Of a stretch of DNA of 39,733 bases, positions 1-39,733 are shown piece after piece. Where the stretch lies: positions 1 through 39,733 of the IMG/VR virus record IMGVR_UViG_3300026130_000434. One strand, written 5' to 3'. A program made the position numbers and the translations under genes. Each line of letters starts with the position of its first letter. Positions within the stretch are counted from its first letter, which is position 1. Origin of the DNA: a virus. The notes beneath the pieces were generated by a model, which worked only from the letters and a program-made list of their open reading frames with translations, searched no databases and was not told where the DNA came from.

Positions 1-26
1 TATCAAGGCTGCTTAAGGAGATTATC

Positions 27-311
27 ATGTCAGTAGAAAACATTATTAACGATATCCGTGCTGTTCGTTCACCAGAAGAAATGCGTGAAATCATAGATGC
101 GGTTAATCTTCAAATGACATTCCTGTCCCGTCAAAACATTCGTCAATTTACAGTAGGCGACAAGGCTAAATTCACAACTGGTACTGGTAAGACGGTAGTT
201 GGCACGGTGACTAAAGTGAACCGTAAGACTGTACAGGTTCGTGAGAGTAACAACAATAGTTTGTTTGGTACACTGTACAAAGTACCAGCGAGTATACTAG
301 AACGTGCATAA
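27..311 (+). CDS. Small protein with a possible KOW/SH3-like barrel
   Basis: A 94-residue protein preceded by a clear AAGGAG ribosome binding site at 15-20. I do not recognise the family firmly. The first 38 residues look helical. Residues 43-75 (VGDKAKF, then GTVTKVNRKTVQV) have the alternating hydrophobic and Gly pattern of a small KOW or SH3-like beta barrel, as in many phage nucleic-acid-binding proteins. The role is unknown; nucleic acid or ribosome binding is only a guess from the fold pattern. It ends just before a late-promoter-like box and a sigma70-like promoter serving the next genes. Confidence 0.6.
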   Translation: MSVENIINDIRAVRSPEEMREIIDAVNLQMTFLSRQNIRQFTVGDKAKFTTGTGKTVVGTVTKVNRKTVQVRESNNNSLFGTLYKVPASILERA

Positions 312-344
312 ATAGTTGAGTGATACTGGACACGGTGTTATAAT
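307..344 (+). promoter_or_regulatory. Late box CATAAATA followed by a sigma70-like promoter
   Basis: CATAAATA at 307-314 matches the T4 late promoter box with one change. Directly after it, TTGAGT (316-321) and TATAAT (339-344) are separated by 17 bp, a near-consensus sigma70 promoter for the gene at 365. Early and late transcription from the same gap is inferred. Confidence 0.65.
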
Positions 345-364
345 GTATTAAATGAGGAATACTA

Positions 365-661
365 ATGAAATTTGAAAAGATTGAATATCACAGTGTACAT
401 AGTCATTTGTACTTTGATATACCAGACGAGGATATCATAAAAGAGTTTGGTTCGTTACAGCGATTCCAAGAAATTCTATCTCATGTAGAATGTGAAAATA
501 ATTTTGACGAACCAGATGGGGAAGAACCAACTGACGAAGAATATGACAAATTCTTTGAAATTCAATCATGGTATGGTCATGTAGACCGCGAAGATGATTG
601 GTTCAATGAACGCAAAGGCGGGTTTGAAGTTGGTTATAGAATTATAGAAGAGGACGAATAA
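365..661 (+). CDS. Acidic hypothetical protein
   Basis: A 98-residue, strongly acidic protein rich in Asp, Glu, Trp and aromatic residues, with no recognised domain, no signal peptide and no membrane segment. It has an AATGAGGAAT ribosome binding region and lies behind the sigma70-like promoter at 316-344. It appears to start a run of closely spaced small genes reaching 1962. Small acidic proteins are common among phage early genes, where some act as DNA mimics or inhibitors, but nothing here shows such a role. Confidence 0.6.
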   Translation: MKFEKIEYHSVHSHLYFDIPDEDIIKEFGSLQRFQEILSHVECENNFDEPDGEEPTDEEYDKFFEIQSWYGHVDREDDWFNERKGGFEVGYRIIEEDE

Positions 662-662
662 C

Positions 663-827
663 ATGTCTAATATAACAATTATGATGGTATTGACCATCGT
701 AGGTTTCGCATCATATTTTAGTTACCGTCAAGGTATGTTATATGGTGGTAAGATTACACTACAAGCATTGGAAGCAGAGGGTATAATCACCATAGAACGT
801 GAAGACAAAACCGTAAAAAAGATGTAA
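663..827 (+). CDS. Small single-span membrane protein
   Basis: A 54-residue reading frame whose ATG is one base after the preceding stop. Residues 5-22 form one hydrophobic stretch (ITIMMVLTIVGFASYF), followed by a polar, charged tail of about 30 residues. The gap it fills would otherwise be empty, and its end is followed by the GTAAGGAG ribosome binding site of the next gene, so it fits the operon. Function unknown; small phage membrane proteins include holin-accessory and superinfection proteins, but no specific call is possible. Confidence 0.55.
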   Translation: MSNITIMMVLTIVGFASYFSYRQGMLYGGKITLQALEAEGIITIEREDKTVKKM

Positions 828-839
828 GGAGAAAATCCA

Positions 840-1031
840 ATGGCTTATAATGGACCAGAAAGACGTATATCATCATCATTTCGCCGTTGGTGTCATGAAA
901 TGTGGTTTAGACATTCTGACGAAGTTTTGGATTGGACAGGTAAGACACCAGAATATACCGCAACACAGTATTTTAATCAATACAAGTGGTGGTTAAAACG
1001 TGAATATCAACATGCTACGGATAGAACGTGA
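840..1031 (+). CDS. Hypothetical Trp/Arg-rich small protein
   Basis: A 63-residue basic protein with many Trp and Arg residues. It starts after a good ribosome binding site (AAGGAG at 827-832) and overlaps the start of the next gene by about 20 bases, typical of translational coupling in phage operons. The opening MAYNGPERR is reminiscent of short phage proteins with an N-terminal YxGPERR segment. Function unknown. Confidence 0.55.
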   Translation: MAYNGPERRISSSFRRWCHEMWFRHSDEVLDWTGKTPEYTATQYFNQYKWWLKREYQHATDRT

Positions 1032-1266
1032 TTCGATAGATGACATAGCAGTTGATAGTCTATTGCATCATTATCAACAGATTAAACAACGTGCCAGTGA
1101 ATTAAAATCAATGGATAGAGCATTACGTCCGTATGATGAAGTCATTGGCATAGGTCAAAATCTTAGAGCAATAGAAATAGTACTAGAGTATTACGGGATA
1201 TCGGATATCCCAGGAGCATTGGAGTTATACAATGACGATATCAAAGCCGTGGACTCAATAGAATAA
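1012..1266 (+). CDS. Hypothetical small helical protein
   Basis: An 84-residue protein predicted mainly helical and without recognised motifs. An upstream GTG at 1000 is possible; I chose ATG 1012 because it gives a more usual overlap with the preceding gene. The gene sits six bases before the cell-wall hydrolase gene, so the two are probably co-transcribed. Function unknown. Confidence 0.5.
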   Translation: MLRIERDSIDDIAVDSLLHHYQQIKQRASELKSMDRALRPYDEVIGIGQNLRAIEIVLEYYGISDIPGALELYNDDIKAVDSIE

Positions 1267-1272
1267 TACATT

Positions 1273-1962
1273 ATGAAAAGATTAATACATTCCCATATGG
1301 CAATATCGCTTGCCGTAGTTGTGGGTCTTGTTTATCTTGCAACACAAGATTACAAGCACCGAATGCAACTTCTTAATACCCAAATTAAAATATCAGAACA
1401 GTTGGACGAACTTAACACCGCAGAAATCATTGTTAAGGTAGAACAGCCAGAACAAATTGCTACTATCCCTGAACCGCCAAACGAAACTATCATAATCACT
1501 GAACCAACAGGTGAGCCAGGACGATTAGATGAAACCCTACACCCAGATGTATATTGTCTTGCAAAGAACGCATTTTTTGAAGCAAGTATAGATAATTTGG
1601 CAGGTATGGCAGCAGTAGCAGATGTTGTATTGAACAGAGTAGAGGACACTAGGTATCCAAATACGGTATGCGGTGTTATACAAGCAGGCAAGAAAGATGA
1701 TAATGGCAATCCAATAAAGAATCGTTGTGCATTTTCTTGGTATTGTGATGGCAAGGATGATGATGTGCCACGAGAAACAGAAAACTGGAAACGTGCTAAA
1801 ACTATCGCATGGAACTTAATCAAGAATGGCAAATACCGTGGCATTAGTGATGGTGCAACACATTATCACGCTACATATGTAAAACCAAAATGGATAAAGG
1901 ATAAAGGTATGGTAGAAGCAGGTAGAATAGGCGAACATATTTTTTACCGTTGGGAGCGATAA
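1273..1962 (+). CDS. SleB-type cell wall hydrolase, membrane anchored
   Basis: A 229-residue protein that probably cleaves peptidoglycan. Residues 8-26 form an uncleaved signal-anchor-like hydrophobic segment, then a Pro/Thr-rich linker (about 60-90), then a SleB/CwlJ-type hydrolase domain (Hydrolase_2, about 95-229). Family hallmarks visible include AKNAFFEAS, with the conserved Glu, followed by AVADVVLNRV, CAFSWYCDG and GATHYHATYVKPKW. In tailed phages this family serves as endolysin or in spore and cell wall lysis. A second, unrelated hydrolase (GH19) lies at 21439, so this one may act at another stage, such as infection or lysis from the inner membrane. It is probably the last gene of the 365-1962 run, since a new promoter follows. 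Confidence 0.85.
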   Translation: MKRLIHSHMAISLAVVVGLVYLATQDYKHRMQLLNTQIKISEQLDELNTAEIIVKVEQPEQIATIPEPPNETIIITEPTGEPGRLDETLHPDVYCLAKNAFFEASIDNLAGMAAVADVVLNRVEDTRYPNTVCGVIQAGKKDDNGNPIKNRCAFSWYCDGKDDDVPRETENWKRAKTIAWNLIKNGKYRGISDGATHYHATYVKPKWIKDKGMVEAGRIGEHIFYRWER

Positions 1963-1965
1963 GAC

Positions 1966-1995
1966 TTGATATCTTAGTCGTATATATGTTATACT
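1966..1995 (+). promoter_or_regulatory. Sigma70-like promoter
   Basis: TTGATA (1966-1971) and TATACT (1990-1995) with an 18 bp spacer, 31 bp before the gene at 2026, which also has a GGAG ribosome binding site. Confidence 0.65.
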
Positions 1996-2025
1996 AACAC
2001 ATAAACTTTAACTGGAGTTAACTAT

Positions 2026-2625
2026 ATGGCAACACTAGAAGATATCTTCACTGTAGATATGTTTCAACCCAAAATAAGCAGTCTACAAATTCCACTACCA
2101 AAAAACATCAAAGGGTTACTAGATGAGTTGGATGCAGTACCGTCAGGCTCTAGAGCAATGCGTCAACGGTTCGAAGAAAACTTGGCATTTGATTTACTAT
2201 CATTTGATGGTACCGCAGAGGATGCTAACTTAGATGCAAGGTGGAAATATACATATGCGTATGAGTTATTGCATCTGGTAACCGACTTAACTGATTGGGA
2301 TTTTTCAGTACAATACAGTGACTATACAGATAACAAACTTCAAGAGGCAGGATTTATGCGATACAATTTTGCCCCATACGGTGACATACTATCAGAATGT
2401 GTTTATCTATGGCAAGATAATACAGAAGAAGGATTTGTGAGTGTAGAAGTTGTTGCGAAACGAAACTTAAATCATTACAAACAAATTTGGGACCGTTTGG
2501 ATGTAGAATACTATGCTAAACATCTATGGAAAAGCAGTCCAAGATATGAAGACAAAAAAGAACACGTGGTAAAGAACATTATCACCGAACATTTTAACCA
2601 ACTTGCCGCAATGATAGATAAATAG
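2026..2625 (+). CDS. Hypothetical phage protein
   Basis: A 199-residue soluble protein, acidic overall, with no domain that I recognise. It opens MATLEDIFTVDMF and contains many aromatic residues. It has its own sigma70-like promoter and good ribosome binding site (ACTGGAG), suggesting early or middle expression. It is followed by a palindromic late-promoter region, so the next gene is likely under separate control. No signal peptide or membrane segment. Confidence 0.6.
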   Translation: MATLEDIFTVDMFQPKISSLQIPLPKNIKGLLDELDAVPSGSRAMRQRFEENLAFDLLSFDGTAEDANLDARWKYTYAYELLHLVTDLTDWDFSVQYSDYTDNKLQEAGFMRYNFAPYGDILSECVYLWQDNTEEGFVSVEVVAKRNLNHYKQIWDRLDVEYYAKHLWKSSPRYEDKKEHVVKNIITEHFNQLAAMIDK

Positions 2626-2646
2626 TTAGAACTATTTATTGGGGAG
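2617..2646 (+). promoter_or_regulatory. Palindromic late promoter next to a ribosome binding site
   Basis: A perfect 10 bp inverted repeat (ATAAATAGTT, 2618-2627; AACTATTTAT, 2630-2639; loop AG). Both arms contain a T4-late-like box, GATAAATA on the plus strand and AATAAATA on the minus strand. The 3' arm ends one base before the GGGGAG ribosome binding site (2641-2646). A transcript passing through would carry the hairpin; one starting at about 2630 would lack the 5' arm. Confidence 0.6.
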
Positions 2647-2650
2647 CGGC

Positions 2651-3604
2651 ATGCCGGTATTATTTGACAAAATAAATGAAAACGCCTTCTCCGGTACAGA
2701 ACTAACAATGCGAAAAGTAAACGAGTTGTTAGACCCTGTACTGTCAGAGAAGGTTGCTATAGCACGAGACATAAAACTATTAGAGAACGATTCACGTCCA
2801 AGAATTTATTGGGTTCATGGTATTCCAGGTGATACTCCTGCAAATCCTGCCATTGAGAATCGTACAATCAGAGATCCGGCAACACGATGGAATTACATTG
2901 ACCGCATTGTGTTTGTTAGTGAATGGCAACAAGCACAATACGCAAAGCAGTATAAACTTACTCCGAAAGAGTTAAAAGAACGTACATGTGTCATACGCAA
3001 TGCTATACACCCCATAGAAGCGCACACGAAGCCTTCAGGCAAGATTAAATTAATATACACATCCGTACCAGTACGCGGTTTAAACGTGCTGTATCAGGTG
3101 TTTAGTGAGATAGCAGATAGATATCCAAATGTTGAACTAGATGTATATTCATCTTTTAACATATACGGCATACCCCATATGGATAAACGTTTTGAGCGGT
3201 TGTTTGATGCGTTACGTGCTCATCCACAAATAAACTATTATGGTACTGTAAGTAATTCAGAATTGCGTGAAGCATTAAAGCAGAGTCATATTTTTGCTTA
3301 CCCTAGTACATTTATGGAAACCAGTTGTGTTGCATTAATAGAAGCAATGAGTGCAGGTCTATTGTGTGTACACAGTAGTATTGCCGGACTTCCAGAGACT
3401 GCCGCTGGACACACTAATATGTATGAATGGTGTACATCACCAACACACGAGAAACGATTTGCAGAACATTTAGAACGTGCTATAAAGCAATATATCAACG
3501 GTAATTTAAGTGGTATACCAGCACAACAACAATATATAAACGATAATTATTCCTGGGATGTTCGCATGGAAGAATGGAATAATTTCATCAAGGAGATAAT
3601 ATAA
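2651..3604 (+). CDS. Glycosyltransferase, GT4/group 1 type
   Basis: A 317-residue protein starting at ATG 2651, seven bases or less after GGGGAG (an upstream TTG at 2639 lies inside the hairpin and is less likely). The C-terminal half is a typical GT-B nucleotide-sugar-binding domain: IKLIYTSVPVRGL, then a FAYPST segment, then ETSCVALIEAMSAG with the E-x7-E signature, then a GLPE loop. It would transfer a sugar from a nucleotide donor to an unknown acceptor. With the GT25-type enzyme at 4850, sulfotransferases and SGNH-like proteins, it suggests a glycan decoration module acting on virion proteins, phage DNA or the host surface. Confidence 0.85.
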   Translation: MPVLFDKINENAFSGTELTMRKVNELLDPVLSEKVAIARDIKLLENDSRPRIYWVHGIPGDTPANPAIENRTIRDPATRWNYIDRIVFVSEWQQAQYAKQYKLTPKELKERTCVIRNAIHPIEAHTKPSGKIKLIYTSVPVRGLNVLYQVFSEIADRYPNVELDVYSSFNIYGIPHMDKRFERLFDALRAHPQINYYGTVSNSELREALKQSHIFAYPSTFMETSCVALIEAMSAGLLCVHSSIAGLPETAAGHTNMYEWCTSPTHEKRFAEHLERAIKQYINGNLSGIPAQQQYINDNYSWDVRMEEWNNFIKEII

Positions 3605-3605
3605 A

Positions 3606-4847
3606 ATGGCAAAAGTCAGATTTAACAATGTAGAATTAACAAAATCAGTGGGTACACGTTCTTTAATATTGCCGAGCCCTTGGTTGCAAGCAACTGAACA
3701 AAAATTACTTTCAAGTGATATAGAAGCAGAGGATCGGTTTGGGTCCGCAGTATCCATATCTGCTGATGGTAATACCGCAATTGTAGGTGCTAATCAGGAA
3801 AGCACAGACGCGAATGCGGTAGGCGCCGCATACATCTTCACTCGTTCTGGCGATGTTTGGACTGAACAACAGAAAATTCAAGCAAGTGATAAAGAAGCAC
3901 AGGATTTTTTCGGTTGGTCAGTATGCATTAGTAGCGACGGAAATATTGTAGCAGTTGGGGCAATCCAAGAAGGATCCAGTGGTTCAGTATACATCTTCAC
4001 TCGTTCTGGCGGGGTATGGACAGAACAACAGAAAATAACACCCACTACAACATCGGGAGCCAGGGTTGGAGAGAGCGTTGATATTTCAACCGATGGAAGC
4101 ACACTAATATTGGGCTGTAGAGGAGGTGATCAGGTGTTTATATACACGTATAATGGTTCGTCTTGGGTGGAAGAAGGAATTGTTACACCTGATATCCCTA
4201 CCAATAGATTCGGACTATCGGTGTCGTTGACTAGTGACGGCAACATTGCCGTTGTTGGTGCGCCTTGGGATAGTAGTGTATCTTCACAGGAAGGTTCTGT
4301 GTGGATATATCAACGTATAGGAACATCGTGGGGCAATAAGATTCAAAAATTAACTGCACCAGATGCCGCTACCAGTGACCAGTTCGGTAATTCAGTTAAT
4401 ATATCAGATGATGGCAACACGATATTTGTTGGAGCCTATGGAGATGATACAACTGCTACTGATGCAGGATCAGTTTATGTTTATAACAGGGATTTACAAA
4501 ATCCTACTACATGGAATTTCAGTCAAAAAATTGAACTTGATACCGCTACATCTTTTACATGGTTAGGTTATACGGTGTCTTCTAGCAATGATGCAAGTAA
4601 AATTCTTATAACCGGGTACCACCAAATAACTGCTGACCCGATTCGAACTGGTGCGGCTTATGTATACGAATTAGTTAATGGTCAATATACAAATCCCGTA
4701 CAACTACTTGCGAGTGACCGCGAAGAGTCTGATTACTTTGGTTGGTCATCTGGTATTTCAGGTGACGGAAATACCGTAATTGTGGGCGCAATCTTTGAAG
4801 ACACAGGAGGCAACAACGCTGGTGCAACATATGTTTATATGGTATAA
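3606..4847 (+). CDS. FG-GAP repeat beta-propeller protein
   Basis: A 413-residue protein beginning two bases after the glycosyltransferase stop. It has seven repeats of about 50 residues with the pattern FG-x2-V-x-IS-x-DG-N-x5-VGA, starting near DRFGSAVSIS and ending with DYFGWSSGIS, as expected of a seven-bladed integrin-like or FG-GAP propeller. Repeats 3 and 6 are the most degenerate. There is no signal peptide, so surface exposure would be on the virion. FG-GAP propellers mediate binding to proteins or glycans; a tail-fibre or capsid-decorating adhesin is the most likely role. Its position between two glycosyltransferases suggests it may itself be glycosylated. Confidence 0.85.
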   Translation: MAKVRFNNVELTKSVGTRSLILPSPWLQATEQKLLSSDIEAEDRFGSAVSISADGNTAIVGANQESTDANAVGAAYIFTRSGDVWTEQQKIQASDKEAQDFFGWSVCISSDGNIVAVGAIQEGSSGSVYIFTRSGGVWTEQQKITPTTTSGARVGESVDISTDGSTLILGCRGGDQVFIYTYNGSSWVEEGIVTPDIPTNRFGLSVSLTSDGNIAVVGAPWDSSVSSQEGSVWIYQRIGTSWGNKIQKLTAPDAATSDQFGNSVNISDDGNTIFVGAYGDDTTATDAGSVYVYNRDLQNPTTWNFSQKIELDTATSFTWLGYTVSSSNDASKILITGYHQITADPIRTGAAYVYELVNGQYTNPVQLLASDREESDYFGWSSGISGDGNTVIVGAIFEDTGGNNAGATYVYMV

Positions 4848-4849
4848 CG

Positions 4850-5560
4850 ATGAAAATAGATAGAGCATTAATCATCCGAAGACTCCGAGTTAAAGAGTCA
4901 CTAGAATATGCCGAAATGTGTGCGAAGACTTGTGAAGAACACGGTCTTCCATACGAATACATTGACGGCGTAGAATTCATGACCGGACCGGAAGCATTAG
5001 AATCTGTAGGCGTTTGGTTACAACCTGGCGTGAAAACAACAGATGGGCATCTTAACTGTCATGCTTCACATGTTAAAGCATGGCGTAGAATTGTAGAAAT
5101 AAATAAACCATGTATAATACTTGAACATGATGCTCTAGTATTAGGCGATGTTCGTAATATAGATATACCCGATATGGTTGTTACTACATTTGGTCATCGT
5201 GTTGGTTTACCTGATATGTACACTCCTATTGGACCTATCAAAGAGTTAAAACAAATTGAAAAGTCTATAGGTGTTCATGCGTGTGGGCTTACACCAGAAA
5301 CATGCCGTTGGTTGCTGAATGATTTGGAAACAAACGGTGTTAGTATTAATGTAGATGATTATCTTATCATTGAACGCCGTTCTGGGTTGCCACTGTATGT
5401 TGCTAATCCACCACAAGTAGTATGTTGGCCACGTGTTTCTACACGAGAATGGACAGACGAAAACAAAGAACAAAAGACCATGGGAGCCACATGGAGTTAT
5501 TCACATGGATTAACACCAGAATGGATTGCAGGGTTGAAAACAACTAAAAAGAGAACATAA
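4850..5560 (+). CDS. GT25-like glycosyltransferase
   Basis: A 236-residue protein matching the LPS glycosyltransferase family 25. Signs are the start IDRALIIRRL, the block GHLNCHASHVKAWRRIV (family: G-x-x-GC-x-SH-x-x-xW) and ILEHDALVLGD, which corresponds to the metal-binding EDDA segment of the family but with His in place of one Asp. That change may alter metal use. Family members transfer galactose or glucose to LPS or to collagen-like hydroxylysine. It follows the FG-GAP gene by two bases and is followed without gap by the c-di-GMP gene, forming one operon. Confidence 0.75.
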   Translation: MKIDRALIIRRLRVKESLEYAEMCAKTCEEHGLPYEYIDGVEFMTGPEALESVGVWLQPGVKTTDGHLNCHASHVKAWRRIVEINKPCIILEHDALVLGDVRNIDIPDMVVTTFGHRVGLPDMYTPIGPIKELKQIEKSIGVHACGLTPETCRWLLNDLETNGVSINVDDYLIIERRSGLPLYVANPPQVVCWPRVSTREWTDENKEQKTMGATWSYSHGLTPEWIAGLKTTKKRT

Positions 5561-8023
5561 ATGAATATAACTACACCTAAACCAGCGATTGAAATATTAC
5601 ACACTCTAATGGTTAGGTGGATTACCGTTATCGCTGTAATAGGATTATTAGCAGACTCGTTATTCATATACTACTTTGGACTTTCTACGGTCAGAAAAAC
5701 ATTAAATGAATTGTTCATTGTTGTTCTGCTAATAAATATTTTTCTATACACCTTTTCATGCTTAAATATTAAAAACTGTTTTTGGAACGTTGAACGTGCG
5801 TGGAATACTATTATTTTAGTCCTACTATGCATAGGGATTAACACATTGATTATAGACTCGGGTAATGCTTACGTTAATGCAATGAGTATTACATGGCCTG
5901 CATTGACGTTACTTGTATCAGTACTTACTGTATCACGAAAATATATAATCCCAGTTGTTATTGCGTATTCCGTAATGTTTTTGTTTGCAGGTACAATAAG
6001 CACAGTTTATGGACACAGTTTATTTCACCAAATTCTTGAGTTGTTTAATGCACATCAATACTTGGATGTTATCAACCATTACAACGTAAAAACTGATGGT
6101 GTTAAAATAACGCTGTACACGATGTTCGTAGGCACAACCGCATTTTGTGTTTCTTTGGTATTAAAGCATTTTATGCAACTAGTCATGGATGATTTAGAAA
6201 AACAAGCAAAACTTCACCGACACTATGCCCGCAGTACTGATTTGGCTGCCGACGAATTATCTAAGACTCTAGACACACTTAATACAGTCGCAGAGTCCGG
6301 TAAAATTGGATTGTTTACATATAATGTTAAGGATGATTTATTCGAAGACGTAAACACACCGTTCAGAGAGTTGTATGAATTACCTAGTGACAAGTATCAA
6401 CTTATAACATTAGACAATGTTCTTAACAAGTATCTAGATCCGTTTGTTCACACAAGCAATTTAAACTATAAAAAACTACACAACGAATTTTTACGATTTG
6501 CAGATTGGACCACTAAAAAAGAAAACACACATCGAATATACCACGAGTCAGGTGATAGGCGCAGTGTAAATGTTATTAGTACAGCAGAGTACAATGAGAA
6601 TCAAGAATTAGAAAAGATTCACGGCAGTGTATACGATGTTACTAAAGAACATGATATGAATGAAAAACTTCGTGAATTATCAGAAAACGACCCACTCACT
6701 GGTATATATTCTCGCCGAGGATTCTATAACGCAATAGAAAACTACGCGGAACAGGGTTGGGTAATACTTATAGACTTAGATTACTTCAAGGCAGTAAATG
6801 ATGCTTACGGACACGATGCCGGCGACATACTTATATCCCAAGTAGCAACGTTATTAGACAACAAAGTTCAACAGTGTAACGGTATAGTATCACGTATGGG
6901 AGGCGAAGAATATCTTATATACGTACCCTATGATATTGTTACCGGAATTGATAACGTAAAGAAATTTATATTTGACATTTTAATTAGCATTAAAAATGAA
7001 GTATTTGAATTGCCAGATGGCACTGAAATACGTAACCGTACAGCATCAGTTGGTGCCGCCTACAAAGACCCTAGTGAACCCATAGAAAGCATTATAACTC
7101 TTGCCGACCGAGCATTGTCACATGCGAAAGAAACAGGCAGAGACCGTTATGTTGTCGCAGACAAAGAATTTATGGATGTTATGCGAGCAAGAGGCGCAGA
7201 CATAACAGTAGAAGATATTCGTATAGGATTACAACTAGAACAATTTTACTATGTTGCGCAACCTATTGTTACTGCGCCGCATGGTCATATTGTAGGCTTT
7301 GAATTGTTATTGCGTTGGAATCGTAGAGGAATACAAATCAGTCCGGAATACTTTGCTGATAAAGTTGACAGATTACACCTTCAGCATCAAGATATTATTG
7401 GTGAAAAATTAATGAACAAACAACGTGAAATAATAGAAGAAATAAGCAAACATTTTCCAGATGCATATGTGAGTTATAACGTTTCTATAGATCGTTTTTC
7501 TGTGCCAGGCGGTGGGGCAGAAGTTTTAAAACGTAAGAAACAGATGCTATTTGGTATTTTAACACTTGATAAATTCGTACTAGAAATCAGCGAACACGCA
7601 GGAACATCAAGATATGACATAAACACTATTCGCAGAGAAATGAAAGTTGTTCAGAACTCAGGTATTCGAATCGCACTTGATGACTTCGGTAAGGATTCGT
7701 CTAACATAAATAGATTACAAGATTTGCCAGTAGATATTATAAAATTTGACAAATCCATTGTGGATAGTTTATCCACACAATACGAGACGGAAAATGGTTA
7801 TGTTCCAGGCTCAGGCACAAAGACTGCTTCTATACTTGCTATGTTGGCAAAACAATTAGGTAAGAAAGTTGTGGTTGAAGGCATCGAAGATGCAAAACAG
7901 TCATTATCATTCAAGACGTTTGGTGTAAATCATCAACAAGGTTTCTACTGGCACAGACCTGTTGAGAAAGATACTATTGAGAAACTTGCAAGACTACCCG
8001 AGAATTTAAAACCTGACTCCTGA
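5561..8023 (+). CDS. Membrane-bound GGDEF-EAL c-di-GMP enzyme
   Basis: An 820-residue protein with about six membrane segments (residues 18-215, MASE-like), a PAS-like region (about 240-365), a GGDEF domain and an EAL domain. The GGDEF active site reads GGEEY at 447-451, preceded by DPLTGIYSRRGF and DLDYFKAVNDAYGHD, so cyclase activity is plausible. The RxxD inhibitory site is absent (Q and G replace R and D). The EAL domain starts with ELL at Glu581, and keeps DDFG at 707-710, PVDIIKFDKSIV, the metal-site Asn and Glu residues and QGFYWHRP, so phosphodiesterase activity is also plausible. Such a full-length enzyme is rare in phages. It probably alters host c-di-GMP, hence motility and adhesion. 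It lies in the operon starting at 2651. Confidence 0.93.
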   Translation: MNITTPKPAIEILHTLMVRWITVIAVIGLLADSLFIYYFGLSTVRKTLNELFIVVLLINIFLYTFSCLNIKNCFWNVERAWNTIILVLLCIGINTLIIDSGNAYVNAMSITWPALTLLVSVLTVSRKYIIPVVIAYSVMFLFAGTISTVYGHSLFHQILELFNAHQYLDVINHYNVKTDGVKITLYTMFVGTTAFCVSLVLKHFMQLVMDDLEKQAKLHRHYARSTDLAADELSKTLDTLNTVAESGKIGLFTYNVKDDLFEDVNTPFRELYELPSDKYQLITLDNVLNKYLDPFVHTSNLNYKKLHNEFLRFADWTTKKENTHRIYHESGDRRSVNVISTAEYNENQELEKIHGSVYDVTKEHDMNEKLRELSENDPLTGIYSRRGFYNAIENYAEQGWVILIDLDYFKAVNDAYGHDAGDILISQVATLLDNKVQQCNGIVSRMGGEEYLIYVPYDIVTGIDNVKKFIFDILISIKNEVFELPDGTEIRNRTASVGAAYKDPSEPIESIITLADRALSHAKETGRDRYVVADKEFMDVMRARGADITVEDIRIGLQLEQFYYVAQPIVTAPHGHIVGFELLLRWNRRGIQISPEYFADKVDRLHLQHQDIIGEKLMNKQREIIEEISKHFPDAYVSYNVSIDRFSVPGGGAEVLKRKKQMLFGILTLDKFVLEISEHAGTSRYDINTIRREMKVVQNSGIRIALDDFGKDSSNINRLQDLPVDIIKFDKSIVDSLSTQYETENGYVPGSGTKTASILAMLAKQLGKKVVVEGIEDAKQSLSFKTFGVNHQQGFYWHRPVEKDTIEKLARLPENLKPDS

Positions 8024-8031
8024 CATAAATA
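8024..8031 (+). promoter_or_regulatory. T4-type late promoter box
   Basis: CATAAATA, with start expected near 8037 and the AAAGGAT ribosome binding site at 8047-8053 before the gene at 8062. Confidence 0.6.
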
Positions 8032-8061
8032 GGGGTACTATTATTCAAAGGATACACGATA

Positions 8062-8394
8062 ATGTTTTTACTAGATGACCATCATTTCGAACTAGCAAAT
8101 GACATAGAACGTTTAATCAATGAGTTTTCAGAAACGTTAACTGACATACAAAGTGTTGACACAACATACACCATCATATCATTGTACAAAGAAAATAAAA
8201 CGGTGGATGATACGGTGTTGAATGTTAGATTGTATATAGAAAAGTATTATCCTGATATTAACAAATTTGCGTTGGTTGAATTTCTAAACAGTCTGAGAGT
8301 AATGATGTATGTTTTTCGCAATGTGCGAATCACAGATTTTATAAATGACCAAAAAAATAATGGAGTAATTAATGCACTACAGCAAAAAGCATAA
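8062..8394 (+). CDS. Hypothetical protein
   Basis: A 110-residue protein, acidic at the start and predicted mostly helical, with no recognised motif. It follows a late promoter box and overlaps the next gene (sulfotransferase) by 23 bases, so the two are likely translated from one late mRNA. Function unknown. Confidence 0.55.
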   Translation: MFLLDDHHFELANDIERLINEFSETLTDIQSVDTTYTIISLYKENKTVDDTVLNVRLYIEKYYPDINKFALVEFLNSLRVMMYVFRNVRITDFINDQKNNGVINALQQKA

Positions 8395-9073
8395 TTTATT
8401 GTTTGTTAGAATACCGAAGAATGTATCATCATCAATGGCGGCATATCTGGCATCAAACACTGAACGAGTAAAAGGTGATATCTCAACTGGTGTACCAGAA
8501 ATCATTCTGCCTGGTTATAATATCTCTACTGAGGTAGTTGATAAGTTTCAGCATGACAACAGGTATATGCACCTTACACTACAAGAAATAGTAGATAACA
8601 ACGTACTATCCAAAGAAACAGTATTAAATTCTTATAACTTCGGTATTATACGCAATCCATTAGAAAGGCAACTTAGCCTGTTTTTCTGGATAGAATATTT
8701 TCGTCAGGACAAGAAAGATACATCGCCTGAACACTTTCGTAAAAGATTTTCAAACGGATATGACATGCTGATGCACGATGGCGGTTCTAATAAAATAAAA
8801 CAAGTAGACTATTTAAAAGTTGACGGTGAAATTTGCGGTAACTTTTGGGCAGTACAAGATATACAAGCACAATTGAAATCTCTAAGAGAACAACACAACT
8901 TTTCTGAAACTTATCCTCTGTTACGGTTAAAAGATGATTCGAAACCAAAAGACTTAACGAAAGAAGAATTGATAGAAATGTACTACGACTCTGCTACTCG
9001 GCAGGCAGTAGAAGAATATTACGCCGAAGATTTTGAAATGCTTAAGAAAGTTTCGTTGCCACAAGGAAAATAA
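8372..9073 (+). CDS. Sulfotransferase-like protein, copy 1
   Basis: A 233-residue protein with features of Sulfotransfer_2-type enzymes that move sulfate from PAPS to sugars or other hydroxyls. The 5'-phosphosulfate loop is RIPKNVSSSM (residues 12-21) after a short beta strand, and the 3'-phosphate site is GIIRNPLERQLSLFF (about 90-104), the equivalent of the family's RNPxxR-xxS. It is directly followed by a diverged paralogue. In this context it would sulfate a glycan on the virion or the cell surface; the acceptor is unknown. Confidence 0.75.
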   Translation: MHYSKKHNLLFVRIPKNVSSSMAAYLASNTERVKGDISTGVPEIILPGYNISTEVVDKFQHDNRYMHLTLQEIVDNNVLSKETVLNSYNFGIIRNPLERQLSLFFWIEYFRQDKKDTSPEHFRKRFSNGYDMLMHDGGSNKIKQVDYLKVDGEICGNFWAVQDIQAQLKSLREQHNFSETYPLLRLKDDSKPKDLTKEELIEMYYDSATRQAVEEYYAEDFEMLKKVSLPQGK

Positions 9074-9793
9074 ATGTATTACAGTCATAACCACAATTTA
9101 TTATTTGCTAGAATACCAAAGAATGCAAGTACATCAATGCAAGCATATTTTATATCTAATTGTGAGAAAAACATTACAAAAGATGTTTATTCAGGTCTGG
9201 GCGAAATTCTACAACTAGAGAATTCTCCCACATACCCACACGAAGTGGCACAACGATGGTTAACATTTTCTAGATACCATCACTTAACACTAGAAGAAAT
9301 GGTACAGGAAAATCTGCTAACCGAAGAACAAGTTTTGAATGCAAATGTGTTAGGCATAGTAAGAGAACCTTTATACAGAACTCTTAGTTTCTTTTTATGG
9401 GACGCAGAAATAGGTGTTTTTAAGGATGGATCTCCCGAAAGATTTAGATACCACCATCAACAGGGTTACGATAGTGTAAAAGCGAAATACAACGCTTCTC
9501 CCGGACCATGTGATGTAGAATTAAGGCAATCTGATTGGTTAATGTACAAAGGAGAAATGTTAGGAGAATTTTGGGCAGCCGAAGATATACCAAAAAGATT
9601 GCCTGCATTTGCTGAAAAGGTAGGAATAAAGGAAACTTATCCGCTACTAAAATTAAAGAGTCATTCCAAGTATACTCAAGGGAAAACAAAGCAGGAACTT
9701 ATAGATGAATATTACGATGATGCCACTCTTAAGGCGGTAACAGAATATTATGCTACTGACTTTGAATTATACAACCGTGTTAAAATGAAATAA
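9074..9793 (+). CDS. Sulfotransferase-like protein, copy 2
   Basis: A 239-residue paralogue of the preceding protein, starting right after its stop codon. It shares HNLLFARIPKN with the PAPS loop RIPKNASTSM, the 3'-phosphate motif GIVREPLYRTLSFF (Glu replaces Asn) and the C-terminal ELIDEYYDDATLKAVTEYY block. The two copies are clearly homologous but well diverged, so the tandem duplication is not recent or both came together. Different acceptor positions are plausible. Confidence 0.75.
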   Translation: MYYSHNHNLLFARIPKNASTSMQAYFISNCEKNITKDVYSGLGEILQLENSPTYPHEVAQRWLTFSRYHHLTLEEMVQENLLTEEQVLNANVLGIVREPLYRTLSFFLWDAEIGVFKDGSPERFRYHHQQGYDSVKAKYNASPGPCDVELRQSDWLMYKGEMLGEFWAAEDIPKRLPAFAEKVGIKETYPLLKLKSHSKYTQGKTKQELIDEYYDDATLKAVTEYYATDFELYNRVKMK

Positions 9794-9796
9794 ATA
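9789..9796 (+). promoter_or_regulatory. Late promoter box, leaderless spacing
   Basis: AATAAATA overlapping the sulfotransferase stop, with exactly five bases before ATG 9802. In T4 the late box covers -13 to -6, so the A of this ATG would be +1. Confidence 0.55.
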
Positions 9797-9801
9797 CCTA
9801 T

Positions 9802-9960
9802 ATGAAGATACCCGGTGATAATCAGTTAAACGGTTTTATAGAAATGTTCGGTGACGTATTGCCGGATCCAAAACACGAACCTATAAAATTTTTATATTAT
9901 TGGAGGTTGTATTTGCTTAAGGAGGGATTGTTAAATGAAAGTGTTAATCCAAGGAGATAG
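9802..9960 (+). CDS. Small hypothetical protein, possibly leaderless
   Basis: A 52-residue frame starting five bases after a late promoter box and ending inside the next gene, with which it overlaps by 26 bases. It begins MKIPGDNQLNGF and has a basic end. The AAGGAGGG used by the next gene lies within it, suggesting coupled translation. No family recognised. Confidence 0.5.
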   Translation: MKIPGDNQLNGFIEMFGDVLPDPKHEPIKFLYYWRLYLLKEGLLNESVNPRR

Positions 9961-10600
9961 CCACACTAAATATATTGAAAACGCAGCCGCGAGAAGTTTA
10001 TTACCAAAACAACATCTGTACAGTTTTACTATTGTTCACGGTGCGACTTCTTTGGGCTTAGACAATCCAAATTCAAAAACTGACGCACTAAACAAGTTTC
10101 GTAATGGACTCCGAAGGCATAAACCTGAAATCCTAGTGACACAACTAGGCGAAGTAGATTGTGGTTTCGCTATTTGGTATAGACAACAAAAACACGGAAC
10201 TTCTATAGAGGAACAAGTGATAGACAGTATAACTAACTATTTTAAATATTTAGAAGAGGCAGAGAAAGAAGTAAAGCACATCATAGTTACTGCCCCTACC
10301 TTACCGTCAATTAAAGATGGTGACATTACCCCTGAAATGTCAGTTGCGAATTTGCGTAAGGAAATTAAAGCAACACAACTAGAACGCACAGAACTAACAC
10401 TAACATACAGTGAAATATTAAAAGAAAAATGTATTGAAAAAGGATATACATACGTTGACTTTAATAGAACGATTATGGTCGACGGAGTTATAGATGATAA
10501 ATTTCTTTCTAAAGATGCAAAAGATCATCATTTGAATAATGCTATAATACCTCATTGGGCTGAACATCTTTCGCCTGTGCTAAACAGATTTAAGGGATAA
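9935..10600 (+). CDS. SGNH/GDSL-like hydrolase, copy 1
   Basis: A 221-residue protein with the SGNH fold hallmarks. Block I is VLIQGDSHT at residues 3-11, with the candidate nucleophile Ser9. The central QLGEVDCGF resembles the oxyanion block, IIVTAPTLPS a later strand, and DAKDHHLNN near the C-terminus supplies the Asp and His of block V. Family members remove or transfer acyl groups, including acetyl groups on polysaccharides. There is no signal peptide. It overlaps the small gene before it, has a strong AAGGAGGG site, and is followed by a paralogue that lacks the catalytic residues. Confidence 0.7.
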   Translation: MKVLIQGDSHTKYIENAAARSLLPKQHLYSFTIVHGATSLGLDNPNSKTDALNKFRNGLRRHKPEILVTQLGEVDCGFAIWYRQQKHGTSIEEQVIDSITNYFKYLEEAEKEVKHIIVTAPTLPSIKDGDITPEMSVANLRKEIKATQLERTELTLTYSEILKEKCIEKGYTYVDFNRTIMVDGVIDDKFLSKDAKDHHLNNAIIPHWAEHLSPVLNRFKG

Positions 10601-10604
10601 CAAT

Positions 10605-11258
10605 ATGAAAGTACTAATACAAGGCGATGTTCATACCATTAATATGCGATTGGCGTACGAACGCGGTCTACTGCCAAAAGAACATACTTATGAATTTACA
10701 ACATTACCAGGCGCTACAACACATCCATTAGATAACCCTAATGGTAGACGAAACACTATCAAACATTTTAAAGGTGAATTATCACGTATCAAACCTGAAG
10801 TACTGATAACACATGTAGGGGAAACAGATTGCTCATTTTCTATATGGTACCGACATGAAAAATATGGAATAACTATAGAAGACCAAGTTATCGAAAGTAT
10901 AAAAGGTTACTTTGATTATTTGAAAGATGCTGAACAAATAGTGGATAATATTATAGTTACTTCCGTAACTCCACCAACCTTACCTCAAGGAGTAACTCAT
11001 CCTGCTCTAAAACTAAGAAACGAAGTTATGTCTCCTGTTTCTAATCGAATGGCACTCACCGCTATATACTGCGAAATACTTTATGGTCACTGTGTGGAAC
11101 GAGGTTACACATATGTTGCTGCAAATCAAAGTATAGTAAAGCACGGTTCTGTATTGCCTGAATTCTTGGGCACTGACCCTTCTTCCGCGCTGTTAAGTGA
11201 CAATGTAGTTCCGGTATGGGGCAAACATCTTACAACTGCGATAAATAATATTGGATAA
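10605..11258 (+). CDS. SGNH-like paralogue without catalytic residues, copy 2
   Basis: A 217-residue paralogue of the preceding protein (shared MKVLIQGD, QVIESI, YFDYLKDAE, RGYTYV). The nucleophile position is Val in GDVHT, and the C-terminal Asp-His region is replaced by DPSSALLSDN with no His, so it should be catalytically dead. A binding or scaffold role, perhaps as a partner of copy 1, is inferred. It has no own promoter and is probably co-translated, being separated by four bases. Confidence 0.7.
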   Translation: MKVLIQGDVHTINMRLAYERGLLPKEHTYEFTTLPGATTHPLDNPNGRRNTIKHFKGELSRIKPEVLITHVGETDCSFSIWYRHEKYGITIEDQVIESIKGYFDYLKDAEQIVDNIIVTSVTPPTLPQGVTHPALKLRNEVMSPVSNRMALTAIYCEILYGHCVERGYTYVAANQSIVKHGSVLPEFLGTDPSSALLSDNVVPVWGKHLTTAINNIG

Positions 11259-11261
11259 TAC

Positions 11262-11291
11262 TTGACTAAAATAGTCGGGTAATGATATACT
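11262..11291 (+). promoter_or_regulatory. Sigma70-like promoter for iscU
   Basis: TTGACT (11262-11267), 18 bp spacer, TATACT (11286-11291), then TAGGAGATAG ahead of ATG 11324. Confidence 0.7.
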
Positions 11292-11323
11292 TAAATATCA
11301 AACTAATATATAGGAGATAGACT

Positions 11324-11437
11324 ATGGCTTACAGCAAAGCAGTTTTAGACCATTACGAAAATCCACGCAACGTAGGTAAACTAGACCGCAATGATGACAG
11401 TGTTGGTACTGGCATGGTGGGTGCTCCTGCGTGTTAA
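11324..11437 (+). pseudogene. iscU: Orphaned 5' fragment of iscU (codons 1-37)
   Basis: This fragment encodes IscU residues 1-37, from MAYSKAVLDHYENPRN to MVGAPAC, then TAA. It ends exactly after Cys37, the first cluster-assembly cysteine, where IscU normally continues with Gly-Asp-Val-Met. It retains the native promoter and ribosome binding site. A second, diverged version of the same 37 codons lies 600 bp downstream, after an HNH endonuclease gene. Of 31 identical residues, about 18 use different codons in the two copies. The fragment would give only a truncated peptide. Confidence 0.9.
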
Positions 11438-11440
11438 TTT

Positions 11441-11448
11441 GATAAATA
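11441..11448 (+). promoter_or_regulatory. Late promoter box, leaderless spacing
   Basis: GATAAATA with five bases to ATG 11454, predicting transcription from the A of the endonuclease start codon. Confidence 0.6.
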
Positions 11449-11453
11449 ATAGT

Positions 11454-12050
11454 ATGAGTAAAAAATACGGCATACTAAAAAATTGTAAGCATTGCGGAAC
11501 TGAATTTGAAACCAAGCCAAGATATGTAGATTACTGTTCGACAGCCTGCAAAAATCCTATTAATAGACCAGGTAATACTGCTTGGAATAAAGGATTAACA
11601 ATGACAGAAGAACAAAAATCTAAAATGAACTTGGATGGGCTTAATAGGGGAAGAGGCTGGAACAAAGGATTAAAAAATCCCGAGCAGTCAAAAAAGTGGA
11701 CGGGTGAAAATAATCCTAATTGGGACGGTAAACTCAATAATCAACGCCCACATAAACCAAAAGATTCCGCTTTTGAAAAGTACAAAGCAGAATGCAAGAA
11801 AGTTACATATCGCTCTGTTAAAGTATTAAAGGAGCAAAACAAGGTACCTAATAACACAGGTAAACGTAAAACAGATATGCAACTGGATCATATAATACCC
11901 TACAAACAAGGGTATGAATTAGGGCTAGCACCGGAAATTATTGGAGGGATTTCAAACCTACAATATATTACAGGTGCAGAAAATAGAAAAAAGTGGGATA
12001 AATTTCAACCACAACACATAATAGACGAGGTAATTAAAAATGGCATATAG
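11454..12050 (+). CDS. HNH homing endonuclease
   Basis: A 198-residue protein. Residues about 10-35 hold a zinc-ribbon-like CKHC-x17-C-x3-C segment; a middle basic region has repeated WNKGL segments of the DNA-binding NUMOD type; residues about 143-180 form the HNH nuclease core, LDHIIPYKQGYEL followed by NLQYITGAENRKK. It cuts DNA at a target probably lying in iscU around codons 37-38, where it is inserted. An upstream ATG-containing extension in the same frame runs into iscU sequence and is not used: the ATG at 11454 is spaced exactly for a leaderless late transcript. Its last codons overlap the start of the replacement iscU exon, whose AGG-type ribosome binding site lies inside it. Confidence 0.9.
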   Translation: MSKKYGILKNCKHCGTEFETKPRYVDYCSTACKNPINRPGNTAWNKGLTMTEEQKSKMNLDGLNRGRGWNKGLKNPEQSKKWTGENNPNWDGKLNNQRPHKPKDSAFEKYKAECKKVTYRSVKVLKEQNKVPNNTGKRKTDMQLDHIIPYKQGYELGLAPEIIGGISNLQYITGAENRKKWDKFQPQHIIDEVIKNGI

Positions 12051-12472
12051 TGCGAAAGTTCTAGATCATTATGAAAATCCGCGTAACGTTGGTAAACTCG
12101 ATAAGGAGGATTTGCAAGTGGGAACCGGCATGGTCGGCGCTCCTGCTTGCGGTAGGCGATGTTATGCAGTTACAAATCAAAGTAAATGACGATGGTATCA
12201 TTGAGGATGCTAAGTTTTTAACGTATGGCTGTGGATCGGCGATTGCTTCAAGTTCACTTGTGACAGAGTGGATTAAAGGGATGAACCTTGACCAAGCAGG
12301 CGAACTAAAAAATAGTGATATTGCTCAAGAGTTGGCTTTGCCACCAGTGAAAATCCACTGTTCGGTATTGGCAGAAGATGCTATTAAAGCGGCTATTGCT
12401 GACTATAAAACCAAACACGAAGGCAAAGAAACACAATCAGGTGCCGTTGGTAGTTATGAACCTAACGCATAA
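12040..12472 (+). pseudogene. iscU: Rebuilt iscU with a frame break at the junction
   Basis: IscU is the scaffold on which iron-sulfur clusters are assembled. This copy starts with a recoded 5' exon (12040-12150, MAYSAKVLDHYENPRN to APAC) and continues into the native 3' part (12155-12472: GDVMQLQIKV, Cys in YGCGSAIASS, KIHCSVLAED with the His and Cys ligands). At the junction four extra bases (GGTA, 12151-12154) shift the frame, so straight translation stops at 12189 after 49 residues. Removing them restores exactly the universal Cys-Gly-Asp-Val-Met. The 3' part is long and undamaged, so loss of function must be recent, or a +1 shift at GGT-AGG rescues it with one added Gly. The protein also has a 15-residue C-terminal extension. 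Confidence 0.85.
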
Positions 12473-12487
12473 GGAGAATACTATTAA

Positions 12488-12697
12488 ATGTCACCTTATG
12501 AGTTAGATTCATTAGTCACCGCAAGCATGGTTTTTCTGCTGGCAGGTTATCTTGCTAGTATTGTTATTTTTGATTTGATTAAACCTAGCGGAATGAGCAA
12601 TTTCGGCATATTTGTTATTTGCGGTGTGTTGCTTACTGCGCCCACCGCATATTTAATAAAAAACTTATATGTACTTTTCGCTACATTCTATATATAA
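12488..12697 (+). CDS. Small two-span membrane protein
   Basis: A 69-residue protein with two hydrophobic segments (about 10-30 and 40-65) joined by a short KPSGMSN loop. It lies between iscU and sdhB, with an AAGGAG site before it and an AAGGAG site for sdhB after it, in one operon. Its size recalls the membrane anchors of respiratory complexes, but it lacks the haem-ligand His pattern of SdhC or SdhD, so I make no such call. Confidence 0.6.
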   Translation: MSPYELDSLVTASMVFLLAGYLASIVIFDLIKPSGMSNFGIFVICGVLLTAPTAYLIKNLYVLFATFYI

Positions 12698-12706
12698 AGG
12701 AGTGAT

Positions 12707-13420
12707 ATGATACTAAAGACCAGTCTATATCGTTATCATCCCGAGCATGATGAAAAACCGTATATGGAAGATATTGATGTTGAGATTCCAGACGGCAAAG
12801 ATATCATGGTCTTGGATGTATTACATTTAATAAAAGAACAAAATCCATCTGTGACATTTCGCAGAAGTTGTCGTGAAGGTGTCTGTGGTTCAGATGGCAT
12901 GAATATCAACGGCACTAACGGTTTAGCATGTATCACACCACTGTCAAAGGCAATGGGTAAAAGCGATAAACTAATACTTCGTCCATTGCCTGGACTGCCT
13001 GTCATTCGTGATTTGGTTGTAGATATGACTCAGTTTTATGCTCAGTATGAGCGCATTAAACCATGGCTACAAAACAATACACCTGCTCCTGCTATTGAAC
13101 GATTACAAAGTGAAGAGGAACGAGCCGAACTAGATGGATTATATGAATGTATCATGTGTGCTTGTTGCTCAACAGCGTGTCCGTCATTCTGGTGGAATCC
13201 TGACAAGTTTTTGGGTCCACAAGCAAGTTTGGCAGCGGCACGATTCTTGTTAGATAGCAGAGATACCGCAACAAAAGAACGACTACAAGAATTGGATGAC
13301 CCATTCTCAGTATTTCGTTGTCATGGCATAATGAATTGTGTGAATGTGTGTCCTAAAGGTCTTAATCCAACTAAAGCAATTGGTAAAATAAAAACCATGC
13401 TACTTCAACAGGCGACTTGA
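12707..13420 (+). CDS. sdhB: Succinate dehydrogenase iron-sulfur subunit
   Basis: A complete 237-residue SdhB, about the length of the E. coli protein. It carries electrons from the flavoprotein to quinone in complex II. All three cluster sites are present: 2Fe-2S (Cys55, Cys60, Asp63, Cys75 in SCREGVCGSDG and GLAC), 4Fe-4S (CIMCACCSTACP, Cys148-158) and 3Fe-4S (Cys205, Cys211, Cys215 in CHGIMNCVNVCPKGLNP). No sdhA, sdhC or sdhD is in the window. As an auxiliary metabolic gene in a phage it would have to join host subunits or serve another electron-transfer role. It is in the iscU operon, consistent with a need for clusters. Confidence 0.96.
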   Translation: MILKTSLYRYHPEHDEKPYMEDIDVEIPDGKDIMVLDVLHLIKEQNPSVTFRRSCREGVCGSDGMNINGTNGLACITPLSKAMGKSDKLILRPLPGLPVIRDLVVDMTQFYAQYERIKPWLQNNTPAPAIERLQSEEERAELDGLYECIMCACCSTACPSFWWNPDKFLGPQASLAAARFLLDSRDTATKERLQELDDPFSVFRCHGIMNCVNVCPKGLNPTKAIGKIKTMLLQQAT

Positions 13421-13422
13421 TT

Positions 13423-13599
13423 ATGATGCGTGATTTATTTGCTCGTTTATTGGCAACAGATGATGAAAAAATAAAAGAGCGTAAAGAGCGCATCCAACAT
13501 CCTCACCATGTAAAATCAAAAAGTCATTGGGACTGGGATTCTGGATATTATGACCCAGAATCACCTATAACTAAAGACGATAAGAATATAACAAAATAA
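13423..13599 (+). CDS. Hypothetical small protein after sdhB
   Basis: A 58-residue, highly charged and His-rich protein starting two bases after the sdhB stop. A TTG at 13417 is an alternative start. It shows a basic first half (RLLATDDEKIKERKERIQ) and an aromatic-acidic second half. It may be the last gene of the iscU-sdhB operon. Function unknown. Confidence 0.45.
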   Translation: MMRDLFARLLATDDEKIKERKERIQHPHHVKSKSHWDWDSGYYDPESPITKDDKNITK

Positions 13600-13608
13600 T
13601 CTAACTCT

Positions 13609-13626
13609 ATTGTACTGGAGTACAAT
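13609..13626 (+). other. Hairpin without U-tract
   Basis: ATTGTACT and AGTACAAT (8 bp, loop GG) after the small gene. No run of T follows, so it is a weak terminator at best; it may instead protect or end the sdhB mRNA. Confidence 0.4.
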
Positions 13627-13646
13627 GTGTACAAGCGCCATTTATG

Positions 13647-13654
13647 ATTAAATA
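13647..13654 (+). promoter_or_regulatory. Late-promoter-like box
   Basis: ATTAAATA, a diverged late box, five bases before ATG 13660, matching the spacing of the other leaderless sites in the window. Confidence 0.4.
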
Positions 13655-13659
13655 ATAGT

Positions 13660-13683
13660 ATGAAGACATTTATAGGAGAATAA
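13660..13683 (+). CDS. Seven-codon leader peptide candidate
   Basis: The frame MKTFIGE and stop starts five bases after the late-like box and covers the AGGAGA ribosome binding site (13673-13678) of the next gene, stopping four bases before its ATG. Translation of this mini-ORF could couple or block initiation at 13687. It may be coincidental. Confidence 0.3.
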   Translation: MKTFIGE

Positions 13684-13686
13684 AGA

Positions 13687-16527
13687 ATGGCTACAGTAGT
13701 ACAAAGATTTGCCGAAGGCGCATATGTTATCACCGCAGATGGTGAAGAGATTCCAGTATATGAGGGTATGGAGATATACCCTGATGACATTATTGTTGGT
13801 GAAGTCGCCACAATAGAAATCGCTGATGAGGCAGTGGCAGCACAAGACCCAGGTGCTGACCCATCAACTATCCCAATAGATGATATTGCCGCATTACAAC
13901 AAGCAATCTTAGAGGGTGCTGACCCTACTCAAGTAGGTGAAAGAACAGCCGCAGGTGCGCCGGCAGCAGGAGGACCAACAGCAGATGGTGGTGGTTCATC
14001 ATTCGTTACGCTTGACAGAAGCGGAGCAGAAGTTGACCCTACTGCTGGCTACGAAACAACTACTTTTAATGCTGAAGTTCAGCAAACGCAAGAAGAACCA
14101 CCAGCGCTAGTTGAACCAGAAGTAGTTGAACCAACACCTGAACCAATCGTAACAGTTACCACAGAAACTCGCACTGATGTTCGTACTGAAACTGAAACAA
14201 AAACAGTGGTCGGTGACGAATATGAAACTGGTCGTACAACTGAAACAAGTAGTGAAACAACTACAGATGAAACTGGTACAACTGTTACCACAACAACTGT
14301 AACAACAATCACATACGATAAAGAAACTAACACCGTTACAACAACCACAACGATTACAGAAACATACGAGCGTGAAGTAACCACTACAGAATATCCAAGT
14401 GGTCAAACAACTGTAACGCTTGGTGAATGGACACTAACGGATACACAGACTGATACTCAAACTGAAACAACAACCACTAACGAACCTCGTGAGCAAGTTG
14501 TTGAAGATGTTGACACTGAGTTTACGCCAGTTGAGCCAGAAGAGCCTACTGTTACTGTAACTAAAGAATACGATGTTGTTACTAATACAGAATCTACCGT
14601 AGAAACTGTGGTTGGTGATGAGTACGAAACAGGTCGTAATACAACAACTGATGTATCAGAAGTTGCGACAGACCGTGGTCAGTTGGTAACAACAACTACC
14701 ACAACTACAACTACAATCACATACAACCAAGAAACAAACACAATCACAACTAATGTAACTACAACGGAATACTATGAGCGTGATGTAACTACGACTACAT
14801 ATCCAGATGGAACAACCGAAGTAGTTAATAGTGAATGGACAATGTATGATTCTGCTACAGACACAAGTTCAACTACAGACACCGTAGAAACACCACGCAC
14901 TGAGGTTCTAACTGATGTAGCAGTGGATGAGGTACGATTTGAGCCTACAGTAGAGACTGTCACAGAGACTAAAGAAGAGGTTGATGTACAAACCACAACT
15001 GAAACTGTTGTAGGTGATGAATATGAAACTGGTCGTACAACTGATACTGATGTAAATGAAGAAACAACAGACCGTGGTCAACTTGTTACTAAGACAACTA
15101 CCACGACTACAACTGTTTCGTACAACCAAGAAACTGACACAGTTGAAACCACGACTACTACCACGACTACATACAGTAGAGATATTACAACCACTACTTA
15201 CCCTGACGGTACAACTGATGTAGTAACAACTGATTGGGAACAAACAGGTCAAACAAGTGATGTTACTGAATCAACTGATACAGTAGAAACACCTCGTACC
15301 GAAGTACTAACTGATGTAGCGGTAGAAGAAACTCGTTTTGAGCCTACTGTTGAGACTATCACCGAGACCAAAGAAGAAGTTGATGTACAAACTAAAACTG
15401 AAACAAATGTAGGTGATGAATACGAAACTGGTCGTACAACTGAAACAACTTCAAATAAAGTAACAAGCGAAGATGGTACAAAAGAAACTACTACCACTAC
15501 AACTACTACAACCGTTTCGTACAATCAAGTTACAGACACGTTAACAACTACAACGACTACCACTACGGCATACAGTAGAGATATTACAACCACTACATAT
15601 CCAGATGGTAGCAAAGATGTAGCAACAACTGATTGGGCACAAACAGGACAAACAACTGATGTTGATACAGTAACAGACACAGTAGAAACTCCACGCCAAG
15701 AAGTACTAACAGAGGATGTGGTTGATGTAAATCTTCTACCAGTTGCTGAAGATGACACATACGAAACAGACGAAGATACACCAGTAAGCGGTGATGTTTC
15801 TGACAACGATACAGACGGTGACGGCACAAGCACATTCTCGTTAATTGGTGAAGATATACCAGGACTGGTGTTTAGCGACAATGGTGAATTCACATATACG
15901 CCAAGTGACGAAGATGGTGACCAGATTGTAACATTTGATTATCGTATTACGGATGAAGACGGTGAATACAGTGACGCTACTGTGACTATTAATGTTGAAG
16001 ATGTACTTGCTCCAGAAGAGCCAGAAGAGTTAGGTCAATGGTTTTTCTCACAAGGAGGCAACGAAGTACAACCTGGTTACGACTATGAGTTAGTAACAGA
16101 TGGCAAGAAAAATGACCACATGGAAATCAATGTACAGAACAAGCAACTTGGTGAGCACCGTGTTGATATAGGTGATGCTGTTAAGTTTACTATTGCGGTA
16201 TCCGGTGATGCTGAATATGAAACAGATTACACATTAAACATGGTTAGTAAGTCACCACAAGTTAATATTGATAGTTGGTCACTTGACAGCGGCACTCTTT
16301 CGGTAGTAATATCAACCACTAAAGATGGCTTTAACTTGTCGGGCAGCACATTTGCTATTGAAGTAACTTCTGTTAACGAAGGCGCTGATGTAGGTGTTGA
16401 GTTTGATATTACAAGTGTAGTACATTATGATGCGAGTGCGAACCAAGACATTGTGATGGGCACATGGGAATCAAACGATGATGTGTTGATTGGATTGATT
16501 GACCCTAACTTTACTGATAGCGTGTAA
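13687..16527 (+). CDS. LapA-like retention-module protein with Thr-rich repeats
   Basis: A 946-residue protein. Residues 1-125 match the N-terminal retention module of LapA-type adhesins: VYEGMEIYPDDIIVGE, then DDIAALQQAILEGADP, then the LapG-type cleavage motif TAAG at 87-90, then GGGSSFVTLDR and VDPTAGYETT. In Pseudomonas and relatives this module lodges the adhesin in the outer-membrane TolC pore until the protease LapG cuts it, under c-di-GMP control. Next come four Thr-rich repeats of about 133 residues, each opening VGDEYETGR, a VCBS/cadherin-like domain (about 678-775, AEDDTYETDEDTP) and a C-terminal domain of about 165 residues. I see no RTX nonapeptides. The protein could be a virion fibre or an adhesin displayed on the host. 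Confidence 0.88.
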   Translation: MATVVQRFAEGAYVITADGEEIPVYEGMEIYPDDIIVGEVATIEIADEAVAAQDPGADPSTIPIDDIAALQQAILEGADPTQVGERTAAGAPAAGGPTADGGGSSFVTLDRSGAEVDPTAGYETTTFNAEVQQTQEEPPALVEPEVVEPTPEPIVTVTTETRTDVRTETETKTVVGDEYETGRTTETSSETTTDETGTTVTTTTVTTITYDKETNTVTTTTTITETYEREVTTTEYPSGQTTVTLGEWTLTDTQTDTQTETTTTNEPREQVVEDVDTEFTPVEPEEPTVTVTKEYDVVTNTESTVETVVGDEYETGRNTTTDVSEVATDRGQLVTTTTTTTTTITYNQETNTITTNVTTTEYYERDVTTTTYPDGTTEVVNSEWTMYDSATDTSSTTDTVETPRTEVLTDVAVDEVRFEPTVETVTETKEEVDVQTTTETVVGDEYETGRTTDTDVNEETTDRGQLVTKTTTTTTTVSYNQETDTVETTTTTTTTYSRDITTTTYPDGTTDVVTTDWEQTGQTSDVTESTDTVETPRTEVLTDVAVEETRFEPTVETITETKEEVDVQTKTETNVGDEYETGRTTETTSNKVTSEDGTKETTTTTTTTTVSYNQVTDTLTTTTTTTTAYSRDITTTTYPDGSKDVATTDWAQTGQTTDVDTVTDTVETPRQEVLTEDVVDVNLLPVAEDDTYETDEDTPVSGDVSDNDTDGDGTSTFSLIGEDIPGLVFSDNGEFTYTPSDEDGDQIVTFDYRITDEDGEYSDATVTINVEDVLAPEEPEELGQWFFSQGGNEVQPGYDYELVTDGKKNDHMEINVQNKQLGEHRVDIGDAVKFTIAVSGDAEYETDYTLNMVSKSPQVNIDSWSLDSGTLSVVISTTKDGFNLSGSTFAIEVTSVNEGADVGVEFDITSVVHYDASANQDIVMGTWESNDDVLIGLIDPNFTDSV
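14212..15730 (+). repeat. Four in-gene repeats of about 400 bp
   Basis: Repeat units begin at GGTGA(C/T)GA at 14212, 14614, 15013 and 15412, spaced 402, 399 and 399 bp. Each encodes VGDEYETGR, a run of Thr codons, YNQETD-type and TTYPDGT-type segments, and a TPRTEVLTDVAV-type end. Units 2-4 are more alike than unit 1, as expected of recent expansion by recombination. Confidence 0.85.
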
Positions 16528-16555
16528 CTAACACTGGTGCAAAAGTATTGAAATT

Positions 16556-16599
16556 TGTCTCCTAGTATAAATATATGTAGGGATATGTTGTAGGAGACA
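16556..16599 (+). promoter_or_regulatory. Late promoter inside a hairpin that hides the ribosome binding site
   Basis: TGTCTCCTA (16556-16564) pairs perfectly with TAGGAGACA (16591-16599), which contains the AGGAG site of the gene at 16605. A consensus TATAAATA box lies in the loop (16566-16573). A late transcript would start near 16579, past the 5' arm, and so leave the site free. T4 genes e, soc and I-TevI are known to use this arrangement. Confidence 0.8.
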
Positions 16600-16604
16600 G
16601 TTCA

Positions 16605-16712
16605 ATGATAAAAACAGTAATAGATTTTTTACTTTCGCCGCCAATAACTGAAATTGTATTAACTATTTTCACTGGTTCTATGCTTATTTTAAGTGGGATG
16701 GTTACACTATGA
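16605..16712 (+). CDS. Small single-span membrane protein
   Basis: A 35-residue protein with one hydrophobic segment (about 9-34, ITEIVLTIFTGSMLILSGMV). It stands behind a late promoter-hairpin control region and overlaps the next start codon (ATGA), so it is very likely real although short. The strict control against early translation suits a membrane-active late protein, such as a holin-like or antiholin factor; this is inference. Confidence 0.65.
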   Translation: MIKTVIDFLLSPPITEIVLTIFTGSMLILSGMVTL

Positions 16713-16894
16713 ATGATTCGACCAGTGAAAGTTTTAACATTATGAATAAATCGACCGATATAATAACTCGGTCGTTAGATACCATTATGAAAATAAATTC
16801 TGTATTAGAAAAATCAGAATATGTAAATAGTGATAAGAAAATACATATTGACAAAAAATATCAGGGAGGTCTTCATGGGCCCGGGCAAAGTTAA
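16709..16894 (+). CDS. Hypothetical small protein
   Basis: A 61-residue, Ser/Thr/Asn/Lys-rich protein that overlaps the preceding gene by four bases and the next by 20. Regular hydrophobic spacing in residues 10-40 (IMNKSTDIITRSLDTIMKI) suggests an amphipathic or coiled-coil helix. It is probably translated from the same late mRNA. Function unknown; it may be a spanin or antiholin-like partner of the short membrane protein before it, but nothing proves that. Confidence 0.5.
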   Translation: MNDSTSESFNIMNKSTDIITRSLDTIMKINSVLEKSEYVNSDKKIHIDKKYQGGLHGPGQS

Positions 16895-17327
16895 GTTGCA
16901 ATTGATAGACTGCGAGATTGACGAAACAAAAAATGGTCACTATGTTAATGGTGACCAAGAGGTATGGCTCAAAAACGGCAAACTACACCGTGAAGATGGT
17001 CCTGCTTTGATTTGGAATAATCATGTAGAAGAATGGTATTATGAAGATGTATTGCACCGTGAAGATGGTCCTGCGCTAACATTTCCAGACGGTACCACGA
17101 TGTGGTATAAACACGGAAGCAAACACCGTGAAGATGGTCCTGCTGTTATTTGGGGCGATAGTTCATGTGAATGGTGGCATGATAACATGGAATACAGATT
17201 TTCAGATTGGTGTGATGCTGTGGGATTGTTGGAAGAGCAAGAAGCAGTATTAATAATGACGTATGATACGTCCGATCGTTATTTTCAAAAGTCTTATGTT
17301 TCGCAAATAAACATGCGTAAAGCATAA
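16875..17327 (+). CDS. HREDGPA-repeat phage protein
   Basis: A 150-residue protein starting at ATG 16875 after GGGAGGT; upstream in-frame codons lack a binding site. It has three repeats of about 24 residues, each opening with HREDGPA and followed by an aromatic-rich strand, a MORN-like beta meander found in many large-phage hypothetical proteins. The C-terminal third is helical. No catalytic motif. Function unknown; binding or structural role is likely from the repeat type. Confidence 0.65.
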   Translation: MGPGKVKLQLIDCEIDETKNGHYVNGDQEVWLKNGKLHREDGPALIWNNHVEEWYYEDVLHREDGPALTFPDGTTMWYKHGSKHREDGPAVIWGDSSCEWWHDNMEYRFSDWCDAVGLLEEQEAVLIMTYDTSDRYFQKSYVSQINMRKA

Positions 17328-17330
17328 ATA
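17323..17330 (+). promoter_or_regulatory. Late promoter box, leaderless spacing
   Basis: CATAAATA overlapping the stop of the preceding gene, with five bases to ATG 17336 and no ribosome binding site between. Confidence 0.6.
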
Positions 17331-17335
17331 ATAAT

Positions 17336-17701
17336 ATGAGATTTAAAGAATTACAAGAGTCCGAATTTAAGGGCCATTCAAAGAAAACCAACTTGGGAAG
17401 AGACTTCAAGGACATGCACACAGCAGTCCAACGAAAAGTAGATGGAGTTGTCGAAATGGCATCTTACGATGGAAATATCGGGTTCATGGAAGTAATGAAA
17501 TTTTTCAAAAAGGCAAAAGATAACGGCGACAATAAGTTGGTATCTAAAGTCAAGAAACTTATTGCCAAAGATACCCCGAATTCTAACAAATACGCATGGA
17601 ACATTATACAACAGTACACTGACACTAAATTAGTCGGTAAACAGTTTGAAAGTTCTATTGCGCAAATGTTTGAACGAAAACTAAAAAATATTAAAAAATA
17701 G
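17336..17701 (+). CDS. Late protein with a capsid-targeting-like start
   Basis: A 121-residue basic, helical protein expressed from a predicted leaderless late transcript. It opens MRFKELQESEF, which resembles the short N-terminal capsid-targeting sequence of T4 internal head proteins (MKTYQEF-type) and the start of the protein at 38617 ([10 protein letters not shown]). Lys-rich composition fits an internal, DNA-associated head protein. The packaging role is inferred from these resemblances only. Confidence 0.6.
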   Translation: MRFKELQESEFKGHSKKTNLGRDFKDMHTAVQRKVDGVVEMASYDGNIGFMEVMKFFKKAKDNGDNKLVSKVKKLIAKDTPNSNKYAWNIIQQYTDTKLVGKQFESSIAQMFERKLKNIKK

Positions 17702-17741
17702 TCAAGTTTTTCTTGACTATTCCTACCTTAGCGTCTATAAT
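17699..17741 (+). promoter_or_regulatory. Hairpin overlapping a sigma70-like promoter
   Basis: TAGTCAAG and CTTGACTA (17699-17706, 17712-17719; loop of five T) form an 8 bp stem at the end of the previous gene. The 3' arm contains the -35 box TTGACT (17713-17718) of a promoter whose -10 is TATAAT (17736-17741), 17 bp spacing. On the minus strand the stem is followed by a T-run, so it may stop antisense transcription. Confidence 0.65.
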
Positions 17742-17794
17742 ATGTAACATAGACATAATGTTCTACAACCTAAACAATATATTTGAGGTAATTT

Positions 17795-18151
17795 ATGATG
17801 GGATACTCGGCTCAGGCTATTACAGATTCACTTGGTCGTATCACTGACGGCGGATTTGACCTAACTAACCTATCACCAGCAGAAGCAGGTGAGCGCATGG
17901 ATCCTTGGGTTCGTGAGGTTACTCTACGGGGAACTACTACTCTAAACGAAGTTCTAACCAAAGACAAATACCTGAAATACGATTTGTTAGCGTCTATTCT
18001 GGTAAACGAAGAAAAAGTACCGCTGGATACTCAAGTACAGTTGCTAACTTCTGGTCACATTAAAGAAATACGCACTCTAAAAAGTAACGGCGAAACTGTA
18101 ATCCGTCGATACCGTTGCAATGGCACTACATATCTAGGAAGTAAAAAATAA
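17795..18151 (+). CDS. Hypothetical protein, early/middle promoter
   Basis: A 118-residue protein with a strong sigma70-like promoter and GAGG ribosome binding site; ATG 17795 and 17798 are both possible. The last 30 residues (IKEIRTLKSNGETVIRRYRCNGTTYL) look like a small beta sheet rich in basic residues, and the middle is helical, as in small nucleic-acid-binding proteins. No family recognised. Confidence 0.6.
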   Translation: MMGYSAQAITDSLGRITDGGFDLTNLSPAEAGERMDPWVREVTLRGTTTLNEVLTKDKYLKYDLLASILVNEEKVPLDTQVQLLTSGHIKEIRTLKSNGETVIRRYRCNGTTYLGSKK

Positions 18152-18181
18152 CTATCATATGTATTAAAAAATACAATCAAA

Positions 18182-18248
18182 AATCACCTCCAAATTGCTT
18201 GAAACTATTATAAATAATATGTACAATAGATAAAGTAAAGGAGGTAAT
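18182..18248 (+). promoter_or_regulatory. Late promoter with an upstream anti-Shine-Dalgarno arm
   Basis: ATCACCTCC (18182-18190) can pair, with one mismatch, with GGAGGTAAT (18240-18248), the ribosome binding site of the glutaredoxin gene. A perfect TATAAATA (18209-18216) lies between them. Late transcripts starting near 18222 lack the 5' arm. Same logic as at 16556. Confidence 0.6.
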
Positions 18249-18250
18249 AA

Positions 18251-18514
18251 ATGATTAAACATGAACTAGACTTTAGTAACGGCGCCGTCGTAGTAGGACA
18301 CTACAAATATCCAAAATGTCCATCCTGCGACAGCGCCAAAGAACTCTTAAAAGAGAACGATATACAGTACACATTTGTACAAGCAGACAAAAAACTATTT
18401 GGCAAGGTTATGGGTGTAACCAAGCAAATTACTGTACCACAAATATTTATCAATGGTGAATTTATTGGTGGTTACGAAGAACTAGAAACTAAACTAAAAG
18501 GAGAAAAACAATGA
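18251..18514 (+). CDS. Glutaredoxin
   Basis: An 87-residue glutaredoxin. It has the active site CPSC at residues 23-26, the cis-proline segment TVPQIFI and the glutathione-binding GGYEEL near the end. It reduces disulfides with glutathione and could serve ribonucleotide reductase or the peroxiredoxin encoded directly after it, with which it overlaps by four bases (ATGA). In some bacteria the same two domains are fused in a hybrid Prx5-glutaredoxin. The promoter and hairpin before it suggest late expression. Confidence 0.92.
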
Positions 18515-19062
18515 TAGGCAAACAAGTACCACAAGTAACATTTAAATACCGTGTTCGTACAGACGGACATGATATCTGCTACGTAAACCCAGACAATGGT
18601 GGTGAAAACCCTTTTGAATGGAAAGACGTAACAACTGATGATATCTTTGCAGGCAAGAAAGTAATCGTATTCTCACTACCAGGAGCATACACTCCAACTT
18701 GCTCTGCTTCGCACTTACCTAGATACGAAGAATTGTATTCTGAATTTAAAGAACTGGGAGTAGATGAAATCTACGTTCTATCAGTAAACGATACATTCGT
18801 TATGCGTAAGTGGATGATTGATCAAAAAGCAACCAACGTAAAATTTATTCCCGATGGTTCTGGAATATTCACTGAAGGAATGGGAATGCTGGTAGATAAA
18901 GATAATCTAGGTTTTGGTAAACGATCTTGGAGATATTCTATGTTAGTTGATGATAGAGTAGTTGAGAAGATGTTCATTGAAGATGGTAAAATGGATAATT
19001 GTCCGACAGATCCATATGAGGTATCTGACGCAGACACAATGTTATCATATTTAAAATCTTAA
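18511..19062 (+). CDS. Peroxiredoxin, Prx5 type, with a replaced 3' end
   Basis: A 183-residue peroxiredoxin that reduces peroxides. The peroxidatic Cys64 lies in PGAYTPTCS, and [10 protein letters not shown] (about 135-144) and the C-terminal DPYEVSDAD are family landmarks. It probably takes electrons from the glutaredoxin before it. The part from about residue 135 on has a diverged second version at 20055-20198, beyond an inverted homing endonuclease gene. The present end therefore seems to have been brought in with the element. The gene itself is intact and in frame. Confidence 0.93.
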
Positions 19063-19070
19063 TGTTTGGC

Positions 19071-19099
19071 AATAGAGAGGCTATCTAAGCCTCTCTATT
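19071..19099. terminator. Bidirectional terminator between convergent genes
   Basis: AATAGAGAGGC and GCCTCTCTATT form a perfect 11 bp stem with a seven-base loop. The loop and stem edge contain the stop codon of the minus-strand endonuclease. A TTTG run follows on the plus strand only weakly. Confidence 0.75.
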
Positions 19100-19983
19100 T
19101 GTTCATTTATCCAATCATCTGATTTATTCGGCCAACCCTTTCCTAATTTTACTTTTTTTCTTTTTGCCAAAGCACGTAACTCCACGACATTATCTCTATT
19201 TCGTAATTTAGTAACAGAGTTAGTCATTGCTTCAACTGCGGTCGTCCAAACATTTTCTTGCCAATCTGTGCGACTCTTTGTTTCCAATTCTTTTTGCTTT
19301 GCCTCTGAACCTATAGTCTCCTTCCACAATGGGTCATTTTTTGTGTCGGACACTTTTTGGTTTCTAACCAATCCAACATTTTTCATCCAGTCTGAATCGG
19401 AGTAGCATTCTTTTTGCTTTCTAATTCTCTCTATTCCTTTAGATGCTTTCCACTCAGAAGAATTTACTGTTTCCTTAATTTTTCTCAATGCCTCCTTTCC
19501 AGTAGTTTCTTTCCACAATGGGTCGTTTTTTGTGTCAGATATTTTTTGATTTATATGTAATTGTTTTACTTTCCATTGGTTTGAAGATTTTGTTTCCATT
19601 AGTCGTTGGTATTGTAAGTCTGAACATCCGCCGTCCAATCCATTTTCAATTTTGAGATTTGCCCATATAATCGAGTTAACAATATCGTTTTCTATACTGA
19701 ATCTTATTGCTACTTTTTGTAATGTTATTGGGCAACAGTAAGGTTCAGAGACCCAGAGTAATTCTGGGTTACCATGGTGCTTGATAAAATCTTTCCATAC
19801 TTTGCCAGACCCGTGATAGTTTTCATAATCATCTTGCGTAGTTTTATGGAAATAAAACACACTTGAACCATCATTTCTGATAATTCTTCTTATCATAAGT
19901 CGCGTTGGTTTGAATAATGAGTTATTATATGTATAATTTACTTGACTTTCCACAAGTGTGGATATACTATTATAAATAGACAT
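19081..19983 (-). CDS. Homing-endonuclease-like protein with W-repeats
   Basis: A 300-residue protein on the opposite strand to its surroundings. Residues 34-70 (VFYFHKTTQDD, YHGSGKVWKDFIKHHG) match the YxGSG-K segment shared by phage GIY-YIG-like or Hef-type homing nucleases, followed by a LKIENGLDGG segment. Residues 120-270 hold about five repeats with a Trp and a basic helix (KNDPLWKETTGKEA, KNDPLWKETIGSEA and weaker ones), probably the DNA-reading part. It sits in the 3' part of the peroxiredoxin gene. The start MSIYNS is shared with the GIY-YIG protein at 37713-38411 (MSIYTN), as is the leader. The nuclease class is uncertain. Confidence 0.7.
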   Translation of the reverse strand: MSIYNSISTLVESQVNYTYNNSLFKPTRLMIRRIIRNDGSSVFYFHKTTQDDYENYHGSGKVWKDFIKHHGNPELLWVSEPYCCPITLQKVAIRFSIENDIVNSIIWANLKIENGLDGGCSDLQYQRLMETKSSNQWKVKQLHINQKISDTKNDPLWKETTGKEALRKIKETVNSSEWKASKGIERIRKQKECYSDSDWMKNVGLVRNQKVSDTKNDPLWKETIGSEAKQKELETKSRTDWQENVWTTAVEAMTNSVTKLRNRDNVVELRALAKRKKVKLGKGWPNKSDDWINEQIERLR

Positions 19984-20052
19984 GCTGATAGTTCCTTATT
20001 AACTGTTAGAGTAGTCGGATATTGGCGTATCGCGGGCTACACTTTTATTTAT
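19984..20052 (-). promoter_or_regulatory. Late promoter and conserved hairpin leader, copy A
   Basis: Minus strand: box ATAAATA, then a leader of about 65 bases ending in AAGGAACTATCAGC before ATG 19983. It is nearly identical to the leader at 38412-38478. GTAG-C and G-CTAC plus GATA and TATC can form a hairpin with loop CGCCAA. Confidence 0.7.
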
Positions 20053-20054
20053 CT

Positions 20055-20198
20055 TTCGGCAAACGTTCATGGCGTTACGCTATGGTGGTAGAAGACGGTG
20101 TAGTAACACACATGTTTGAAGAGCCAGGCAAGTCTGACAATCATCCAGAAGACCCATACGGTGTATCAGCACCAGAAAACGTACTAGCAAATATTTAA
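20055..20198 (+). pseudogene. Orphaned 3' end of the peroxiredoxin gene
   Basis: A 47-codon in-frame remnant from [15 protein letters not shown] to the stop at 20198. It corresponds to residues 135 onwards of the intact peroxiredoxin at 18511 but differs in many codons and residues (for example EEPGKSDNHPEDPYGVS against [16 protein letters not shown]). It has no start codon or promoter. It is separated from its original 5' part by the endonuclease gene, and the DoxX gene follows after a normal short gap, so this is the native operon end. Confidence 0.9.
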
Positions 20199-20210
20199 TA
20201 GGAGTATAAC

Positions 20211-20615
20211 ATGAATCAACTACGCATAGCATTAGGCTTATTCTTCGTACTATTCGGTATCACTAAAATCATTCCATTGTTTGGCTTTGGTTACGGTTTC
20301 GGTGGCACCGTGTGGTTTGTTGGTGAAGCAATGGGTTACCCAGCACCAGCATTTATGGTAGTAGTGGCAATCGTTGTAGAAATTCTACTAGGTTTGGCAT
20401 TGTTGCTACCACAGTTCAATGGTGAATGCCATAAGCGTCAACGATTGGCAGCATACGGGCTTGGACTGTTTACAGCACTAGCAACACTAATGTTCCACGT
20501 ACCAGGCATTTCAGGTGAGACACTAACACCAGAAATGACAAACTCGTTGAAGAACCTAATGATTATTTCTGCACTATTCGCAGTAGGTAGTTCAGTAGAA
20601 AACGAAAAATCATAG
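20211..20615 (+). CDS. DoxX-family membrane protein
   Basis: A 134-residue protein with four hydrophobic segments (about 5-24, 45-66, 78-96, 112-128) and the DoxX-like start RIALGLFFVLFGITKI. DoxX relatives occur in quinone-linked and thiol-redox membrane systems. Together with the glutaredoxin and peroxiredoxin it may have formed one redox operon before the endonuclease insertion; it now probably relies on read-through or an unseen promoter. Exact substrate unknown. Confidence 0.75.
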   Translation: MNQLRIALGLFFVLFGITKIIPLFGFGYGFGGTVWFVGEAMGYPAPAFMVVVAIVVEILLGLALLLPQFNGECHKRQRLAAYGLGLFTALATLMFHVPGISGETLTPEMTNSLKNLMIISALFAVGSSVENEKS

Positions 20616-20650
20616 GTGAGTTATTAGGGAGAAACCACGTGGTGTTGTTT

Positions 20651-20677
20651 GGGCGTCTTTTTAGGCGCCCTTTTTTT
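20651..20677 (+). terminator. Rho-independent terminator
   Basis: GGGCGTC and GGCGCCC (7 bp, one G-T pair) followed by seven T. Ends the DoxX transcript. Confidence 0.85.
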
Positions 20678-20689
20678 ACTAAAAAAAGG

Positions 20690-20717
20690 TTGACAAATAT
20701 CCGTGCGGATGTATAAT
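20690..20717 (+). promoter_or_regulatory. Sigma70-like promoter with shared leader
   Basis: TTGACA (20690-20695), 16 bp, TATAAT (20712-20717). The following ATAAGGGTAAGTT and ATGAGAGAG are shared with the promoter at 35763. Confidence 0.8.
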
Positions 20718-20747
20718 ATAAGGGTAAGTTGATGAGAGAGAGAAAAA

Positions 20748-21029
20748 ATGATGAATGTTAAAGCGGGTGATCTGATTAAGTCTTACGATTTTTCTAAAGA
20801 GATGCAGCCTGGTTGTTACATGGTTGGTCTTGTTAAGTCGTTATCAGGAGAGATTGTTCATTGTGAGATGATCAAGTCATTCTTTGACGGTGAAGAATAT
20901 GAACATCCTAACAAAGACGGTGGTTTTCGTACAATGGTACAGGGTGCTGGCTTTTTTGATGACCGTGATACTCGTATTGAAGTTATTGCTACAAAAGAAG
21001 AACTTGAACTTGTAATGGAGGCAGTATAA
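20748..21029 (+). CDS. Hypothetical protein with beta-rich pattern
   Basis: A 93-residue protein following the promoter and a GAGAGAG binding site; ATG 20751 is a second possible start. The VKAGDLIKSYDF opening and alternating strands suggest a small beta barrel. Its stop overlaps the next start (TAATGA). Function unknown; expected to be early. Confidence 0.55.
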   Translation: MMNVKAGDLIKSYDFSKEMQPGCYMVGLVKSLSGEIVHCEMIKSFFDGEEYEHPNKDGGFRTMVQGAGFFDDRDTRIEVIATKEELELVMEAV

Positions 21030-21256
21030 TGATTGATTACAAAATGGGCACTGAAGAAGGCAACATACTAATTGAACGTATTGTTGATGCGTCTGTTAAA
21101 CTATACAAAAATAATGGCGCAAGTTTGCTAGACGTTGAAGGTTTTGTTGAAGCGAATCTAACACGATTACAGGATGCAGGATACGAAAAGGCGGCAACAC
21201 TTCCGGTAGTCAAGAGTATCTTGTTACAGTTTGCAGTTCGTGCTGAGGAATTGTAA
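21029..21256 (+). CDS. Hypothetical small helical protein
   Basis: A 75-residue protein that overlaps both neighbours by one base and so is clearly part of a coupled operon (20748-21408). It looks all-helical and has no recognised motif. Function unknown. Confidence 0.55.
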   Translation: MIDYKMGTEEGNILIERIVDASVKLYKNNGASLLDVEGFVEANLTRLQDAGYEKAATLPVVKSILLQFAVRAEEL

Positions 21257-21408
21257 TGCTTTTACTAATTGGTTTAATTTTTATGGGATTGGGCACATAC
21301 TTTTTAGTTAAGCCCTCCCGTTCGTTTATTGGTAATTTCGGTTTGGGTCTACTAGGGACCCCGTTTTTACTTTTAGGCTTATTGTTCGTGTATTCTGGGG
21401 TTGAGTGA
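21256..21408 (+). CDS. Small two-span membrane protein, holin candidate
   Basis: A 50-residue protein with two hydrophobic segments (about 1-18 and 27-48) separated by KPSRSFIGN. It directly precedes the GH19 endolysin gene, the usual place of a holin, and has holin-like size. Its start overlaps the previous stop. The holin role is inferred from position and topology only. Confidence 0.55.
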   Translation: MLLLIGLIFMGLGTYFLVKPSRSFIGNFGLGLLGTPFLLLGLLFVYSGVE

Positions 21409-21433
21409 TAAATACCTATATAAATATAGGAGG
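21407..21433 (+). promoter_or_regulatory. Two late promoter boxes before the endolysin gene
   Basis: GATAAATA (21407-21414) and TATAAATA (21419-21426), the second inside the palindrome CCTATAT-AA-ATATAGG, directly followed by AGGAGG at 21428-21433. Double boxes suit strong late expression of the lysin. Confidence 0.7.
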
Positions 21434-21438
21434 TTATT

Positions 21439-22284
21439 ATGTCACTACCGATGAACGAACAACAGTTACAAGCAATATTCCCAAGAAATCCCAACATACC
21501 AAAATGGTATAAGGCAATGCAAGAACTATTGCCAAAATATGGTATTGACACCCCATTAAGATTGTCAGCCTTCTTGTCACAATGCGGACATGAAAGTATG
21601 GGGTTAATGGCGATTGAAGAAAATCTAAACTATTCACAGTCTGCCCTCCTTAATGTATTCGGTAAATACTTTACAGCAGAACTTGCAGCAAACTACGCCA
21701 GAAAGCCTGAACTTATTGCTAACCGTGTATATGCTAATCGCATGGGAAACGGTCCAGAAAAGTCAGGTGATGGTTGGAGGTACCGAGGTCGAGGTGTTAT
21801 ACAACTTACAGGTAAAAATAATTACCAAAAGTTTGCTGAATTTTTAGGTCAAGACTTAGATTATGTTATGGGGTATCTCACCACATACAAAGGTGCGTTA
21901 GAGTCTGCATGTTGGTATTGGCATACGAACGGGTTAAATCGTTTCGCTGATGAACAAGATATGCGTGAACTTACCAGGCGTATTAATGGTGGGTATAATG
22001 GGTTAGAAGACCGTATAAATCACTATGAGCATATTAATCATGTATTTGGTTTAGTAACGGAACAGCATACACTAACACAGTCACAAGTTAATATGCGTAC
22101 CCTACGCAAAGGTGATCACGGAGAAGAAGTAGAACAATTACAACGTGCCTTAGGATTAAGTCCAGTAGATGGTATCTTTGGTCAGGGAACTGAAAGAGCA
22201 GTGATGGCATTTCAAGCACGAAATGGGCTATCACCTGATGGTATCGCAGGACGTAGAACACTAACACGATTGTTTGGAAAGTAG
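21439..22284 (+). CDS. GH19 endolysin with peptidoglycan-binding domain
   Basis: A 281-residue lysin. Residues 1-200 are a glycoside hydrolase 19 (chitinase-like muramidase) domain, with the catalytic-site CGHES (Glu52), GDGWRYRGRGVIQLTG and the following NNYQKFAE. Residues about 215-281 are a PG_binding_1 domain (LRKGDHGEEVEQLQ, DGIFGQGTERAVMAFQ, LSPDGIAGRRT). It cuts the glycan strands of peptidoglycan to free progeny. No signal peptide, so it needs a holin, for which the gene just before it is a candidate. Late expression is indicated by the boxes upstream. Confidence 0.93.
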   Translation: MSLPMNEQQLQAIFPRNPNIPKWYKAMQELLPKYGIDTPLRLSAFLSQCGHESMGLMAIEENLNYSQSALLNVFGKYFTAELAANYARKPELIANRVYANRMGNGPEKSGDGWRYRGRGVIQLTGKNNYQKFAEFLGQDLDYVMGYLTTYKGALESACWYWHTNGLNRFADEQDMRELTRRINGGYNGLEDRINHYEHINHVFGLVTEQHTLTQSQVNMRTLRKGDHGEEVEQLQRALGLSPVDGIFGQGTERAVMAFQARNGLSPDGIAGRRTLTRLFGK

Positions 22285-22285
22285 A

Positions 22286-22315
22286 TTGACAATCGTGGCA
22301 CAAACAGTGTATAAT
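22286..22315 (+). promoter_or_regulatory. Sigma70-like promoter
   Basis: TTGACA (22286-22291), 18 bp, TATAAT (22310-22315), right after the endolysin stop. Confidence 0.75.
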
Positions 22316-22350
22316 GAAAGTTATACACACCATAGATGGGGAGACACGGT

Positions 22351-22605
22351 ATGAGTAATTTGTTTTTCGATTCAGCATATGAAGAGGCAGAAGTAGAATT
22401 TTTAGATATGTTGGATACCAGTCAACTTGTTCGTTTCAATACGGTAGTAGAATGTATTGATTTCGACAAAGAACAATTGAAATGTATATTAGAAGCATTA
22501 TATGCAGAACGATTAGGATATGATGACACAGTAGAAGAACTTGCCAACAATAATGCTGAAATTGCAGGTGACTTAGAATACATAGTGTACGGCGTACTAC
22601 ACTAA
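22351..22605 (+). CDS. Acidic hypothetical protein
   Basis: An 84-residue acidic, helical protein. I chose ATG 22351 because GGGGAG (22338-22343) sits at the correct distance; the ATG at 22336 has no site. Under the sigma70-like promoter at 22286. No domain recognised. Function unknown. Confidence 0.55.
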   Translation: MSNLFFDSAYEEAEVEFLDMLDTSQLVRFNTVVECIDFDKEQLKCILEALYAERLGYDDTVEELANNNAEIAGDLEYIVYGVLH

Positions 22606-22607
22606 AG

Positions 22608-22638
22608 CATAAATACTCTTGTAGGATACAAGAGGAGA
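22608..22638 (+). promoter_or_regulatory. Late promoter overlapping a hairpin at the ribosome binding site
   Basis: CATAAATA (22608-22615) is followed by the perfect hairpin CTCTTGTA / TACAAGAG (22616-22623, 22627-22634), whose 3' arm runs into the GAGGAGA site. A late start near 22621 would remove most of the 5' arm, so only read-through RNA would be masked. Confidence 0.65.
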
Positions 22639-22644
22639 CACAAC

Positions 22645-22983
22645 ATGGATTCGTTGATTAATGATATGTCTATGAACCTAAGCGATTTAATACAGCCGTG
22701 GTTCATGATACTATTTTCTATTGTATTTGTTATATGGTTCAAAGACCTAGCAACTAATATAGCAAAAGGAATAAGTTTTAAAATGAAGCCTGGATTTGAA
22801 CCAGGTGACAGTGTGATATTAGATGGTGAAGATGCCCTAATAATTAACATAGGTATATGGGAAACCGTATTTGAGATACGTAGAGAAGGCAAGACTTGCT
22901 GGCGATATGTACCTAACACTCGCATAGATTACATAAGATTGGAAAAAGTTGTTCACACTCGCAGGAGAGAAGAACGACAATAA
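22645..22983 (+). CDS. Minimal MscS-like protein
   Basis: A 112-residue protein with one membrane segment (about 18-36) followed by a segment matching the core of MscS mechanosensitive channels: an amphipathic TM3-like helix, then KPGFEPGDSVILDG, an INIGIWETVFEI strand and the VPNTRI motif at about 93-98 (family PN-x-x-I). The other membrane helices and the C-terminal cage are absent. It could form a small pore, modify host channels, or help survive osmotic stress at lysis. The family resemblance is clear; the role is inferred. Confidence 0.65.
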   Translation: MDSLINDMSMNLSDLIQPWFMILFSIVFVIWFKDLATNIAKGISFKMKPGFEPGDSVILDGEDALIINIGIWETVFEIRREGKTCWRYVPNTRIDYIRLEKVVHTRRREERQ

Positions 22984-22999
22984 CCTAAAAGGATAAACA

Positions 23000-23761
23000 A
23001 TGCAAAACTACGAAACTATTTTGGAAGTGGAACATTTCACGGATGATTTGTTTTGGTTTAAAACGACTAAGAGTGATGCATGGAATAAGCGTAATTTTAT
23101 CGCAGGCGAATTCACAATGATCGGTATGCCAGATAACGATATACAAAGAGCATACAGCATTGCGACTAGCCCAAAAAATGACTTTCTTGAATTTTTCAGT
23201 ATCAAAGTTCAAGATGGTCCACTAACTAAAGAACTACAAAACGTAAAGGTAGGGGATGAAATAGAAGTAGGAAGTAGACCTGTTGGTACACTGACTACCA
23301 AACTACTAAGCCCCACCACAGCAGACAAAAGCCGTTTATGGTGTATCTCTACGGGTACAGGTCTCGCGCCGTTTTTGAGCATAGCAAGGGATTCAGATGC
23401 TTATGAACAATTTGACGAGGTTATTGTTACTCATACCTGCCGTACTAATGCTGAACTCGTGTTCGGTGAAGATATCAAACGATACGGCGCTAGAATGTAT
23501 CAAACAGTCACTAGAGAAGACCCTAAAGAAGGTCGATATAGAGGACGTATCACAGACAGAATACATAGCGGTGAGTTGTTCCGTGACCTGGAAATAGACC
23601 AAGACTTTTTTGATCCTGAACGTGACCGTATTATGATATGTGGTGGTCCAGATTTTAACATAGAACTACGCAACATGTTTGAATCACAAGGATGGATTCA
23701 CGGTACCAAAAAGGAACCCGGACAGTTCGTACAAGAAAAAGCGTTTGTTGAGGTACTGTAA
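23000..23761 (+). CDS. fpr: Ferredoxin/flavodoxin-NADP reductase
   Basis: A complete 253-residue reductase of the bacterial Fpr type. The FAD-binding motif RAYS is at 50-53, the NADP-binding GTGLAPF at 119-125 and a CGGP motif near 217; the C-terminus ends in FVEVL as in family members. It moves electrons between NADPH and ferredoxin or flavodoxin. In this phage it could feed ribonucleotide reduction, iron-sulfur repair or the other redox proteins in the window. It has an AAAAGGA site and probably shares a transcript with the MscS-like gene. Confidence 0.94.
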   Translation: MQNYETILEVEHFTDDLFWFKTTKSDAWNKRNFIAGEFTMIGMPDNDIQRAYSIATSPKNDFLEFFSIKVQDGPLTKELQNVKVGDEIEVGSRPVGTLTTKLLSPTTADKSRLWCISTGTGLAPFLSIARDSDAYEQFDEVIVTHTCRTNAELVFGEDIKRYGARMYQTVTREDPKEGRYRGRITDRIHSGELFRDLEIDQDFFDPERDRIMICGGPDFNIELRNMFESQGWIHGTKKEPGQFVQEKAFVEVL

Positions 23762-24010
23762 TTGCATTTAGTAGGTCATCATATAATAGACAACTCCCAA
23801 TACCACAACTATAGTATAAGAAATGTGTTGGTGGCGTTGTTGTATCTTGTCATGCTGACCTTTGATCCTCGTTCCGAAGTGTACTACTTGTTTGTTATGT
23901 TGTTACATAATACACCGTGCTTTGTGTTTGCAGTGTATTCATTATTCAATCAAATAGAATCACATTTTGAAGGCAGAAATTTATTTCAAAATTTTGACTC
24001 GAATGTATAA
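23762..24010 (+). CDS. Small membrane protein, TTG start
   Basis: An 82-residue frame opening at TTG 23762 directly after the reductase stop. Residues 20-62 contain two hydrophobic segments (VLVALLYLVML, YYLFVMLLHNTPCFVFAVYSLF). The start codon choice is weak, but the frame fills the space before the next promoter. Function unknown. Confidence 0.45.
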   Translation: MHLVGHHIIDNSQYHNYSIRNVLVALLYLVMLTFDPRSEVYYLFVMLLHNTPCFVFAVYSLFNQIESHFEGRNLFQNFDSNV

Positions 24011-24017
24011 AAAAGTG

Positions 24018-24045
24018 TTGACTTTATCCTCAAAGGAGTTATAAT
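24018..24045 (+). promoter_or_regulatory. Sigma70-like promoter
   Basis: TTGACT (24018-24023), 16 bp, TATAAT (24040-24045), then TTGAGAGGATAC before ATG 24078. Confidence 0.75.
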
Positions 24046-24077
24046 TACAAAGTAACGTTGATTGAGAGGATACACAG

Positions 24078-24440
24078 ATGACTACACTGACTAATGAAAT
24101 TGCTACTCTTGTTGAAGAAATCAAAAAAGACTACGCTGGATTCAACGCAAATCTAGCAAAAGATGCGTCAGATGATGAAACTCGTGATCGAATCCGCGCT
24201 AATATGACTGAACGTTTCAACAATGGTATTGAAATATCAGAAGGTAAAAAATACATCAAGATTATCACCAATCGTTCTGTTTGGGGATTCATTGTCAAAG
24301 GTGACGATGATAAAAAGTTCCGTAAAGGAGATATTCTAAAAGCGGCAAGTTGGGCGACTCCCGCTCGTAATGCGGCTCGCGGAAACGTTATTGACGGTGG
24401 ATACACCGTTCGATGGACTGGCCCTCTTTACCTTAAATAA
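24078..24440 (+). CDS. Hypothetical protein, early/middle promoter
   Basis: A 120-residue basic protein with a helical first half (residues 1-45) and a beta-rich second half (KYIKIITNRSVWGFIVKG, then RKGDILKAASW and a C-terminal VRWTGPLYL). The pattern suggests a compact alpha-beta protein with perhaps an SH3-like end. Strong promoter and GAGAGG site. A structured RNA region follows. No family recognised. Confidence 0.6.
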   Translation: MTTLTNEIATLVEEIKKDYAGFNANLAKDASDDETRDRIRANMTERFNNGIEISEGKKYIKIITNRSVWGFIVKGDDDKKFRKGDILKAASWATPARNAARGNVIDGGYTVRWTGPLYLK

Positions 24441-24449
24441 GGGTCATAT

Positions 24450-24624
24450 GCAAATATTGGTAGGAAATTAAGTACGCATATCCATTTTCGTACTTAGTAT
24501 ATAAATATTAGTGTAAGGAATTGAGATTTTTTCTTAGTTCCTTATACTACATGATAAAACTTTAAGTTTTATTATTTAGTCCTCTTCGCCAATATTTGCC
24601 CGGGACTCGTTCCCGGGTTTTTTT
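24450..24624 (+). ncRNA. Candidate structured RNA: four-way junction plus terminator
   Basis: No gene fits 24441-24643, but nearly every base is in a stem. An outer stem pairs GCAAATATTGG (24450-24460) with CCAATATTTGC (24589-24599). Inside are three hairpins: 24468-24476 with 24489-24497; a 16 bp stem 24510-24525 with 24533-24548 (three G-U pairs); and 24552-24560 with 24566-24574. A strong terminator abuts the outer stem. A perfect late box TATAAATA (24500-24507) lies between hairpins 1 and 2, so late transcripts would start near 24513 and contain only hairpins 2 and 3 and the terminator. It could be a regulatory RNA or a leader. It is not a tRNA. Confidence 0.7.
24599..24624 (+). terminator. 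Rho-independent terminator
   Basis: CCCGGGA and TCCCGGG (7 bp, loop CTCGT) followed by seven T. The strongest terminator in the window; it ends the structured RNA. Confidence 0.9.
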
Positions 24625-24643
24625 ATAACTATAGGGATAATAT

Positions 24644-24997
24644 ATGGCAAATCTATTCAAAGACATTAACACGTTTCAAACAGCGTGTGACCAAGAACCA
24701 AACGAATCAAACTACAAAATGTACATTGACCTCATTCGTGAAGAGGTACAAGAACTAGAAGAAGCACTAGAAGCAAACGACCGCATAGAACAGTTAGATG
24801 CCCTTATTGATATTATGGTAGTAACATTGGGCGCTGTACGCACTGGCAATTTTGACGGAGAAGGAGCATGGGACGAAGTAATGAAAACCAATTTTGCGAA
24901 AATAGATCCGGAAACAGGAAAGGTACGGAAACGAGAAGACGGAAAAGTTCTGAAACCAGAGGGATGGGTAGCACCGAATCTGAAACCGTTCGTGTAG
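24644..24997 (+). CDS. MazG-like nucleotide pyrophosphohydrolase
   Basis: A 117-residue protein of the all-alpha NTP pyrophosphohydrolase group. It shows the LIREEVQELEEAL segment with the metal-binding Glu residues (about 29-42) and DALIDIMVVTLGA with the partner Asp. Phage MazG-like proteins hydrolyse nucleoside triphosphates or alarmones. It lies right after the structured RNA and terminator, with a GGGATAAT stretch as a weak binding site. The C-terminal 30 residues (DPETGKVRKREDGKVLKPEGW) are usual for phage members. Confidence 0.85.
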   Translation: MANLFKDINTFQTACDQEPNESNYKMYIDLIREEVQELEEALEANDRIEQLDALIDIMVVTLGAVRTGNFDGEGAWDEVMKTNFAKIDPETGKVRKREDGKVLKPEGWVAPNLKPFV

Positions 24998-25053
24998 TGT
25001 GGCCAAAATTAAAGTTTCCACCAATCAATTTGTGGAACATGCCTAAGCGATAA
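24964..25053 (+). CDS. Very small protein with a PPINLW motif
   Basis: A 29-residue frame overlapping the end of the MazG-like gene and ending in WPKLKFPPINLWNMPKR. I recall very short proteins with a similar FPPINLW ending in T4-like marine phages; this is from memory. The start codon is uncertain and a longer frame in the same phase opens at 24868. Function unknown. Confidence 0.4.
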   Translation: MGSTESETVRVVWPKLKFPPINLWNMPKR

Positions 25054-25056
25054 ATA
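25049..25056 (+). promoter_or_regulatory. Late promoter box
   Basis: GATAAATA at the end of the small gene, 27 bases before ATG 25084; the binding site is GCGAGGG. Confidence 0.55.
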
Positions 25057-25083
25057 CAATTACAACAATAGCGAGGGTTTAAT

Positions 25084-25338
25084 ATGTATAATGATTACAC
25101 TGGTTTGACAGAGGAAGAACTAGACGAAAAAATCAATAGCATACAAGCAAAAATGAGTATTGCCTATCAACAAGGCCAAGAAGGTCTAGTGGAACAATTG
25201 AGGTTCCATTTAGATAATCTTAACTTGGAACTAATGGAGCGCATGGAACGCGCACGATTCGAAATTATATCTGAAAGGACACCCGAATCATATATCATAG
25301 GAGAAGACCCGGATGACGAAGATGCCGACGAAGATTAA
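25084..25338 (+). CDS. Small acidic coiled-coil protein
   Basis: An 84-residue protein with a helical, probably coiled-coil region (residues 8-60, EEELDEKINSIQAKM, then LVEQLRFHLDNLNLELMERME) and a very acidic tail (DPDDEDADED). Late promoter upstream. Overlaps the next gene by 26 bases. Helical phage proteins of this kind often act as scaffolds or chaperones; none is proven here. Confidence 0.55.
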   Translation: MYNDYTGLTEEELDEKINSIQAKMSIAYQQGQEGLVEQLRFHLDNLNLELMERMERARFEIISERTPESYIIGEDPDDEDADED

Positions 25339-25639
25339 CCATGTTATTCATCATTTAACTTTACAAGGCAGTGATTTAGATGTTACAATGTTTGTAGAGT
25401 ACTTAAATAAGTATTGGTTCAATCAATGGAAACCACTGTTAAAATTTGATGGAGTGCGTTATGATTTGGGAAGTGATACAGTTACATTCAATACATCTTG
25501 CGGCAAAACATCAATGCTAAATTTCGTAAAGGAATTTAGTCTTAAATTTGAACGAATGACGTTCATGTACCATTATTACACAACAGACAAAACAGAACAA
25601 AACTTAGTCTACGTCAGTAAAGGCGAAGAAAAAATTTAA
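25313..25639 (+). CDS. Hypothetical protein
   Basis: A 108-residue basic protein whose ATG 25313 follows AGGAGA at nine bases. It has mixed alpha-beta pattern with several aromatic residues and no recognised motif. Coupled by overlap to the previous gene. Confidence 0.55.
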   Translation: MTKMPTKINHVIHHLTLQGSDLDVTMFVEYLNKYWFNQWKPLLKFDGVRYDLGSDTVTFNTSCGKTSMLNFVKEFSLKFERMTFMYHYYTTDKTEQNLVYVSKGEEKI

Positions 25640-25663
25640 TATTGTCTATAAGAGGACTTACAA

Positions 25664-26350
25664 ATGGAATCATTCATTGTAGATAACTATTCAACGTATT
25701 CTACTACTATCCACACTACTGTAGTACAAACGGGTGAAAGTATCATAAGTGATGAATTTAATATCGATGTTGATTTTGCTTGGGTTAATCCTGACAGGAA
25801 AGAAGCAAACGTTTCATTTCTAAAAATGAAAATGCTTATAGAAGAAGTTCTAGACCAAAGTATTATCACACACCGTAACGCAAAAATAGATACATCTATG
25901 CTTGCTAACAATACTATACTGTTGCCATACGTACCATCGACTGATATATTAGCAATGGTACTTCATGCCAAACTCTGCGCAGTGGTAGGCGATGATATTT
26001 TTATTGCGAAAGTTAAAGTAACTAATGCGCTCCCTGATTTTTCTATGGCGTTCACATATTCGGATAGAGATTATTCGTTACTGCCCACAATCGAAGAATT
26101 TGCAGAAAATGACTTCACACACTATAAAACACCTTGGTGGTTCCGAGATACATGCGAAACGTGCGACTACTTTTCAGATAATGAAGACGATGTTATTGAA
26201 GAGCCTCAATATTATGATGTGTATGAAGAAATCAATACAATGGTCAACGAAATTGAAGCAGAAGTACGCGGTGAACTAGGCGAAGAACCAGAAGAAGATG
26301 GTGAAGTAATTGATTTCAAGGCGTGGAAACCAACAGTTGTCGATGAATGA
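25664..26350 (+). CDS. Hypothetical acidic phage protein
   Basis: A 228-residue protein with a beta-rich N-terminal part (residues 1-140) and an acidic helical C-terminal part. CETCDYFSDNEDD near 168 has a CxxC pair. No domain recognised and no signal peptide. It has an AGAGGAC binding site and overlaps the next gene by eight bases. Function unknown. Confidence 0.55.
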   Translation: MESFIVDNYSTYSTTIHTTVVQTGESIISDEFNIDVDFAWVNPDRKEANVSFLKMKMLIEEVLDQSIITHRNAKIDTSMLANNTILLPYVPSTDILAMVLHAKLCAVVGDDIFIAKVKVTNALPDFSMAFTYSDRDYSLLPTIEEFAENDFTHYKTPWWFRDTCETCDYFSDNEDDVIEEPQYYDVYEEINTMVNEIEAEVRGELGEEPEEDGEVIDFKAWKPTVVDE

Positions 26351-26867
26351 TTTGACCTTTGATAGGTACGGTCGTGTTGTCTACAACAAACAAGACTTGT
26401 ATGATATGTTGATGGAAGGCATTGACATATCACCTATCACCAATGTTGAATGGAATGAGGATATACACAAATACAACACTGCGATTGATGCTAACCATTT
26501 AGATTCAAGTAAAATTGCTCCATTGGCAAAGTATGATTATGACGTTGAGGAGTTTGATGAGCATCAACAATCACAGTGGTTTATCCCTAATAAGTACAAA
26601 GAACTAGACATAATAAGATATGTGTGGGAACGTACACCAAAAGATAGGGAAGAGCGTGTAGAACAAGAGTTGTTCCTATATGCTAAATATGATTTACTGA
26701 ATGTATTAAGAGCGTGTGTGTATCTTGTGGACACTATGCGAGAACATAATATAGTATGGGGTGTCGGTCGTGGCAGTTCTGTGTCCAGTTATGTTTTGTA
26801 TGTATTAGGAATTCACAAGATAGATAGCGTAAAGTATGGATTGGATATTAGTGAGTTTTTAAAATAG
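26343..26867 (+). CDS. Fragment-like protein with the DNA polymerase III alpha GRGS motif
   Basis: A 174-residue protein. The last 40 residues read WGVGRGSSVSSYVLYVLGI then IDSVKYGLDISEFL, a very good match to the conserved GRGS segment of bacterial DNA polymerase III alpha (GxGRGSAAGSLVAYLLGI-type, then IDPLKYGLLFERFL-type). In the polymerase this segment precedes the palm Asp residues, but here the protein stops at once, so no polymerase activity is possible. The N-terminal 130 residues show no PHP domain. It is in frame, has an overlapping start, and sits in an operon, so it is probably a functional derivative and not a random remnant. Confidence 0.7.
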   Translation: MNDLTFDRYGRVVYNKQDLYDMLMEGIDISPITNVEWNEDIHKYNTAIDANHLDSSKIAPLAKYDYDVEEFDEHQQSQWFIPNKYKELDIIRYVWERTPKDREERVEQELFLYAKYDLLNVLRACVYLVDTMREHNIVWGVGRGSSVSSYVLYVLGIHKIDSVKYGLDISEFLK

Positions 26868-26868
26868 T

Positions 26869-27072
26869 ATGTCAGATGAAATAGTAAAATTTCCTGCTAG
26901 TAGACGGAAACTAAGTTCCAAAGAAGAAAAAGAAGTACGTTGCGCGGCGAATCTTATACATGAAATTTATAAGGATAAGAATCCTTTTCTAAGCGATAGT
27001 CACCGACTAACACAGTCAGAAGAGGTGATTAGAGAAATGCTTAAATATATATTTAAAATAAATGAGGAATAA
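26869..27072 (+). CDS. Hypothetical small basic protein
   Basis: A 67-residue charged helical protein starting two bases after the previous stop. It opens MSDEIVKFPASRRKLS. No motif recognised. It ends just ahead of a conserved phage gene. Confidence 0.5.
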   Translation: MSDEIVKFPASRRKLSSKEEKEVRCAANLIHEIYKDKNPFLSDSHRLTQSEEVIREMLKYIFKINEE

Positions 27073-27073
27073 C

Positions 27074-27481
27074 ATGGCAAAACATAGAAGTATGCGAGGC
27101 GAAATTATCGACCTAAACAAACTTGCCGCTAAAGCAGAAGATAGTATTACAGTGGGCAACACTAACACAAATGCTCGCGGAGATGAACTAGGACGCAGAG
27201 GTAAAGTGGTCAAGAAAGCAGACCAAGTTGCTCGTGACCATTACAACAATAATAATCCAAAGTCAGTCAAAATGGCAGGTCTTAAGGTAGATGATTGGGA
27301 AGAACCAGATGCTAACCCAGAACCTGCTCCTAAAAAGGCTCCAGAACCTGCTACTAAAAAGGCTCCGGATCCTGCTCCTAAAAAAGCACAGTCTAAAATT
27401 GTAAAAGAACAACCCCAAAAAAACGATGACCAATGGGTAGAAGATGCTGAAGGAAACTTTGTAAGAAAAGAGGACAAGTAA
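27074..27481 (+). CDS. Lys/Pro/Ala-rich phage protein before the co-chaperonin
   Basis: A 135-residue protein beginning at ATG 27074 after GAGGAAT. The N-terminal 70 residues (MAKHRSMRGEIIDL, then NARGDELGRRGKVV) look like a conserved phage domain. Next come three tandem PEPA(P/T)KKAP repeats (about 84-108), a flexible Lys-Pro-Ala linker, and a charged end. Overlaps the co-chaperonin start by one base. It may be a nucleic-acid-binding or structural protein. Confidence 0.6.
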   Translation: MAKHRSMRGEIIDLNKLAAKAEDSITVGNTNTNARGDELGRRGKVVKKADQVARDHYNNNNPKSVKMAGLKVDDWEEPDANPEPAPKKAPEPATKKAPDPAPKKAQSKIVKEQPQKNDDQWVEDAEGNFVRKEDK

Positions 27482-27819
27482 TGAGTTTAAAAGTACTAGG
27501 CGATAAAGTAATCGTACATAAAATGGAAGCAGGCGAACAACGCACAAAGAGCGGCATATTCATCAAAGACGATAGCACAGTTAATGCAGGTGAACGCGGT
27601 ATTAAATCTCGTTGGGCACAGGTGTATGCCATAGGTCCCGAACAAACCGAAGTCAAAGTTGGCGAATGGGTTCTTATGGAACATGGTCGTTGGACTGAAG
27701 GACAGTTGCTCGATTTAGGTGATGGTAGCGAACCATTTAAAATTTGGCTTGCTGATAATAACGGATTGATGGCAGTTTCAGAAGAAAAACCAGAAGAAAT
27801 TCAAATGCGAGGTCTATAA
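27481..27819 (+). CDS. GroES/gp31-like co-chaperonin
   Basis: A 112-residue co-chaperonin-like protein. The pattern VLGDKVIVHKMEAGEQRTKSG, then the mobile-loop region SGIFIKDDSTVNAGERG, then RWAQVYAIGPE and VKVGEWVLMEHGRWT follows GroES. T4 encodes gp31, which replaces host GroES to fold the major capsid protein with GroEL; marine T4-like phages carry GroES-like versions. It probably has the same job here. Coupled to both neighbours by overlaps. Confidence 0.8.
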   Translation: MSLKVLGDKVIVHKMEAGEQRTKSGIFIKDDSTVNAGERGIKSRWAQVYAIGPEQTEVKVGEWVLMEHGRWTEGQLLDLGDGSEPFKIWLADNNGLMAVSEEKPEEIQMRGL

Positions 27820-28058
27820 TGGAAGATCCAAAACCATACACTAAACTAGACCACGTGGTGTTTGGTTTAGCAGATTCTACGCCCAACAACGTTGACGAAG
27901 CAACCGAACGTAGAATCTCAATGTGGTATACAATTATTCGTGGCTTTGGTACAATATCAGAAGTTAAACAACTGGTCAAGATATTGACTATAGCAATGAT
28001 AGGACTTACTATAGCCCAGATTACACTCACTGGTATCTTAATTTATTCGCTACTTTAA
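27819..28058 (+). CDS. Small tail-anchored membrane protein
   Basis: A 79-residue protein with a polar first 45 residues and one hydrophobic segment near the C-terminus (about 53-77, ILTIAMIGLTIAQITLTGIL). Starts on the stop codon of the co-chaperonin gene. Function unknown. Confidence 0.55.
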   Translation: MEDPKPYTKLDHVVFGLADSTPNNVDEATERRISMWYTIIRGFGTISEVKQLVKILTIAMIGLTIAQITLTGILIYSLL

Positions 28059-28062
28059 TATT

Positions 28063-28770
28063 ATGATTGACGTATTCTACTTAACATACGGTGACGATTT
28101 TAGTCAAGCAAACTTAAACCGTATTCGTGATAAACTCGCTCCGGGACAACAAGCATACGTAGTTAAAGATGTACCCGGAATCTATAACGCACACCGCGAA
28201 TGTGCGCTATCATCCAACACAGACCACTTTTATGTTATCGACGGCGATGCTTACCTAGTTGACGAGTTTGATTTGTCTTACGTTCCATCAGATACCATTG
28301 ATGTATATCCAGGTGTCCCGCAATCACGTTGCGTACATGTATGGAGAGCATATAATCCTGTTATAGACATGACATATGGTTACGGCGGTGTTAAACTGTT
28401 ACATAAGGAACTATTTCAAGAAGAGAATCCTGAGGGAATTGTGGACATGAGTACAACAATTGCCAAACACGATATGCCATATTGGGCAGTACCAGATTTG
28501 TCGTGTATTTCTAAATTTAACACTACACCATTCAATACATGGAAGGCAGCGTTTCGTGAAGTCGCAAAACTGGTATCAGGAAATCTTAGTCACGGAGTAG
28601 ATGACAAAATAAAGCGATGGATGAACCCAACACCATCTGCTATGCATTCTTCTTTTGCTTTACTAGGTGCAACCAAAGGTAAATACTTTGGTGAACAAGG
28701 TAAGGACCTATCACTACTTAACGATTTTGAATGGTTAAAACAGGAGTTTGAAAATCATAATTATGTGTAA
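28063..28770 (+). CDS. GT-A-like protein, possible glycosyltransferase
   Basis: A 235-residue protein. The N-terminal half has an alpha-beta pattern ending in DHFYVIDGDAYLVDEFDL (about 54-71), whose DGD resembles the metal-binding DxD of GT-A glycosyltransferases, preceded by a strand-helix with NAHRECAL. The rest has no family landmark I know. It overlaps the next gene, which has a similar DSD motif, so the two may act together on one glycan. Confidence in the enzymatic call is moderate. Confidence 0.5.
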   Translation: MIDVFYLTYGDDFSQANLNRIRDKLAPGQQAYVVKDVPGIYNAHRECALSSNTDHFYVIDGDAYLVDEFDLSYVPSDTIDVYPGVPQSRCVHVWRAYNPVIDMTYGYGGVKLLHKELFQEENPEGIVDMSTTIAKHDMPYWAVPDLSCISKFNTTPFNTWKAAFREVAKLVSGNLSHGVDDKIKRWMNPTPSAMHSSFALLGATKGKYFGEQGKDLSLLNDFEWLKQEFENHNYV

Positions 28771-29656
28771 TACAATGTATATTATTGCCTATCATGGCAA
28801 ACGAGAGAACGAAGAAGGCAGAAACAAAAGACTAGAAAACCACAACAACCAAATAGAATGGTGGTTGGATTACGATCCTAAACTACAACTTAACATCTTA
28901 GCGATGGACTACGATGATAGCGACTACTACGAACATGAACGTGTTACGTATGTAGACAAGTTAGATAGCCCTATCCCTCCAGCAAGCGCCCGTAACAGGT
29001 TATTAGAGTTATTCTATAATAGTGATGAAGAGTGGGCTATCTTTGCTGACAGTGATGCTATATTGAATCAGCATGAAAAATTCCCACATACACACGTAAA
29101 CATTTGTGAAGCATTACAAAATTTCCCTGACAATTTTAACGGTGTTGACTTGTTCTGGCCACATTGGGATGGTCGACCAGGCGATGGTGCGTTTTATGAC
29201 AAGTTCAACAATGTTGACCCAAAATACAACCGTGTAAATTGGGAAGATACATTACGATTTGACCGCAAGTTTGGTTCAATGAAAGGAACGCTATTTTTCT
29301 TACGAAACAACAAACAACGTGTTATGATGGACGAATCATTCAATGGTGATAGCAAAATAATCCCAGGAGAGGATGATGAATTTTCTATTGCATGTGCTGT
29401 AAATGGTTTAGGTACTTACATCTTGCGCAATATTATGTTGAAAGAGTTTACTGCACCTAGTACACATGCTGGAGAACAGAATACTCGCAAAGAAGAAATG
29501 GCAAAAGGTGATGTTATCATATGTAACAAATACAAGTTACCAAATGACCGAGGTAAGTGGTCTAAGGTGATAAAATCAGATAGAACAAATTCTCCTGCTA
29601 CGGTAGAGATACCATTCACAAAAAAAGTTGAAAAAAACTTACTTTTTGACTTCTAA
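28763..29656 (+). CDS. GT-A-like glycosyltransferase
   Basis: A 297-residue protein starting at ATG 28763 (a TTG at 28748 is possible but poorly placed). It has a segment PPASARNRLLELFYNSDEEWAI followed by FADSDAIL (about 93-100), typical of the GT-A nucleotide-sugar fold with the DSD metal motif, and later PGEDDEFS (about 202-209), like the acceptor-side Glu-Asp-Asp motif. It may add sugars to DNA, virion proteins or surface glycans. It is the last gene before a new promoter. Confidence 0.6.
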   Translation: MCNTMYIIAYHGKRENEEGRNKRLENHNNQIEWWLDYDPKLQLNILAMDYDDSDYYEHERVTYVDKLDSPIPPASARNRLLELFYNSDEEWAIFADSDAILNQHEKFPHTHVNICEALQNFPDNFNGVDLFWPHWDGRPGDGAFYDKFNNVDPKYNRVNWEDTLRFDRKFGSMKGTLFFLRNNKQRVMMDESFNGDSKIIPGEDDEFSIACAVNGLGTYILRNIMLKEFTAPSTHAGEQNTRKEEMAKGDVIICNKYKLPNDRGKWSKVIKSDRTNSPATVEIPFTKKVEKNLLFDF

Positions 29657-29660
29657 AGGC

Positions 29661-29688
29661 TTGACATTACTTTCGGATCTGCTATACT
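29661..29688 (+). promoter_or_regulatory. Sigma70-like promoter
   Basis: TTGACA (29661-29666), 16 bp, TATACT (29683-29688); start expected near 29695. Confidence 0.8.
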
Positions 29689-29699
29689 TTAAGGGAAAT

Positions 29700-29741
29700 G
29701 AGGGAGAATTGCTCCCTCTACAACAGTATATTTTAGAGGGA
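29700..29741 (+). promoter_or_regulatory. Two mutually exclusive leader hairpins
   Basis: GAGGGAG (29700-29706) can pair with CTCCCTC (29712-29718). The same strand TCCCTCTA (29713-29720) can instead pair with TAGAGGGA (29734-29741), which holds the ribosome binding site of the gene at 29747. Only one can form at a time, giving a simple on-off switch. Confidence 0.65.
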
Positions 29742-29746
29742 ACACG

Positions 29747-30025
29747 ATGAAATTTTATAGCATGGTCCAAGGTGGAATGAGTACGTTGTTAAACCGTCTT
29801 AAGTTATCAGATTACAATCGTAAAAATGGCTACGAACCACAGTTACGAGATTTATTGGCTCAAAGAAAGTTTGGCGGAAAGATATTTACTAGGGATGATT
29901 TTGTAATAGAATTGGGAATTCTTCTCAATGAAATAAATCCAAATCGTTCCGGTGAGTCATGTCTTGACGAGGCGCAAGCAGTTTTTGGATGGTGGGCACG
30001 CAGAGACGCAATTTACCAGGTCTAA
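29747..30025 (+). CDS. Hypothetical protein under the leader switch
   Basis: A 92-residue basic protein (LSDYNRKNGYEPQLRDLL, GGKIFTRDDFVIELGILL) with no recognised domain. Its translation is probably controlled by the competing hairpins just upstream. It is followed after 16 bases by a long unknown gene with which it may form an operon. Confidence 0.55.
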   Translation: MKFYSMVQGGMSTLLNRLKLSDYNRKNGYEPQLRDLLAQRKFGGKIFTRDDFVIELGILLNEINPNRSGESCLDEAQAVFGWWARRDAIYQV

Positions 30026-30041
30026 TATAGAGGTTAATACA

Positions 30042-31670
30042 ATGTTCCTTACAGACGCACAAAAAGATATTATCAATTCAGGCATGAATCAACGTAAAAA
30101 GGTTGCAGATGCCCTTCCTATGGATTCGATGGGTGAAATTGATATCAACGAATCACCTAACACTGCAAAATGTGTATCATTGCTGTTCTTTAATCTAGCA
30201 AAGTACAAGCCAAAAGATTTAGTACAGATGTACAACAAAGCGCCTAAAGTAATCGAACTTTCACAACAAATGATGAAAGATAAAGGTCGCACAGAAGAAA
30301 ATGTGACCAAAAATACTAATGATCCAGTAGGCCATATCGCAAACGTGCTAGATTGTTTTTGGTTTAGACCAGTCCGTGAGACAGCCTGGGATGCTCCAGG
30401 ACAGCGGCTAGCGAATCCTGATGAACAGATTGAACACTTTATGAATTACGACCCTAAACAAGTACAGCCTGCTATAGGATTGCTTGTTTCTCCTAAAGTT
30501 GTTAATGCAGACAGCGATAAAGCGTATATCATTGCTGATGGCGGCAATGGCACTGTATTGAATACACTGCCCGGTTTGATTCAGGGTTGGGTCAGTACGT
30601 TTTTCGACTTAGAAAAGATGAATCTAAAGCCAAACGCAACATTTGACAAGTCTGAAGAGTGGGTGACTCAACAATTGACGTTTAACCCAGTATTTGTGGA
30701 AGTATATCTTGACCATATTGGCGACTGTCCTAAATTGTGTGAAGAAGTTGAAAATGTTGAGCGTAGAGTTATTGAAATCTTCCAGAAAAATAACCGAGGC
30801 AATAAGGCATCTATCCCTAATCACATTAACAACATTCACATGACTAAAATGGAACCTAATTCATACGACCGGGCAATCGGCGATACATTGAAGAACATAT
30901 TTACTTCTGTAAACGTGACTACAGGTCCAGTTAATGATTGCGCGGGCGGCTTTTCAGGTGATTTCGAAAAGTTGATTTCTGTTATGATGAATAATGGAAT
31001 GAACTTTAGATGGGCAGATGTTTGTGTAGGTATGTCGGCTGCTGTTTCTAAACTACGTAATGAAATTTCAGGGTTCAACGATATGGATCCTATGATTTGG
31101 AATAATTTGTTCCAATACGTAGTGAGTGATTACAATGTTCCTGGAGCAGAACTTAGTTTGGATGACGAGGCACTGATTGACGTACTAAAAGAGTTCACTT
31201 CAATCATTGAATTCTACAACAAGAACGGTGCATTCCAAGGTATCAGCGGTATGGTTGATGTGAACAAGGAATTACCTGAAGGATGTACATACGTTAAGGG
31301 TAAACAGTATGACATAGCGGCGCGTGTGATACTTGAATTGCACAATGCATGTTACGGTGAAGAAAGTTGGAACAAAGTATTTGGTGTTAGCGGAAGTATT
31401 AACAAGAATAAACTTCGTACTTATCAAGTAACCGATGCTAACGGCAATCCATACTTTCATGTACTAGAAGAATTCAGTTTCTACACGGGCGATAAGAGCA
31501 AATCTTACTTCTTTAAAGATGGTAAGAAAGTAATTGGTTCAATTGAACAACTTGCCAAAATTGTTAACCCTAAAGGCGTTGACAAAGTTAAGAAAGATGC
31601 TGAAATCGCAAAACGCCGTGCTGAACTTGAACGACAACTAGCACAACTAGCAGAACTAGAGGAAGCATAA
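30042..31670 (+). CDS. Large unknown protein, operon partner of a nuclease-like gene
   Basis: A 542-residue soluble protein starting at ATG 30042 after GAGGTT. I do not recognise it. Residues about 155-185 (AYIIADGGNGTVLNTLPG) are reminiscent of the DGQHR/ParB-like motif with Gly-Asn replacing Gln-His, followed by long mixed alpha-beta regions, and the last 45 residues form a charged helix (KKDAEIAKRRAELERQLAQLAELEEA). It is followed one base later by a protein with an HNH-like segment. Similar two-gene arrangements occur in DNA-modification and defence systems, but this is only a suggestion. Confidence 0.55.
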   Translation: MFLTDAQKDIINSGMNQRKKVADALPMDSMGEIDINESPNTAKCVSLLFFNLAKYKPKDLVQMYNKAPKVIELSQQMMKDKGRTEENVTKNTNDPVGHIANVLDCFWFRPVRETAWDAPGQRLANPDEQIEHFMNYDPKQVQPAIGLLVSPKVVNADSDKAYIIADGGNGTVLNTLPGLIQGWVSTFFDLEKMNLKPNATFDKSEEWVTQQLTFNPVFVEVYLDHIGDCPKLCEEVENVERRVIEIFQKNNRGNKASIPNHINNIHMTKMEPNSYDRAIGDTLKNIFTSVNVTTGPVNDCAGGFSGDFEKLISVMMNNGMNFRWADVCVGMSAAVSKLRNEISGFNDMDPMIWNNLFQYVVSDYNVPGAELSLDDEALIDVLKEFTSIIEFYNKNGAFQGISGMVDVNKELPEGCTYVKGKQYDIAARVILELHNACYGEESWNKVFGVSGSINKNKLRTYQVTDANGNPYFHVLEEFSFYTGDKSKSYFFKDGKKVIGSIEQLAKIVNPKGVDKVKKDAEIAKRRAELERQLAQLAELEEA

Positions 31671-31671
31671 T

Positions 31672-32346
31672 ATGGAACTGCTTAACACACAATACACTGT
31701 TGAGCAGCCGAATAAACGACTGTACGAGTCTGCTGGTCAGATTCGTTCGGTCGTCAACGGAAGACCATCATGCTGTTTTCCAGGCTGTAATCAAGAACCT
31801 AGTAAAGAAAAGGGTAAAATTGATGTAGAAACTGGACAGCCTCTGTATAAATCATTATGTGAGGTACACGAACAAGTTTTTGCTGTGTCGAAACCCACAT
31901 CATGGGGTGAACGCAAAAAATACTATGAACTGTGGGACCGAACACCATTGTTGGTAAAAGCGTTAGGTTCAAATGTTATAGTATGGGGAGATAAAAGTAA
32001 AGAATGGTTGTACAGCGAGTTTTATCCGACCATTCAAAGATTGATTGACGAAGGAAATATTGAAGCAGCCTTTAACACCGCAAGATGGTTACGTGGCGAA
32101 TTTGATTGTGATCACATTCTAGGCAGTAAAGAATATGGTGACGAATATATTGTTCCTTTACATAAAGGCAATCATGCTGGTAAAACAACACTACTTAAAG
32201 ATAACATTAGAAATACAAACACCCATACTAAGGCATCTCTCATTTACTCATGCTTGACAGACGATGTACTACAAGAAATGGGATTGGATTATACACAGGA
32301 AGACTTGTTCAAAGCCCTACGTAGAGAAATTGAACAGGTCGCATAA
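31672..32346 (+). CDS. Zinc-binding, HNH-like protein
   Basis: A 224-residue protein. Residues about 34-65 contain a zinc-site pattern CCFPGC ... LCEVH, and residues about 142-175 contain FDCDHILGSKEYGDEYIVPL then HKGNHAGKT and NIRNTNTH, resembling a degenerate HNH nuclease (DH, then N-H). It is separated from the previous gene by one base, so they are translated together. Unlike the homing endonucleases it is on the main strand, has no NUMOD repeats and is part of a normal operon. Nuclease activity is possible but unproven. Confidence 0.5.
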   Translation: MELLNTQYTVEQPNKRLYESAGQIRSVVNGRPSCCFPGCNQEPSKEKGKIDVETGQPLYKSLCEVHEQVFAVSKPTSWGERKKYYELWDRTPLLVKALGSNVIVWGDKSKEWLYSEFYPTIQRLIDEGNIEAAFNTARWLRGEFDCDHILGSKEYGDEYIVPLHKGNHAGKTTLLKDNIRNTNTHTKASLIYSCLTDDVLQEMGLDYTQEDLFKALRREIEQVA

Positions 32347-32383
32347 ACATATCAAATAATAAAAAAGCCTCATAGAGACCACT

Positions 32384-32410
32384 AGAGGGACGAAAGTCCC
32401 TCTCTTTTTT
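32384..32410 (+). terminator. Rho-independent terminator
   Basis: AGAGGGAC and GTCCCTCT (8 bp, GAAA tetraloop) followed by C and six T. Ends the 29747-32346 operon. Confidence 0.9.
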
Positions 32411-32411
32411 C

Positions 32412-32441
32412 TTGACTACAATAAAGAAAATAGTGTATACT
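32412..32441 (+). promoter_or_regulatory. Sigma70-like promoter for the clamp loader
   Basis: TTGACT (32412-32417), 18 bp, TATACT (32436-32441), then GAGGACT before ATG 32477. Confidence 0.75.
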
Positions 32442-32476
32442 AATAAAAACATAACCGCAAAGAGGACTATTCAAGA

Positions 32477-33415
32477 ATGAAACAATTATGGACTGAAAAG
32501 TACAGGCCTAAAAATATTACAGATTATGTATTTCGTGACGATAAACAACGAAAGCAAGTACAAACATGGGTAGACTCCGGAGCAATACCACATCTTCTAT
32601 TCAGTGGTGCGGCAGGTACCGGCAAAACAACACTCGCTAAAGTTCTACTTAATGAACTAGATGTAGACGATGGCGACATAATGTTAATCAACGCATCAAA
32701 CGAAAATAACGTTGATACAATGCGTACAAAGATTAATGGATTCGCAAGTTCACTGCCGTTCTCTGGCGATTTCAAATTTGTGTTACTTGATGAGGCTGAT
32801 TATCTATCGCCCAACGCACAAGCAATTCTACGTAACATGATGGAAACGTATAGTTCAACATGTCGTTTTATTTTAACATGCAACTATCCAAACAAAGTAA
32901 TCCCAGCAATTCATTCACGTTGTCAAGGTTATCATATTGAAAAACTTGACCAAACAGAATTTACAGTACGTATTGCTACCATTCTTCTAGAAGAGGGTAT
33001 GGAGTTCCTACCTGATGATTTAGATGTGTACGTAAAAAGTACATACCCAGACCTTCGTAAATGTATAAATATGGTACAACAGAATATTGTAGATGGTGTA
33101 TTACAGCAACCAAGTTCTGGTGAAGGCGGCGAAAGTGATTGGATTCTTGAATACGTAGCCAACTTTCAAATTGGTAAAATTGCTGAGGCTCGAAAATTAA
33201 TTGTGTCGAAAGCACGACCGGAAGAGTATGAAGGAGTATTCCGCAAACTGTATGAAAATCTTGATTGGTTTGGTGAAGACAAACGAACACAAGGTAAAGC
33301 ATTGATTACTATTCGTGATGGGCTTGTAAATCATTCGCTTGTTGCAGACCCAGAGATTAATCTAAGTGCTACACTATTAGAATTACAATACATTGCAGGA
33401 CAACCGGATGAGTGA
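32477..33415 (+). CDS. 44: Sliding-clamp loader ATPase subunit, gp44/RFC-like
   Basis: A 312-residue AAA+ ATPase of the T4 gp44 and RFC small-subunit type, of normal length. It shows WTEKYRPKNITDYVF at the start, Walker A GAAGTGKT (44-51), Walker B LLDEAD (103-108), sensor 1 ILTCNY and the arginine-finger motif SRC (147-149). It opens and loads the sliding clamp for the replicative polymerase. No gp62-like partner follows that I can recognise; the next gene overlaps it by eight bases. Presence of this gene is a main argument for a T4-like phage. Confidence 0.93.
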   Translation: MKQLWTEKYRPKNITDYVFRDDKQRKQVQTWVDSGAIPHLLFSGAAGTGKTTLAKVLLNELDVDDGDIMLINASNENNVDTMRTKINGFASSLPFSGDFKFVLLDEADYLSPNAQAILRNMMETYSSTCRFILTCNYPNKVIPAIHSRCQGYHIEKLDQTEFTVRIATILLEEGMEFLPDDLDVYVKSTYPDLRKCINMVQQNIVDGVLQQPSSGEGGESDWILEYVANFQIGKIAEARKLIVSKARPEEYEGVFRKLYENLDWFGEDKRTQGKALITIRDGLVNHSLVADPEINLSATLLELQYIAGQPDE

Positions 33416-33821
33416 TAGACAAGCGCCTACAAAATTGTATACCGACATTGAAATGTCAGAGTACGTAGCAAAAATGATGAACCATATTGGAACAATAGCA
33501 GAGTCTAATGATCCGCCGAATCCATTTCGTAAAGGGTATGAGGTTGACAAAAATATTAACTTAGTACTTAATTCGTTAAATGATTTAAAACAGACGCTAA
33601 GTTATTACTGTGACATTATTACCTACAATAACGATTGGACGTATATTATAGTTTGTGAGTACAAAAACGGAGGATATTCCACTGAAGTGCTAAATAGAAT
33701 TGCCGATGAATGTTCTTACCCAACACAACTTTTTGAATCTGAAGATTGGGCAGTGTTTTGTATTAACATGACCATAGGACAAAAACTTATATTAGATAAC
33801 GGAATTTTGAGGATTAAATAA
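33408..33821 (+). CDS. Hypothetical protein in the clamp loader operon
   Basis: A 137-residue protein from ATG 33408, inside the end of the clamp loader gene. In T4 this place is taken by gene 62, but this protein is shorter and I see no clear resemblance to gp62. It is helical at the start and beta-rich at the end. A diverged or unrelated partner of the clamp loader is possible. Confidence 0.5.
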   Translation: MSDRQAPTKLYTDIEMSEYVAKMMNHIGTIAESNDPPNPFRKGYEVDKNINLVLNSLNDLKQTLSYYCDIITYNNDWTYIIVCEYKNGGYSTEVLNRIADECSYPTQLFESEDWAVFCINMTIGQKLILDNGILRIK

Positions 33822-33824
33822 CAT

Positions 33825-34154
33825 ATGAAAGCATATATTGCCATTTCACACGAGTATAGACCGGCACCTGGAGTTAACACTTCAATCAAAGGATGGGAAA
33901 CGCAACCTGAATCCATGAATAGATTTGAAACCATTATGTTTCTTACTCGTGTACGTAAATCGTTATGGTCATCAGCGACAACTATTGTTAATGTAACCGA
34001 CCGAAGAGTAGAAAAGAATAATGCAGAAACACAAGGGTTTGATTCTATAATGCATTATGTGGCAAAACAGTACCCGGAACATTACCAAAGTTTTATTGAA
34101 GAATGTATACGAGAAGGTTTGGTAATACCTGACGATGATGTAGTAGAAGCATGA
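33825..34154 (+). CDS. Hypothetical protein
   Basis: A 109-residue protein three bases after the preceding gene and overlapping the next by four (ATGA). It opens MKAYIAISHEYRPAPGV and has mixed alpha-beta pattern. No motif recognised. Confidence 0.5.
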   Translation: MKAYIAISHEYRPAPGVNTSIKGWETQPESMNRFETIMFLTRVRKSLWSSATTIVNVTDRRVEKNNAETQGFDSIMHYVAKQYPEHYQSFIEECIREGLVIPDDDVVEA

Positions 34155-34969
34155 ACAAATTATTTATAGCCTTTGTTTCATTTTTAGTCGCAGTATCAGT
34201 ATCGTTTGCTGACCATGACAATCTTATGTGGAGTCCAAGTGGTCTTCCACTTGATGATCACCGAGGCCCATGGTTCGCCACTATTGATTTGGAAGCAACA
34301 CAATGGGCGTGGATTCGTCAATCTCAAAATACCCGTAAAGGAGATACTGCATTACGTTTTGAAGTCCGTCCGGGTGATTGTTTTACCGCAAAACCTCACA
34401 ACCCAGCATCAGGTTGGGACGATTGTACGCGTGACCGGGAACGTAGTGAAATTCGTGAAAGATGGTTACCACTACTCGACCAAGAAGTATGGTACGAGTG
34501 GAGTATGTTTATCCCCAATAACTACGAATATATCTACCCAAAACAAATCTTCTTCCAGTGGCACGATGGTGAAGGGGGTCCAGTAGTTTATTTTCAGTTG
34601 AATCGTAATAACTTTCTGATTGACATTCTAACTAAACCATCAGAAACTACACACCAATACAAAATAGGGGAACTGCCTAAGAACCAGTGGATTGATTTTA
34701 CTGTTCGTGCTGTATGGTCAGACCGTAATAACGGAAACTTTACGTTGTGGATTGATGACCAGTTTGTGATGGAACATGTTGGTCCAAATATGTACCCACA
34801 AGAAAAGTTGACTAAGTTTGGTCCATTTGTTAAGATGGGCATCTATCGTTCTCACCTGTTCCGTTGGAAAGAAGACAGACCATTACCTGTTCAAGTGTTA
34901 TATTTTGACGAATATCGTAGAGGCGGTAGCCAAGAAGAAGTTGATATAAACAACCATCAAGGTGACTAA
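34151..34969 (+). CDS. Secreted polysaccharide-lyase-like protein
   Basis: A 272-residue protein with a clear signal peptide (residues 1-20, KLFIAFVSFLVAVSVSFA, cleavage near FAD) and a beta-jelly-roll domain like the heparin-lyase-I/alginate-lyase fold (Polysacc_lyase type). Landmarks include RERSEIRERW, WYEWSMFIPNN, KQIFFQWHDGEGGP and VKMGIYRSH, which line the substrate groove in the fold. It probably degrades a uronic-acid-containing polysaccharide. Signal-peptide export from the infected cell is unusual for a phage depolymerase and suggests clearing of the capsule or matrix during infection or at release. Confidence 0.75.
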   Translation: MNKLFIAFVSFLVAVSVSFADHDNLMWSPSGLPLDDHRGPWFATIDLEATQWAWIRQSQNTRKGDTALRFEVRPGDCFTAKPHNPASGWDDCTRDRERSEIRERWLPLLDQEVWYEWSMFIPNNYEYIYPKQIFFQWHDGEGGPVVYFQLNRNNFLIDILTKPSETTHQYKIGELPKNQWIDFTVRAVWSDRNNGNFTLWIDDQFVMEHVGPNMYPQEKLTKFGPFVKMGIYRSHLFRWKEDRPLPVQVLYFDEYRRGGSQEEVDINNHQGD

Positions 34970-35286
34970 TGAAAGGTGGTCGGCGCAAATACTCACTGAA
35001 AGCAACCATATATGACAAGCGAGGTCGGGTTCTTTCAGTGGGTAAAAACTCATATCAAAAAACGCATCCAATACAGTATCATTATGCTAAACGGGTTGGC
35101 AGAGAAGATGCTGTATTCTTACATGCCGAAATGGCAGCACTAATCAAATTAGAAGACACAAATAAAGCATACCGTATTCATATAGAACGTTATGGTTCGG
35201 ATGGTGAACCTCGACCTGCTGAACCATGTGAGATATGTAGACTCGCATTAGAGGAGTCAGGCATAAAAGTTATAGAATTTACTTGA
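34969..35286 (+). CDS. Small cytidine/deoxycytidylate deaminase-like protein
   Basis: A 105-residue zinc deaminase fold. The active site HAE is at 52-54 (FLHAEMAALIK) and the zinc cysteines at 87 and 90 (EPCEICRLAL). It is about the minimum length for the family. The substrate could be a deoxynucleotide, a free base or a nucleic acid; phage dCMP deaminases are usually larger. It overlaps the end of the lyase gene by one base. Confidence 0.75.
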   Translation: MKGGRRKYSLKATIYDKRGRVLSVGKNSYQKTHPIQYHYAKRVGREDAVFLHAEMAALIKLEDTNKAYRIHIERYGSDGEPRPAEPCEICRLALEESGIKVIEFT

Positions 35287-35310
35287 CTTTTGTCCTCCAG
35301 GCTGTATACT
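35283..35310 (+). promoter_or_regulatory. Sigma70-like promoter
   Basis: TTGACT (35283-35288), 16 bp, TATACT (35305-35310), then AATTGAGAGG before ATG 35342. Confidence 0.8.
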
Positions 35311-35341
35311 ATGTGTATAGTCCAATTGAGAGGAAAACATT

Positions 35342-35755
35342 ATGTCTATGGCAATCACTACTCCAGCCGGTTCACATGCTCGTATTGAAGAAATGCAAGA
35401 AATGTGCTTCTCTGATTTCCACAAAGATGTATACGGTTATCGTCCACGTGGTGAAACATGGGATTTCTATGTTAACCTGGACATGGCAACCTTTGAGTTT
35501 GCATTAGACAACATGATGCGTCTCTTAGAAGAAAACGCAAAAATTCAGGAAGAACAAGAAGCCAAAGCATTGGTTGTATTCAAGAAAAAACTTGCTAATA
35601 CTATGCGTGAATACAAATGCGATTGGAAAAAGGCATTGGACCGTTTAATGCTTGCTGAAGAGAATGAATTAAATGTTGGATTCTATCTTTGGAATCAGCA
35701 GATTTCATATGCTAAACAGCGTGAGATTGAAGACCTTTACTACAATAAATCGTAA
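35342..35755 (+). CDS. Hypothetical helical protein
   Basis: A 137-residue charged helical protein. The EEMQEMCFSDFHKDVYGYRPRG segment (shown here as residues 16-37) resembles short proteins of unknown function found in many phages. A long charged helix (about 58-110) may be coiled coil. Single-gene transcript between two promoters. Confidence 0.55.
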   Translation: MSMAITTPAGSHARIEEMQEMCFSDFHKDVYGYRPRGETWDFYVNLDMATFEFALDNMMRLLEENAKIQEEQEAKALVVFKKKLANTMREYKCDWKKALDRLMLAEENELNVGFYLWNQQISYAKQREIEDLYYNKS

Positions 35756-35762
35756 AAAAAGG

Positions 35763-35790
35763 TTGACACTGATCCTAATGGCTGTATACT
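35763..35790 (+). promoter_or_regulatory. Sigma70-like promoter with shared leader
   Basis: TTGACA (35763-35768), 16 bp, TATACT (35785-35790), then ATAAGGGTAAGTTAATGAG, shared with the 20690 promoter. Confidence 0.8.
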
Positions 35791-35822
35791 ATAAGGGTAA
35801 GTTAATGAGAGAGGATATGTAA

Positions 35823-36290
35823 ATGAGCACTAATTCACGAATCGGTTACGAAATGTCAAATGGTTCAGTTCGTTCTATCTACGCTCACTGGGATGGCTAC
35901 CCAGCAGGTGTTGGTTACACTGTTGTTGAAAACTACAGCGACTACGACAAAATTAAAGAACTTGTTGAATTGGGCGATGTTAGCATTGTAGGCGACCGTG
36001 TTGGCGTCAAATGTAATTTTGATGACCGTGATAGTATCCCTGAAGGTCAGTGTGTATTCTATGGTCGTGACCGCGGCGAGACTGGTGTAGATGCTCGTAC
36101 TAGTAAAAGCATTGAAGAGTTCATTGACAGTGTAGGCGATTCAGGCGAAGAGTTTGGATATGTTTACACTACTGATGGTTTGTGGGTAATGTATGACCGT
36201 TACGGTAAGCGCACTGTATGGGATGCTGAATACGACATCCGCGATGCTCGTGTCAAGATGGAAGAATACTACGCTTCGCGGGCAGCATAA
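35823..36290 (+). CDS. Conserved phage protein of the SRIGYE-HWDGYP type
   Basis: A 155-residue acidic protein with NSRIGYEMSNG, IYAHWDGYPAGVG and a GDVSIVGDRV segment. Many phages of Proteobacteria encode proteins with this same opening; no function has been given that I know. Strong early-type promoter and GAGAGGAT site suggest host-takeover timing. Confidence 0.65.
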   Translation: MSTNSRIGYEMSNGSVRSIYAHWDGYPAGVGYTVVENYSDYDKIKELVELGDVSIVGDRVGVKCNFDDRDSIPEGQCVFYGRDRGETGVDARTSKSIEEFIDSVGDSGEEFGYVYTTDGLWVMYDRYGKRTVWDAEYDIRDARVKMEEYYASRAA

Positions 36291-36297
36291 AAAACGG

Positions 36298-36326
36298 TTG
36301 ACATACCTAACGAGTTATTGTATTAT
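36298..36326 (+). promoter_or_regulatory. Orphaned promoter, diverged copy of the one at 37104
   Basis: TTGACA (36298-36303), 17 bp, TATTAT (36321-36326), then ATACATATAGT. No plus-strand gene follows for 800 bp; instead an inverted endonuclease gene lies there. The same order (TTGACA, 23 bp, ATACATATAGT) appears at 37104 in front of the HAD gene. Confidence 0.75.
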
Positions 36327-36354
36327 ATACATATAGTTTGTTTTCGATAAAACA

Positions 36355-36377
36355 GTGTAGATGATTACCATCTACAC
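36355..36377. terminator. Hairpin terminator at the endonuclease stop
   Basis: GTGTAGATG and CATCTACAC (9 bp, loop ATTAC) with TTTT on the plus side and TGTTTT on the minus side. The stop codon of the minus-strand gene lies within the loop. Confidence 0.7.
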
Positions 36378-37042
36378 TTTTCTCCATTCAGACCATGCCA
36401 CTTAGATATGTTTGCCTTTTGTCCTTCTTTGCCACATTTAGGACACACCGCAGATGCCCCAAATCCCGGATTACTATTCTTCGCTATATCTGACATTTTT
36501 TGTTTTGTTTCATCTGAATGAAATCGTGTGCTAGGGTCCCTCTTCTTCGCAGCATCAGATATGTTTCGTTTATGTTCTTCGGTGAATTTGATACCTTTGT
36601 TTCTTGAATGCCCTTTATTTGCTTCGGATATTCTTTGTTTTGTTTCTTCGGTATGTTTCTTTCCATAGAATGGATTGTCCGAACCTTTTCTTTTGGCTCC
36701 GTACATTCCATTTTTCTTTCCTTTCCTATCTTCGCTGTTAATCAGTCGATACTCGTCCTTATACTTTCCGTATGATCTAGAGTTATACAGTTTTCTTCCG
36801 GACATAAGAACATGAGCCGCAATCATCTTTCTACGATGCTCCCCTTCCGTGAACTTAGGCAATAATAAATGACAAATGTAATGCTCTCTAGCAGTTAACG
36901 ACACCAAGTTATCATCGGTGTCCTCTCCTCCTAGTGATCTTGGTATGATATGATGCCTCTCTGTGTAATCTTCAATAATACGATGCTTGGCGTTTTCTAT
37001 GATTCTAAAATAACAATCATAATACTTATTTAATATGAACAT
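36365..37042 (-). CDS. HNH homing endonuclease with NUMOD3 repeats
   Basis: A 225-residue protein on the minus strand. Residues about 22-70 are the HNH core (YTERHHIIPRSLGG, DNLVSLTAREHYICH). Residues about 112-200 hold several NUMOD3-type DNA-binding segments (NPFYGKKHTEETKQRISEAN, KGIKFTEEHKRNISDA, STRFHSDETKQKMSDIA), and the end has a CPKCGKEG zinc pair. The start at 37042 is set by the late box CATAAATA five bases before it (37055 down to 37048), predicting leaderless mRNA; an in-frame extension to 37114 would run over that box. It lies in the promoter region of the HAD gene. Confidence 0.93.
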   Translation of the reverse strand: MFILNKYYDCYFRIIENAKHRIIEDYTERHHIIPRSLGGEDTDDNLVSLTAREHYICHLLLPKFTEGEHRRKMIAAHVLMSGRKLYNSRSYGKYKDEYRLINSEDRKGKKNGMYGAKRKGSDNPFYGKKHTEETKQRISEANKGHSRNKGIKFTEEHKRNISDAAKKRDPSTRFHSDETKQKMSDIAKNSNPGFGASAVCPKCGKEGQKANISKWHGLNGEKCRW

Positions 37043-37047
37043 AAATG

Positions 37048-37055
37048 TATTTATG
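37048..37055 (-). promoter_or_regulatory. Late promoter box, leaderless spacing
   Basis: CATAAATA read on the minus strand, five bases before ATG 37042. Confidence 0.6.
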
Positions 37056-37103
37056 TTAGAACTACTATTAGAGTGGGATACAGCAAAAAATTCAAAAAAA
37101 CTG

Positions 37104-37132
37104 TTGACAACCAAGACGCCTTGTTATACACT
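37104..37132 (+). promoter_or_regulatory. Sigma70-like promoter of the HAD gene
   Basis: TTGACA (37104-37109) with TATACA at 15 bp or TACACT at 17 bp, then ATACATATAGT. The 17 bp reading aligns base for base with the orphaned promoter at 36298. Confidence 0.7.
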
Positions 37133-37162
37133 ATACATATAGTCAATGAGAAAGGTGTTTTA

Positions 37163-37738
37163 ATGAATAAAATAATTTTGAGTGACGTGGACGGTGTTCT
37201 CCTTGATTGGGAACTTGCTTTTCACAAGTGGATGGAAGACAAAGGTTACACTGCTGCCGACAAATCACTTTACAAAATGAACGAAGCATACGACATTGAG
37301 AAAGCAGAAAGCAAAAGACTTATTCGTGAGTTTAACGAGAGTGTGCGAATGCTTGACTTGCCTGCTTTTCGTGATGCTCGCAGCGGTGTTGCTCGGCTCG
37401 TTGAAGCGGGTTATCAGTTTGTCGTTATCACTAGTATGAGTCTCGACCCAATGGCGAAGAAAGCCCGTGAGATTAATCTTGAGGCGGTGTTTGGTGAGAA
37501 TGTGTTCGTAGAAGTTATCTGTTTAGACACAGGCGCTGACAAAGACGAAGCATTGATCCCATGGAAAGATAGTAACATCATCTTTATAGAAGATAAAGCA
37601 GAAAATGCTGTTACTGGTGCTGATATGGGTCTGCGAAGTATTCTGATTGAACACAAGCACAATGCTGAATGTGATGACCCGCGTATTGCTCGTTGTGCTG
37701 ATTGGAAAGAAATTACTGACTTGATTCTCGCTGAATAA
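37163..37738 (+). CDS. HAD-superfamily 5'-nucleotidase-like protein
   Basis: A 191-residue HAD hydrolase, started at ATG 37163 after AAAGGTG. Motif I is [11 protein letters not shown] (Asp8, Asp10), motif II is VITSMS, and motifs III-IV are the Lys region and [16 protein letters not shown]. Size and motifs fit 5'(3')-deoxyribonucleotidases, which dephosphorylate nucleotides and could aid nucleotide recycling. Its last ten codons are identical in sequence to an orphaned remnant at 38479-38550, and its promoter has an orphaned copy at 36298, so the whole gene is bracketed by homing elements. Confidence 0.85.
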
Positions 37739-37741
37739 TAA
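37712..37741. repeat. 30 bp direct repeat, left copy (right copy 38524-38553)
   Basis: Identical 30 bp at both places, covering the last nine codons and stop of the HAD gene (ITDLILAE). The copies flank the GIY-YIG gene, whose own C-terminus is encoded, on the other strand, by the left copy. Confidence 0.95.
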
Positions 37742-38411
37742 TCCAATTACCTTTTTGCACACAACGATATCTAAACTGGGATACCGTCATGTTATTATAT
37801 ATGGCGGCTTCATTTACAGAATCAAACATTCTTCCGTCTGGTGATTTCACGTTCAATCTATTAGCAGGAATTTTGCCTTTTAGTGAGTTACTAATGTTCT
37901 CTCGTCCTTCTTTGCTGTGAGGTTTTCTTGTTTTTATTGTTCTTCCTGTGTAGTATTCTGGTGGATTCTCTCCTTCTGGAACATAAATGGTATTATCTCC
38001 ATCTGTGTACCATTTTAGATTATTATCTGTTACAGCACTTCTTCCATACATGCCATTTTTTTCTCCTGATCGGTCTAACTCTTTCATCGCTTTGATATAG
38101 TTAGGACTATGCGAGGTGTCCCCTCCCGTTCCTCCTTCTGTTATATTCAGCAAAATACCACCATCATCTATATTTTTTCTACCGTGAAGTTTTATGAGTC
38201 TTCTTTCAATTGCATATGCTCCAAGTTCTGTTAGCCATGATTCTAGTATGATTATGCGATTATGATCTGGTGGTAGATTAACTCTACCGTGTTTAACCCA
38301 TGCTCGATCATCTTTACCTTTTCCTATGTAATATGGAGTTCCGTCTTTTCTTAGATACGCATAAACATAATATTGACATCCATGCGTGGAGGTGTTAGTA
38401 TAAATACTCAT
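37713..38411 (-). CDS. GIY-YIG homing endonuclease
   Basis: A 232-residue protein on the minus strand, starting at ATG 38411 after AGAGGAACT; a longer frame upstream runs through the promoter leader. Residues about 13-35 carry the GIY-YIG core in the form YYVYAYL then [13 protein letters not shown], followed by the conserved Arg-Glu helix (ERRLIKLHG). Then come a GMYGRS segment, a NUMOD3-like [17 protein letters not shown] and a C-terminal NUMOD1-like [18 protein letters not shown]. Its last eight codons overlap the end of the HAD gene in antisense. The leader matches that of the 19081-19983 endonuclease. Confidence 0.94.
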
Positions 38412-38523
38412 GCTGATAGTTCCTCTTAAACTGTTAGAGTAGTCAGATATTGGTGTATCGTGGACTACACTTTTATTTATGCGTGGTGTACATAATGACT
38501 GTGAAGACAAGTTTGAAAATGCC
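37742..38523. mobile_element. Homing element at the 3' end of the HAD gene
   Basis: The segment between the two 30 bp repeats holds the GIY-YIG gene, its leader and late box, and the orphaned start of the native 3' end. The intact HAD gene ends at the left repeat; the native 3' end and terminator remain at the right. Confidence 0.75.
38412..38480 (-). promoter_or_regulatory. Late promoter and conserved hairpin leader, copy B
   Basis: Minus strand: box ATAAATA then a leader of about 65 bases matching copy A at 19984-20052 with few changes. GTAGTC pairs with GACTAC and GATA with TATC (loop CACCAA). One changed pair (A-T here, G-C in copy A) is compensatory. Confidence 0.7.
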
Positions 38524-38550
38524 ATTACTGACTTGATTCTCGCTGAATAA
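38479..38550 (+). pseudogene. Orphaned 3' end of the HAD gene
   Basis: A 23-codon in-frame remnant ending [13 protein letters not shown]. It aligns with the C-terminus of the intact gene (HNAECDD ... [11 protein letters not shown] against HNDCED ... [12 protein letters not shown]). It is followed by the native terminator at 38582, so it marks the original gene end. Confidence 0.85.
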
Positions 38551-38581
38551 TAAAAAATCTCTTTGTTAACTTTATCACATA

Positions 38582-38604
38582 GCCCACTAGTAGTGGGCAT
38601 TTTT
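38582..38604 (+). terminator. Rho-independent terminator
   Basis: GCCCACT and AGTGGGC (7 bp, loop AGT) followed by ATTTTT. Its T-run merges into the late box of the next gene. Confidence 0.85.
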
Positions 38605-38611
38605 ATAAATA
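38604..38611 (+). promoter_or_regulatory. Late promoter box, leaderless spacing
   Basis: Perfect TATAAATA, five bases before ATG 38617, with no ribosome binding site between. Confidence 0.75.
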
Positions 38612-38616
38612 GTATT

Positions 38617-39306
38617 ATGAAATATATAGAACTACTTGAAGCCAAAGTCCCACACGATGAAGAATTTTTACAAATTCTGTCTGGATATATTGATGAATCC
38701 AATGCTGAATATCAACATTATTTAGATAGTAATGGTGATGTTGATGACATAGAAGAACTAGCAGACATTATCAATCATAACATTGACGATGATTTACCAA
38801 TTGAATTCCACGTTAATCATGAGCCAAGACAAGATCCCACTGAATGGGCGTCTGCTATGGCGGATTATAATGACCGTGAAGGCGAGTTTGTCACAGTCAT
38901 TTTACATGCTAAGAATCTTGAAGGAAAATGGGGACCTAAAACATTCAAAGATTTAGTCATAGATATGATTAAACATGAGACCATTCATTTGGGGCAATAC
39001 AAGCGAATTCCAAAAGAAAAGTTCCCACAACTTAAGTCTGGTCATCAAAAAGGTATGGATAAGATCCGTGCTGGCGGTGATGAAAGTGATTGGACACGAC
39101 ACTATCTTGCTGATCCACATGAGTTGATGGCGTATGGTAATGACTTAGCAGGACAGATAAAGCGCACAGAAGACCCTGAAGACGCACTTCGTAATCCTGC
39201 TAAGTACATGGATGAACTATCGGTGTACAAACGCTACAGTGGCGTATTTGGGAAGCATTCCAAAGAACTAAAGCAACTACTTCGTTATGCGGCTTCTTAC
39301 ATGTAA
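38617..39306 (+). CDS. Zincin-like metallopeptidase, late, possibly packaged
   Basis: A 229-residue protein. It has the zinc-protease motif HETIH (120-124) in [14 protein letters not shown] and, 45 residues on, DPHELMAYG with Glu169 as possible third ligand, as in gluzincins. It opens [10 protein letters not shown], like the protein at 17336 and like T4 capsid-targeting peptides, and is expressed from a predicted leaderless late promoter. It might be an internal head protein delivered into the host, or a head-maturation factor. Both roles are inferred. Confidence 0.65.
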
Positions 39307-39351
39307 ATAGATACCGTATATATTTAATAAGGAGTATGGCGAAAACCAGAA

Positions 39352-39380
39352 AAAAGGGACTTTTCAGTCCCTTTTCTTTT
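39352..39380. terminator. Bidirectional terminator
   Basis: AAAAGGGAC and GTCCCTTTT (9 bp, six-base loop), with CTTTT on the plus side and TTTTT on the minus side; between convergent genes. Confidence 0.85.
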
Positions 39381-39733
39381 AATCTTCGTCTCCGTAAATT
39401 TGTAATATTTCAATGACGGCCGGATGCCTTTCAACGTCCATCAGTTCAAAACGACTTGTAGTAATGTGTTTTAAATCTGCTGTTTCATAGGCTTCTACTA
39501 ACTTCATAAAGTCGGAGAGACCATTTTCTGAAAATCCTCTATCATGTTGCTTTAGGTCTCCTGTGACTACCATTTTAGTTCCATTACCAATACGTGTAAG
39601 TAACATCTTCATTTGCTGTTTGGTTGCGTTTTGCATTTCATCAGCGATGATCCAGCAATTATGGAATGTTCGTCCGCGCATATATGCTAACGGTGCTATT
39701 TCAATAACTTTATTGTATAGCATATCCTCAATT
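39379..39733 (-). CDS. phoH: PhoH-family ATPase, C-terminal part
   Basis: The frame is open to the window edge, so only the C-terminal 118 or so residues are seen. The PhoH landmarks are clear: APLAYMRGRTF, IIADEMQNAT (Walker B) and TKMVVTGDLKQHD (sensor). PhoH ATPases are widespread in marine T4-like phages, with roles proposed in RNA metabolism and phosphate stress. It is transcribed toward the zincin-like gene and stopped by a shared terminator. Confidence 0.93.
   Translation of the reverse strand, partial: IEDMLYNKVIEIAPLAYMRGRTFHNCWIIADEMQNATKQQMKMLLTRIGNGTKMVVTGDLKQHDRGFSENGLSDFMKLVEAYETADLKHITTSRFELMDVERHPAVIEILQIYGDED

Follow-up and report, generated by a model that had tools for sequence, protein, structure and literature searches.

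The 39,733-base stretch of DNA analysed here (the window), which is a complete IMG/VR record, carries a gene for a membrane-anchored PAS-GGDEF-EAL protein of 820 amino acids, and this gene is genuine cargo of a T4-like jumbo phage. Comparisons at the sequence level place the protein, together with one homologue from another phage contig, in a phage-specific lineage of which two members are known. In many bacteria, c-di-GMP sets the balance between swimming and sticking. The best reading of the protein, which we hold at a probability of roughly one half, is that it would raise c-di-GMP as a PAS-gated cyclase that lacks product inhibition, and that its EAL domain would be weak or regulatory. The features on which our argument draws are as follows.

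1273..1962, + strand: phage lysis gene (SleB-like), left flank of the island
2639..3604, + strand: glycosyltransferase (group 1), upstream in the gene run of the GGDEF-EAL gene (domain match)
3606..4847, + strand: FG-GAP repeat protein (domain match)
4850..5560, + strand: glycosyltransferase family 25-like gene, its last base directly before the GGDEF-EAL start (domain match)
5561..8023, + strand: membrane PAS-GGDEF-EAL protein, 820 amino acids, complete ORF with an ATG start
5561..6163, + strand: N-terminal membrane helices, about residues 9-201 (hydropathy; low-confidence model helices; homology to the L139 protein only)
6308..6637, + strand: PAS-like fold, residues 250-359 (model; below-cut-off PAS_3 match in the L139 homologue)
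6686..7147, + strand: GGDEF domain, residues 376-529, motif GGEEY, without RxxD (Pfam)
7211..7960, + strand: EAL domain, residues 551-800 (Pfam)
7679..7705, + strand: altered EAL loop 6, DDFGKDSSN, residues 707-715 (alignments)
8372..9073, + strand: sulfotransferase (domain match)
9074..9793, + strand: sulfotransferase (domain match)
13687..16527, + strand: LapA-type adhesin, 946 amino acids, with a retention module, a TAAG LapG-like site at residue 87 and threonine-rich repeats
21439..22284, + strand: phage endolysin, right flank of the island
32477..33415, + strand: T4-type clamp loader, which puts the contig among the jumbo phages

The assignment of the ORF at 5561-8023 to the GGDEF-EAL proteins is not a chance resemblance. 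Pfam matches to GGDEF (PF00990, E 2.3e-26, 93 bits against a curated cut-off of 23.8) and to EAL (PF00563, E 2.9e-35, 122.2 bits against 31.3) span the residues listed above, and hydropathy indicates five or six membrane segments within residues 9-201. An AlphaFold2 model built from a 60-row alignment has a mean pLDDT of 80.8; its N-terminal helices are of low confidence and are followed by a long helix (179-246), the PAS-like fold, and GGDEF and EAL parts that are mostly of high confidence. A fold search finds the closest solved structures to be DosP, RbdA/PA0861, MorA and PA0575, and then LapD. The exact ORF, the Pfam domains, the hydropathy and the model thus bear out the original prediction that this is a full-length membrane GGDEF-EAL protein.

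That the protein is phage-encoded, as had also been proposed, is supported by the genes that surround it. In addition to the T4-type clamp loader, the window encodes a Pol III alpha-like fragment, GroES-like and PhoH-like proteins and two lysis enzymes. The nearest isolates by clamp loader are the PA5oct-group Pseudomonas jumbo phages (56.6%), and 13 IMG/VR loci (L002-L014), two of them on 342-kb contigs, cover the clamp loader almost fully at 81-86%. The phage is also represented by a second contig, 49,967 bases long, which aligns at about 99.86% with window positions 11031-39733 and continues into tail-fibre-like genes. This contig does not extend as far as the GGDEF-EAL gene, and the left 11 kb of the window is supported by one assembly.

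That these 11 kb are an assembly chimera or host DNA might be argued from the start of the second contig only at window position 11031, and from the finding of an EAL domain in 0 of 50 related and 0 of 50 sdhB-bearing virus records (two records shared, 98 distinct). Against this, the SleB-like phage gene at 1273 lies on the far side of the GGDEF-EAL gene, GC and codon use are uniform across the window, the L139 homologue sits in a clear phage contig, and the membrane module has no bacterial match among the loci compared. Among 31 ORFs, the GGDEF-EAL gene itself comes nearest to the remainder of the window in codon usage, although long genes are favoured by the measure used; its GC3 of 0.296 compares with a median of 0.300. 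Given the phage genes on both sides, the codon use and the L139 homologue, we judge host contamination or a chimera to be extremely improbable.

A scan of IMG/VR with the single protein recovered no homologue. An alignment-based scan of IMG/VR found an 812-amino-acid homologue on an 11-kb contig (L139), 37% identical over residues 16-809 in the scan and 39% identical in the full alignment. The gene order there, that of a phage replication cluster, is a split family-B DNA polymerase gene, the GGDEF-EAL gene, an HD gene of RelA/SpoT type and a helicase-like (DnaB-N-like) gene that scores below the Pfam cut-off, and the homologue has a PAS_3 match that is likewise below cut-off. For the membrane module (residues 1-245), the L139 protein is the sole match (E 2.9e-21; next E 5.3) among all loci compared, the window itself aside. 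Matches to the whole protein occur in 315 of 369 gammaproteobacterial genomes, the best of them 31% identical, and among the matches listed they start at residue 217 or later. The window and L139 proteins form one clade in a 90-row tree built by a quick method, with support of 100, and the stem of this clade is 1.9 changes per site long. Judged by these comparisons, the gene is not a recent host copy. Neither the two-member alignment nor a DNA pattern for the loop described below yielded a third family member in IMG/VR; of two candidates, L299 was rejected as GGDEF only and L300 because it matched by chance within an unrelated ORF. The RelA/SpoT-type HD hydrolase on the L139 contig (7961-8485) places two nucleotide-signal enzymes together in one phage.

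The cyclase site, GGEEY, had been predicted to be kept, and it is. The motif of the window protein reads RMGGEEY, with Y rather than F at the fifth motif position, and D405, N413, D414, D422, K523 and R527, which we take to be the metal, guanine-binding and K/R residues of the cyclase, are all retained in a 60-row alignment (A3, selected from at least 160 loci). The L139 homologue has GGEEF, and its remaining cyclase residues are retained as well. The RxxD I-site is missing in the window protein (Q437, G441), again as predicted, and in the L139 homologue. RxxD is itself often absent among relatives, being found in 24 of 58 evaluable A3 rows and, for 30 gammaproteobacterial relatives, in 21 of the 26 evaluable loci, and we therefore rejected the missing I-site as a special feature.

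The EAL domain requires a more careful statement. The claim that both sites are intact holds for the cyclase site and for the EAL metal and catalytic residues (E581, N640, E675, E678, D707, D708, K728, E773 and Q793, all retained), but it overlooked an altered loop 6 that is common to both phage homologues. This loop reads DDFGKDSSN identically in the window and L139 proteins, where most other rows have DDFGTGYSS, and neither phage protein (both DFGKDSSN) matches the consensus DFG(T/A)GYSS. Aspartate at position 712 occurs in 2 of the 60 A3 rows, which are the two phage proteins, among loci picked by a pattern that permitted either G or D at this position; none of 30 bacterial loci chosen without the loop pattern has it. 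Loop-6 counts from A3 and from the IMG/VR GGDEF-EAL loci are biased in this respect, since the selection pattern allowed T, K or I and then G or D. A published alignment gives the consensus as DFG(A/S/T)(A/G)(Y/F)(S/T)(S/T/G/A/N), and the first half is said there to position the loop (PMC2994820); a passage in another paper calls loop 6 essential both for dimerisation and for the binding of Mg and c-di-GMP (PMC7290235). The altered loop of the two phage proteins makes it unsafe to call the phosphodiesterase intact. Furthermore, the sharing of one exact variant by two proteins that are only 39% identical points to selection and not decay.

Taken together, the residues suggest the following sequence of events. 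The protein would probably be inserted in the host inner membrane during infection, where its membrane and PAS part would sense a cue and its GGDEF domain would make c-di-GMP with no product inhibition at an I-site. The EAL domain may still bind c-di-GMP, and with its altered loop 6 it would probably either hydrolyse the signal slowly or serve as an internal regulatory site that binds it. The net effect would be a rise in c-di-GMP in the infected cell that favours adhesion over motility, jointly with the surface genes of the island. The topology, activity, direction of change, timing and phenotype given here are what we infer from the protein and its neighbours. The direction of the c-di-GMP change, originally left open as up or down, is probably upwards.

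The cyclase part of this reading is supported by the complete cyclase residues in both phage proteins (GGEEY/GGEEF), and the weak or regulatory EAL by the reports, in the passages cited above, that loop 6 is needed for catalysis or positioning (PMC2994820, PMC7290235). The adhesion outcome draws support from the tight run that the gene shares with surface-glycan genes and from the LapA-type adhesin in the island. Several points count against the same reading. The EAL domain may be active despite loop 6, given that the metal and catalytic residues are all retained; Y at the fifth motif position occurs in just 2 of 60 A3 rows; the family has only two members; and the left 11 kb is on one contig.

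The retained EAL residues also bear on the possibility that the protein is a net phosphodiesterase, in which a GTP-bound GGDEF domain would activate the EAL domain and c-di-GMP would be lowered. The closest folds (RbdA, MorA and DosP) are PAS-GGDEF-EAL enzymes, and this group reportedly includes enzymes that work mainly as phosphodiesterases, which counts against the cyclase reading. We nevertheless consider a net phosphodiesterase rather unlikely, because loop 6 is altered and the cyclase site is complete in both phage proteins. If the protein did work in this direction, the phage could, for example, maintain the motility of cells, limit the matrix or weaken a defence based on c-di-GMP.

Alternatively, both domains might be active, with a signal through the membrane and PAS part setting the direction. 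Two modes have been described for the bacterial bifunctional enzyme ScrC (PMC11315295), and such a two-way switch would fit the retention of both sets of catalytic residues together with a conserved sensor and a long helix. By analogy with ScrC one would also look for scrA/scrB-like partner genes, which were not seen in the window, and the altered loop 6 again argues otherwise, so that we regard this arrangement as decidedly unlikely.

Among solved structures, RbdA (PA0861), MorA and DosP are the best matches by sequence and fold, and they share with the window protein a GGDEF-EAL tandem that follows a PAS-like fold. The window protein differs from them in being only about 15-25% identical (fold search) and in having a phage-specific membrane module, no I-site and the loop 6 DDFGKDSSN. 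Among phage proteins, the GGDEF-only cyclases of Bacillus phage G (gp350), Bacillus phage SP-15 and Bordetella phage CN1 resemble it in being phage-encoded GGDEF domains, but their BFVD matches lack the EAL domain and the membrane and PAS part; by name and length, no GGDEF-EAL tandem is present among the BFVD matches listed. The temperate Citrobacter phage Chris1 likewise encodes an EAL protein. It differs in its length (519 amino acids), in matching the EAL part only, in adjoining an integrase and in having no recognisable GGDEF site (alignment A1). INPHARED gave identities of at most 30.2% among the 40 matches listed, many of which are unannotated fragments or bacterial-looking contigs, and the PHROGs families that match both domains are function-unknown families.

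Proteins of this kind had been described as rarely seen in phages. This is appropriate for the membrane PAS-GGDEF-EAL family, but not for GGDEF-EAL genes in general, which recur on several large IMG/VR phage contigs. These include L140 (184 kb), L150 (543 kb), L154 (170 kb) and L167 (328 kb), whose gene content is phage-like as read. The proteins of L140, L150, L154, L158 and L167 are similar to the window protein in that their GGDEF-EAL tandem is complete and is accompanied by phage genes on the contig; they differ in being 24-30% identical, in having other N-terminal parts and the usual loop-6 glycine, and in being scattered among bacterial rows of the tree. A terminase (PF03237) is present in 11 of the 47 GGDEF-EAL-bearing IMG/VR records, those of L158 and L167 included. 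On the 328-kb L167 phage contig, a flagellin gene (Flagellin_N, Flagellin_C) lies about 5.5 kb from the GGDEF-EAL gene (14836-15651 and 7326-9302). The same contig encodes a short Peptidase_C93 protein (LapG-family fold; L349, 1498-1890; 56 bits against a cut-off of 27), which has no obvious signal peptide and adjoins tail-fibre-like ORFs. We found no report of a phage-encoded GGDEF-EAL protein in the literature covered, which leaves most subscription papers and all preprints outside, and in passages of the jumbo-phage review of Iyer and colleagues (PMC7824862) the matching places are all in the reference list.

The surroundings of the gene were compared by tblastn (E up to 1e-5), using the 63 ORFs of the window against 96 loci, and not whole records, of related phages. 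The right half of the window is largely conserved among these loci, and the SleB-like gene at 1273 matches nine of them. Between the two lies an island: 16 ORFs from 2026 to 16709, and a further eight from 17336 to 21029, have no match among the 96 loci. Within it, the genes starting at 2639, 3606, 4850, 5561, 8062 (an ORF of 110 amino acids), 8372 and 9074 form a tight run that ends at 9793, with gaps, in order, of 1, 2, 0, 38, -23 and 0 bases. PilZ was found in none of 12 records, and Rfam gave no match within the window.

A 342-kb relative (L082, L083 and L084) carries other cargo beside the corresponding flanking genes, namely IMPDH/GMP reductase, fatty acid desaturase, Glu/Leu dehydrogenase, PP-loop and radical SAM proteins; that this related jumbo phage differs in its cargo there suggests a cargo hotspot. 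Further genes of the window are as follows. A phage-encoded succinate dehydrogenase iron-sulfur subunit lies at 12707-13420 (NCBIfam, 353 bits); relatives of this sdhB gene occur at 33 IMG/VR loci, including some in records of jumbo phages from the same group, and a closely related phage is without the succinate dehydrogenase gene at the corresponding place. An interrupted iscU-like gene (11293-12472) consists of a 5' IscU-like segment, an HNH-like ORF (11391-12050, no Pfam match) and a second 5' segment whose frame differs from that of the 3' part at 12071-12472. Redox-type genes encode glutaredoxin-like (18251-18514, by eye) and peroxiredoxin-like (18511-19062) proteins, a DoxX/HvfX-like membrane protein (20211-20615, weak) and a ferredoxin-NADP reductase-like protein (23000-23761). 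A polysaccharide lyase (34151-34969; PF14099, 109 bits) is common to at least two related phage loci.

Since surface and adhesion genes share the island with the GGDEF-EAL gene, an effect on adhesion is plausible, and the adhesin at 13687-16527 is, from its sequence, a possible c-di-GMP output. Its LapA retention module (NF033682) scores 65 bits against a cut-off of 50, and the sequence at its TAAG site reads QQAILEGADPTQVGERTAAGAPAAG, with the motif context as expected. For comparison, Table 2 of Navarro and colleagues (PMC3032553) lists a LapA homologue with QQAIAAGVDPTTALESTAAGPSAAG at the putative LapG cleavage site. The same paper states that c-di-GMP-bound LapD sequesters LapG, such that LapA stays uncleaved (PMC3032553). 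The retention module is above cut-off in just 11 of 185 gammaproteobacterial genomes and in none of 50 related virus records, and among IMG/VR viral contigs it occurs only in the window phage and one relative. The adhesin and the GGDEF-EAL gene co-occur on one contig only. In the last 242 amino acids of the adhesin, no model of a type I secretion signal gave a match with E up to 0.1, and the weak adhesin and tandem-95 matches there fall below cut-off. Export of the adhesin, and its cleavage by host LapG under host LapD control, are hypotheses.

The island adhesin thus resembles the LapD/LapG/LapA system in its retention module and in the LapA-homologue motif QQAIxxGxDPT...TAAG. It departs from that system in that no LapG-family protease is present in the window or the overlapping contig, and in that LapD is catalytically degenerate, whereas the GGDEF-EAL protein is not. 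A LapD-like role, in which the protein would act without catalysis as a c-di-GMP receptor that signals through its membrane part, could be suspected from this adhesin and from loop 6, which is not conserved in LapD either (PMC3032553). We rank this role low, as very unlikely, because the catalytic residues of both GGDEF and EAL are intact and not degenerate; the LapD equivalog score, moreover, is 59.7 bits against a cut-off of 1020.

If the cyclase reading is extended to the island as a whole, one can imagine a c-di-GMP programme of the phage. An uninhibited phage cyclase would raise the signal, host LapD would restrain LapG, and the phage LapA-type adhesin would stay on the infected-cell surface beside glycans remodelled by the phage, so that cells would remain attached or aggregated during virion production; the EAL loop would then be a phage-specific regulatory c-di-GMP site that replaces the I-site. 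In this full form the proposal is tentative and, on the sequence evidence, unlikely. Even so, the presence of a c-di-GMP-regulated kind of adhesin in the same island provides an expected output that is open to direct test.

GGDEF-only cyclases of phages have been annotated before, and the new element is a phage-only membrane sensor fused to GGDEF-EAL. The occurrence of such a protein in two lytic-type phage contexts, at 39% identity, indicates long-held control by some large phages. Moreover, the further GGDEF-EAL genes of large phages, one of them near a flagellin gene, suggest that phage control of motility and adhesion is worth a systematic survey.

Follow-up and report, generated by a model that had tools for sequence, protein, structure and literature searches.

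The DNA that we analyzed, which we will call the window, is a 39,733-nucleotide stretch of viral sequence (IMG/VR record IMGVR_UViG_3300026130_000434). It contains two homing endonuclease genes (HEGs), HEG 1 and HEG 2, that are preceded by similar leaders. An earlier note had placed these leaders at 19984-20052 and 38412-38480, and a DNA search of the window recovered both at those positions (88% identity, E = 1.3e-24); each is the sole match of the other within the window. The note had also described the two nucleases as quite different, which agrees with a BLASTP comparison of the HEG 1 and HEG 2 proteins (E = 0.6, the level of chance). The features of the two loci are as follows.

18511-19062 (+): peroxiredoxin gene, complete; its last ~50 codons are duplicated past the element
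19081-19983 (-): HEG 1, 300 aa, GIY-YIG-like by eye; weak PHROG match (E = 0.013), no match in a Pfam search
19971-19978 (+): putative left late-promoter box, TATAAATA, in HEG 1 codons 2-4 and facing the leader; identified from conservation in the family
19984-20052 (-): 5' leader of HEG 1, with Shine-Dalgarno AAGGAA and ATG at 19983
19984-20050 (+): predicted structured antisense RNA, copy 1 (covariance-model score 99.1 bits, covariation, fold): G19984; P1, 19985-20009; linker A20010; P2, 20011-20040; then a weak T-tract
20046-20052 (-): right late-promoter box ATAAATA, the predicted driver of HEG 1; right boundary of the element
20054-20197 (+): severed second peroxiredoxin C-terminus, in frame (60% identity over 47 aa)
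37712-37741 (+): 3' end of a HAD/NT5C-like gene, an exact 30-bp repeat of 38523-38552
37713-38411 (-): HEG 2, 232 aa, GIY-YIG type; phrog_314 homing endonuclease (E = 2e-14)
38399-38406 (+): putative left late-promoter box, TATAAATA, inside the HEG 2 codons
38412-38480 (-): 5' leader of HEG 2, the second copy, from the DNA search of the window
38412-38478 (+): predicted structured antisense RNA, copy 2 (93.2 bits, fold): P1, 38413-38437; P2, 38439-38468
38474-38480 (-): putative right late-promoter box ATAAATA of HEG 2
38523-38552 (+): severed duplicate 3' end of the HAD/NT5C-like gene, on the far side of the element

HEG 1 lies antisense, directly behind the complete peroxiredoxin gene, and HEG 2 lies likewise behind the HAD/NT5C-like gene. 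(The duplicate peroxiredoxin segments are at 18909-19062 and 20054-20197.) Because each locus has an intact host gene to one side and, beyond the leader, a severed duplicate of that gene's 3' end, the leader is the right end of the inserted element. Up to six more elements of the family described below have a similar duplication of the host gene's 3' end (L051, L070, L075, L130, L192, and L208; the weakest has E = 0.007). The earlier note had missed this placement of the HEGs, antisense and at the 3' end of a host gene that is partly duplicated, as well as the antisense strand of the RNA and the second, facing late box. Mobile ORFs in fungal mitochondria have the same C-terminal duplication arrangement: the incoming endonuclease gene supplies a new 3' end for its host gene, and the native C-terminus is left severed (PMC3630166). 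The fungal elements differ in being mitochondrial and mainly LAGLIDADG, and no such RNA is described for them in that account.

The window has other HEGs and some unusual genes. A third HEG (36365-37091, - strand; HNH, phrog_655) lies antisense upstream of the HAD-like gene; it has an ATAAATA box and lacks the structured leader. Also, iscU (11325-12472, + strand) is split by a sense-oriented HNH-like HEG at about 11454-12050. The native 5' end of iscU (MAYSKAVLDHYENPRNVG...GAPAC) terminates in a stop, and behind the HEG a second, recoded iscU start (MAYSAKVLDHYENPRNVG...GAPACG) joins the remaining iscU, and the reading frame changes where the two meet. This N-terminal duplication is the mirror image of the two C-terminal duplications in the window, and no intron RNA was found at the iscU HEG. 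Beside iscU is an iron-sulfur subunit that resembles succinate dehydrogenase SdhB (12707-13420, + strand; Fer2_3 + 4Fe-4S), and together these are an unusual set of auxiliary metabolic genes. The phage genome also encodes an 820-aa GGDEF-EAL protein (5561-8023, + strand), for cyclic-di-GMP turnover.

As the earlier note had proposed, a late-type promoter box precedes both HEGs: ATAAATA, on the minus strand, terminates each leader. The window encodes a T4-type clamp loader (phrog_168) and contains TATAAATA boxes, one of them ~20 bp upstream of the endolysin gene, which makes T4-type late promoters a reasonable interpretation of the boxes. Judging from these sequences, the boxes in the window probably work as promoters. 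Given the spacing of T4 late promoters, the HEG 1 mRNA would start near 20040.

The note had proposed that the leader folds into a hairpin. A fold is indeed predicted, but the favored one is that of the plus strand, which is antisense to the HEG mRNA. In the window, the sense strands fold no better than shuffled sequences (z = 0.0 and -0.8), while the antisense strands fold better than shuffles (z = -1.75 and -2.6). Read opposite to the HEG, the family consensus is TAAATA-n4/5-GCUG-P1-UUAGAG-P2-CAC-nnn-TATTTA. P1 is a hairpin of 9 pairs whose loop holds an anti-Shine-Dalgarno sequence (CUCC or UUCCUU). P2 has 11 pairs, for 20 pairs in all, and two unpaired Gs on its 3' side.

To find more copies, we scanned IMG/VR with sequence patterns, which matched at least 119 stretches for the P1 stem alone and at least 120 stretches for P2 features. 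Running a covariance model (R1) on the scanned loci gave 108, 115, and 15 matches, or at least 198 distinct elements once duplicates were removed. Among the matches listed, an HEG frame of at least 60 aa starts directly at the leader in 184 of 198 elements, and 0, 1, or 2 nt separate the HEG's ATG from the first base of the structure in 174 of 182. The nucleases behind the leader include GIY-YIG, HNH (PF01844), HNH_3 (PF13392), and NUMOD3 proteins (from Pfam and PHROG phrog_314). These first sets were biased by the search patterns (for instance, P1 is invariant by construction in our alignment A1), so we sampled again using the HEG protein alone. In this protein-only sample, the structure lies immediately upstream of 67 of 80 GIY-YIG HEGs and 40 of 80 HNH HEGs, always on the antisense strand.

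Copies are also found in cultured phages: there are five in four isolates. Agrobacterium phage OLIVR5 has a copy between nrdA and grxC, Rhizobium phage LG08 has two copies, the copy in Caulobacter phage Cr30 adjoins the gene for a single-stranded DNA-binding protein, and Pseudoalteromonas phage XG4 carries one. BLASTN performed poorly in finding copies in isolates, and we did not count its weak matches (to Staphylococcus, Schitoviridae, Gordonia, and Vibrio) as copies. No match was found in the isolates T4, S-PM2, Aeh1, HTVC008M, phiM12, and cyanophages that we tried, which is a weak negative for diverged copies. Larger contigs carry one to five copies. Of three contigs of metagenome-assembled genomes from genome collections, just one had a true covariance-model match, so in the collections that we searched, the element occurs almost exclusively in phages.

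By sequence, the elements fit the class of free-standing phage HEGs: an HEG-family protein is beside or within host genes, with no intron. Rfam scans found no intron RNA at the elements, and the element itself matches no Rfam 15 family at the gathering score. We rejected a group I or group II intron or an intein, as there is no Rfam match, the upstream genes are complete, and there is no conserved 5' part.

The conserved structure shows massive covariation across the family, as expected if the leader is an RNA control element, which was one of the two readings in the earlier note. The covariance-model search that the note had suggested as a check found further copies before HNH and several GIY-YIG HEGs, with compensatory changes. 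The note's own example, a change from G-C to A-U between the two copies in the window, corresponds to columns 49/67 of A1 and recurs in the family: of 63 sequences, 51 have G-C, 7 have A-U, and 5 have G-U. In the protein-gathered set, 99.0% of pair cells are formed, both partners vary in 18 of the 20 pairs, and double-change cells number 284, versus 70 in shuffles. (This alignment was fitted to the covariance model, so its counts lean towards the structure.) Sliding the pairing partner destroys the signal. The first set was aligned with MAFFT, without structure, and among the matches listed it gave 99.4% formed pairs and 218 double-change cells versus 55.

The wobble pairs identify the strand. 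Read on the antisense strand, the wobbles are 132 G.U versus 4 A.C in the protein-gathered set, and 61 versus 1 in the first set (among the matches listed). One pair at the base of P1 is G.U in 63/63 sequences, and its counterpart in the HEG mRNA would be an A.C mismatch. In 97% of copies, the antisense strand is the more stable one (mean -18.5 versus -12.0 kcal/mol). The G.U bias and the better folding of the antisense strand thus assign the conserved RNA to that strand. We are nearly certain that this is a real, structured, HEG-associated element of the antisense strand.

Some features of the RNA are conserved beyond its pairing. The U-A and G.U pairs at the base of P1 are invariant, and P2 has conserved unpaired Gs. 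The T-tract that follows P2 is weak (its mean T score is 1.13, and its longest run is usually 3-4), which makes a discrete 3' end of the RNA uncertain. We also rejected an intrinsic terminator as the main role, as the T-tract is weak and is not conserved apart from the promoter box.

The left box, TAAATA, lies in HEG codons 2-4. Among the matches listed, 186 of 192 elements have this box, versus 0.9% of control windows from the same genes, and the right box is equally conserved. Both HEG proteins in the window begin with MSIY, as the earlier note had pointed out, but this is not a protein signature: the codons spell the plus-strand box TATAAATA. Across the family, the box (TATTTA, as the HEG reads it) occurs in all three HEG frames (118, 43, and 15 cases among the matches listed), and the resulting protein starts are, by frame, MSIY/MNIY/MTIY, MYL, or MIF/MLF. 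This rules out a shared protein motif and implies selection on the DNA. Nor is the left box maintained to serve the downstream gene: among the matches listed, there are 39 elements in which that gene lies on the other strand, and all 39 retain the box.

The boxes vary in some lineages. The left TAAATA box is unrecognizable in OLIVR5, LG08, and XG4, which keep the RNA; in OLIVR5, this counts against an independent promoter. The right box of OLIVR5 reads TTAAAATA, which is like the sequences before its tail and head (late) genes, and the RNA core is kept. In five other elements (L028, L041, L050, L107, and L111), the right late box is replaced by TTGACA and the T-run after P2 is longer. This TTGACA resembles the -35 sequence of an early promoter for the downstream gene, so that the cassette looks like the PeSL cassettes of T4-type phages. 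These cassettes, which are attributed to Arbiol et al. 2010, are said to be small mobile modules, consisting of a promoter and a stem-loop, that are shuffled between genes; the promoter is reportedly an early sigma-70 promoter, and the stem-loop an efficient terminator. The family as a whole appears distinct from PeSL, as its sequences have two late-type boxes and a weak T-tract.

The other reading in the earlier note was a mobile expression cassette that had been coupled to different nucleases. We found that the identity of the leaders hardly depends on the kinship of their HEGs: among the matches listed, mean leader identity is 0.739 for pairs of related HEGs and 0.727 for unrelated pairs. 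There are 67 pairs of leaders that are at least 93% identical, and 33 of these carry proteins without a BLASTP match to each other (among the matches listed). In two of the 33 pairs the leaders are 100% identical, and one of these joins an HNH gene to a GIY-YIG gene. (A few of the leader pairs are not HEG-HEG pairs, because the protein from L066 is an unrelated ORF.) The sequences thus indicate that the cassette has been exchanged or homogenized between nucleases many times, and both readings in the note are supported. Overall, sequence comparison establishes the RNA class, its strand, its two boxes, its association with several HEG families, and its shuffling between nucleases.

A few elements depart from the usual arrangement. 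In L022, L026, L032, L111, and L133, the HEG is degraded or gone and the RNA structure is still there, so the RNA may outlive the HEG. In L066 (9060-9640, - strand) and also in L120, the leader is followed by an unrelated ORF of 159 aa and then by the HEG. There, the cassette may drive a late gene that is not an HEG.

We propose that free-standing phage HEGs carry the leader as a portable late-expression cassette, with two convergent T4-type late promoters. The right promoter would transcribe the HEG, and the left promoter, in the first HEG codons, would transcribe in the opposite direction to make an RNA of ~65 nt with two hairpins. If the spacing is that of T4 late promoters, transcription from the left would begin at the G of GCUG and transcription from the right close to the outer end of P2, and the two transcripts would be complementary from the start of the HEG mRNA to the AUG. 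The short RNA would be fully complementary to the 5' UTR of the HEG mRNA, and its P1 loop would display the anti-Shine-Dalgarno sequence. Most likely, it is a countertranscript that pairs at the HEG's ribosome-binding site and limits translation of the endonuclease late in infection. We infer the activity of the left box, the end of the RNA, and repression of the HEG. We would give the mechanism in full, in which a portable cassette with two promoters makes a structured antisense RNA that limits HEG translation, an even chance of being correct.

The anatomy of the cassette is like that of a countertranscript: there is a box in the first codons, a short stable RNA, and a loop against the Shine-Dalgarno sequence. 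By analogy, the closest systems in working principle are IS10 RNA-OUT and P22 sar. RNA-OUT is a 69-nt antisense RNA that blocks the ribosome-binding site of the transposase (PMC5006887). IS10 has an opposing promoter near the start of the mobile gene and a structured RNA over the translation initiation region (~65-69 nt in the two systems), as we propose here, and our RNA shares with RNA-OUT-type control both its location opposite that region and its stable secondary structure. However, the IS10 transposon has a single gene and a single RNA, while here one RNA class accompanies several unrelated nuclease families; and only the present RNA has phage late-promoter boxes and invariant bases beyond complementarity. 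Sar is a phage antisense RNA of 68/69 nt that pairs with the ant mRNA and inhibits its synthesis (PMC12197685). It belongs to the immunity region of a temperate phage, with no homing gene. Another antisense RNA that runs against a phage HEG, as we propose here, is CfrI of the T4-like cyanophage S-PM2, which opposes F-CphI/psbA (PMC2984593). But CfrI is ~225 nt and spans psbA and the HEG, and models R1 and R2 had no match in S-PM2 (NC_006820), while positive controls did match; we rejected homology to CfrI.

Three features fit a countertranscript poorly: the weakness of the T-tract, the presence of invariant bases that pairing does not call for, and the few copies without an HEG that keep the RNA. 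In particular, the invariant U-A and G.U pairs at the base of P1 and the unpaired Gs of P2 are more than antisense control by complementarity requires, which suggests a candidate protein partner. The poor fits could mean that the RNA has a protein partner, or that it serves a second function in the operon around it. It is also conceivable that the RNA acts in trans, given that P1 and its anti-Shine-Dalgarno loop are almost identical before unrelated nucleases: with a dedicated protein, it would silence other HEGs in the same phage or in a co-infecting phage. We consider this extension unlikely.

Alternatively, the plus-strand structure might act within longer transcripts of the host operon or of downstream genes, where the box and hairpins would re-start, process, or stabilize late transcripts. 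This would be consistent with the HEG being antisense to both neighbors in 91 of 134 elements (among the matches listed), and T4 HEGs do carry promoters for downstream genes within their coding regions (PMC2988022). But the 39 elements that retain the left box opposite a downstream gene on the other strand (39 of 39 among the matches listed) contradict the idea that it is kept just for that gene, and a role in a 5' UTR leaves the exact abutment on the HEG start codon unexplained. We view this alternative as unlikely.

The leader might instead work as DNA, as a single-stranded hairpin or a protein-binding site at the right end of the element, for replication, recombination, or insertion. The leader is indeed the right boundary of the element, beside severed ends of host genes; leaders move between HEGs; and G.T pairs are tolerated in DNA too. 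However, late-promoter boxes mark both ends, and where the right box is replaced, in OLIVR5, the replacement (TTAAAATA) is late-gene-like. Together, these point to transcription, and we know of no step in HEG mobility that needs a hairpin end. A role as DNA is quite doubtful.

In T4, I-TevI, segB, and mobE have a late promoter and a hairpin leader that hides the ribosome-binding site (PMC2988022). Our elements are similar in being late-promoted HEGs with structured leaders in T4-type phages, so the leader of a long HEG transcript might hide the ribosome-binding site in the same way. But in T4 it is the sense strand that folds, and here the conserved structure is on the antisense strand. The wobbles favor that strand (132 versus 4 and 61 versus 1), and we rejected a sense-strand hairpin on this basis. 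Also, the G.U pair at the base of P1 becomes A.C in the sense RNA, sense folds are no better than shuffles, and we found no structure on the HEG-sense strand that pairs with the Shine-Dalgarno sequence, whose median unpaired probability is 0.56. A T4-type hairpin is very improbable.

Finally, structured RNAs beside the nuclease genes of mobile elements, with a 3' side that would run toward the insertion flank, bring to mind a guide or scaffold for the endonuclease, as in OMEGA/HEARO systems, but those have a RuvC-type IscB/TnpB nuclease and a same-strand RNA, whereas this RNA is encoded opposite GIY-YIG or HNH/NUMOD nucleases that have their own DNA-binding motifs (NUMOD3), and its best-conserved loop fits the Shine-Dalgarno sequence and no target, so we find a working partner instead of a regulator barely credible.

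Antisense control of mobile genes is already known. A structured RNA class that is common to unrelated phage HEGs was not found in Rfam 15 or in the open-access papers that we searched. Few selfish genes in T4-like phages are as common as free-standing homing endonucleases, and to our knowledge, their late, low expression has been explained for just a handful of cases in T4. If our proposal is correct, then one structured RNA class that moves between nucleases would be a general control module for HEGs, or a portable off-switch, and it would be one of the first antisense RNAs to be widespread in lytic phages. The module has hundreds of natural variants and a testable architecture, with two facing late promoters and one antisense RNA, and its invariant bases lead us to expect a binding partner, which can be sought. 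If the RNA also silences HEGs in trans, then it would amount to a shared dosage control or incompatibility system for homing genes.

Follow-up and report, generated by a model that had tools for sequence, protein, structure and literature searches.

What is encoded between positions 24450 and 24624 of a 39,733-nt viral DNA (positions 1 to 39,733 of IMG/VR record IMGVR_UViG_3300026130_000434, referred to here as the window)? An earlier note, made from the sequence alone, had described this stretch of 175 bases as an unrecognised structured RNA with a four-way junction and an internal late promoter, whose early read-through and late forms would fold differently. In jumbo phages the function of hundreds of genes is unknown, and the non-coding RNAs have hardly been charted.

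Over the 10.4 kb that were aligned with it, the contig IMGVR_UViG_3300026123_000400 is a 100 % match to the window. The clamp loader of the window is 57 % identical to that of the Pseudomonas jumbo phage PA5oct and 81-86 % identical to those of IMG/VR contigs reaching 342 kb in length, and these identities make uncultured jumbo T4-like phages its genus-level relatives. A search of the genome collection by way of clamp-loader relatives gave nothing and thus pointed to no host.

Elsewhere in the window there are a peroxiredoxin-like gene (18511-19062, phrog_2281), a gene for an FAD/NAD-binding oxidoreductase-like protein that is possibly an auxiliary metabolic gene (23000-23761), and a GroES-like (Cpn10) gene (27481-27819); PA5oct, too, has a chaperonin gene directly 5' of the clamp loader. 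A short ORF of 185 aa (26310-26867) corresponds to positions 16-94 of the 260 in PF07733, the NTPase domain of DNA polymerase III alpha, and this ORF and the next small one are each conserved, as separate ORFs, in the relatives L162 and L165. The minus-strand ORF at 37713-38702 matches homing endonuclease families (phrog_314).

Fold and surroundings of the stretch

The plus strand of 24450-24624 folds with -68.7 kcal/mol, compared with -29.0 +/- 3.6 for shuffled sequences (z -11.1, none of 200 equal), and in a GC-corrected scan it ranks first in the window with a large lead. The minus strand is a much weaker folder (-47.5, z -6.1). No coding-strand ORF of at least 60 aa crosses the stretch, the preceding one ending at 24440 and the next beginning at 24644. 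The description of a gene-free and nearly fully folded region was therefore borne out, and the 11-bp perfect closing stem, the three hairpins and the adjoining terminator are all present in the predicted fold (Table 1). Only the length given for one of the hairpins, 16 bp, differs from our count (hairpin A in Table 1).

Table 1. Features in and around the 175-base stretch, with positions in the window
Feature	Positions	Strand	Details
Sigma-70-like promoter, TTGACT-16-TATAAT	24018-24045	+	Before the upstream gene; consensus match only
Upstream gene, 120 aa	24078-24440	+	phrog_5014, of unknown function; DUF7717 match does not reach the Pfam cut-off
Closing stem	24450-24465 with 24580-24599	+	Perfect 11-bp stem (GCAAATATTGG/CCAATATTTGC), a G-U and four further pairs; CUUC bulged
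Closing stem, 5' arm	24450-24465	+	Partners 24580-24583 and 24588-24599; would mask the motif in read-through RNA; window-specific
Hairpin 1, 5' of the promoter	24467-24498	+	Predicted fold; apparently window-specific
T4-type late promoter, TATAAATA	24500-24507	+	Consensus match; between hairpins 1 and 2
Hairpin A (second hairpin of the earlier note), 5' hairpin of the late RNA	24509-24549	+	18 pairs including G-U; conserved pairs from 24511 in the model
Predicted late small RNA, 112 nt	24513-24624	+	Start taken from the promoter rule, +/-1-2 nt
Hairpin B (third hairpin of the earlier note)	24551-24575	+	Predicted fold and covariation
Invariant motif, UAGUCCUCUUCGCmAA	24577-24592	+	Same in all 10 sequences
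Intrinsic terminator	24598-24624	+	Stem 24598-24618, then T run
Downstream gene, MazG-like nucleotide pyrophosphohydrolase	24644-24997	+	Unlinked to the RNA in most relatives

ARAGORN detected no tRNA or tmRNA in the region, and in Rfam 15 no family reached its gathering score for the region or the RNA, in agreement with the earlier impression that the fold was not a catalogued one. At relaxed thresholds, only chance-level matches to sRNAs and terminators were obtained; the best by bits was RsaOG (RF01775), which likewise consists of hairpins and a terminator but, with 28 bits, fell short of its gathering score of 50.

The genes that flank the RNA vary among the relatives. A protein of about 230 aa from an unknown family, with a HETIHW (HExxH-like) motif, is common in marine phages and sometimes adjoins the RNA (L343-L394). 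Eighteen records with homologues of the RNA-flanking genes, most of them short fragments, lack the RNA, and no comparable structure was found in the interval after relatives of the upstream gene. A cis element of a neighbouring gene (leader, attenuator or 3' end stabiliser) would fit a position between two same-strand genes with a terminator at the end, but the variation in the downstream genes, an upstream gene that is not the same in all relatives, and a promoter-like element of the RNA's own at fixed spacing (see below) make this explanation highly improbable.

Homologues and covariation

DNA searches for close and for remote matches in phage records returned nothing relevant, whether the query was the window or either of two homologues. 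Because sequence searches failed, gene order was used to find homologues. Four clamp-loader relatives (L162, L169, L171 and L172) have, like the window, a structured stretch between genes in which a terminator comes after TAGTCCTCTTCGCmAA. When viral contigs were scanned for this motif, 40 stretches were found, of which 13, representing 10 distinct sequences, have the whole arrangement; the remainder do not and look like chance matches. The 13 contigs are from marine jumbo T4-like phages. In each of the 10 sequences TAAATA is followed, after exactly 5 nt, by hairpin A, and then come hairpin B, the invariant motif and a GC terminator, the GC hairpin and T run 3' of the motif being present in all homologues. 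All 10 known sequences have the exact motif, and most of the additional ones were retrieved by searching for the motif itself; the RNA was also retrieved by a search on neighbouring genes, which is independent of the motif. Relative to its relatives the window is 54-68 % identical over aligned columns, with the motif unchanged; the RNAs around the motif differ by 35-46 %.

A covariance model (R1) built from the nine other sequences, with the window left out, matches 24511-24624 with 46 bits (E 4.3e-8). There is one confident copy per genome, including both 342-kb contigs (the second match in G005 has an E value of 0.66). Weak model matches in L222, L223, L474 and L483 were judged to be chance. 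A relaxed scan gave no additional homologue, a 26-base pattern had no match in the genome collection, and the RNA is absent from PA5oct, Phosso and Mosig.

In an alignment that was fitted to the model structure, and thus somewhat favours it, nine stem pairs are changed on both sides (window included), a number reached by 1 of 500 shuffles, and the covariation score was equalled by none of 500. Of the cells in this alignment 94.6 % are paired, compared with 32-50 % when the partners are slid. Changes on both sides are seen in 4 of the 8 pairs of hairpin A and in all 5 counted pairs of hairpin B, and a MAFFT alignment made without the window agrees for both. Compensatory changes across aligned homologues, which the earlier note had proposed as a check, are thus found in its second and third hairpins.

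Among the cells of the conserved hairpins, 11 are G-U and none is A-C, which argues for an RNA from the plus strand and not for a DNA cruciform. Inverted repeats and one copy per genome could also be expected of an element acting as DNA (a cruciform, a replication origin or a mobile element with inverted ends), but this is scarcely credible given strand-asymmetric folding, a conserved terminator and an 11-bp terminal repeat that is found in the window only. A mobile element or origin was rejected on the weaker minus-strand fold, the unconserved closing stem and the lack of A-C cells.

No conserved coding frame was found: the motif frames SPLRQ and SPLRK share no start, and none of at least 15 aa is present in the window or L171. 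As, in addition, degenerate codon positions within the motif are invariant at the DNA level, a coding peptide was rejected. With covariation, no conserved ORF and no Rfam match, the stretch contains a structured, non-coding and uncatalogued RNA. This RNA is a genuine new family, established computationally together with its structure, covariation, promoter position and terminator, from which we infer its function.

The predicted late promoter and the upstream half

In T4, late promoters have TATAAATA at -13 to -6, with a weak first T, and the late promoter of Aeh1 is CTAAATA (PMC1524935). The internal late promoter reported for the window is supported, as TATAAATA is present and the distance from the end of TAAATA to the first G of hairpin A is exactly 5 nt in 10 of 10 homologues; the T4 rule places the start on that G in every one of them. 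The preferred A before TAAATA is found in the window copy only, the other 9 of 10 having an atypical base. In RNA-bearing genomes, GATAAATA is enriched 20-40 nt 5' of start codons in a strand-asymmetric manner. A gp55-like late sigma (phrog_12791, phrog_234) is encoded in both 342-kb relatives (G005 and G007), and is known from these full-length relatives, the window itself being a fragment. We also note that, upstream of the genes of L162-L175 and the window, no other hexamer comes near the enrichment of CTTGAC/TTGACA (31 compared with 2.7 expected), an indication that strong early promoters of the sigma-70 type accompany the late GATAAATA class.

From these features, a gp55-type late sigma would bring the host polymerase to TATAAATA, and transcription would begin near 24513, where the 5' hairpin has its base, continue through the second hairpin and the invariant motif and end at the terminator. 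The late form of about 110 bases that had been proposed corresponds to this predicted transcript of about 112 nt, in which the hairpins would protect and frame the RNA. The time of expression and the exact ends, like the trans pairing considered below, are what we infer.

In the window phage none of 500 shuffles gives a closing stem as good, whereas in relatives 27-349 of 500 do, so that the pairing there is weak at most, and on inspection no counterpart of hairpin 1 was noticed upstream of the RNA in relatives. The closing stem of the four-way junction is consequently beyond chance in the window phage, but the junction is not supported as a property of the family, and the second half, which had been seen as a truncated late form, is instead the conserved unit.

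These results bear on the switch that was originally suggested, in which the four-way junction forms in early read-through RNA and only its second half in late RNA; the motif would then be hidden in the first and exposed in the second. The closing stem is far better than chance in the window phage, the sigma-70-like promoter before the upstream gene is a possible source of early read-through, and no terminator-like site is listed between 24440 and the late promoter. Since the closing stem is not conserved and hairpin 1 seems to be confined to the window, a switch may exist here, but selection has not maintained it family-wide. As the explanation of the RNA, a switch that depends on the modelled read-through is very unlikely, and it would be at most a lineage-specific addition, the upstream segment complementary to the motif hiding the motif in read-through transcripts of the window phage alone.

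The invariant motif and comparison with known systems

We consider that the locus is probably a stand-alone gene for a small RNA made late in infection, found in a marine clade of jumbo T4-like phages and acting by trans pairing via CCUCUUCGC. This segment is pyrimidine-rich, resembles an anti-Shine-Dalgarno segment and is mostly unpaired in the late forms (predicted unpaired probability 0.61-0.95); in the modelled fold, the AGU of the motif may pair with ACU immediately 3' of hairpin A. The invariance of the motif suggests a fixed partner, and the exposed CCUCUUCGC probably pairs with a constant one, for which the ribosome-binding region of mRNAs, whether from the host or the phage, is the likeliest candidate. 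Judged from the anatomy of the RNA, trans pairing is the likeliest mode, and we hold this with moderate confidence.

Several ribosome-binding sites in the window have good complementarity to the motif, the best being that before the clamp loader. At ribosome-binding sites of most RNA-bearing genomes the motif outperforms shuffles of three types (composition-matched, purine/pyrimidine-matched and core-kept), and its advantage is smaller in two genomes that lack the RNA, a result that initially spoke for targeting. However, the motif also outperforms shuffles inside coding regions, including those of one genome lacking the RNA, and no conservation of individual target sites was found among orthologues. 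Because pairing is equally good inside genes and single sites are not conserved, targeting of ribosome-binding sites is not claimed. Repression of the clamp loader was also discarded, the complementary site being present in the window phage only, and pairing with E. coli rRNA involved only G-U-rich stretches and was not convincing.

A more ambitious proposal is that the RNA, made at the onset of late transcription, is a global translational switch of the late phase. Here CCUCUUCGC would pair with AAGAGGAC-type ribosome-binding sites of early and replication mRNAs (in the window, the clamp loader at 32460 and the genes at 25664, 27481 and 663) as an RNA counterpart of T4 RegA, and in the window lineage the complementary upstream segment would silence early read-through copies. 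We regard this as quite unlikely.

The main rival to trans pairing is a protein partner, with the same late RNA acting as a sponge or scaffold that binds a host RNA-binding protein, a ribosome factor or a phage protein via the motif. An invariant stretch of 16 columns is long for an mRNA seed, and the search for a conserved target found none; set against this, the motif is pyrimidine-rich and mostly unpaired, as is typical of a pairing seed, and no candidate protein was identified. Protein binding is considered unlikely.

Under the preferred reading, a late small RNA that pairs in trans, this is a covariation-supported sRNA family linked to late transcription through promoter geometry, and the invariant motif provides a concrete handle on post-transcriptional control in lytic giant phages. 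No late-promoter sRNA of this form was found described in the passages of openly accessible literature that were searched. Phage sRNAs are a known kind, and one review (PMC12197685) includes the trans-acting DicF. Like DicF-type phage sRNAs, the present RNA is small, structured and terminator-ended, with an exposed pyrimidine-rich segment able to pair with mRNAs, but there is no sequence or Rfam relation between them, and those in the portion of the review available are largely from prophages, whereas here there is a T4-type late promoter in jumbo phages. Marine T4-like phages carry the structured RNAs manA, wcaG and PhotoRC-II, found by comparative genomics; they are associated with particular genes or lie within potential 5' UTRs (PMC2864571), unlike the present RNA, which stands alone and has no cmscan match to them. 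The jumbo phage phiKZ also expresses non-coding RNAs (mentioned in PMC13282480), although phiKZ uses its own polymerases for transcription and the likeness is one of description. The closest parallel in transcription is with the T4 late units (gp55/gp33/gp45), with TATAAATA at the T4 distance from the predicted start and with full-length relatives that encode a gp55-like sigma. The late promoters reported for T4-like phages lie ahead of late protein gene orthologues (PMC1524935), whereas here the promoter precedes a non-coding RNA.
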